Virus record (IMG/VR): IMGVR_UViG_3300020169_000093
Span: 1 to 26,886 of that record
Direction: 5' to 3' (one strand)
Source: a virus
Length of the DNA: 26,886 nucleotides
Part shown: positions 1 through 26,886 of the stretch, one piece after another
How positions within the stretch are numbered: position 1 is the stretch's first letter
Layout of the letters: every line of letters begins with the position of its first letter
Made by a program: the position numbers and the translations under genes
The notes under the pieces: model-generated
The model's input: the letters and a program-made list of their open reading frames with translations, nothing else
The model's database searches: none
What the model was told of the DNA's origin: nothing

Positions 1-678
1 GACCGCCTTCTTCGTTGAATCGTCGTTGAAGTGAATCGAGCCGCTCACCGCATCAGTCGAGACAACGAACTGAGCAGCGACTCCCGCCATCTCCTCATCG
101 GTGAACTCCAACGCCTCATCGCCCTCGACCTCACCATCAGCCTCGCCCTCAGCAACCGACTCCTCCTTCACAGGGACTGCCGCCGCTGGCTTCTCATCCT
201 TCATCCAAGCGTTGTAGGCATCCACGTCCAAAGCGCATCGCTCGTCCAAGGCAAGCATCGCATCACGATACAGGACGAACTCAGCACCCGAGTCAGCATC
301 GCCAATCAGGAACTTGCCCGCAGTGGCGTGGCGGTGGAAGTAGGACTTGCTCATCTCGATGGCATCCCACAACCGCTCCCGCTCATCCTTCACCTTGCGA
401 CCATCAGCCTTGATGAACGCCTTGAACTCAGGAGCGTTGAACGCATCCAAGCGAGCCGACAACAACGTGCCCAGCTTCAGCGACTTGTGGAACATCTCCA
501 CCGAGCCTTTCTTGATGCTCTCGTTCAACTTGACAATCGGAGCAGTTGCTCGCAACGCCTTGAGCGTAGCCTTGACCTCAGCAGATTGTGTCGGAGCCGA
601 CACTGCCTTGGCGTTTGACTTAGTACCTTCTGCAACCTTTGCGGTGGTTGCGACCTTGTTTGATGTTTGCTTTTTCAC
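1..678 (-). CDS. Partial phage-like protein of unknown function, acidic C-terminal part
   Basis: The leftward frame is open for 226 codons from a GTG at 676-678 to the window edge, so the C-terminus is missing. An in-frame TAA at 709-711 limits the start, and GTG is the best initiator between them. The N-terminal 45 residues are rich in Lys, Ala and Thr (starting MKKQTSNKVATTAK). A mixed helical middle follows, then an acidic stretch rich in Glu, Gly and Val. I do not recognise a family. The composition is that of a normal soluble protein, whereas the plus-strand frame over the same bases is Arg/Leu-rich and reads as a shadow. It follows the small leftward gene at 770-1012 and the tRNA-like element, and probably shares their transcript. 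G+C is higher than in the phage body (33 of the first 60 bases). Confidence 0.75.
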   Translation of the reverse strand, partial: MKKQTSNKVATTAKVAEGTKSNAKAVSAPTQSAEVKATLKALRATAPIVKLNESIKKGSVEMFHKSLKLGTLLSARLDAFNAPEFKAFIKADGRKVKDERERLWDAIEMSKSYFHRHATAGKFLIGDADSGAEFVLYRDAMLALDERCALDVDAYNAWMKDEKPAAAVPVKEESVAEGEADGEVEGDEALEFTDEEMAGVAAQFVVSTDAVSGSIHFNDDSTKKAV

Positions 679-717
679 GGCAATTGAATTTGTGGGCTTT
701 TGCCCGATTTAAATTTG

Positions 718-763
718 AAGGAGTTGGGGACTCGAACCCCACGCGCACCGACTGCGACCCCTT
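718..763 (-). ncRNA. 46-nt tRNA-like fold (acceptor stem, short arm, canonical T-arm)
   Basis: Reading leftward, AAGGGGT (763-757) pairs with ACTCCTT (724-718) in a 7-bp acceptor-like stem with one G-T wobble. Directly inside it is a 4-bp hairpin CGCA/TGCG (756-744), then two bases, then a T-arm at 741-725 with stem TGGGG/CCCCA and loop TTCGAGT. The loop matches the tRNA T-loop consensus TTCRANY, and the T-arm abuts the acceptor strand exactly as in tRNA. There is no anticodon arm and no encoded CCA; the 3' side continues CAAATTT. The element lies 6 nt after the stop of the gene at 770-1012. It could be a processing signal (t-element) for RNase P or RNase Z, a tRNA-mimic domain, or the eroded 3' end of a tRNA. 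The fold was found by hand and no energy was computed. Confidence 0.5.
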
Positions 764-769
764 GGTGGA

Positions 770-1012
770 TTACAGGCGGTTGGTGATGAACCAATACGCC
801 TCTTGGATGCCCGCCTCGTCGAGGTACACATCGCACCTGTCTTTGTCCCGTCCTTTGCCATCAGCCAAGTCCCAGCCACCGAGGTAGAAGGAGATGTCCA
901 GTCGGTTGACGTGACCGCTGAAGGACACGAACCACTCACTTGAGTTGTGTCGGTTGATAGATTGCTCCAAACACTTGGTAGTCAGGGACATAAGGTCTTG
1001 TAAGTTCTTCAT
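770..1012 (-). CDS. Small hypothetical protein, 80 aa
   Basis: An 80-residue leftward protein starts at ATG 1010-1012 and ends at TAA 770-772. It is soluble, with no membrane segment: a helical N-terminus (MKNLQDLMSLTTKC) is followed by an aromatic, strand-like stretch (WFVSFSGHVNRLDISFYLGG) and an acidic helix ending YWFITNRL. I do not recognise the family. It heads the leftward unit that continues through the tRNA-like fold into the partial gene at the left edge. The upstream strand is A-rich just before the start and has no Shine-Dalgarno match, as expected for Bacteroidetes. I could not place a convincing promoter in the gap to its right. Confidence 0.7.
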   Translation of the reverse strand: MKNLQDLMSLTTKCLEQSINRHNSSEWFVSFSGHVNRLDISFYLGGWDLADGKGRDKDRCDVYLDEAGIQEAYWFITNRL

Positions 1013-1401
1013 CTTGTTGTTATTGTGCTGATTATCAGCGAGTTAGTGTTATTTTCGTTTAAAATCGGTTCTTTCCGACTGCAATATACTATTAATATCC
1101 GTTCAATCCTAATTAATCAGGAGAAATCTTCATTTTAATTGCATCGACGCCAACTGCACCACAGAACGATTCAAGCAGAGCACACAGAGCGGGCATCAGA
1201 CGTTGCCCCCAATTCATTTGAGCGCGGAAGGGGAAGGGTAGGGGTTAAGGGAAGGCTCCCTCTCTCTCCCTTTCGTAGAGAGTGCAAGGTTGCGCCCTTG
1301 CATCCCTGAGATTTCGTGTCGGTCTCGACACTGCGTCGGAGCGTGTGCCGTGCCATCAATCGGTGCAGAACAGGCGGTTCGAACCGCTCAGGCAAAACGC
1401 C

Positions 1402-1432
1402 AAAAAATCGGGACAACGCTCGGCAATCCCGA
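1402..1432 (-). terminator. Possible leftward intrinsic terminator
   Basis: On the minus strand TCGGGA (1432-1427) pairs with TCCCGA (1413-1408), and the stem is followed at once by six T. The stem is only 6 bp with a 13-nt loop, so it is a weak candidate. It has no leftward gene upstream of it in this gap, so a small RNA or read-through from the rightward block would be its only customer. Confidence 0.3.
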
Positions 1433-1527
1433 CCCCCTCCCCCGAATAAAAAATCGGTTTCCATTTCGAGGCGCGTCGCGTAATGTGTATATATAGCCCC
1501 CTTGCTTTCGGTATCTCGAAAAAGAAT

Positions 1528-1535
1528 TACCTTTG
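1528..1535 (+). promoter_or_regulatory. Bacteroidetes-type -7 box TACCTTTG before the 47-aa gene
   Basis: TACCTTTG matches the TAnnTTTG -7 consensus of Bacteroidetes sigma-70-type promoters. It ends only 3 nt before the ATG at 1539, so transcription would begin at or very near the start codon and give a leaderless mRNA. A TTG lies upstream at 1502-1504, 23 nt from the box, a loose match to the -33 element. Confidence 0.4.
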
Positions 1536-1538
1536 ACT

Positions 1539-1682
1539 ATGTCCTGGGAGCTTTCTATTCATAACCGCATTCACATCGGTTTTTGTTTTGGCTGGTCTTG
1601 GTACCCTAGGGATTCTGAGTTTGACCATTCAGAGTTTATTTTATTTTTTGGCTTGGTCAGCTTGAACTTAAAGATTTACTGA
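1539..1682 (+). CDS. Small phage protein, 47 aa
   Basis: A 47-residue frame runs from ATG 1539 to TGA 1680-1682. It is rich in aromatic and hydrophobic residues with charged spacing (begins MSWELSIHNRIHIGF; later SEFDHSEFILFFGLVSL). This pattern recalls small conserved phage proteins of unknown role with a WYP...YSEF-type core, but I assign no function. The stop overlaps the next start (TGATG at 1680-1684), so the two genes are translationally coupled. That coupling, together with the composition, is the main evidence that the frame is real. A -7 box lies just before the start. Confidence 0.65.
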   Translation: MSWELSIHNRIHIGFCFGWSWYPRDSEFDHSEFILFFGLVSLNLKIY

Positions 1683-1849
1683 TGTACGGATTAAAAGTAA
1701 AGGATGGTCGTTTAGTTAACGACCGTTTACCTGGCGAAACTGGTATTGCTCAGGCTGCTCGTTATTACAAAATGAAGAAGCGTTCTGAGAAAATATCGAT
1801 GATTGCCGACGCTATTAATTTAGCTGATATGCGTGAAGGCGATATGTAA
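1682..1849 (+). CDS. Small basic phage protein, 55 aa
   Basis: A 55-residue frame runs from ATG 1682 to TAA 1847-1849, coupled to the gene before it by a TGATG overlap. The protein has a short strand-like N-terminus (MYGLKVKDGRLVNDRLPGE) and a basic helical stretch (IAQAARYYKMKKRSEKISM) followed by an acidic amphipathic helix. The basic helix could bind nucleic acid or a partner, but there is no recognisable domain. A hairpin terminator follows 33 nt after the stop, so the two tiny genes form a complete short transcription unit. Confidence 0.65.
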   Translation: MYGLKVKDGRLVNDRLPGETGIAQAARYYKMKKRSEKISMIADAINLADMREGDM

Positions 1850-1882
1850 TTGGTTGTTTATTTTGTGTAGAGTTGTAGAGTT

Positions 1883-1908
1883 AAGAGAGGTCTGGGGGCC
1901 TCTTTTTT
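1883..1908 (+). terminator. Rho-independent terminator after the two tiny genes
   Basis: AAGAGAGG (1883-1890) pairs with CCTCTTTT (1899-1906) around an 8-nt G-rich loop, with one G-T wobble, and the stem runs into a T-rich tract (1903-1908). It closes the 1539-1849 unit and separates it from the protease gene. Confidence 0.75.
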
Positions 1909-1957
1909 CTTGCCCGTCTTTTTTGTGGGGTAAAAAATTTCGTTGATTTAGGCCAAA

Positions 1958-1976
1958 AGTGTAGAGAGTCTACACT
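1958..1976. promoter_or_regulatory. Perfect inverted repeat AGTGTAGA-3-TCTACACT, likely operator
   Basis: The arms are 8 bp and perfectly complementary around GAG. It contains two of the eight TGTAGA motifs in the gap and lies about 205 bp before the protease start. A dimeric DNA-binding protein is the simplest reading. It is not followed by a T-run, so it is a poor terminator. Confidence 0.5.
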
Positions 1977-2182
1977 AAAATGTAGAGTTTAAAAAAAGTC
2001 TACACAAAAAAATCCTAGTGTTTATGGTAGTTATAGAGTGAAGTGTTAAGAATGTTAAGTTTACTCTCTACTATAAGAGTTCAAGAAAAATATATATAGT
2101 AGTTATTGTCCATATATATATATAGGGAAAAAAGTCTACATTCTACATTGGTGATGTTGTGTTGTAATTTGGCAAAAAAAAT

Positions 2183-3235
2183 ATGCGGCTCTTACTTTTC
2201 TTTTTCTTTTTCCCGTGCGTGGTTTTCTCACAAGACGTTTGCGGCACTTCGTATGATTCTTCTCTTTATTTATTTCCTTCTTCTCGTATTTCTAACGAAT
2301 GGAAGGAGATACCTGTTGCGGTTCATATTTGTTATTCGGACAGTTTGGGGGGTTGGTTTAGCGAGGAGTATGTTGAGGAAGCGATTGCTGATTTAAATGC
2401 TGATATGTCTGAGGCTATGATATCGGTTGATTTGGTTCACGTCGGCTATAAAGATTTGGAGGATTACAGTTGGTATGACAGTTATGCTTTTAATCCTAAC
2501 GGCAATTGGTGCTTTCCTTTTTTCGGTACTCAGAACAGTATTTTAGCTACGGACTTATCTCTTCCTGACTGGGACCCTAATTATCATTGTAATATCTATG
2601 TGATACCAAAGATGTGCGCTGGGATACTGGGATGGTCTTACGTGACGGCTTCTGCTACGAATGCTCGCGACGGTATCTGGTTGCGTTCGGACATATTCGG
2701 TTTGGGCAGTGTTCACCCTCGCAATAACGAGAACAAAGTTTTGACTCACGAGATGGGTCATTACTGCGGTCTTCATCACGTTTTCCAATCTGTAAATTTC
2801 TGTGGTGATGACGGCGGCTTGCCTTGCGACGTTTGGGGAGATTTCGTTTGCGATACTCCTCCTACTAAGTTGCAATGGGAATGTGACCCTCCTATGTGTC
2901 CCGAGTCTTTATATAATTATACTGCTGACAACCATATGGATTACTACCCTGACTCGTGTCGTCACCACTTTACGCCTGGTCAGGTGGACCGTATGCACGA
3001 TATGTTGAGTTACCAGCGTGCGGGTTTATTTGGCGGCTACCCTATTTGTTTGGGCGACTGCAATGGCGATTATGTAGTTGGTATTTCTGACCTTATGCTT
3101 ATCCTTTCGTGCTGGGGCTCTGCTGGCTGTTTAGACGGCGACATAAACCAAAGCGGCTTAGTTAATATTTACGACTTAAATATGTTTTTGTCTTTGTACG
3201 GAACGATATGCGAGGGTAATATTTTGTGGAAATAG
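2183..3235 (+). CDS. Secreted M43 (pappalysin-like) zinc metalloprotease with dockerin-like C-terminus
   Basis: The 350-residue protein begins with a signal peptide (MRLLLFFFFFPCVVFS, probable cleavage before QDVCG). The catalytic domain carries the extended zinc motif HEMGHYCGLHH: zinc ligands H189, H193 and H199, catalytic E190. The Met-turn NHMDYYPDSC (Met252) is followed by HHFTPGQVDRM, which is typical of family M43. Several Cys residues suggest disulfides and export. Residues 291-340 hold two calcium-loop-like segments (GDCNGDYVVGISDLM and DGDINQSGLVNIYDLNMF), resembling a dockerin type I repeat pair. The role would be cleavage of extracellular or surface proteins; the target is unknown. 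The gene is alone between a multi-site control region and the chaperone promoter. The start is fixed by the signal peptide. Host-derived cargo is the likely origin. Confidence 0.88.
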   Translation: MRLLLFFFFFPCVVFSQDVCGTSYDSSLYLFPSSRISNEWKEIPVAVHICYSDSLGGWFSEEYVEEAIADLNADMSEAMISVDLVHVGYKDLEDYSWYDSYAFNPNGNWCFPFFGTQNSILATDLSLPDWDPNYHCNIYVIPKMCAGILGWSYVTASATNARDGIWLRSDIFGLGSVHPRNNENKVLTHEMGHYCGLHHVFQSVNFCGDDGGLPCDVWGDFVCDTPPTKLQWECDPPMCPESLYNYTADNHMDYYPDSCRHHFTPGQVDRMHDMLSYQRAGLFGGYPICLGDCNGDYVVGISDLMLILSCWGSAGCLDGDINQSGLVNIYDLNMFLSLYGTICEGNILWK

Positions 3236-3239
3236 TTTG

Positions 3240-3247
3240 TAGCTTTG
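3240..3247 (+). promoter_or_regulatory. -7 box TAGCTTTG before groEL
   Basis: TAGCTTTG matches TAnnTTTG and ends 20 nt before the groEL ATG, just after the protease stop. No clear -33 TTG lies at the usual distance, so the call rests on the -7 box and position. Confidence 0.45.
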
Positions 3248-3267
3248 CTTTATTAAAATTGAATTAA

Positions 3268-4893
3268 ATGTTTACACCTAAGAATATCGTCTTTGACGAG
3301 GATGGCCGTTCAAAGTTGCGCGAAGGCATTACGAAGATGTCTAAAGCTGTCAAGAGCACTTTGGGTCCTAGCGGCCAAACTGTTATTATAGAATCGGAGC
3401 AGCATACTCACGGCATTACGGTTACTAAGGACGGCGTTACGGTTGCGAAATCTATCCACTTGCTGGACGCCGTTGAGAACTTGGCGGTACGTATTATGCG
3501 CGAGGCTTCGGAGCGTACGAGTACTCAGGCGGGCGACGGCACTACTACGGCTATCGTCTTGACGGAAGCTTTGATTAAGGTTACGGAGAGTTTTGTCAGC
3601 GACTATAGCGATATAAACAAGGCTGATTTCCTGCGGTTTCTTTCGGTATTGAGCGAGGAGACCATAGCTAGGGTGGGGGGTTCGGCAGTTGAGCTTACGG
3701 ACAAGAAGATGTTGGACGTGGCTACGATATCTGCAAATAACGACAAGGGGCTGGGCAAGATAATTTCTGACGTTTATCGTGCGGTCGGTGGTGACGGCGT
3801 GGTAACTGTGGAGAACGGTTTGCTTCCGTCTACGTATTACGAGGTTACTAAAGGTATGCGTTTTGAGCGTGGCTATACCTCTCCTCTTTTTGTAAATAAC
3901 CACGAGACGGACGAGTGTGTTTTGGAGGACTGTTACGTTATGGTATGTGGCAACGAGATAAACAGCCCTTTGCAGCTGGAGGGCGTGTTAAAGGAAATTA
4001 TCAGCGACAGGCATAAGTTGCTTTTGGTATCGCCTTGCTCTGTGAACTTCATTAATACGATGGCTGCTAACGTTATGAAAAACGGCATTAAGTTTTGCAA
4101 CGTTAACCCTCCGCAATTTGGTTGGAAGCAGGAGGAGGTGATGAGCGACTTGGCGCTATCGCTGGGCGCTAAATATTTCTCTGAGAAGACGGGCGACGAC
4201 TTGTCTTTAATTACGATGGCGGACCTCGGGTTTGCGAAGAAGGTAGTTGTGAAGCGCGACCATACCGTTGTTATGCGTGACGAGTCGAAGGTTGACCAAG
4301 GCGATATCGACCAGCGGGTAAAGGAGTTGCGGTCTGCTTTTGAGCATACAAATAAAAAAGACGAGAAGGATTTTTTCTTGGAGCGTATCGCGAGCTTGGC
4401 TGGCGGGGTCGGCGTTATTTATGTGGGCGGCAATACGGACTTGGAGCAGAAGGAGCGTTACGACAGGGTCGATGACGCGGTCTGTGCGGTTCGTTCTGCT
4501 TTGACCGAAGGTATTGTCCCTGGCGGCGGAGTGGCTTTGTTGGAGCAATCGTCTCGTTTGAGTGCTTATAGTTTGCGCAGAAAAATTTCTAGCGAAGAGT
4601 CGTTAGCGGCTAAGGTTTTGTCGATTGCTTTGGAGGCTCCGTTTATTCAGATAATTACAAACGCTGGTATCGATTCGGAAGAGGTCCTTAATAAAGTTAT
4701 AGATAGTCGCCGACGCGGATACGGCTTTAACGTAAAGACTCGTAAATATGGGAATATGATTCGCCAGGGCGTAGTTGACCCTGCTAAAGTTACTAAGAGC
4801 GCTTTACGCAACGCTATAAGCGTCGCTACTACAATACTGAGTACCAATGCAATTATCACATCAGCCCGTACCTATGAGGAAGCTAGTAAATGA
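3268..4893 (+). CDS. groL: Phage-encoded chaperonin GroEL (Hsp60)
   Basis: The 541-residue protein is close to the full GroEL length of about 545. Nucleotide-binding signatures are in place: TLGPSG at 31-36, TKDG with Asp55, GDGTTT with Asp90 (GroEL Asp87), PGGGVAL near 415 and a VDDAV segment whose Asp403 matches the hydrolysis residue Asp398. The C-terminal equatorial part has the expected YGFNVKTRKYGNMI and GVVDPAKVTKSALRNA blocks. The C-terminus ends TSARTYEEASK and lacks the GGM tail of bacterial GroEL. It is divergent from typical host GroEL in the apical domain, as phage chaperonins are. It starts a chaperone operon: the next gene overlaps its end, and a GroES-like gene follows. It likely folds virion or replication proteins in the infected cell. 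Confidence 0.95.
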   Translation: MFTPKNIVFDEDGRSKLREGITKMSKAVKSTLGPSGQTVIIESEQHTHGITVTKDGVTVAKSIHLLDAVENLAVRIMREASERTSTQAGDGTTTAIVLTEALIKVTESFVSDYSDINKADFLRFLSVLSEETIARVGGSAVELTDKKMLDVATISANNDKGLGKIISDVYRAVGGDGVVTVENGLLPSTYYEVTKGMRFERGYTSPLFVNNHETDECVLEDCYVMVCGNEINSPLQLEGVLKEIISDRHKLLLVSPCSVNFINTMAANVMKNGIKFCNVNPPQFGWKQEEVMSDLALSLGAKYFSEKTGDDLSLITMADLGFAKKVVVKRDHTVVMRDESKVDQGDIDQRVKELRSAFEHTNKKDEKDFFLERIASLAGGVGVIYVGGNTDLEQKERYDRVDDAVCAVRSALTEGIVPGGGVALLEQSSRLSAYSLRRKISSEESLAAKVLSIALEAPFIQIITNAGIDSEEVLNKVIDSRRRGYGFNVKTRKYGNMIRQGVVDPAKVTKSALRNAISVATTILSTNAIITSARTYEEASK

Positions 4894-5128
4894 TTGGCTT
4901 ACGGACATAGGGGAGGAATCTCTTTTTGCTGACGGATTTGACGACGCTATTATCGGCTTGTCGTATGACCCGCTTGCGGATAGCTACCGTGTGTGTTACA
5001 GCATTGACAAGTGCTACGATTGTTTGGTAAAGGACGACGAGATGTCTTTTGACGAAGCCGTCGAGTATTTTGAGTATAATGTCATAGGCTCGTATATGGG
5101 TCCTAGGACACCAATTTTTGTAATATGA
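4874..5128 (+). CDS. Conserved small phage protein, 84 aa, in the chaperone operon
   Basis: The preferred start is ATG 4874, giving 84 residues and a 20-nt overlap with groEL. An upstream ATG at 4847 would add nine residues and deepen the overlap. The protein is acidic and begins MRKLVNDWLTDIGEESL. Its C-terminal core (SFDEAVEYFEYNVIGSYMG, then TPIFVI) resembles small conserved proteins found in many tailed phages, for which I know no function. Its stop overlaps the GroES-like start (ATGA at 5125-5128), so it is translated with the chaperones. A role linked to folding or to a GroEL substrate is only guessed from position. Confidence 0.75.
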   Translation: MRKLVNDWLTDIGEESLFADGFDDAIIGLSYDPLADSYRVCYSIDKCYDCLVKDDEMSFDEAVEYFEYNVIGSYMGPRTPIFVI

Positions 5129-5382
5129 AGCCAATCAATAAATACCTTGTCATCGACCCTATCGACGAACAGTTTGTTTCTTCGTCTGGCTTGATTTTAT
5201 CTACGGAAGACGCTAAATCGTTTCGCTATAAAAAAGCTACGGTAGTAGAGTCTGGCACTCAGATAGATACGATACATAAAGGCGACGTCATCTATTACGA
5301 CAAGAACGCTGGTCACTCTATGATGATAGGCGACGTTACGTACACTATTATTCTTGAGAGGGACGTTGTTGTTGTCGTATAG
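5125..5382 (+). CDS. groS: GroES-like co-chaperonin (Cpn10), 85 aa
   Basis: The 85-residue protein has the GroES plan: an N-terminal strand (KPINKYLVIDPID), a mobile-loop region with the SSGLIL motif near 19-25 that should contact the GroEL apical domain, a KKATVVESG strand, a KGDVIYYDK turn matching the VGDIVIF region of GroES, and a C-terminal strand (TIILERDVVVVV). It is about 12 residues shorter than E. coli GroES. It follows groEL by one small gene and is coupled by ATGA. The acidic 26-30 segment varies in phage members of this family. Its last 35 nt overlap the end of the leftward winged-helix gene. Confidence 0.85.
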   Translation: MKPINKYLVIDPIDEQFVSSSGLILSTEDAKSFRYKKATVVESGTQIDTIHKGDVIYYDKNAGHSMMIGDVTYTIILERDVVVVV

Positions 5383-5827
5383 ACTGGTTAATTTTTTTGA
5401 TGTAGTTACGGTATACTACATCTGTATAGGGGGCGCTCTTTTTGAACATAGGGTTGGCGGATTGTGTTTCTGCGAACTCTTGCCCGTTGAGTTTATTGTA
5501 TACGGCATTGAGCATAGCTCGTCCTTTGTATGAGAGTTCGTACAGGGCTTTTTGATTCCCTTTGCGCTTTCTAAATACGTGTATCCATCCATCGCGAAGG
5601 AGGTCGGAGAATCGTTTTTTATTCCAGCTCATCAGCTGGTTGTATTCATCGAACGTATCTTTTGTGAAGTACGATTCTGAATATAAGAAGAGGAGCATCT
5701 CTAGTTCTACGGTTCCGAGTCCGTAGTTTGATTTTACCCACCTACGTATTACGCGCCAGTACTTTAGGTAGTCGTTGGGCGGTTCTGTGCGGCTGTACCG
5801 CTTGCGAATGTTTTTGTGAATCTTCAT
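5348..5827 (-). CDS. Winged-helix (MarR-like) DNA-binding protein, probable regulator
   Basis: The preferred start is ATG 5825-5827 (MKIHKNIRKRYS), giving 159 residues; a longer frame to 5893 would run over the promoter and the divergent gene. After a basic N-terminus, residues from about 35 to 110 read as a winged helix: helices over VELEMLLFLYSESYFT and FDEYNQLMS, a recognition-helix candidate NKKRFSDLLRDGW, and a wing IHVFRKRKGNQKALYELSYKG. The C-terminal third is basic and Gln-rich. It is the only leftward gene between 1013 and the right edge. It converges on the GroES-like gene with a 35-nt tail overlap and diverges from the structural block at 5865, with interleaved -7 boxes. Regulation of that block, and of itself, is an inference. 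A virion-structural role is an alternative. Confidence 0.75.
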   Translation of the reverse strand: MKIHKNIRKRYSRTEPPNDYLKYWRVIRRWVKSNYGLGTVELEMLLFLYSESYFTKDTFDEYNQLMSWNKKRFSDLLRDGWIHVFRKRKGNQKALYELSYKGRAMLNAVYNKLNGQEFAETQSANPMFKKSAPYTDVVYRNYIKKINQSIRQQQRPSQE

Positions 5828-5840
5828 TAAATTTAATTTG

Positions 5841-5858
5841 TAACTTTGGTCAAAGTTA
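5841..5858. promoter_or_regulatory. Interleaved divergent promoter: two TAACTTTG -7 boxes as an inverted repeat
   Basis: TAACTTTG at 5841-5848 reads rightward and the same sequence at 5858-5851 reads leftward, separated by GT, so the two -7 boxes form an 8-2-8 inverted repeat. The rightward box ends 16 nt before ATG 5865, and the leftward box ends 23 nt before ATG 5827. Each promoter's -33 region falls inside the opposite gene; a TTTG at 5813-5816 is a loose rightward -33 candidate. Polymerase could occupy only one at a time. Confidence 0.6.
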
Positions 5859-5864
5859 TAAGTT

Positions 5865-6020
5865 ATGGCTGGACGCACTAAAAAAACTGGCAATAAGATA
5901 TGCCCTTCGGGAATCGCTTGGGCGAAGCGGACTTTTGACCGTTACCCTTCGGCGTATGCGAATATGGCAGCTAGTAAATATTGTAAGGACCCTAACTACG
6001 CAAAAAAATCCAAGAAATAA
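5865..6020 (+). CDS. Small basic phage protein, 51 aa
   Basis: A 51-residue frame starts at ATG 5865 and ends at TAA 6018-6020. It begins MAGRTKKTGNKICPSG, includes an aromatic, helix-like middle (WAKRTFDRYPSAYANMAASKYC) and ends in a Lys-rich tail (YAKKSKK). Small basic proteins of this kind are common among phage structural genes; the function is unknown. The stop and next start overlap (TAATG). It is the first gene of the rightward virion block, 16 nt after the promoter box. The sequence around its stop recurs at the end of the next gene. Confidence 0.75.
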   Translation: MAGRTKKTGNKICPSGIAWAKRTFDRYPSAYANMAASKYCKDPNYAKKSKK

Positions 6021-6097
6021 TGGCGCATTACGGAAAGCCCTGCACCCAAAAGGTGAAATCTGCTTTAAAAAAGAAGTCTAAAAAATCCAAGAAATAA
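6020..6097 (+). CDS. Tiny Lys-rich protein, 25 aa
   Basis: A 25-residue frame lies between TAATG junctions at both ends (6018-6022 and 6095-6099). It starts MAHYGKPCTQKVKSALK and ends in the same KKSKK tail as the gene before. Eleven or more Lys give a strong positive charge, suitable for binding DNA or an acidic partner. The 22-nt repeat covering its tail, stop and following start suggests it arose by duplication or recombination at the gene junction. Its very short length keeps the call tentative. Confidence 0.6.
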   Translation: MAHYGKPCTQKVKSALKKKSKKSKK

Positions 6098-6645
6098 TGG
6101 CTAAGAAAAGAACAGTCACTAAGACAGCTTCGGCTGGCGGAAACAAAACCAGAACGGTTACGCGTGCTAAAAAAGACGGCACTACTAAAGTAAAGTCAAA
6201 GACTAAGTCTGGCAATACGGTTACTAGGCGCAAGGTGACCGTTGGCCCTAAGAAGACTACAAGAAAAGATGTGTTTTTTGAGCCTATTGGAGATAACCGT
6301 TACGGGTCTAAGGCACTTATGGGAGAAAAAAAAACAACAACTAAATCCGTAAAGGGTAAAGAAGTTGTCAAGAATCGTAAAGCGAAAAAGGGAGAGGTCA
6401 AAAAAACTAAGTCCAAAATTAACGGAACGCAAACCACTACAAGTAGAACGGCTATAGTTACCGGAAAAGAGTACGCAGGGCCTAGGGGAATTTACGCTCC
6501 TAAATATACAAACGTAGACGGAGGGAGGCCTGTAAAATCGGGTTTTCACCCCTACAAAAAATTTCAGCGGGAGACTACCACGACTACAACTCCCGCTAAA
6601 CGCACTACGGTTAAGACCAAAATCAAAAAGAGAGGTCGTCGATAA
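6097..6645 (+). CDS. Lys/Thr-rich low-complexity basic protein, 182 aa
   Basis: The 182-residue protein starts at ATG 6097 (TAATG coupling) and its stop overlaps the next ATG at 6645. Most of it is low-complexity Lys, Arg, Thr and Gly, with runs such as KTKSGNTVTRRKVTVGPKKT and TTTTTTPAKRTTVKTKIKK, and two more ordinary segments (FFEPIGDNRYGSKAL and YAGPRGIYAPKYTNVDGGRP). It is histone-like in charge and disorder but has no recognised fold. A role in condensing packaged DNA, or as an internal virion protein, is plausible from charge and from the structural context. I cannot name a family. Confidence 0.7.
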   Translation: MAKKRTVTKTASAGGNKTRTVTRAKKDGTTKVKSKTKSGNTVTRRKVTVGPKKTTRKDVFFEPIGDNRYGSKALMGEKKTTTKSVKGKEVVKNRKAKKGEVKKTKSKINGTQTTTSRTAIVTGKEYAGPRGIYAPKYTNVDGGRPVKSGFHPYKKFQRETTTTTTPAKRTTVKTKIKKRGRR

Positions 6646-6887
6646 TGGGTGAGCTGAAGAAATGGCGGGACCAGAAATGGGTGCGGATAGGGACGGACGG
6701 TTCTATCCTTGGCGCTTGCGGAACCAGTAAGGACACAAAGAACCCTGACCGCTGCCTGCCATTATCTAAAGCTAATTCTATGAGTAAATCTGAGCGAGCT
6801 GCTACAGCTCGTAAGAAAAAACGACGAGGAGGAAGCAGGCGTCAGTTTGTTTCCAATACGGCGGCAGGACGAGTAACGAATAGTTGA
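6645..6887 (+). CDS. Small basic phage protein, DUF5872-like, 80 aa
   Basis: The 80-residue protein begins MGELKKWRDQKWVRIG and contains a Cys pair (GACGTSKDTKNPDRCLP), then MSKSERAATARKKKRR and a QFVSN tail. This order (W..KW near the start, RCLPLSKA, S.SERAATARKK) resembles the DUF5872-type family seen in phages and large viruses; I recall the family but cannot verify the match. Its function is unknown. It is coupled to the gene before (ATG overlapping the previous TAA) and lies one base before the next start region. It is one of a run of small basic genes. Confidence 0.75.
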   Translation: MGELKKWRDQKWVRIGTDGSILGACGTSKDTKNPDRCLPLSKANSMSKSERAATARKKKRRGGSRRQFVSNTAAGRVTNS

Positions 6888-6888
6888 T

Positions 6889-7179
6889 ATGGCGAATAAA
6901 AGCAAGATGAAATGCAACAGCCCTACTCGGTCGGACCGAGCGGGGAAGAAGATGATGGTCAAAGCTTGCTCTGGCGGCAAAGAGAAGCTCATTCATTTCG
7001 GCGCCAAGGGTTATGGACATAACTATTCTGCTGCTGCGCGTAAGAGCTTTAAAGCTCGTCATAAGTGTGGTACGGCCACCAATAAACTTACGGCGCGTTA
7101 CTGGGCTTGCAAAAAGTTATGGGCTGGTAAGGGCGGTTCTAAGAAGAGCTCTCCGTCCAATAGGCGTGGGAAATATTAA
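6889..7179 (+). CDS. Small Cys-containing basic phage protein, 96 aa
   Basis: The 96-residue protein begins MANKSKMKCNSPTRSDRAG and contains five Cys in spaced motifs (MKCN, VKACSGG, HKCGTA, YWACKKLW). The ending KKSSPSNRRGKY is basic. The core (KACSGGKEKLIHFGAKGYG, then KARHKCGTA and ARYWACKKLW) is a pattern I associate with conserved, uncharacterised marine-phage proteins. The Cys/His spacing could bind a metal, but this is not shown. It lies in the small basic gene run, and a -7 box follows its stop. Confidence 0.75.
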   Translation: MANKSKMKCNSPTRSDRAGKKMMVKACSGGKEKLIHFGAKGYGHNYSAAARKSFKARHKCGTATNKLTARYWACKKLWAGKGGSKKSSPSNRRGKY

Positions 7180-7180
7180 G

Positions 7181-7188
7181 TACATTTG
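7181..7188 (+). promoter_or_regulatory. -7 box TACATTTG before the 56-aa gene
   Basis: TACATTTG fits TAnnTTTG and ends 15 nt before ATG 7204, the same spacing as the promoters at 5841 and 26754. No clear -33 is seen. It would start a second transcript for the fibre and adhesin genes. Confidence 0.45.
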
Positions 7189-7203
7189 TAAAAACAGAAT
7201 ATA

Positions 7204-7374
7204 ATGCCCTCACGTTCTCGCCCTTCAAAAGGATTAGGGGATACCGTTGAAAAAATTACTAGAGCAACAGGTATCAAGCAGGTAGTGGAGAAGGTCTCCC
7301 AAGCTACAGGCTCCGATTGTGGCTGCGGCCAACGCCGCGACACGTTAAACAGAATTTTCCCATACGATAAATAA
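7204..7374 (+). CDS. Small phage protein with CGC motif, 56 aa
   Basis: A 56-residue frame runs from ATG 7204 to TAA 7372-7374. It has a basic start (MPSRSRPSKGLGDTVEKI), a helix (TRATGIKQVVEKVSQATG), a DCGCGQRRD segment and an ending NRIFPYDK. The KGLGDT...DCGC...R...L.RIFPY pattern resembles small conserved phage proteins of unknown role. The clustered Cys could bind metal or form a disulfide. The next gene begins two bases after its stop, consistent with one operon. Confidence 0.75.
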   Translation: MPSRSRPSKGLGDTVEKITRATGIKQVVEKVSQATGSDCGCGQRRDTLNRIFPYDK

Positions 7375-7376
7375 TT

Positions 7377-7949
7377 ATGCCAAACATCCCTTTAACCAAT
7401 AAGATTCACACCGTAACATCGGGAGTGGAAACCGTAAATAAAGGCTCTGCTCAAGCAAACGCTGGGCGAGAAGCATACACTATCCAAGACCTAGCAGATA
7501 CTATTGGAGGCGGCGGCGCTGTTGACTCTATTGTAGCAGGAGACGGAATTACCGTTAGCGAAGCAACAGGTGACGTAACTGTATCTGCTAAGATTGGTGG
7601 TGCTAACGCGGATAGCTATATAGGTGAGTTTACCGCTGACGACGCTATAGGCGCTTCTAAGATATTCAGTAGCACTACCACTTCGAGCGACCCAACAGGG
7701 TCGTCCTTAACGTATGCAAACTATTTGTTTGGAGACCTTAGCAACCCTGGCATAGCTACATTCCAAAAAACGTCTATGGTTTTAATGCAAACCCAAGACA
7801 TAGCCCCTAGGAGTTCGTCGACGGGAGGGTTTACAGGTCAGATAGTTATCTTTCATGATGGAAGCGCGGATGATGGTATTTATGTGTGTACTTCAGGGGG
7901 CGCTGGGGGCAGCGCTACGTGGAAAAAAGCGGCATTAACATTAGTATAA
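7377..7949 (+). CDS. Probable virion or fibre-associated protein, 190 aa
   Basis: The 190-residue protein is Gly/Thr/Ser-rich and strand-like: IVAGDGITVSEATGDVTVSA near residues 52-72 is typical of phage fibre or spike proteins, and the ending (GSADDGIYVCTSGGAGGSATWKKAALTLV) resembles the terminal 'value reported in a table' motif that recurs at the end of the 895-residue fibre in this window (YIYVCIAANTWKRVAI). There is no signal peptide or membrane segment. It leads a set of three virion-like genes ahead of the adhesin. The exact role, such as an adaptor, connector or spike, is not resolved. Confidence 0.7.
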   Translation: MPNIPLTNKIHTVTSGVETVNKGSAQANAGREAYTIQDLADTIGGGGAVDSIVAGDGITVSEATGDVTVSAKIGGANADSYIGEFTADDAIGASKIFSSTTTSSDPTGSSLTYANYLFGDLSNPGIATFQKTSMVLMQTQDIAPRSSSTGGFTGQIVIFHDGSADDGIYVCTSGGAGGSATWKKAALTLV

Positions 7950-7955
7950 GAAACT

Positions 7956-8477
7956 ATGGCATATCAAAAATTACAGGTAGGACTAGCGCTAGAAATAGTT
8001 CCATTCGATTACGACATCCCGAACCCTGCGGGACCTATCTTCGAAAGTACGAGCACGGTAGGAACGCAATCTAACGTAACAACGCTTACGCTTATTGACG
8101 CTAACGCTGATTTTATTAAGGAAGGTATAAAGCCTGGGATGGTTATTAAGGGGGGCGGTGCAAATTTTACTTTTGCTGTCGTTAGCTCCGTAGATAGCGC
8201 AACGCAGTTAACGGCTACGATAGAAAACGGATATGTCTGGACAGAAGAATACGGGTACACTATATACGCAGAGACTACCGACGGTTGCGTTTTATATGTA
8301 GGGGGTACGCTTGCGCCTAACACAGCGGGATTTAAGATTCCAATAATTACCGCTTCGGGCTCTCTCGTTACGCTAGAGGGCGTCTTGCCAGGCTCCTTTA
8401 TACCCGTTCAGGTACGAAGGGTAAGCGCACGGACACCACTCGCGGGTGAAGACTTAAAAATTGTAGCTTTCTGGTAA
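7956..8477 (+). CDS. Conserved phage structural protein, 173 aa
   Basis: The 173-residue, strand-rich protein begins MAYQKLQVGLALEIVPFDYDIPNP and ends VQVRRVSARTPLAGEDLKIVAFW. The start (AYQKLQ.G.AL..IP.D) and the ending with PVQV.RV and .IVA.W are features I recognise from a small structural protein family common in marine phages, often annotated as hypothetical or virion-associated. The middle segment (FIKEGIKPGMVIKGGGANFTFAVVSSVD) looks like a repeat of strand pairs. The adhesin gene begins one base after its stop, so the two are co-translated or at least co-transcribed. Confidence 0.75.
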   Translation: MAYQKLQVGLALEIVPFDYDIPNPAGPIFESTSTVGTQSNVTTLTLIDANADFIKEGIKPGMVIKGGGANFTFAVVSSVDSATQLTATIENGYVWTEEYGYTIYAETTDGCVLYVGGTLAPNTAGFKIPIITASGSLVTLEGVLPGSFIPVQVRRVSARTPLAGEDLKIVAFW

Positions 8478-8478
8478 T

Positions 8479-11400
8479 ATGAGCGGAACTATCATAGGTA
8501 TTGCTAACGCGTTTGGCGCCAGTATTTCGCCTGGCGCTGCTCAGGGTTCGGCTCCTGGCCCTCCCCCTAGTCAAGACCCTATGAATTTTTATGTCACCCC
8601 GTATAACTCGGCGGGGACTTCAACCCCTAGCGGTCAGTATAAACTTGGTTTGTACTCTACGGGCATTTATAATTTTACGGTTGATTGGGGCGATGGCAAT
8701 ACCGACGTTATTACATCGTATAACCAACCCGAGGTTACGCACGACTACGGAACGGTTTTGCCTACGGATAATTTTGAAATTACCATTACGCCTAACTCAC
8801 CGATTCGGCAACAGGCGGTAAACAGTTGGTATTTCGGAAATCGAAACGAAGGAGACGGGGTTAAAGTAAGGTCTATTGACCAGTTTGGCGCTACCCTTTT
8901 TTATGCTGACCAAGATATATTTTACGGATGTGAGGTCCTAGGTACTTTTGCTTCTACTATAAGCAACGTCCCCACTATTTTAAACAAGGTTATTGGAGAC
9001 GGATTTTTCTTTAATTGCGACGAGCTTGCCCCTGCTTTTTATACGGCTTACTGGGTAGGGCCATTTACTGGTACCGCAGAATCATTTAACGAAGGAAAAT
9101 CCGTTGCGGGGCTTCCTGTGGGAAATTCTAGAGGAAAGTTCGAGCTTGACTTTACTCCTACCAATATGTTTAGGGCGTTTAAAAATCAAGCGATTTTTAA
9201 CCAAAATGATGTAGGTCTTTACTGGGACGTTTCTAGCTGCAACAACTTTACGGAATGTTTTTCTTCTTGTTTGCGCTATAACCAGCCGTTTCCCAACTGG
9301 ACCTTTTTGACGGGTACGCCTGTTTTTGCGGCGGATATGTTTAAAAACGCCGTAGACTTCAATCAAAATATAACGGGTTGGAATACGTCTGCGTTTCAGG
9401 ATATGGGTGGGATGTTTGCCCGTACGTTGCCCGTTGGTTCGGGAGGGGTGACGGACTCTGTATTTAACCAAGCTATTGGCGTTTGGAATACAGATAACGT
9501 ACGCGACGCAAGCGCTATGTTTTTTAACGCCGTCAACTTCAACCAAGATTTAAGCAATTGGTTTAGTACGGGTTCTTTACAAAATATAGGCCCTAGCTCA
9601 GGCGGCATAGTAAGTATGTTTTCTGGCGCTACTTCTTTTAATAGCTCTGTAGCTAACTGGGACCTTACCAATCCTTTGCTTACTTCTGTTTCTTATGTTT
9701 TTAACGGCGCCACTTCATTTGACCAGCCTCTTAATTCGTGGGACGTTTCTGGCGTTTCTTTTTTTGTAGGCACTTTTAACGGCGCTACTGCATTCAACCA
9801 AAATTTAGCGCTTTGGGACGTTTCCTCGGGGCTATTTTTTAGTGAGATGTTTAAGGGCGCTACTTCTTTTGTGGGTACTTCGCTTACTTCGTGGAACGTG
9901 TCTTCTGCTACTGATATGCAGGATATGTTTAACGGGGCTACTTCTTTTACAAATTCACTTGTTTTTTGGAACCCGTCTAGCGTGACCAATATGTCGGGGA
10001 TGTTTAACGGCGCTACCCTTGCCAACCCCAACGTAAGCGGATGGAATATATCTAGCTTAGCGAACGCTTCGGATATGTTTACGAATAGCGGGCTCAGCTC
10101 TTTTAATTACCAAGCGCTTTTGGTGGCTTGGGCGGCTCAGGCTCCTAACATACAAAGCGGCGTAACGCTTTCTAGTATTAACCAATACGCAAACTTTGGC
10201 GCTCCTGCCGACGCCAAAGCGAAGTTGGTTAATGATTATGGATGGACTATTACCGACTTGGTAAACCCGAATTTGCCTCCGCCTGCTTTAACTTTTACTA
10301 TTGACACTACGGCTACCGAAGTCGGGAGCACGGCAAACAATCAATACCGCCTTCCTTTAATTTCATCTGGCACTTATGATTTTTACGTCCAGTGGGGCGA
10401 CGGCGATGCCGAGCAAATTACGAGTTGGAACCAAGCAGAAGCTACGCATACGTATGCTGCTGCGGGTACGTATACAGTAAAGATGTTTGCGGTAGCGGCA
10501 ACTACTACCCCTATTATCGACCATATTAGCTGGGCTTCTCAAGACGGCACTACGCTAAGTGCTGCCAACGACAGGCTTAAGGTTCAGGATATTTCTGAAT
10601 GGGCAGCGGCGGTTTTGTATCTCAACGAATATGTCTTTACTAATTGCGAAAATTTAAATATTACGACTACTTCTTCTCCTACTTTTGGAAGCAAGGTATT
10701 GAGGACGTCTGCTTTTGAAAATTGCGATAACTTAAGTGGTGATTTAAGTGGTTGGGGAACTGTTGCGTCTCCCATTACGGGCTTGGCGGGGAATTTTTAT
10801 AAAAACTCTACTTCCAACCCCAACTTTAATTTTGTTTTGCAGCATAACGTCGGGAGCCTTATACAGCCATTTCAAAATTGCGCGGCATTTAATAATCCTT
10901 TAAATAACTGGGACGTCTCTAGCGTTATCGGTTTTACGGCTGCTTTTAGTGGCGCTAGTGCTTTCAATCAAGATATTAGCGGTTGGGATACGGGCAATTC
11001 AAGTGCTTTTAACGCGATGTTTAGTAACGCTTTAGCGTTCAATCAAAACATTAGTTCTTGGAATGTTGCTAGCGTAACTACGTTTAGCCAAATGTTTCAA
11101 GGCGCCACTTTATTTAATCAACCTGTAGGGGCTTGGACGACTACGTCTTTAACGAATTTATTTTCAACGTTTAAGAACGCTGCTGCGTTTGACCAGGATT
11201 TAGCGAACTGGGACGTAAGCGGGGTTACTACTGCTGTCGATATGCTTACTGGCAGCAACATAAGTGCTGCTAACTGGGACGCTTTGCTTATTGGCTGGGC
11301 GGCTCAAGGGACTGGAGCGGGCTCTTTACAAGCTAATGTTACGCTATCGAATATCAACCAGCTCCACGGTTCGGTAGACTCGGCGGCTACAGCTGCTTAT

Positions 11401-14400
11401 AACAAGTTAACTTCTGCTCCATACAACTGGACTATTGTCGATTTGGGTGGCGCTCCTGTAGGGAACCTACTTTTGGACACTAGTTACGGAAGCGGAGCTG
11501 AGGCGGCTTACTCGGTCCGTAAGTTGCGCACCGCGTACACAGGGCCTGCTATGAAGGTCCAGGACACCGTAGGAGGCGCTACGCAGGACATTTACTTCGA
11601 TGCCAACGACAACCTTGACGAGGCGGCTATTATCTCTTATGGAGGCTCTAACGACGTTTTCGTAGAGACCTGGTACGACCAGAGTGGCAATGGGAACGAT
11701 GCCTCTCAAGCTACGTCCACTAGTCGTCCTAAGATTTACGACGGCACAACTGGCGCGTTGGTGAAAGAGAACGGAAAGGTGGCTTTGGACTTTGATGGGG
11801 CAAGCGATTATTTAAGCACTAGCAACGGGGTAGCAAACGACCCAGAATTAACCATATTTCAAACTTGCATTGCAACAGGTACAAACACTGGAGTCCAAAT
11901 AAATTATGCTTTACCGCAAATAGCAGGCTCGCACACTGACCCCTATGGGCGATTAATACTATTGCGCAGGTTTGGCGACACTATGATTACTCGATTGAAT
12001 GGAGGAACAACCAGTCAAGGTTCGGGAAGTTACCCGTTGTCAAAAACGTTATTTACTTTGAATTCAAAACAAGGTTTTGTCGATGCAAGCGGAACAAATA
12101 CGGGAACTTTTACGGGAGCAGATATAACTTATCCAAATTCTGTACCTTTTATAATTGGCGCAAACGGTGGCGCTGGTGAAAATTGGGAAGGCAAAAACCA
12201 AGAGATAATCGTTTATGCATCTGACAAATCAAGCGCAGACCAAACAAGCATCGAATCCAACGTCGGCGACTACTTCACCCAAAACACGCCACTACTCGAC
12301 ACGTATTCAGGTGCGGCGGCGGCGTACTCTTTGAGGCTTTTGGACTCGACGTATACAGGCTCAGCGGTACAGGTTCAGGATACGGTAGGTGGAGCAACTC
12401 AGGATATTGGGTTCAATGTATTCGGTGAGCTCGATACAGTTTCACTGGCTGCTTACGGGGGTTCTAATGATGTGTTTGTAGCTACCTGGTACGACCAGAG
12501 TGGTAACAGCAACGATGCTACACAGGGTACGTCTGCTAATCGTCCGAAGATTTACGACGGGACGACGGGCGTGGTGACGGAAGGCAGCGCAGGGAACGGA
12601 AAGCCTGCGGTGGAGTTCGATGGGTCGAACGATGTGTTAAAAACAAGTAGCGTTGTAATTAGCGGAACAGTCGGGCGCTCTATGTTTGTAATTGCTAAAG
12701 CCGACACGGTTGGAACGGATTCAATTTTCAGCTTAACAGACAACGGAAGCGGGACGGGTTCCTTGTGGCAGTTTACGCCCGAGGTTGCTATACGTGTAAC
12801 TGGAAGTCAAGTGTTTGCAAATAACCCAATAGACTCTCAAACGCTTGGTTCCGTGCATTTGGCTTCAAGTTCGAATATTGCCGACATTGAATATTTTGAA
12901 AACGGAACACAGGCGACCGCAACATCTTTGGGAACAACAGACCCAATCAATACTTCCAGTTTAGGTGTTAGCGAAATCGGCGGAAGCGATGACAAAGTAA
13001 CTTGGTTTTATGATGGTAATATTCAAGAAATTATTATGTACGGTTCTGACCAATCCGCCAACCGCGCAGGAATTGAAACCAACATCAACACGTTCTACGA
13101 CATCTATACTGAGCCTGTAGCGCCTTTGTTGTTGAATAACTATCCTGGCGCTGCTGCGGCTTACTCATTGCGTAGGATTAACTCTAGCTATCAGGGTTCT
13201 GCTGTACTGGTGCAGACGGCCCTTAACACTAAGGGACCAGTCTATATCGGCTTTGATTCCAATAACGACTTGGACACTACTTCATTGGCTGCCTACGGAG
13301 GTAGCGAAGACGTGGTGGTAGCGGGATGGTTGGACCAGTCTGGCAACGGGAACGATGCCTCTCAAGCTACGTCCGCTAATCGTCCTAAGATTTACGACGG
13401 TACGACGGGTGTTGTGACGGAGAACGGAAAGCCTGCGGTGCAGTTTGATGGGACGGATGACGAATTGAGTGTTAGTTCGTATCCGTTCAGCCAAAGCGAT
13501 ATTTACATAGCTTCTATTGGTAAGCATACTGACACAACAACCGAGGCAAACTTATATAGTTTCGGCACTGCCAGCACTATTTACGCCCTTGGGTTTAATA
13601 GAGACGCGGCATCAACATACAGCGCAACGCGATTTGTAGGTGCGCATGATGCACAAGGCGACAGTTACAATCAAACACAAAGCCTCTTTTCGCAACTTTA
13701 TGCAAGCTCTACAACAAGCGCATATTTAGATGGGGTTCAAGGAACCCAATCTTATACGTGTCGAGGGCGGTTTAATAGTAATTCCATAGGAGGCAGAGAT
13801 GGTCTATATTTTTTGAACGGCAACATCCAAGAGATAGTCATATATGACTCCGACCAATCCACCAACCGCACCGACATCGAAGACAACATCGGTGGCTACT
13901 ATGACATCCCGCTCCCAGGGCTCTTAGACGAGAACCCAGGAGCAGCAGCAGCTTACTCTTTACGTCGTCTAAGCTCAACGTACACAGGCAGTGCCATTCA
14001 AGTACAGCGTGCAGATAACGTAGGCGGTACGACTGACATCGGCTTCGATGGCTACGGAGACTTAGACACAGCTGCCTTGACGACAGCAGCAGCTGGCAAT
14101 GATATGGTGGTGGCTACGTGGTACGACCAGAGTGGCAATGGGAACGATGCCTCTCAAGCTACATCCGCTAATCGTCCTAAGATTTACGACGGGACGACGG
14201 GCGTAGTAACGGAGAACGGGAATCCTGCGGTTGAGTTTGATGGAACAAGTGATTATTTGAGTAATGCTGGAAATTTAACTTATACATCAGGACTTTCGAT
14301 TTATTCGGTCTCTAAATTCGATTCATTAAGTAATACTGAAAGACTGTTTTGTGACGACATCACAGGAGTGCAAGGGTTTTTTATTTATTCGAGTAGTGGA

Positions 14401-16269
14401 TATCTTCAGGTAAATGATAATAATACAGGATATTTAAACCAAACCTTATCTGGAGCAGATTTAACACAGCAGGTCAGGAGTTTAAACTTCAACGGCTCAA
14501 CGGGAGCGTACAATTACGCTTATAATGGTAGCAATACGTCGTCGAGCATTGCGGGTTGGACTGGCCCAATAAATAGCACGAACACCGCAAATATTGGTGT
14601 TATGGGTAGCGGCAACGGCTCACAATTAGGTGACGGTTTAGTTCAAGAAATTATTACCTACCCATCTGACCAATCCGCCAACCGCACGAACATCGAGGAT
14701 AACATCGGCGGCTACTATGACATCCCGCTGGCTGGCTTGCTCGATGAGAACCCAGGAGCAGCTGCTGCTTATAGCTTGCGTAGACTAAGTTCAACCTACA
14801 CAGGCAGTGCTATACAGGTGCAGCGAGCTGACAATGTCGGGGGTACTCACAACATAGGCTTCGACTCTTATGGAGAGCTGGACACTACAGCTTTGACTAC
14901 AGCTGCTCAAGGGAATGATATGGTGGTGGCTACTTGGTATGACCAGAGTGGTAACAGCAACGATGCCTCTCAAGCTACATCCGCTAATCGTCCAAAGATT
15001 TACGACGGTACAACTGGGGTAATATTGGAGAATGGAAAACCTGCTGTTGAGTTTGATGGTAGTTCAAATATTATGGATGCCTCTTTAACTATTGCGAACG
15101 ATTTTACCGCAATCGTTACGGGCTTAAGCACTGACACAACCAGCAATCAAAAATTCATTTGTGACCAAACAAACTCGAAAGGACAGCTATTTGTAAATTC
15201 AGGAAATTTCAATTGGTTTGATGGAAGCAGCGCGACCGTATTAGAAGCGGCTGACACTTCGCGACATTTGTTTTTTGTTTCTGCTGATACGGGCGGTTCA
15301 TTTGTTTCAATTGATGGTGCAGACCAAAGCATAACGGGAATAGCCAACACGGGATATGGTGAATTAAAAATCGGTGGTCGAACAATATCAAGCCAATTTT
15401 TAGACGGCAAAATGCAAGAAGTCATTTTGTACCCTTCCGACCAATCCGCCAACCGCACCGACATCGAGGATAACATCGGAGGCTACTATGACATCCCACT
15501 GGCTGGCTTGTTGGACGAGAATCCAGGAGCGGCTGCTGCTTATAGCTTGCGTAGACTAAGCTCTACGTACACAGGCAGTGCCATACAGGTACAGCGAGCT
15601 GACAACGTTGGTGGAACGACTGACATAGGCTTCGACTCTTACGGAGAGCTGGACACTATAGCTTTGACTACAGCGGCAGCTGGCAACGATATGGTTGTGG
15701 CTACTTGGTATGACCAGAGTGGTAACAGCAACGATGCTACACAGGGTACGTCTGCTAATCGTCCGAAGATTTACGACGGGACTACGGGCGTAGTGACGGA
15801 CAACGGGAAGCCTGCGGTAGAATTCAGCACCTCGGGAACCGCTACATTTAATATGACAAGCAGTCTGACATCTGTTCAAAGTGTTTTTCACGTTTCAAAA
15901 AGCACCCGAACCGTTCTATATGCACCAATCCTTGGGCACTCAACTGCTTTAGATTATAGTCCTGGTGTTAGTTATCAATTATTACGGGTTGGATATTCGG
16001 CTACTTATGTTATTAATGGTGACAACCGTATTAATGGGCAAACGGTAGACTTTACTTCAACGGCAGGCAAAAAACCATTGTCACAAAGTTTATTGAGTTT
16101 AATTCATACGTCAGCAAGCGGAAATGTAAATCAAATAACACAGGATAGAACGATAACCACAAGAAGCTGGGATGGAGCCATACAAGAAATAATTCTATAC
16201 ACTTCCAACCAATCCAGCAACCGAACAGACATCGAGGACAACATCAACACGTTTTACGACATATACTAA
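8479..16269 (+). CDS. Giant modular adhesin or tail fibre: PKD-like, BspA-like (DUF285) and six LamG-type modules
   Basis: The 2596-residue protein has three parts. Residues about 40-110 hold a PKD-like strand set (FTVDWGDGNTDVIT), and about 229-595 a block of BspA-type repeats (motif MF..A..FNQ.L..W). The plan repeats: PKD-like at 605-672 (FYVQWGDGDAEQITSW) and BspA-like repeats at about 775-990. From 997 to 2596 follow six modules of 250-280 residues. Each has a conserved first part (AAAYSLRRL, then TWYDQSGN.NDA, RPKIYDGTTG and GKPAVEFDG) and a divergent second part that should form a LamG/concanavalin-like sandwich, ending DQS.NRT.IE.NI..YYDI. The conserved part recalls the arabinofuranosidase-catalytic/LamG region of other marine-phage proteins. 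The protein probably binds host glycans; no catalytic site is claimed. No signal peptide is seen, as expected for a virion protein. Confidence 0.88.
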   Translation: MSGTIIGIANAFGASISPGAAQGSAPGPPPSQDPMNFYVTPYNSAGTSTPSGQYKLGLYSTGIYNFTVDWGDGNTDVITSYNQPEVTHDYGTVLPTDNFEITITPNSPIRQQAVNSWYFGNRNEGDGVKVRSIDQFGATLFYADQDIFYGCEVLGTFASTISNVPTILNKVIGDGFFFNCDELAPAFYTAYWVGPFTGTAESFNEGKSVAGLPVGNSRGKFELDFTPTNMFRAFKNQAIFNQNDVGLYWDVSSCNNFTECFSSCLRYNQPFPNWTFLTGTPVFAADMFKNAVDFNQNITGWNTSAFQDMGGMFARTLPVGSGGVTDSVFNQAIGVWNTDNVRDASAMFFNAVNFNQDLSNWFSTGSLQNIGPSSGGIVSMFSGATSFNSSVANWDLTNPLLTSVSYVFNGATSFDQPLNSWDVSGVSFFVGTFNGATAFNQNLALWDVSSGLFFSEMFKGATSFVGTSLTSWNVSSATDMQDMFNGATSFTNSLVFWNPSSVTNMSGMFNGATLANPNVSGWNISSLANASDMFTNSGLSSFNYQALLVAWAAQAPNIQSGVTLSSINQYANFGAPADAKAKLVNDYGWTITDLVNPNLPPPALTFTIDTTATEVGSTANNQYRLPLISSGTYDFYVQWGDGDAEQITSWNQAEATHTYAAAGTYTVKMFAVAATTTPIIDHISWASQDGTTLSAANDRLKVQDISEWAAAVLYLNEYVFTNCENLNITTTSSPTFGSKVLRTSAFENCDNLSGDLSGWGTVASPITGLAGNFYKNSTSNPNFNFVLQHNVGSLIQPFQNCAAFNNPLNNWDVSSVIGFTAAFSGASAFNQDISGWDTGNSSAFNAMFSNALAFNQNISSWNVASVTTFSQMFQGATLFNQPVGAWTTTSLTNLFSTFKNAAAFDQDLANWDVSGVTTAVDMLTGSNISAANWDALLIGWAAQGTGAGSLQANVTLSNINQLHGSVDSAATAAYNKLTSAPYNWTIVDLGGAPVGNLLLDTSYGSGAEAAYSVRKLRTAYTGPAMKVQDTVGGATQDIYFDANDNLDEAAIISYGGSNDVFVETWYDQSGNGNDASQATSTSRPKIYDGTTGALVKENGKVALDFDGASDYLSTSNGVANDPELTIFQTCIATGTNTGVQINYALPQIAGSHTDPYGRLILLRRFGDTMITRLNGGTTSQGSGSYPLSKTLFTLNSKQGFVDASGTNTGTFTGADITYPNSVPFIIGANGGAGENWEGKNQEIIVYASDKSSADQTSIESNVGDYFTQNTPLLDTYSGAAAAYSLRLLDSTYTGSAVQVQDTVGGATQDIGFNVFGELDTVSLAAYGGSNDVFVATWYDQSGNSNDATQGTSANRPKIYDGTTGVVTEGSAGNGKPAVEFDGSNDVLKTSSVVISGTVGRSMFVIAKADTVGTDSIFSLTDNGSGTGSLWQFTPEVAIRVTGSQVFANNPIDSQTLGSVHLASSSNIADIEYFENGTQATATSLGTTDPINTSSLGVSEIGGSDDKVTWFYDGNIQEIIMYGSDQSANRAGIETNINTFYDIYTEPVAPLLLNNYPGAAAAYSLRRINSSYQGSAVLVQTALNTKGPVYIGFDSNNDLDTTSLAAYGGSEDVVVAGWLDQSGNGNDASQATSANRPKIYDGTTGVVTENGKPAVQFDGTDDELSVSSYPFSQSDIYIASIGKHTDTTTEANLYSFGTASTIYALGFNRDAASTYSATRFVGAHDAQGDSYNQTQSLFSQLYASSTTSAYLDGVQGTQSYTCRGRFNSNSIGGRDGLYFLNGNIQEIVIYDSDQSTNRTDIEDNIGGYYDIPLPGLLDENPGAAAAYSLRRLSSTYTGSAIQVQRADNVGGTTDIGFDGYGDLDTAALTTAAAGNDMVVATWYDQSGNGNDASQATSANRPKIYDGTTGVVTENGNPAVEFDGTSDYLSNAGNLTYTSGLSIYSVSKFDSLSNTERLFCDDITGVQGFFIYSSSGYLQVNDNNTGYLNQTLSGADLTQQVRSLNFNGSTGAYNYAYNGSNTSSSIAGWTGPINSTNTANIGVMGSGNGSQLGDGLVQEIITYPSDQSANRTNIEDNIGGYYDIPLAGLLDENPGAAAAYSLRRLSSTYTGSAIQVQRADNVGGTHNIGFDSYGELDTTALTTAAQGNDMVVATWYDQSGNSNDASQATSANRPKIYDGTTGVILENGKPAVEFDGSSNIMDASLTIANDFTAIVTGLSTDTTSNQKFICDQTNSKGQLFVNSGNFNWFDGSSATVLEAADTSRHLFFVSADTGGSFVSIDGADQSITGIANTGYGELKIGGRTISSQFLDGKMQEVILYPSDQSANRTDIEDNIGGYYDIPLAGLLDENPGAAAAYSLRRLSSTYTGSAIQVQRADNVGGTTDIGFDSYGELDTIALTTAAAGNDMVVATWYDQSGNSNDATQGTSANRPKIYDGTTGVVTDNGKPAVEFSTSGTATFNMTSSLTSVQSVFHVSKSTRTVLYAPILGHSTALDYSPGVSYQLLRVGYSATYVINGDNRINGQTVDFTSTAGKKPLSQSLLSLIHTSASGNVNQITQDRTITTRSWDGAIQEIILYTSNQSSNRTDIEDNINTFYDIY
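11467..16266 (+). repeat. Six tandem LamG-type modules in the adhesin gene
   Basis: Module starts are 11467, 12292, 13126, 13921, 14737 and 15508 (residues 997, 1272, 1550, 1815, 2087, 2344), so units are 759-834 bp. The first 350 or so bases are strongly conserved at DNA level; the remainder diverges. Short tracts differ between modules in alternative versions: GGTAACAGCAACGATGC occurs in modules 2, 5 and 6, and GGCAA[TC]GGGAACGATGC in modules 1, 3 and 4. The tract from 'ACACAGGGTACGTC' onward is shared only by modules 2 and 6, and GCCTCTCAAGCTAC by 1, 3, 4 and 5. This patchwork implies gene conversion between modules. Confidence 0.85.
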
Positions 16270-16364
16270 TGAAGCCCAAGGTCATACCAATTTCGCAGAA
16301 GCCTCAGAAGCCTAAAGTAGAAAGCAATATCTTTACGTATTACAACATCAATAAACAAAAATGA
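16269..16364 (+). CDS. Tiny coupled protein, 31 aa
   Basis: A 31-residue frame (starts MKPKVIPISQKPQKPKVE; ends YNINKQK) starts within the adhesin stop (TAATG at 16267-16271) and stops within the next start (ATGA at 16361-16364). Both junctions are the tight overlaps used elsewhere in this genome, which is the main reason to call it. It is Lys/Pro-rich, with no domain. It could be a linker peptide that keeps ribosomes coupled, or an unrecognised small protein. Confidence 0.55.
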   Translation: MKPKVIPISQKPQKPKVESNIFTYYNINKQK

Positions 16365-16795
16365 GTAATTACCTAATCGTACCTCCCGAAGGAGGGCTTA
16401 CCTCAGAAGAGCGAGCAGCAGCTATCTCTCGTCAACTCTACTGTATCACCCGTCCAGAGTCTATCCAGAACCCTGACGAGGCTAACTTCAACCTATTTGG
16501 CTCTGTCATCCACCCTACTACAGGGGAGGCAGCACTGTCGATTATCTTAGATTGGCTTATCTATGTCAACCCAGCGGTAGATTTGACTGAGCTACAGCTT
16601 TTGTTTCCTTTGATGCCAGAGGCGGAGAAAGACTCGCTTACTACGCTTATCACCACGTCGCCGACGGTTCTCTTTGAACAGATTATCCCGACCGAGTGTA
16701 CGGTCCACGACCAGGCGTATATGGAAGCCAACGGATGGTTCCCGCCAGAGCCAGAAGAAGTAACTGAGGACCAAATTGGAGAAATCGTTGAGTAA
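16361..16795 (+). CDS. Hypothetical protein, 144 aa, acidic tail
   Basis: The 144-residue protein starts at ATG 16361 and ends at TAA 16793-16795, with the next ATG overlapping (TAATG). It is soluble and mainly helical (begins MSNYLIVPPEGGLTSEERAAAI), with a Pro/Glu-rich end (WFPPEPEEVTEDQIGEIVE). I do not recognise a family. It follows the adhesin and precedes another unknown gene with an acidic end. Tail-assembly or fibre-chaperone roles are possible from position but are not shown by the sequence. Confidence 0.7.
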   Translation: MSNYLIVPPEGGLTSEERAAAISRQLYCITRPESIQNPDEANFNLFGSVIHPTTGEAALSIILDWLIYVNPAVDLTELQLLFPLMPEAEKDSLTTLITTSPTVLFEQIIPTECTVHDQAYMEANGWFPPEPEEVTEDQIGEIVE

Positions 16796-17079
16796 TGGCT
16801 AAGCATACACACGTATTTAAGACGCCCGCCTTTTGGTTCGCCTTTAATAACGGCGAAGAAGTAAAGGGCAACCCGCGAAATAACTATGGGTATGCTAGCA
16901 AGGGTGAGCTCAGTACAGGGCAAGATTATTTAGATATATTCGATACAGAAGAAGAAATGGCGGCTTATATCGACCTTCAGGTCGGAGAACCTGGGTGGTA
17001 TTATAAGTGCGAAAACCGCATCCCTTATCCGCCCAATCCTAACGAGTGGGAATGTACTGAAGAAGAAGTAGCTCCGTAA
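16795..17079 (+). CDS. Hypothetical protein, 94 aa
   Basis: The 94-residue protein begins MAKHTHVFKTPAFWFAFNNG and contains aromatic and Gly residues with acidic stretches (DIFDTEEEMAAYIDLQVGEPGWYYKCENRIPYPPNPNEW). It ends in Glu-rich sequence. No family is recognised. It starts inside the previous stop (TAATG) and ends 90 nt before the likely start of the lysis cassette. The composition is that of a real soluble protein. Confidence 0.65.
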   Translation: MAKHTHVFKTPAFWFAFNNGEEVKGNPRNNYGYASKGELSTGQDYLDIFDTEEEMAAYIDLQVGEPGWYYKCENRIPYPPNPNEWECTEEEVAP

Positions 17080-17105
17080 CTTTATAATATGAAATTTAAT
17101 TCTGA

Positions 17106-17139
17106 TTGCACTTTAAATACGGGGGTGAATTATACTTTG
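17106..17139 (+). promoter_or_regulatory. Promoter-like pair TTG ... TATACTTTG before the lysis cassette
   Basis: TTG at 17106-17108 lies 22 nt before TATACTTTG at 17131-17139. The -7 element is one base longer than the TAnnTTTG consensus (TA, three bases, TTTG), so it is a near match. It lies 30 nt before ATG 17170 and inside the longer frame that begins at 17089, which favours the shorter start for that gene. Confidence 0.35.
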
Positions 17140-17169
17140 ATTGAAAAAAACAAAGAGCAAAAAGAAAAT

Positions 17170-17376
17170 ATGAATTACGAACTTATATCAGTTGGCGTAG
17201 GCGCTGCTTCGGGTATTGTTACAACGTACGTCAAGATGCAGAGCGAAATTGTTAAAATTAAAAGCCGCCTTTATTCTTTAGAAAAACAAGAAACTAAAGT
17301 CCAGCAAACATTGGAGGTATTGCTTGAGGGCGTAAACGAGATTAAAATCTTGCTGGCTAAAAAAGGCATAGAGTGA
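17170..17376 (+). CDS. Small coiled-coil protein with possible N-terminal membrane segment, 68 aa
   Basis: The chosen start is ATG 17170 (MNYELISVG), giving 68 residues; an upstream ATG at 17089 would add 27 residues and run through the promoter-like element. The first 20 residues (ELISVGVGAASGIVTTYVKM) are weakly hydrophobic and could enter a membrane, followed by a coiled coil (EIVKIKSRLYSLEKQETKVQQTL). This layout recalls holin-associated or haemolysin-XhlA-like proteins near phage lysins, but the identity is not proven. It overlaps the next gene (GTGA). It likely belongs to the lysis cassette with the following three genes. Confidence 0.6.
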   Translation: MNYELISVGVGAASGIVTTYVKMQSEIVKIKSRLYSLEKQETKVQQTLEVLLEGVNEIKILLAKKGIE

Positions 17377-17462
17377 ATCGCCAAAAGCAATACAAAGACA
17401 GTCTATACCTTGTTAAGGTAGCTGTAATTGGGTTGGCCTTATGTTTAGTTTGTTTGTTATGA
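17373..17462 (+). CDS. Very small single-membrane-helix protein, 29 aa (GTG start)
   Basis: A 29-residue frame starts at GTG 17373-17375, overlapping the previous TGA, and stops at TGA 17460-17462 inside the ATGA of the amidase. The first 11 residues are polar and basic (MNRQKQYKDSL), followed by a hydrophobic helix (YLVKVAVIGLALCLVCLL) to the end. Both neighbouring overlaps support translation. Such a short transmembrane peptide beside an endolysin is consistent with a holin-like, spanin-like or lysis-control peptide. The reading as a real gene is fairly strong; the function is inferred. Confidence 0.6.
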   Translation: MNRQKQYKDSLYLVKVAVIGLALCLVCLL

Positions 17463-17878
17463 GAGATATAAGAAGAGTTATAATACATTGTTCTGCTACG
17501 CGAGAAGGCCAAGATATATCTGCGGAAACTATTCGGAGATGGCATACTTCTTCACCTCGCAATTGGTCAGATATTGGATATCATTTTGTTATAGAGCTAG
17601 ACGGAACGATAAAAAAGGGCAGGGATATCGATGAAAAAGGCAGCCACACAAAGGGAGAAAACTACGACTCTATTGGCGTGTGTTATATTGGGGGATTAGA
17701 AAGAGACGGCAAAACCCCTAAAGACACGATGACTGAAATGCAAGATATTTCAATGCTCGAACTCATTAAAAGTTTACGCCTTATTTTTGGGGAGTTAAGT
17801 ATCCACGGACATAATGAATATTCTAGTAAGGCTTGCCCTTCATTTCAGGTCCAGGAAAAATATGAATTTTTAAACTAA
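17459..17878 (+). CDS. Endolysin: T7-lysozyme-type N-acetylmuramoyl-L-alanine amidase (amidase_2)
   Basis: The chosen start ATG 17459 gives 139 residues; an upstream ATG at 17441 adds MFSLFV and overlaps the small membrane gene more deeply. Zinc ligands expected from T7 lysozyme (H17, H122, C130) match H10 in IIHCSAT, H118 in IHGHNEY and C126 in SKACPSF, with the same 8-residue H-to-C spacing. Catalytic Tyr46 matches Y41 in DIGYHFVI, and Lys128 matches K124. The enzyme cuts the amide bond between muramic acid and L-alanine in peptidoglycan. There is no signal peptide, so a holin-type partner should be needed. It sits between small membrane genes. Confidence 0.92.
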   Translation: MRDIRRVIIHCSATREGQDISAETIRRWHTSSPRNWSDIGYHFVIELDGTIKKGRDIDEKGSHTKGENYDSIGVCYIGGLERDGKTPKDTMTEMQDISMLELIKSLRLIFGELSIHGHNEYSSKACPSFQVQEKYEFLN

Positions 17879-17883
17879 AGAAA

Positions 17884-18048
17884 ATGAATTTTTTGACACA
17901 ATTTTGGAGCGAAATTTTGCTCGCCATTATTACAGCGGCGGGAACAATTACTGCTTTGACAGAGACCGAAAAAGACGATAAAGTCGTCAATATATTGTCT
18001 CGTATCCTCAACGCAGTAGTAATGGGTAAGAACCGTCGCAATCGATAA
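17884..18048 (+). CDS. Holin-like small membrane protein, 54 aa
   Basis: A 54-residue frame runs from ATG 17884 to TAA 18046-18048. A hydrophobic segment (FWSEILLAIITAAGTITAL) follows a short start, then an acidic-to-basic helical tail (TETEKDDKVVNILSRILNAVVMGKNRRNR). One membrane pass with a charged C-terminus is typical of small holins and holin accessory proteins. The start follows the amidase stop by 8 nt, with A-rich sequence AAAGAAA before it. Given the order amidase then membrane protein, holin is the likeliest role, but the small protein at 17373 is an alternative candidate. Confidence 0.7.
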   Translation: MNFLTQFWSEILLAIITAAGTITALTETEKDDKVVNILSRILNAVVMGKNRRNR

Positions 18049-18054
18049 GAACGT

Positions 18055-20742
18055 ATGTCTAAGATTAGCTTATATGCCATAGACGCCAGCCCTACGACTG
18101 ACGATAAGGTCATAGGGACTGACGTTAACAACAACAATGTTACCAAGAACTATCGTATTGGCGATATTATAGGGTTGTCTTCTTTTAATATAACGGGCGA
18201 CACAGGCACTGCGCAAACCGTTGTAAATGGAGATACTATTACCTTTTCGGGGGGCGTAGGGCTAGTCACGAATGCGTTAAATAACGACACCATTGTCTTT
18301 ACGCTCGATTTAAATGAGCTTCCTGTTTCTTCTTCGGCAACCGACGCGGGATATTTTGCGGTAGTAAACAGCACTGGTTCGCAGTACAGGATTGCGTCTC
18401 CGCTTATTCCTTTTAGCACCTTTGGGGCAGCAACTAATTCCGTCTTAATGGGAGGGAATAGAATTATTAACTTAGGTGCTCCTAGTGCCGCTACCGACGC
18501 GGCAACCAAGCAATATGTAGACAATACATTTGCTGGCTCAGGGGCTTTAATTTTTCAAGGCTCATATGACGCGTCGACTGCTCCACCTACAGGCGCGGGA
18601 ATATTAACAGGGTTTACTTACGCGGTTACGGTCGCGGGAGACGGCGCAGGTTTCTGGAGCTCAACTTTAAGTATAGGTGATATTATAATTGCTGACTCGG
18701 ACAACCCCGTTAACGAATCGGAATGGAGCGTTATTGACAATAACGTTAATGTAGCAACGGATACGATTCAAGGAATTGCTTCGTTCCCTACCTCGGGAGG
18801 GCTTTCTATATCTTCTGGCGCTGTTTCTTTAAGCACTCAAGCTAGCAGCGGCACCTTTGGAGATGCCGCGAATTCGGTTACGCTTACGATTGATGGAAAA
18901 GGAATTGTAACGTCGGCTTCGGAAAGCCCTATCGCTATTACAACGTCTCAAATTACCGACTTTTGTAGTGCGGTTACCGCTTGCGCTACGTCTATCAATT
19001 TAGGTAATTCTAACCTTACCCAAACAGCAGCGACATCGAGAGAGTACGATTTAAATGGGGGCTCAATAAACTTTACAGAAGGCGTAGATTCTTATTTCGC
19101 AATTAAAAAGCCATCCCCTAGCGAACCCGCTTCTGTGCGCTTAGGGTACGACAGCGTTGCAGGGTCTGCGGTAGAGCTTAAGTTTTATGGCAGTAACGCA
19201 GGTTACGTTGCGCTTAAATCACCTGTAGGGGTACCTACGTCTTATGCCCTTACGCTTCCAGCAGCGGCTGGCGCAACAGGCCAGGTTTTGGTAAACGATG
19301 GTTCGGGTACGCTGTCTTGGCAAAACAACTCTACGGCTTCCGTTAATTTAGGTAATTCTGACCTTACTCAAACCACATTTCTCAGGAATTACGATTTAGG
19401 TTCGGGTACGCTCGCGTTTAATTACGGGGCGAATACAGCCCTTACTGTTAGCGGCTCTGAAGTTTCTTTAGGGGCTAACGTCCCTTTAAGGCTCAGAGAC
19501 AACTTAGGAACCAATTCCGTCGCAATAAAATCGCCTGACTCTTTGTCGAGCAGCTATACGCTTACGCTTCCCCCCACGGACGGCGTTGCGGGACAGGTAT
19601 TGAAGACGGACGGCGATGGGGTCTTGGACTGGGTTAATTCAGACGCTTCTATAAATTTAGGCAGCGCCAACCTTACTCAAGACGGTATTCTAAGGCAATA
19701 TGATTTAAATGGTGGGGCTTCGGTATTGGCTTTTACCAACGGTAGCGACTATATACTTACGCTTAATACGGCTGAAGTTTCTTTAGGGGCTAACGTCCCC
19801 TTAAGGTTTAAAGACAACTTAGAAATCAATTCCGTCGCAATAAAATCACCTAACTCTTTGTCGAGCAGCTATACGCTTACACTTCCTGCGAGCGACGGCA
19901 ATACTGGGCAGGTACTAAAGACGGACGGCTCTGGAGTCTTGGACTGGACGAGTGTATCTAATCTCGGAAACTCCAACCTTGTACAATCGGACAATAGCAG
20001 AAGTTACGATTTAGGCTCAGGCACATTATCGTTTGCTTCGGGAGGTAGCTCAGCCCTTACCGTTAGCGGCTCTGAAGTTTCTGTAGGCGCTAACATACCT
20101 TTAAAGTTAAAAGATAACACGGGGACCAGCTCTGTCGGTATAGTAGCTCCTAATAGCTTGAGCAACGTTAGTTATACGCTTACGCTACCCAATACCGACG
20201 GCAATACTGGGCAAATATTAAAGACCAACGGCTCTGGGGTATTAGACTGGATTGATTATCCGCAAGCCATTAACCTTGGCAATTCTGACCTTACTTTAAC
20301 TGAAGATTCTTCAAGAAGGTATAATATCGGAGCTAATAAAGATTTGTCTTTTTGGGGCGACCTCACTAGCGCAACACCTATATTAACTTTAAATTCAGTT
20401 TCGAAAAGTCTTGACTTGCCAAGCGGAGTAAGCGACCCAGCTACATTGCGTTTTGTTGGTGATGCTCACTCACTTAGATTTGGCGCCCAGCCCACCGAAG
20501 ATTATCACATACGCCTCCCCTCTACTGCGCCGAGCGTTAATCAACAATTAAGTGTTGTTCAACAGGTTGGCGGCACCGATATTTTAGACTGGGTTGACTC
20601 GGGGTCTAAGGTCACCCTTGGAACAGCACCTGCTTCAGCGACGGCTACTGGAGAGCAAGGGGATGTTGTGTGGACGACAGATTATATCTATGTTTGCATT
20701 GCGGCTAATACTTGGAAAAGAGTAGCTATTGCTACGTGGTAA
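18055..20742 (+). CDS. Tail-fibre-type repeated protein, 895 aa
   Basis: The 895-residue protein begins MSKISLYAIDASPTTDDKVIG, a start typical of phage tail fibres. Residues about 110-170 contain a fibre motif (GAATNSVLMGGNRIINLGAPSAATDAATKQYVDN). From about 315 there are five repeats of 100-116 residues, each starting with a variant of NLGNSNLTQ and reading YDL, a Ser/Gly strand, SYTLTLP, TGQVLKTDGSGVLDW. The C-terminus (GDVVWTTDYIYVCIAANTWKRVAIATW) matches a common ending in phage fibres. It is Ser/Thr/Gly-rich, with no membrane segment. Host-receptor contact is the likely role, either as a second fibre beside the adhesin or as a partner of it. Confidence 0.85.
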   Translation: MSKISLYAIDASPTTDDKVIGTDVNNNNVTKNYRIGDIIGLSSFNITGDTGTAQTVVNGDTITFSGGVGLVTNALNNDTIVFTLDLNELPVSSSATDAGYFAVVNSTGSQYRIASPLIPFSTFGAATNSVLMGGNRIINLGAPSAATDAATKQYVDNTFAGSGALIFQGSYDASTAPPTGAGILTGFTYAVTVAGDGAGFWSSTLSIGDIIIADSDNPVNESEWSVIDNNVNVATDTIQGIASFPTSGGLSISSGAVSLSTQASSGTFGDAANSVTLTIDGKGIVTSASESPIAITTSQITDFCSAVTACATSINLGNSNLTQTAATSREYDLNGGSINFTEGVDSYFAIKKPSPSEPASVRLGYDSVAGSAVELKFYGSNAGYVALKSPVGVPTSYALTLPAAAGATGQVLVNDGSGTLSWQNNSTASVNLGNSDLTQTTFLRNYDLGSGTLAFNYGANTALTVSGSEVSLGANVPLRLRDNLGTNSVAIKSPDSLSSSYTLTLPPTDGVAGQVLKTDGDGVLDWVNSDASINLGSANLTQDGILRQYDLNGGASVLAFTNGSDYILTLNTAEVSLGANVPLRFKDNLEINSVAIKSPNSLSSSYTLTLPASDGNTGQVLKTDGSGVLDWTSVSNLGNSNLVQSDNSRSYDLGSGTLSFASGGSSALTVSGSEVSVGANIPLKLKDNTGTSSVGIVAPNSLSNVSYTLTLPNTDGNTGQILKTNGSGVLDWIDYPQAINLGNSDLTLTEDSSRRYNIGANKDLSFWGDLTSATPILTLNSVSKSLDLPSGVSDPATLRFVGDAHSLRFGAQPTEDYHIRLPSTAPSVNQQLSVVQQVGGTDILDWVDSGSKVTLGTAPASATATGEQGDVVWTTDYIYVCIAANTWKRVAIATW
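18994..20330 (+). repeat. Five tandem repeats in the fibre gene
   Basis: Repeats start at about 18994, 19342, 19651, 19957 and 20269. Each carries the NLG-S-LTQ, YDL, SYTLTLP and TGQVLKTDG motifs. Modules 2 and 3 are nearly identical over long stretches: the tract with TCTTTGTCGAGCAGCTATAC at 19541 recurs at 19856, and GTTTCTTTAGGGGCTAACGT at 19462 recurs at 19778. This indicates a recent duplication within the gene. Confidence 0.8.
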
Positions 20743-20756
20743 TTAAACTAAATTAA

Positions 20757-20993
20757 ATGAATAAATTAACTGAAGGCGAGTTGAAAGAATTGCGCGATGC
20801 GCTAACCGAGCTCAACCAAAACAAAGTTGCTCTGGGCGAATGCTTAATGCAGCAACAAGATATCCTCAACAATATCGATAAGATTAAATCTTCTTACTAC
20901 GATATGGAAAAGTCTTTGATAGAGACTTATGGGGTCAACTCAAATATCAATATTGAGACGGGCGAAGTAACTGTTAAAAGTCCGTCTGAATAA
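20757..20993 (+). CDS. Small coiled-coil protein, 78 aa
   Basis: The 78-residue protein starts at ATG 20757. It is almost entirely helical with heptad-like spacing (ELKELRDALTELNQNKVALGE, then LMQQQDILNNIDKIKSSYYDME), with a polar C-terminal tail (TGEVTVKSPSE). Small coiled-coil genes of this size are frequent ahead of phage packaging genes; no family is recognised. It could be a dimerising partner of the following genes. It follows the fibre by 14 nt. Confidence 0.75.
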   Translation: MNKLTEGELKELRDALTELNQNKVALGECLMQQQDILNNIDKIKSSYYDMEKSLIETYGVNSNINIETGEVTVKSPSE

Positions 20994-21011
20994 AGAGTTT
21001 CGCCATCTATA

Positions 21012-21233
21012 ATGCTTATTCGAAAAATCTCCATAGGGCCTGATTATAAATCGGGGATGCACTACTTATTAGGCCAGGAGGTTCTCGGTGGCAATTATAA
21101 AATACACCTCATCAAAATTGAGGAGAAATCAAATTCAATTCAAATATGGATAGAGCGCAATAACGAAATAATGCTTTGGAAACATTTTTCGTACACTATG
21201 CCGCTATCTGTAGAGTACAACATTAATTTTTAA
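21012..21233 (+). CDS. Conserved phage protein, 73 aa
   Basis: The 73-residue protein begins MLIRKISIGPDYKSGMHYLLG and ends MPLSVEYNINF. The order (IRKISIGPDYK.GMHY..GQEV, IEEKSNSIQIWIE, MLWK.F..TMP.S.EYN) matches conserved small proteins adjacent to packaging genes in marine phages, as I recall them. It is strand-rich, with no membrane segment, and its role is unknown. The stop overlaps the next ATG (TAATG at 21231-21235). Start and end are well fixed by the coupling. Confidence 0.78.
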   Translation: MLIRKISIGPDYKSGMHYLLGQEVLGGNYKIHLIKIEEKSNSIQIWIERNNEIMLWKHFSYTMPLSVEYNINF

Positions 21234-21796
21234 TGAGGTCACCAGGCGCATTTATAGTAAAGCCAAAAAATAGCAGCAGATACGATAACAAACGAAGGGC
21301 CGACGACGTTGAGTTTATCGTAAGTTCGTCTCAAGAAGACCACAGGTTTTCTAACCGCTACGCTATCGTACAGTCCGTCCCACTTTCTTATTCAGGCCCT
21401 ATAGAGCCAGGAGATACGCTTCTGGTGCATCATAACGTATTTAAATATTACTACGATATGTATGGGGCTCAAAAAAGCGGTCGCAGCTATTTTAAGGACG
21501 ACCTCTTCTTTGTAACCGACGACCAGTTTTTTTTGTACAAAAAAGATGACAAGTGGCGAGCGCACGGGAAGTATTGCTTTGTAGAGCCTGTAGAAGAAAA
21601 AGAATCGTGGATAGGTAAGTTCTCAAAAGAAGAGCCCCTTATCGGAAGGCTTAAGTATGGAAATGACGAGCTCTTAGCGCTCGGTGTAAACGAAGGCGAT
21701 GAGATATCGTTTCTTCCTGATAGCGAGTATGAGTTTACTGTAGATGGGGAAAAGTTGTACCGTATGTTTACTGACAACATAACGCTGGTATTATGA
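21233..21796 (+). CDS. Conserved phage protein with possible GroES-like fold, 187 aa
   Basis: The 187-residue protein starts at ATG 21233 and ends in an ATGA overlap with the next gene. The middle (YAIVQSVPLSYSGPIEPGDTLLVHHN) and the end (LGVNEGDEISFLPDSEYEFTVDGEKLYRMFTDNITLVL) each recall the strand-turn pattern of co-chaperonins, with 'PGDTLLV' and 'GDEISF' echoing the GDIVIF turn of GroES. This is an impression of the fold, not a database match. If correct, the phage carries a second GroES-like protein beside the one at 5125-5382. It is coupled to the packaging genes rather than to groEL. Confidence 0.6.
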   Translation: MRSPGAFIVKPKNSSRYDNKRRADDVEFIVSSSQEDHRFSNRYAIVQSVPLSYSGPIEPGDTLLVHHNVFKYYYDMYGAQKSGRSYFKDDLFFVTDDQFFLYKKDDKWRAHGKYCFVEPVEEKESWIGKFSKEEPLIGRLKYGNDELLALGVNEGDEISFLPDSEYEFTVDGEKLYRMFTDNITLVL

Positions 21797-22077
21797 ACGC
21801 GAAAGAACTCAAAGAAAAAATTATAGCTGCGGGTCACAAGGCGGTAGAGCAGCTTATTAAGGTAGCCAAAGAAGATATCATAAAGCCCGATATAGAAGAC
21901 GAGCTGGCCGCCGACAGGTTAAAGAACGCAGCGGCTACAAAAAAACTTGCTATATTCGATGCGCTAGAGATACTTAACCGTATTGAGCAGGAGAGAGAAA
22001 ATTTAGAGGCGATGGAAAAGCGTGGTGATTCATCTACTAATACCAAGCAAGGATTTGCGGAAAGACGTTCAAAATAA
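21793..22077 (+). CDS. Probable small terminase subunit, 94 aa
   Basis: The 94-residue protein starts at ATG 21793 (ATGA overlap) and ends at 22077, overlapping the TerL frame. It is helical and charged (begins MNAKELKEKIIAAGHKAVEQL; later LNRIEQERENLEAMEKRG) with the conserved-looking ending GFAERRSK. Small helical DNA-binding proteins in this position, directly before TerL, are typically TerS, which selects the packaging site. There is no recognisable helix-turn-helix by eye, so the name rests on position and composition. Confidence 0.65.
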   Translation: MNAKELKEKIIAAGHKAVEQLIKVAKEDIIKPDIEDELAADRLKNAAATKKLAIFDALEILNRIEQERENLEAMEKRGDSSTNTKQGFAERRSK

Positions 22078-24301
22078 ACTGCTTATTTATCTAAATGATA
22101 TAGTTCCCCAAAAGGTACTTACAAGGAAGAATAAAGCTAAAAGTTGGCAATACGGTTATAACGAAGACTATGACTTTGTCGTTATATCAAAAGACGGTAC
22201 GGTAGGTGATGTGGTAGAGATACAGGGCGTACGTATTGCACTCCCTATGGTTTGTAGTAACCCTATAGAGCGAAGCAAATCTAAAAAAGAACAGTACTGG
22301 CAGCCCTTAGAGTACCCTAAAGAACTTACACGTATCAAGACGATATTTCAGTGGAACGAGATGCCCGCTGATTTTAAAGACAGGTGGGTAGATTTCGTGG
22401 AGCGCGAGTTCGACAGACGTGAAAGCGGCGCCTGGTTTATGAATAATGGAGTCCCTACCTACATAACGGGCTCACACTATACGTACCTCCAGTGGACTAA
22501 AATTGACGTAGGGCTCCCTGACTTTCGAGAGGCCAACCGTATATTCTATATCTTCTGGGAGGCTTGCAAGGCAGACAGCCGATGTTTCGGTATGTGCTAC
22601 TTAAAGATTCGTCGTTCAGGATTTTCTTTTATGGGTTCTTCGGAATGCGTCAATATAGGAACTCTCGCTAAGGACGCTCGAGTTGGAATACTTTCTAAAA
22701 CGGGTGCTGACGCCAAAAAGATGTTTACCGATAAGGTGGTTCCTATATCAGCGAACTACCCGTTCTTTTTCAAGCCCATACAAGACGGTATGGATAAGCC
22801 CAAAACAGAGCTTGCATATCGGGTACCTGCGTCAAAGATTACCAAGCGCAATATGTACCTCGATGAGTCTGAAGAGCTTGACGGACTTGATACTACTATA
22901 GACTGGAAGAATACAGCCGACAACAGCTATGACGGAGAGAAGCTTTTGCTCTTGGTTCACGACGAAAGCGGTAAGTGGGAGAAGCCAGAGAATATCCTCA
23001 ATAACTGGCGCGTCACCAAAACTTGTTTGCGATTGGGTAGCCGCATCATAGGGAAGTGTATGATGGGTTCTACGTCCAACGCGCTAAGCAAAGGCGGTGG
23101 GAACTACAAAACGCTATACTCTCAATCTGACGTAAGCAACCGCAACGCTAACGGCCAGACCAAGAGCGGTATGTACAGCCTATTTATTCCTATGGAATGG
23201 AATTTTGAAGGGTATATCGATAGGTATGGTATGCCCGTATTTATAAAGCCTTTGCACGATGTTAAAGGTATTGACGGGCAGTCTATAAAGATGGGGGCTA
23301 TTGAGTATTGGGAAAACGAGGTAGCTTCACTTAAGAACGACCCTGATGCGCTCAACGAGTTCTATCGTCAATTCCCGCGTACTGAGTCCCACGCTTTTCG
23401 TGACGAGAGTAAGCAGTCTATATTTAACCTGACTAAGATATATCAGCAAATTGACTATAACGACGAGATGATAAAGGAGCACTACCTTACTAGGGGTTCT
23501 TTTCATTGGAAAGACGGCCAAAAAGACAGCCAAGTTATATGGACGCCAGAGCGTAACGGTCGTTTTCTTTTGGGGTGGACGCCTCCCGCTAGGATGCAAA
23601 ACCACGTCATTATTCGTAACGGGATGAAGTACCCTGGCAATGAGCATATCGGCTCGCTGGGGTGTGACCCGTACGATATCTCGGGTGTCGTAGGGGGGAG
23701 GGGCTCAAACGGCTCTCTCCACGGGATGACTAAATTCAATATGGACGATGCGCCGAGTAACGAGTTTTTTTTAGAGTATGTCGCTCGTCCTCAGACGGCA
23801 GAGATATTTTTTGAAGAGGTACTGATGGCTTGCGTTTTTTATGGTATGCCTATCCTTACGGAGAATAATAAACCGAGGCTGCTCTACCACTTTAAGAATA
23901 GAGGCTACCGCAAGTTTTCTATGAACCGCCCCGACAAAAAATTCAATAAGCTGTCCAAGACGGAAAAGGAGTTAGGCGGCATACCGAATACATCTGAAGA
24001 CGTTAAGCAGTCTCACGCTTCAGCTATCGAGACGTATATCGAGAAACACGTTGGCATTGATATGGAAGGGACGTACCGAGAACAGGGCGATATAGGTACT
24101 ATGCCATTTACTAGGACGCTCGAAGATTGGGCTAAATTTGATATCAACAACAGGACTCGATTTGACGCTACGATAAGCTCGGGATTGGCTATTATGGCTA
24201 ACCAAAAACACATCTATCAACCTGTTGAAAAGCAATCGAAATTATCTGTTACCTTTGCTAGATACAACAATCGTGGAAATATAAGCGAACTAGTTAAATA
24301 A
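22022..24301 (+). CDS. terL: Terminase large subunit (TerL)
   Basis: The frame from GTG 22022 gives 759 residues and overlaps the previous gene by 56 nt; a start nearer the conserved KDLRKDVQNK (for example TTG 22055) is possible. The ATPase domain shows RRSGFS at 197-202 in the Walker A position, where the usual GK[ST] lysine is absent, a Walker B-like LLLVHDES (Asp314, Glu315) and a motif-C-like MMGSTSN at 347-353. The nuclease domain has GCDPYD (Asp549), TENNKPR (Glu614) and DVKQSH (Asp660) as candidate metal ligands. TerL pumps and cuts DNA at the portal. Its stop overlaps the portal start (TAATG). Size and sequence style resemble crAss-like and related Bacteroidetes phages. Confidence 0.9.
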   Translation: MVIHLLIPSKDLRKDVQNKLLIYLNDIVPQKVLTRKNKAKSWQYGYNEDYDFVVISKDGTVGDVVEIQGVRIALPMVCSNPIERSKSKKEQYWQPLEYPKELTRIKTIFQWNEMPADFKDRWVDFVEREFDRRESGAWFMNNGVPTYITGSHYTYLQWTKIDVGLPDFREANRIFYIFWEACKADSRCFGMCYLKIRRSGFSFMGSSECVNIGTLAKDARVGILSKTGADAKKMFTDKVVPISANYPFFFKPIQDGMDKPKTELAYRVPASKITKRNMYLDESEELDGLDTTIDWKNTADNSYDGEKLLLLVHDESGKWEKPENILNNWRVTKTCLRLGSRIIGKCMMGSTSNALSKGGGNYKTLYSQSDVSNRNANGQTKSGMYSLFIPMEWNFEGYIDRYGMPVFIKPLHDVKGIDGQSIKMGAIEYWENEVASLKNDPDALNEFYRQFPRTESHAFRDESKQSIFNLTKIYQQIDYNDEMIKEHYLTRGSFHWKDGQKDSQVIWTPERNGRFLLGWTPPARMQNHVIIRNGMKYPGNEHIGSLGCDPYDISGVVGGRGSNGSLHGMTKFNMDDAPSNEFFLEYVARPQTAEIFFEEVLMACVFYGMPILTENNKPRLLYHFKNRGYRKFSMNRPDKKFNKLSKTEKELGGIPNTSEDVKQSHASAIETYIEKHVGIDMEGTYREQGDIGTMPFTRTLEDWAKFDINNRTRFDATISSGLAIMANQKHIYQPVEKQSKLSVTFARYNNRGNISELVK

Positions 24302-26736
24302 TGAGAGATGTTCAGGTTAATATAGCATCTGCCTCGTTCCCTACCCAATTTGTTTCTGACGCTGAAAAAGCGACTTATGAGTATGGATTGCAGATTGGAC
24401 AAGCCATTCAATATGAGTGGTTTAAGAGGGATGGAAACGGTTGTCGTTTTTACAGTCAATGGAGAGATTTTAATCGACTCCGATTGTACGCTAGAGGAGA
24501 GCAGTCTATTGCTAAGTACAAAAACGAACTCTCGGTCGATGGCGACCTTTCTTATTTGAACCTGGACTGGACTCCGATTCCAATCATCCCTAAGTTCGTA
24601 GATATCGTAGTCAACGGTATGTCGGACCGCTTGTTTGACGTAAAGGCTTATGCTCAAGACGCTATGTCGTCGGCGAAGCGCAGTAAGTATCAAGATATGA
24701 TAGAGGCTCAGATGGTCTCTAAAGACCTTTTGGTGCAAATCAAAGAAAGCTTTGGCGTAGACCCTTTTACCGTGTCTCCTGACGAGCTTCCCAATAGCGA
24801 TGACGAGTTGTCGCTGTATATGCAACTCAACTATAAGCCAGCTATCGAAATAGCAGAGGAAGAGGCTATCAATACGCTGCTTGAGCAAAACAAATACAAC
24901 GACACGCGCCAGCGCGTAGACTACGACCTTACGGTTTTAGGCGTCGGTATGGTCAAGCACGAGTTCTTAAAGGGCGACGGGGTACAGGTTAGATATGTAG
25001 ACCCCGCAAACGTGGTATATAGTTATACTGAAGACCCGTTTTTTCAGGATAATTTTTACTGGGGAGAAATTAAGACAGTTCCTATCACTGAGCTTATCAA
25101 GATAGACCCTACGCTTACTACGGATGACCTCAAGGAAATTTCAAAGCATTCCCAGAGCTGGTACGATTATTATAACGTACAGCAATTCTACGATAACGAT
25201 ATCTTCTATCAAGATACCACTACCCTTATGTACTTCAACTACAAGACAACGCAGAAGTTTGTCTATAAGAAGAAGGTGATGGATGGTGGAGGAGCCAAGG
25301 TGGTTGAGAAAGACGATACGTTTAACCCGCCAGAAGAGATGATGCAGGAGGGTCGATTCGAAAAAATCGAAAAGACTATCGATGTGTGGTATGAAGGCGT
25401 TATGGTTATGGGGACTAATATTATTCTTAAGTGGGAGATGGCGGAAAATATGGTCCGCCCTAAATCTGCATCGCAGTACGCTACGCCAAATTACTTGGCT
25501 TGTGCGCCACGTATGTACAAGGGTAATATCGAATCTTTGGTTCGGCGTATGATTCCTTTGGCGGACCAGATACAGATTACCCACCTTAAATTACAGCAAG
25601 TAATGTCGCGCATCGTCCCTGACGGTGTGTTCATTGATGCTGACGGACTTAACGAAGTAGACCTCGGGACAGGCAATGCATACAACCCCGAGGACGCCTT
25701 GCGGCTGTACTTCCAGACGGGTAGCGTAGTCGGGCGTAGCTATACACAGGATGGCGAGTTTAATAACGCTCGAGTACCTATTCAGCAACTCACCAGCAAC
25801 TCGGGGCAGTCTAAGATTAGCGCTTTAATTGGGAACTACAATCACTATCTCAATATGATACGTGATATTACGGGCCTCAACGAAGCGCGTGATGGCTCTA
25901 TGCCTGACCCTAATTCGCTCGTAGGGGTACAAAAGCTAGCGGCACTAAACTCTAACGTAGCTACTCGACATATCTTAGATGGTAGCTTATTTATCTTGAA
26001 GTCGTTGGCTGAAGCTTTGTCGTGCAGGGTAGCCGACATCCTGGAGTATGCGGATTTCAAGGAAGAGTTTGCTAATCAAATCGGCAAGTATAATGTTTCT
26101 ATCTTAAACGATATCAAAGATTTATATATCTACGATTTCGGTGTCTTTATTGAGATAGCTCCTGACGAAGAGCAGCGGGCTATGCTAGAGCAGAATATCC
26201 AGATGGCTTTATCTAAGAACGACATTAACTTGGAGGACGCTATCGATATCAGAGAAATTAAAAACATTAAGTTGGCAAACCAACTCCTCAAGCTCAAGCG
26301 CAAGAAGAAGCAAGAGCGCGAGGAAGCTATGCAACTTCAACAGCAGCAGATGCAGGCTCAGCAGCAGTTCGAGTCGCAGAAGTTAGCCACGGAGGCTCAG
26401 ATGATGAAGATACAGGCTGAAGGTCAGCAGAAAGTGCAGATTAAGCAGGCCGAGGTGGCTTTTGATATTGAGCGTATGCAGATGGAAGCCCAGCTTAAAA
26501 ACCAGTTGATGCAGCAGGAGTTTAATTACAATATGCAGCTCAAGGGTGTAACTGAGGAACTTATTGCTGGACGAGAGGATATGCGTGAAGACGCTAAAGC
26601 AAAGCGTATTAGCCAGCAGAATACAGAGCAGTCGAAACTAATTAATCAGCGTAAGAATAACTTACCGCCTATCAATTTTGAATCAAATGAGGATAGCCTT
26701 GATGGCTTTGACCTTGCTGAGTTCGAGCCACGATGA
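24301..26736 (+). CDS. Portal protein
   Basis: The 811-residue protein starts at ATG 24301, inside the TerL stop. Its N-terminal region has the portal-like mix of helices and aromatic residues (YEWFKRDGNGCRFY, then LNLDWTPIPIIPKFVDIVVNGMSDRLF). The middle includes typical wing/stem segments (IEEEAINTLLEQNKYNDT-like and VRYVDPANVVYSY). From about residue 680 the C-terminal tail is a Gln-rich coiled coil (LQQQQMQAQQQFESQKL), followed by a disordered, acidic end (SNEDSLDGFDLAEFEPR). Portal proteins form the dodecameric DNA gate at one vertex. Size and position after TerL support the call; the Gln-rich tail may reach into the virion or bind the scaffold. Confidence 0.88.
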   Translation: MRDVQVNIASASFPTQFVSDAEKATYEYGLQIGQAIQYEWFKRDGNGCRFYSQWRDFNRLRLYARGEQSIAKYKNELSVDGDLSYLNLDWTPIPIIPKFVDIVVNGMSDRLFDVKAYAQDAMSSAKRSKYQDMIEAQMVSKDLLVQIKESFGVDPFTVSPDELPNSDDELSLYMQLNYKPAIEIAEEEAINTLLEQNKYNDTRQRVDYDLTVLGVGMVKHEFLKGDGVQVRYVDPANVVYSYTEDPFFQDNFYWGEIKTVPITELIKIDPTLTTDDLKEISKHSQSWYDYYNVQQFYDNDIFYQDTTTLMYFNYKTTQKFVYKKKVMDGGGAKVVEKDDTFNPPEEMMQEGRFEKIEKTIDVWYEGVMVMGTNIILKWEMAENMVRPKSASQYATPNYLACAPRMYKGNIESLVRRMIPLADQIQITHLKLQQVMSRIVPDGVFIDADGLNEVDLGTGNAYNPEDALRLYFQTGSVVGRSYTQDGEFNNARVPIQQLTSNSGQSKISALIGNYNHYLNMIRDITGLNEARDGSMPDPNSLVGVQKLAALNSNVATRHILDGSLFILKSLAEALSCRVADILEYADFKEEFANQIGKYNVSILNDIKDLYIYDFGVFIEIAPDEEQRAMLEQNIQMALSKNDINLEDAIDIREIKNIKLANQLLKLKRKKKQEREEAMQLQQQQMQAQQQFESQKLATEAQMMKIQAEGQQKVQIKQAEVAFDIERMQMEAQLKNQLMQQEFNYNMQLKGVTEELIAGREDMREDAKAKRISQQNTEQSKLINQRKNNLPPINFESNEDSLDGFDLAEFEPR

Positions 26737-26753
26737 TGTCGGTAAAAAATAAT

Positions 26754-26761
26754 TATCTTTG
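26754..26761 (+). promoter_or_regulatory. -7 box TATCTTTG before the next head gene
   Basis: TATCTTTG followed by CA is an excellent match to the Bacteroidetes -7 consensus, ending 15 nt before ATG 26777. The -33 region has no clear TTG. It lies in the 40-base gap after the portal gene and would start a separate transcript for the capsid genes. Confidence 0.6.
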
Positions 26762-26776
26762 CACAAATTAAATACA

Positions 26777-26886
26777 ATGGAAATTAAAGTACGAGACCTA
26801 GGCGTAGTAGAAGAGAAGTCTGTTGCAGAAGTGGAACAGGAGCTTCTTGAAAAGCACGAAGCCGAAATAAATGGTGAAACACCTGA
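26777..26886 (+). CDS. Partial head-region protein (N-terminus only)
   Basis: The frame opens at ATG 26777 and runs off the window after 36 complete codons. The visible part is acidic and helical: MEIKVRDLGVVEEKSVAEVE, then QELLEKHEAEINGETP. Position right after the portal, plus an acidic coiled-coil-like start, fits a scaffolding, protease or internal head protein that precedes the major capsid gene. The function cannot be settled from 36 residues. A -7 promoter box lies 15 nt upstream. Confidence 0.7.
   Translation, partial: MEIKVRDLGVVEEKSVAEVEQELLEKHEAEINGETP

Follow-up and report, generated by a model that had tools for sequence, protein, structure and literature searches.

A phage-owned gene for a predicted secreted metalloprotease of the pappalysin (M43) family is present in the window analyzed here, the whole 26,886-nucleotide stretch of virus record IMGVR_UViG_3300020169_000093, and its viral relatives form a single virus-only branch with an architecture of its own. 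Because these phage relatives usually sit among lysis genes, a neighborhood from which we infer participation in lysis, the product is probably not a stray bacterial enzyme but a late envelope-attacking one.

Sequence comparison and structural modeling concur that the gene encodes an M43 protease precursor with predicted proteolytic activity (Table 1). The protein scores 52 bits against the Peptidase_M43 profile (curated cutoff 23), and a phmmer search identifies ulilysin and mirolysin as the closest solved structures (E about 1e-8). The HExxHxxGxxH signature is made up of H189, E190, H193, G196 and H199, and all but the glycine, together with M252 of the Met-turn, are invariant in an alignment of 79 viral and cellular M43 relatives. 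With this alignment as input, AlphaFold produced a model with a pLDDT of 81.7 and a pTM of 0.81, which was used instead of a model from 21 sequences (pLDDT 63.6); residues 37-285 of the former match mature mirolysin with a Z-score of 23.8 and an rmsd of 2.4 A over about 220 residues. The top 18 structural matches of the model are mirolysin, ulilysin and PAPP-A (Z 19-24), whereas the next ones, snake-venom and ADAM metzincins, reach only Z 14-15 (14.6). The preliminary description of this DNA, which had reported an M43 protease with a full zinc motif and Met-turn, is thus confirmed, down to the exact coordinates. Given that D257 occupies the position of the S1' Asp289 of mirolysin, a preference for Arg or Lys in P1' is expected of the window enzyme; a freshwater branch of the family has Glu in place of this Asp.

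Table 1. Features of the window that bear on the M43 protease gene and its phage context
Feature	Position	Strand	Evidence
Conserved 55-aa ORF upstream of the control region	1682..1849	+	cluster 46, alignment; present in related phages
Cluster of 8 TGTAGA/TCTACA sites, putative operators	1866..2147	.	hexamer count, conservation
M43 (pappalysin-family) metalloprotease gene, 350 aa	2183..3235	+	PF05572 E 9.6e-14
Predicted Sec signal peptide, residues 1-16	2183..2230	+	sequence; cleavage predicted before Gln17
Cys20, candidate cysteine-switch residue in short pro-segment (VCGT)	2240..2242	+	conservation; mirolysin precedent
Catalytic domain, residues 38-285	2294..3037	+	AlphaFold model, alignment to mirolysin 37-285
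Zinc-binding motif HEMGHYCGLHH, residues 189-199	2747..2779	+	sequence, alignment
Met-turn NHMDYY, residues 250-255	2930..2947	+	sequence
D257, counterpart of mirolysin S1' Asp289	2951-2953	+	alignment; PMC6949598
Dockerin-like tail, two EF-hand-type loop-helix units, residues 289-343	3047..3211	+	sequence, model, PDB search
Phage GroEL, 32 bp 3' of M43	3268..4893	+	phrog_5725 E 2e-131
g4847, phrog_13182	4847..5128	+	PHROG match
Phage GroES	5125..5382	+	phrog_3188, Cpn10
Small TM + coiled-coil protein, candidate holin or inner spanin	17089..17376	+	phrog_1296 holin E 6e-4
N-acetylmuramoyl-L-alanine amidase (endolysin)	17441..17878	+	phrog_822 E 8e-53
Terminase large subunit	22022..24301	+	phrog_6681 E 9e-180
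Portal protein	24301..26736	+	phrog_6547 E 3e-148

Mirolysin of Tannerella forsythia and ulilysin of Methanosarcina share with the window protein the fold (Z 23-24), the zinc motif, the Met-turn, the position of the S1' Asp and a short pro-segment with a Cys-Gly motif (PMC6949598). In contrast to them, the window protein, which is about 24% identical, has a pro-segment of about 20 rather than 34 residues and a dockerin-like tail, is encoded by a phage, and belongs to a family often accompanied by lysis genes. An M43-like fold is also found in ulilysin-like proteins of the giant viruses Tupanvirus and Yasminevirus (BFVD; Foldseek E 2e-13), although these are viruses of eukaryotes and the context is unrelated.

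The signal peptide noticed previously can be specified further. It reads MRLLLFFFFFPCVVFS, and the cut is predicted, by sequence, between MRLLLFFFFFPCVVFS and Q17, a residue that is invariant across the aligned relatives; a small residue followed by Gln after a hydrophobic run is found in 98 of 101 viral relatives, the other 3 being start mis-calls. A Gln as the first residue behind the signal cleavage site is known as the Q-rule of Bacteroidetes (PMC5837995, PMC10653852), and Q-rule proteins of unknown function have been reported in phages of Porphyromonas gingivalis (PMC10367356). The window protein is accordingly predicted to be exported as a Bacteroidota-type Sec/SPI substrate. Furthermore, 97 of 98 viral relatives have a Cys no more than 25 residues from the mature N-terminus, with the neighboring Gly being variable. 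Given this conservation and the precedent of promirolysin, in which Cys23-Gly24 of the pro-segment plugs the zinc (PMC6949598), the zymogen is probably kept latent by a cysteine switch; residues 17-34, including Cys20, fall in a low-confidence region of the AlphaFold model (pLDDT under 50).

The C-terminal 55 residues appear from sequence and model to be dockerin-like. We prefer this label to dockerin because the curated cutoffs are missed (PF00404, 15.2 against 22.9; NF041540, 18.6 against 29), though a PDB search with the tail alone returned dockerins for the most part (best E 0.005). The calcium-loop-like repeats reported earlier correspond to two loop-helix units with EF-hand-type spacing of the putative calcium ligands, D292/N294/D296/D303 and D320/N322/S324/D331, and with modeled helices at 301-309 and 329-338. 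Such tails had been thought typical of free-living marine Bacteroidetes; in our sample they are instead a viral feature, dockerin-like loops being present in 49 of 52 viral but 1 of 69 cellular tails, as judged with one crude pattern for both sets. By a similarly crude common pattern, 41 of 69 tails in the cellular set and 13 of 52 in the viral set end in what resembles the sorting signal of the type IX secretion system (T9SS), the viral cases having no HMM support from Pfam or NCBIfam. The window protein has no match to the T9SS sorting-domain models of these collections at E 0.1 or better, and both its own branch and the freshwater branch are devoid of a T9SS-like end. One group of viral loci (L039-L057) encodes M43 proteins of 660-700 aa with an extra middle region in addition to the dockerin-like pair; their C-termini look like T9SS sorting signals by eye, whereas the Pfam and NCBIfam models give no match. 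These proteins are possible phage-encoded T9SS cargo, and the ends, if genuine, would mean export to the cell surface before lysis.

With respect to ownership, the gene belongs to the phage. The order m1-M43-GroEL-g4847-GroES is kept in three related loci from other metagenomes (L001, L002 and L009), and the order M43-GroEL-GroES in three more (L003-L005), also from other metagenomes. The L001 contig (64,532 bp) carries the same 127-bp direct repeat at both ends and is therefore probably complete; its portal protein is 98.8% and its terminase 96% identical to those of the window. A relative of the window terminase occurs on 14 of the 21 M43-bearing contigs tested; M43 and terminase are found together on complete or near-complete phage contigs. 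Mis-assembly of bacterial DNA into a phage contig, a danger raised in the preliminary description and in line with a GC step near position 1500, is rejected in view of this recurring synteny on independent contigs and the terminal redundancy of L001. The m1-M43-GroEL order spans the junction in L001, L002 and L009, and no close cellular homologue turned up in about 85,000 species genomes; we regard such an artifact as exceedingly improbable. The minus-strand genes in positions 1-1300 have a GC3 of about 0.70, compared with about 0.45-0.55 in the late genes; synteny places them in the same phage despite this difference.

The gene is under purifying selection: between the window and L002, dN is 0.215 and dS 1.30 (dN/dS about 0.17), and between L003 and L005 the values are 0.023 and 0.406. 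Relative to L001, M43 (76% identity) has diverged about as much as the amidase (66%) and the XhlA-like protein (73%), and far faster than the terminase (96%) and the portal protein (99%), which counts in favor of the lysis reading proposed below. Among the most divergent genes is the one at 8479-16269 (56% against L001); to the eye, its 2596-aa product, a probable adhesion fiber, has PKD-like and DUF285/BspA-like repeats as well as several LamG-like ones that are nearly identical. The terminase is 73% identical to that of Podoviridae ctfjg026 and about 37-44% identical to those of Elemovirus and Cellulophaga phages, and on the strength of these nearest relatives a flavobacterial host is likely. 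In the contig of L037 (G016), the terminase reading frame (51522-53597) contains one in-frame TGA, possibly a case of recoding, a frameshift error or a broken gene.

Upstream of the protease gene, 8 of the 15 TGTAGA/TCTACA hexamers of the window are clustered within 1866-2147, in agreement with the multi-site control region described before. L002 and L009 keep a palindrome at 1958-1976, AGTGTAGA-GAG-TCTACACT, whose two arms have changed together in L001 (GTGTCGA/TCGACAC). This is what operators of a dimeric regulator would be expected to show, and the co-varying arms suggest a phage repressor or activator with changed specificity. A scan for Bacteroidetes -33/-7 promoters yielded no site 5' of M43, with matches near chance level. 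The gene had been described as standing alone, with a timing that may differ from that of the structural genes; it actually leads a same-strand chaperonin run, M43-GroEL-g4847-GroES, which is retained in L001, L002 and L009, and the control region appears to serve the entire M43-GroEL-GroES run rather than M43 alone.

Comparison with phage and host genomes, including a tree, had been recommended at the outset. An IMG/VR scan with the single window sequence retrieved 57 loci, and a scan with an alignment 158 confirmed places, of which the best 80 were kept; altogether, these viral contig scans show that uncultured phages, whose hosts appear to be Bacteroidota, carry over 100 relatives. Conversely, one scan covering about 85,000 species genomes of bacteria and archaea detected no close cellular homologue: over comparable length, identity peaked at about 33%. 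A quick maximum-likelihood tree built from 124 catalytic domains sets 45 viral rows against 79 cellular rows with an SH-aLRT of 99, and the viral relatives make up one virus-only branch. In one phage contig (L175), two M43 genes that have diverged from each other lie side by side. Secreted Bacteroidota proteases of the M43 family (L059-L138), with which the window protein has the signal peptide and the M43 domain in common, are the probable evolutionary source of the phage family, although they differ from it in their longer multidomain tails, frequent T9SS-like ends (41/69) and near lack of dockerin-like loops (1/69).

Lysis genes are frequent neighbors of the viral M43 genes. In the set dereplicated at 80% identity, 25 of 49 M43 genes directly adjoin a gene for a holin, an XhlA-like protein or an endolysin, compared with 50 of the 790 remaining genes in these loci (6.3%; Fisher 1e-15, a value overstated because of kinship among the loci). 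At 60% the counts are 5 of 12 and 13 of 254 (5.1%), with a p of 5e-4 that is likewise overstated, related loci not being independent; at 50%, where only holin and endolysin genes were counted, p lies in the range 0.05-0.09 and significance is no longer clear. The variety of arrangements is the stronger argument. In many relatives, M43 is preceded by a gene for a 142-154 aa protein that matches the PHROG 3427 holin (E 1e-16 to 5e-21), and in others by one for a 67-71 aa TM and coiled-coil protein with a weak holin or inner-spanin match. The PHROG-3427 holin or XhlA-like gene overlaps the beginning of M43, stop codon against start codon, in about 17 of the 49 dereplicated loci, and in many relatives translation of M43 is coupled to that of a holin or a holin-like gene. 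The order M43, small holin-like gene, M15 endolysin is seen in L051 and L054; an amidase follows M43 in L053, and an M15 endolysin precedes it in L031, L032 and L038. Homologues of the candidate holin or inner spanin of the window overlap M43 in L006, L051, L053 and L054, and in L006 the XhlA-like protein also has a weak match to an Rz-like inner spanin (E 0.0025). Thus, the earlier view that the protease belongs to no phage module does not hold for most other branches, where M43 lies in lysis modules; the window's own branch (window, L001-L005, L009) is the exception, with GroEL as the neighbor of M43 and about 14 kb between M43 and the amidase.

A search of six M43-positive contigs and three M43-negative relatives for a unimolecular spanin (a lipobox ORF with a C-terminal TM) gave no convincing candidate; small lipoproteins of unknown role are present in both sets. 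In L161, L149, L212, L170 and L193, a gene for an exported protein of 104-107 aa, thioredoxin-like by eye and without a Pfam or PHROG match, directly precedes M43 and so lies between holin/TM genes and the cysteine-rich protease. In L037 (11155-15264) and L034, a very large ORF (1140-1369 aa) overlaps the M43 end.

We propose, with confidence that is evenly poised, that the phage M43 protein is exported through Sec as a zymogen and assists the lysis programme by attacking proteins of the envelope or surface at a late stage of infection. The association with lysis genes is one of neighborhood, not function, and we infer the latency, activation, substrate and part in lysis of the enzyme. Sec export and cleavage by signal peptidase I would deliver it, with an N-terminal Gln, to the periplasm of the Bacteroidota host, where the conserved Cys behind the signal peptide would hold it latent through a cysteine switch. 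The zymogen would accumulate there and, once activated at or near lysis, could cut host envelope or surface proteins, loosening the outer membrane or periplasmic protein layer, or freeing virions from debris, when holin and endolysin have acted. Since the window and freshwater branches are without a T9SS-like end, retention in the periplasm until the outer membrane fails is favored.

The main rival, which we consider possible but somewhat unlikely, is compatible with most of these observations. In this view the protease, set free once the cell has lysed or else exported beforehand, would digest extracellular matrix, capsule-associated or surface proteins and thereby clear away debris and decoy receptors, allowing progeny to spread, or block superinfection. 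In its favor, the cellular relatives are M43 proteases that are secreted, modules of the dockerin-like kind often serve in binding, and the L039-L057 branch has the T9SS-like ends noted by eye. Moreover, such a role was proposed by the authors for the zinc metallopeptidase of Maribacter phage Molly (PMC8776804). The Molly/Colly enzyme is likewise an exported zinc enzyme of marine flavobacterial phages, but it is unrelated, being a 199-aa lipoprotein called matrixin-like (PMC8776804) with only a weak structural match to the window protein (Foldseek E 5e-5). Cryophage also encodes T9SS cargo bound outside the Bacteroidota cell; this consists of glycosidases and a PA14 protein with a T9SS CTD (PMC7468147), whereas the window protein has no CTD. 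The lack of a T9SS-like end in the window and freshwater branches argues against export to the surface, and the repeated holin coupling points to a lysis step, though release at lysis would also fit it.

In many relatives M43 lies just behind very large fiber-like or virion genes (clusters 10, 34 and 47). Conceivably, then, the enzyme processes phage proteins, such as a tail fiber or adhesin, during or after release; we deem this improbable, as the signal peptide takes the protease out of the cytoplasm, where virions assemble. Equally improbable in our judgment is host-fitness cargo (a moron) that provides nutrient access or an interbacterial advantage in lysogeny or pseudolysogeny. The gene does have an accessory distribution, being present in L001-L005 and L009, while a search of phage records found no M43 match in the close phages Podoviridae ctfjg026, Elemovirus and Cellulophaga phi18:3; but the single old virus-only branch, the coupling to late lysis genes and the lack of an integrase among the genes examined weigh against cargo. 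Under the preferred reading, as a late accessory of lysis, the same distribution indicates that M43 is not essential for lysis in this phage group.

Among about 50,700 phage records, the sole M43 match is weak and partial, and the family is missing from PHROGs; for this reason, its members are today probably annotated as hypothetical proteins or mistaken for host DNA. A literature search over a limited range of terms found no published description of phage M43 proteases. How Bacteroidota phages pass the outer membrane is poorly worked out, and a 2025 survey reports only unimolecular spanins in these phages (PMC12596118). With its repeated coupling to holin genes, this virus-only family of proteases is a concrete candidate for proteolytic breakdown of the envelope. 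More doubtful is the prospect that Bacteroidota phages regularly rely for lysis on a latent exported metalloprotease that takes apart the outer membrane/periplasmic protein layer enzymatically, a third lysis step that elsewhere falls to spanins. If the proposed role is true, viral lysis in lakes and seas would set free active protease along with the contents of the cells.

Follow-up and report, generated by a model that had tools for sequence, protein, structure and literature searches.

The window, which is the whole stretch of DNA analysed here (26,886 nt, or 26.9 kb, of viral DNA in the IMG/VR record IMGVR_UViG_3300020169_000093, an incomplete genome), encodes a long protein that ends in six tandem modules. 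The modules share a conserved first part and carry very different sequences in the middle. The question that this arrangement raises is how so many different sequences came to sit on one repeated scaffold: whether they diverged in place, or whether they were exchanged as cassettes between conserved flanks, as a preliminary description of this DNA proposed, and, if so, by what means.

Organization of the adhesin

The adhesin open reading frame (Table 1) matches phrog_10356, a ‘virion structural protein’, at 5e-90. Its N-terminal ~1000 residues consist of PKD-like and DUF285 repeats, and these are followed by the six modules of ~260 residues each. All modules have the same plan: a conserved N-part of ~107-111 residues, a variable middle (V) of ~113-127 residues and a conserved C-flank of ~30 residues, which ends every module and was absent from the preliminary description. 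The module boundaries were set from HMM hits, and the span given before for the six modules agrees with them.

Table 1. Coordinates of the adhesin, its modules and other genes in the window
Feature	Position	Strand	Subdivision	Basis
Whole adhesin ORF, 2596 aa	8479..16269	+		Full-length homologues; phrog_10356 match
N-terminal region with PKD-like repeats and DUF285 (BspA-type) repeats	8479..11466	+		PF03382 4e-113; PKD weak
Module 1	11467..12288	+	N-part to 11808, V 11809-12189, C-flank 12190-12288	HMM hits
Module 2	12289..13125	+	N-part to 12633, V 12634-13014, then C-flank	HMM hits
Module 3	13126..13917	+	N-part to 13461, V 13462-13818, then C-flank	HMM hits
Module 4	13918..14733	+	N-part to 14253, V 14254-14634, then C-flank	HMM hits
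Module 5	14734..15504	+	N-part to 15066, V 15067-15405, then C-flank	HMM hits
Module 6	15505..16266	+	N-part to 15834, V 15835-16173, then C-flank	HMM hits
Companion gene, 144 aa	16361..16795	+		No Pfam match
Terminase	22022-24301			
Portal	24301-26736			

In cultured phages, the annotations of module relatives range from hypothetical to virion structural or minor tail protein, and some name an arabinofuranosidase. The phrog match and the tail and virion annotations of these relatives are indirect signs that the protein may be located on the virion and may bind a host receptor. One module relative, at 57721-58227 of ON014754.1 (Pseudanabaena phage Pam2), is labelled botulinum neurotoxin type A; the label is probably misleading, the match being to the common ConA-like fold.

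Homologues of the companion gene are found in diverse phages. Eighty-three of 95 lie directly 3′ of a module ORF, 11 are at a contig start and 1 is elsewhere, in a sample that favours the association, most of these loci having been fetched by the module search. A plausible guess is that the companion is a candidate for a dedicated adhesin-assembly factor.

The window also encodes an amidase and a GroEL-like protein. The portal has relatives in podoviruses of Flavobacterium, Cellulophaga, Tenacibaculum and Maribacter, the best of these among the matches listed being 46-48% identical, and one uncultured relative has a portal that is 74% identical. Since the relatives of the portal sit in flavobacterial podoviruses, the host is likely to belong to the Bacteroidota, among marine bacteria of that type. 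Three other regions have features of their own. In the region 3268-5128, a small ORF follows the GroEL-like gene; in MW202828, an uncultured relative, this place is taken by a 10-kDa chaperonin, which points to a chaperonin pair in a podovirus-like phage. The product of 2183-3235 is Peptidase M43-like and has a weak match to dockerin. A fibre-like ORF of 895 residues at 18055-20742 has internal repeats of ~70% around 19383-20257 and no Pfam match.

Fold of the module

Modules 4 and 6, whose V sequences are unrelated, were modelled with AlphaFold. The model of module 4 has a pLDDT of 88 and a pTM of 0.88, with V as its less confident region, and that of module 6 has a pLDDT of 81.5, with residues 164-189 below 50. 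For both, the best PDB match is a GH54 α-L-arabinofuranosidase B catalytic domain (PF09206; PDB 1wd3, 6sxs), which is matched over the whole module with TMq values of 0.67 and 0.64; both also match a cyanopodophage tailspike. The preliminary description regarded the V-parts as unrelated lectin domains. In the two models they are, instead, alternative middles of one GH54-like/ConA-like fold. In both, V supplies the middle strands of a single domain, whose fixed scaffold is made up of the N-part together with the final strand and helix.

At the sequence level, PF09206 matches the N-part only, over profile positions ~11-99 of 315, and the profile-PDB match covers chain residues 16-88. A full-length GH54 match that includes the catalytic region was looked for, but the match stops near position 99, and no similarity was detected between the V-parts and GH54 sequence. 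Since the Pfam match covers just the N-terminal third of the profile, GH54 enzyme activity is not implied. Structural matches to proteins of clostridial neurotoxin complexes were set aside as the common ConA-like fold, with no functional meaning. When the PDB was searched by sequence with module 4 alone, the sole matches, to tubulin, were due to chance.

Constant and variable parts of the modules

A conserved first part and a divergent second part, as noted before, are present in all six modules of the window. Pairs of these modules are 56-93% identical in amino acid sequence in the N-part and 18-29% in V, where the background for unrelated V pairs has a median of 21% and a 95th percentile of 27%.

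Base composition changes with the parts. The three GC values quoted earlier for the window are exact (0.617, 0.417 and 0.417), and the switch that they illustrate extends to the whole family, in which GC is 0.519 in the N-parts and 0.423 in the V-parts and is higher in N than in V in 95% of 189 modules (Wilcoxon p = 4e-32). The contig mean of 0.45 lies between the two, the N-parts being above it and the V-parts below. At the contig level (70 contigs), GC of the N-part correlates with that of the contig with a rho of 0.78 and GC of V with a rho of 0.48; the bootstrap interval of the difference, 0.11-0.52, excludes zero. For V, rho is 0.18 at the module level. This pattern would fit wandering V-parts between resident N-parts. 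Because rho for V rises to 0.48 at the contig level, it supports a foreign composition only moderately. The earlier equation of low GC with foreign origin is thus an incomplete account, since V-parts still correlate with contig GC and the N-parts themselves lie above the contig mean.

The patchwork of variants described between modules is real. In permutations, the longest runs of shared polymorphic sites are significant for the named pairs 2/6 (0 of 5000), 1/4 (p = 0.002) and 1/3 (p = 0.011); the first two survive correction for 15 pairs, while the third is nominal.

Arrays of closely related phages

Full-length homologues of 2571-2589 residues, with six modules in register, are present in three IMG/VR contigs (L005, L006 and L007). 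A near-complete relative, G001 (64.5 kb), has five modules in a single ORF of 2336 residues.

On both sides of the array the window is nearly identical to L005 (97.5% nucleotide identity at 6625-11800 and 99.0% at 16205-22634) and to L006 (98.6% at 7946-11798 and 99.2% at 16204-23495), and the N-terminal part of the adhesin is 97.5-98.6% identical at the nucleotide level in the two. Between these flanks, the alignment is limited to N-parts and C-flanks. None of the six V-parts of the window was found in L005 or L006, and the 18 slots of the three arrays hold 18 different cassettes. When L002 is added, there are 19 cassettes in 24 slots. L002 is 99.7% identical to the window over 10.4 kb (13069-23498), in a block that starts within the C-flank of module 2. 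It keeps V3-V6 identical to those of the window, whereas modules 1-2 differ over their whole length, and V of its module 1 is 86% identical to V of module 2 in the window. The window and L002 are chimeric arrays with respect to each other. The left edge of this exchange is not visible because L002 begins inside module 1. The window's own species is represented by four genomes, and exchange among them is read from assemblies.

The contrary outcome named in the preliminary description was an unchanged set and order of the six modules in all relatives, with the variable halves diverging at a steady rate; in the sisters, one scaffold bears V-parts that differ from phage to phage. Twelve other contigs from close relatives (L171, L172, L173, L175, L176, L178, L179, L181, L184, L189, L190 and L191) start within the array or immediately after it. 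This would be expected of assemblies that are interrupted where the sequence is repetitive and varies within the population.

Cassettes on different scaffolds

Across the family, similarity in the N-part and similarity in V are separate. Of the 743 module pairs whose N-parts are at least 80% identical, V identity is below 35% in 716. There are 56 pairs of complete modules in which V is at least 60% identical, and in 24 of these V identity exceeds N identity by 15 points or more; this count uses complete N-parts, N-parts cut at contig ends having produced some apparent discordances, and includes repeats of the same event in near-identical contigs. The 24 discordant pairs show what is expected of a recombination-diversified protein, in that a given variable segment is carried on unlike scaffolds by separate phages.

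Near-identical cassettes (79-99% amino acid identity) occur on N-parts that are only 42-66% identical. Module 5 of the window and module 1 of L004 are 87% identical in V and 42% in N, and their common DNA block starts at position 15068 of the window. The corresponding values are 91% and 47% for L005 module 1 and G001 module 3, 90% and 52% for L006 module 1 and L029, and 79% and 59% for window module 3 and L061 module 4. V of window module 1 is found at 67-68% identity in L055 and L090. L023 shares a cassette with L005 (86%), even though its portal is only 32% identical to that of the window. Within one array, modules 1 and 3 of L037 are 99% identical in V and 47% in N, which suggests that a cassette may be copied within the array.

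In DNA alignments of 18 pairs, the shared blocks mostly run from module nucleotide ~250-340 to ~720-790, some being longer. They mostly start inside the conserved RPKIYDGTTG..NGKPAVEFDG and stop in the C-flank. Values of dN/dS for shared cassettes are mostly 0.03-0.30, which means that purifying selection acts on most of them, with two pairs near 1, both at very low dS; since most values are so low, the cassettes are old, constrained pieces that have been reshuffled rather than hypermutated. The exchange of variable cassettes between conserved flanks that had been proposed is therefore largely borne out by the same cassettes on divergent N-parts, in other slots and in other phages, although the pieces exchanged are not separate lectin domains.

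The main alternative is the import of entire modules (N, V and C), with N-parts homogenised later by gene conversion, so that the edge of the cassette is a by-product of concerted evolution. Conversion tracts do exist, and the N-parts of window modules 4-6 share 91-93% identity. The best L005 partner of a window N-part often sits at a different position in the array, and the difference between L002 and the window spans complete modules. Import of this kind, however, does not sit well with cassettes of 79-91% identity whose N-parts are 42-66% identical and whose shared blocks begin cleanly within the module, or with the same-position N-parts of modules 1 and 3, which are kept at 94-98% identity between the window and L005 while V is entirely different. 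We consider it unlikely.

Module relatives in bacterial genomes are distant, mostly at 25-59% identity, too distant for bacteria to be favoured as the immediate source of cassettes. A 17-kb contig of a Pirellulaceae MAG (L218) has a module 59% identical to the query and may really be phage DNA that was assigned to the bacterial bin. Another contig, L025, has 10 modules spread over three separate ORFs.

Probable route of exchange

It is highly probable, in our judgement, that the protein is a virion adhesin with tandem lectin-like modules in which V, of ~120 residues, is exchangeable between its flanks via homologous recombination, which would alter host recognition. Exchange would take place in the conserved flanks, between co-infecting phages, and its probable agent would be a phage Sak-type single-strand annealing protein with its exonuclease; conversion among the modules of one array would operate as well. 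The predicted ligands of the six V-parts are glycans or other receptors on the host surface, in which case recombination could alter host recognition while the scaffold stays unmutated.

A Sak annealase is present in the near-complete relatives G001 and G008, and in G001 an exonuclease VIII-like gene adjoins it. Both genes are seen in relatives only; neither lies in the window, a fragment that does not have to extend over that region. Rad52-like phage recombinases, a group that includes Sak, recombine short, diverged sequences (PMC3945230); this was shown for lambdoid phages with defective prophages, while here it is a proposed mechanism. A search of 10 records, G001 and G008 among them, gave no reverse transcriptase, with positive controls detected, in agreement with the earlier view that no retroelement is needed. 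The serine and tyrosine recombinase families (PF00239 and PF00589) were absent from 7 records, in a comparison where the window genome is itself incomplete, and the array has no inverted repeats of at least 16 nt. In these records neither an invertase nor an integrase was thus seen. Since none of these elements was found and Sak and an exonuclease are present in relatives, homologous recombination via the conserved flanks is the best-supported route.

These results also bear on a dedicated machine, such as a DGR, an invertase or shufflon, or a site-specific recombinase, with silent copies elsewhere in the genome. The fairly uniform boundaries and the duplicate cassette in L037 would suit such a machine, which is nevertheless very improbable given the absence of the enzymes from the 10 and 7 records and of inverted repeats from the array, and given the near-complete G001, where no silent module copies were found and all five modules are in one ORF. 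Adenine-specific substitutions of the DGR type were also looked for and are not seen, same-position V-parts aligning no better than background.

Accelerated point mutation under diversifying selection in the receptor-binding loops of vertically inherited modules would account for a V that is less confidently modelled and far more diverged than the N-part, but is extremely improbable when V identity between sisters equals the background of unrelated pairs while their flanks differ by 1-2.5%, when dN/dS is mostly well below 1, and when cassettes recur in other phages and slots. Misjoining of repeat modules during assembly is extremely unlikely too, even for repetitive arrays in which many contigs end, since four separate contigs have intact ORFs of 2571-2596 residues with six modules in register, modules 3-6 of the window and L002 agree at 99.7% and cassettes recur on contigs of unrelated phages.

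Returning to cassette exchange by homologous recombination, a wider reading has about an even chance of being right on the sequences compared here: a large pool of half-lectin cassettes would be shared among distant phages (portal identity down to ~32%) and used in a multi-slot tandem adhesin with a dedicated downstream companion, recombination within one fold giving combinatorial receptor recognition without a mutator.

Relation to known systems

In the gp38 adhesin of T-even phages, recombination occurs at glycine-rich motifs. Hypervariable segments of gp38 lie between these conserved motifs (PMC12892980), and the likeness is that variable receptor-recognition segments alternate with conserved motifs in one adhesin. 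In gp38, however, the segments are short loops on a polyglycine-II sandwich in one tip protein, while here they are fold halves of ~120 residues, in tandem in up to six slots. Lectin-type phage proteins diversified by DGRs, such as the tentaclins (PMC10743442) and those of zeta crAss-like phages (PMC12386605), are likewise lectin-like receptor-binding proteins with localised hypervariability. In them a C-type lectin is diversified by adenine mutagenesis with the help of a reverse transcriptase, whereas here no reverse transcriptase was found in the 10 records and whole segments are replaced. Domain mosaicism is known from phage receptor-binding proteins, with recent exchange of pieces across phage groups (PMC10684548); there the unit is generally a domain, but here it is a sub-domain piece that recurs from slot to slot within a single protein.

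That phage adhesins recombine is therefore already known, and the half-fold, multi-slot form is what appears to be new, since the literature searched yielded no account of cassettes of this kind. It allows adhesin diversification to be seen at sub-domain resolution, with the fold kept, the middle swapped and up to six slots varied independently. The V-parts of 202 modules fall into 137 clusters, 92 of which have a single member, and they also make the family a natural library of lectin variants on a common scaffold.

An ecological parallel is found in the metaviromic islands of marine phages, where host-recognition regions, including parts of genes, differ amid otherwise conserved genomes, and a standing pool of versions is expected under the constant-diversity model (PMC3909814). 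In the passages considered, the islands are described from read recruitment, without a defined cassette, boundaries or an array of slots. The slots described here vary between otherwise almost identical phages and provide a concrete, testable unit for this standing-diversity view of marine phage-host recognition.
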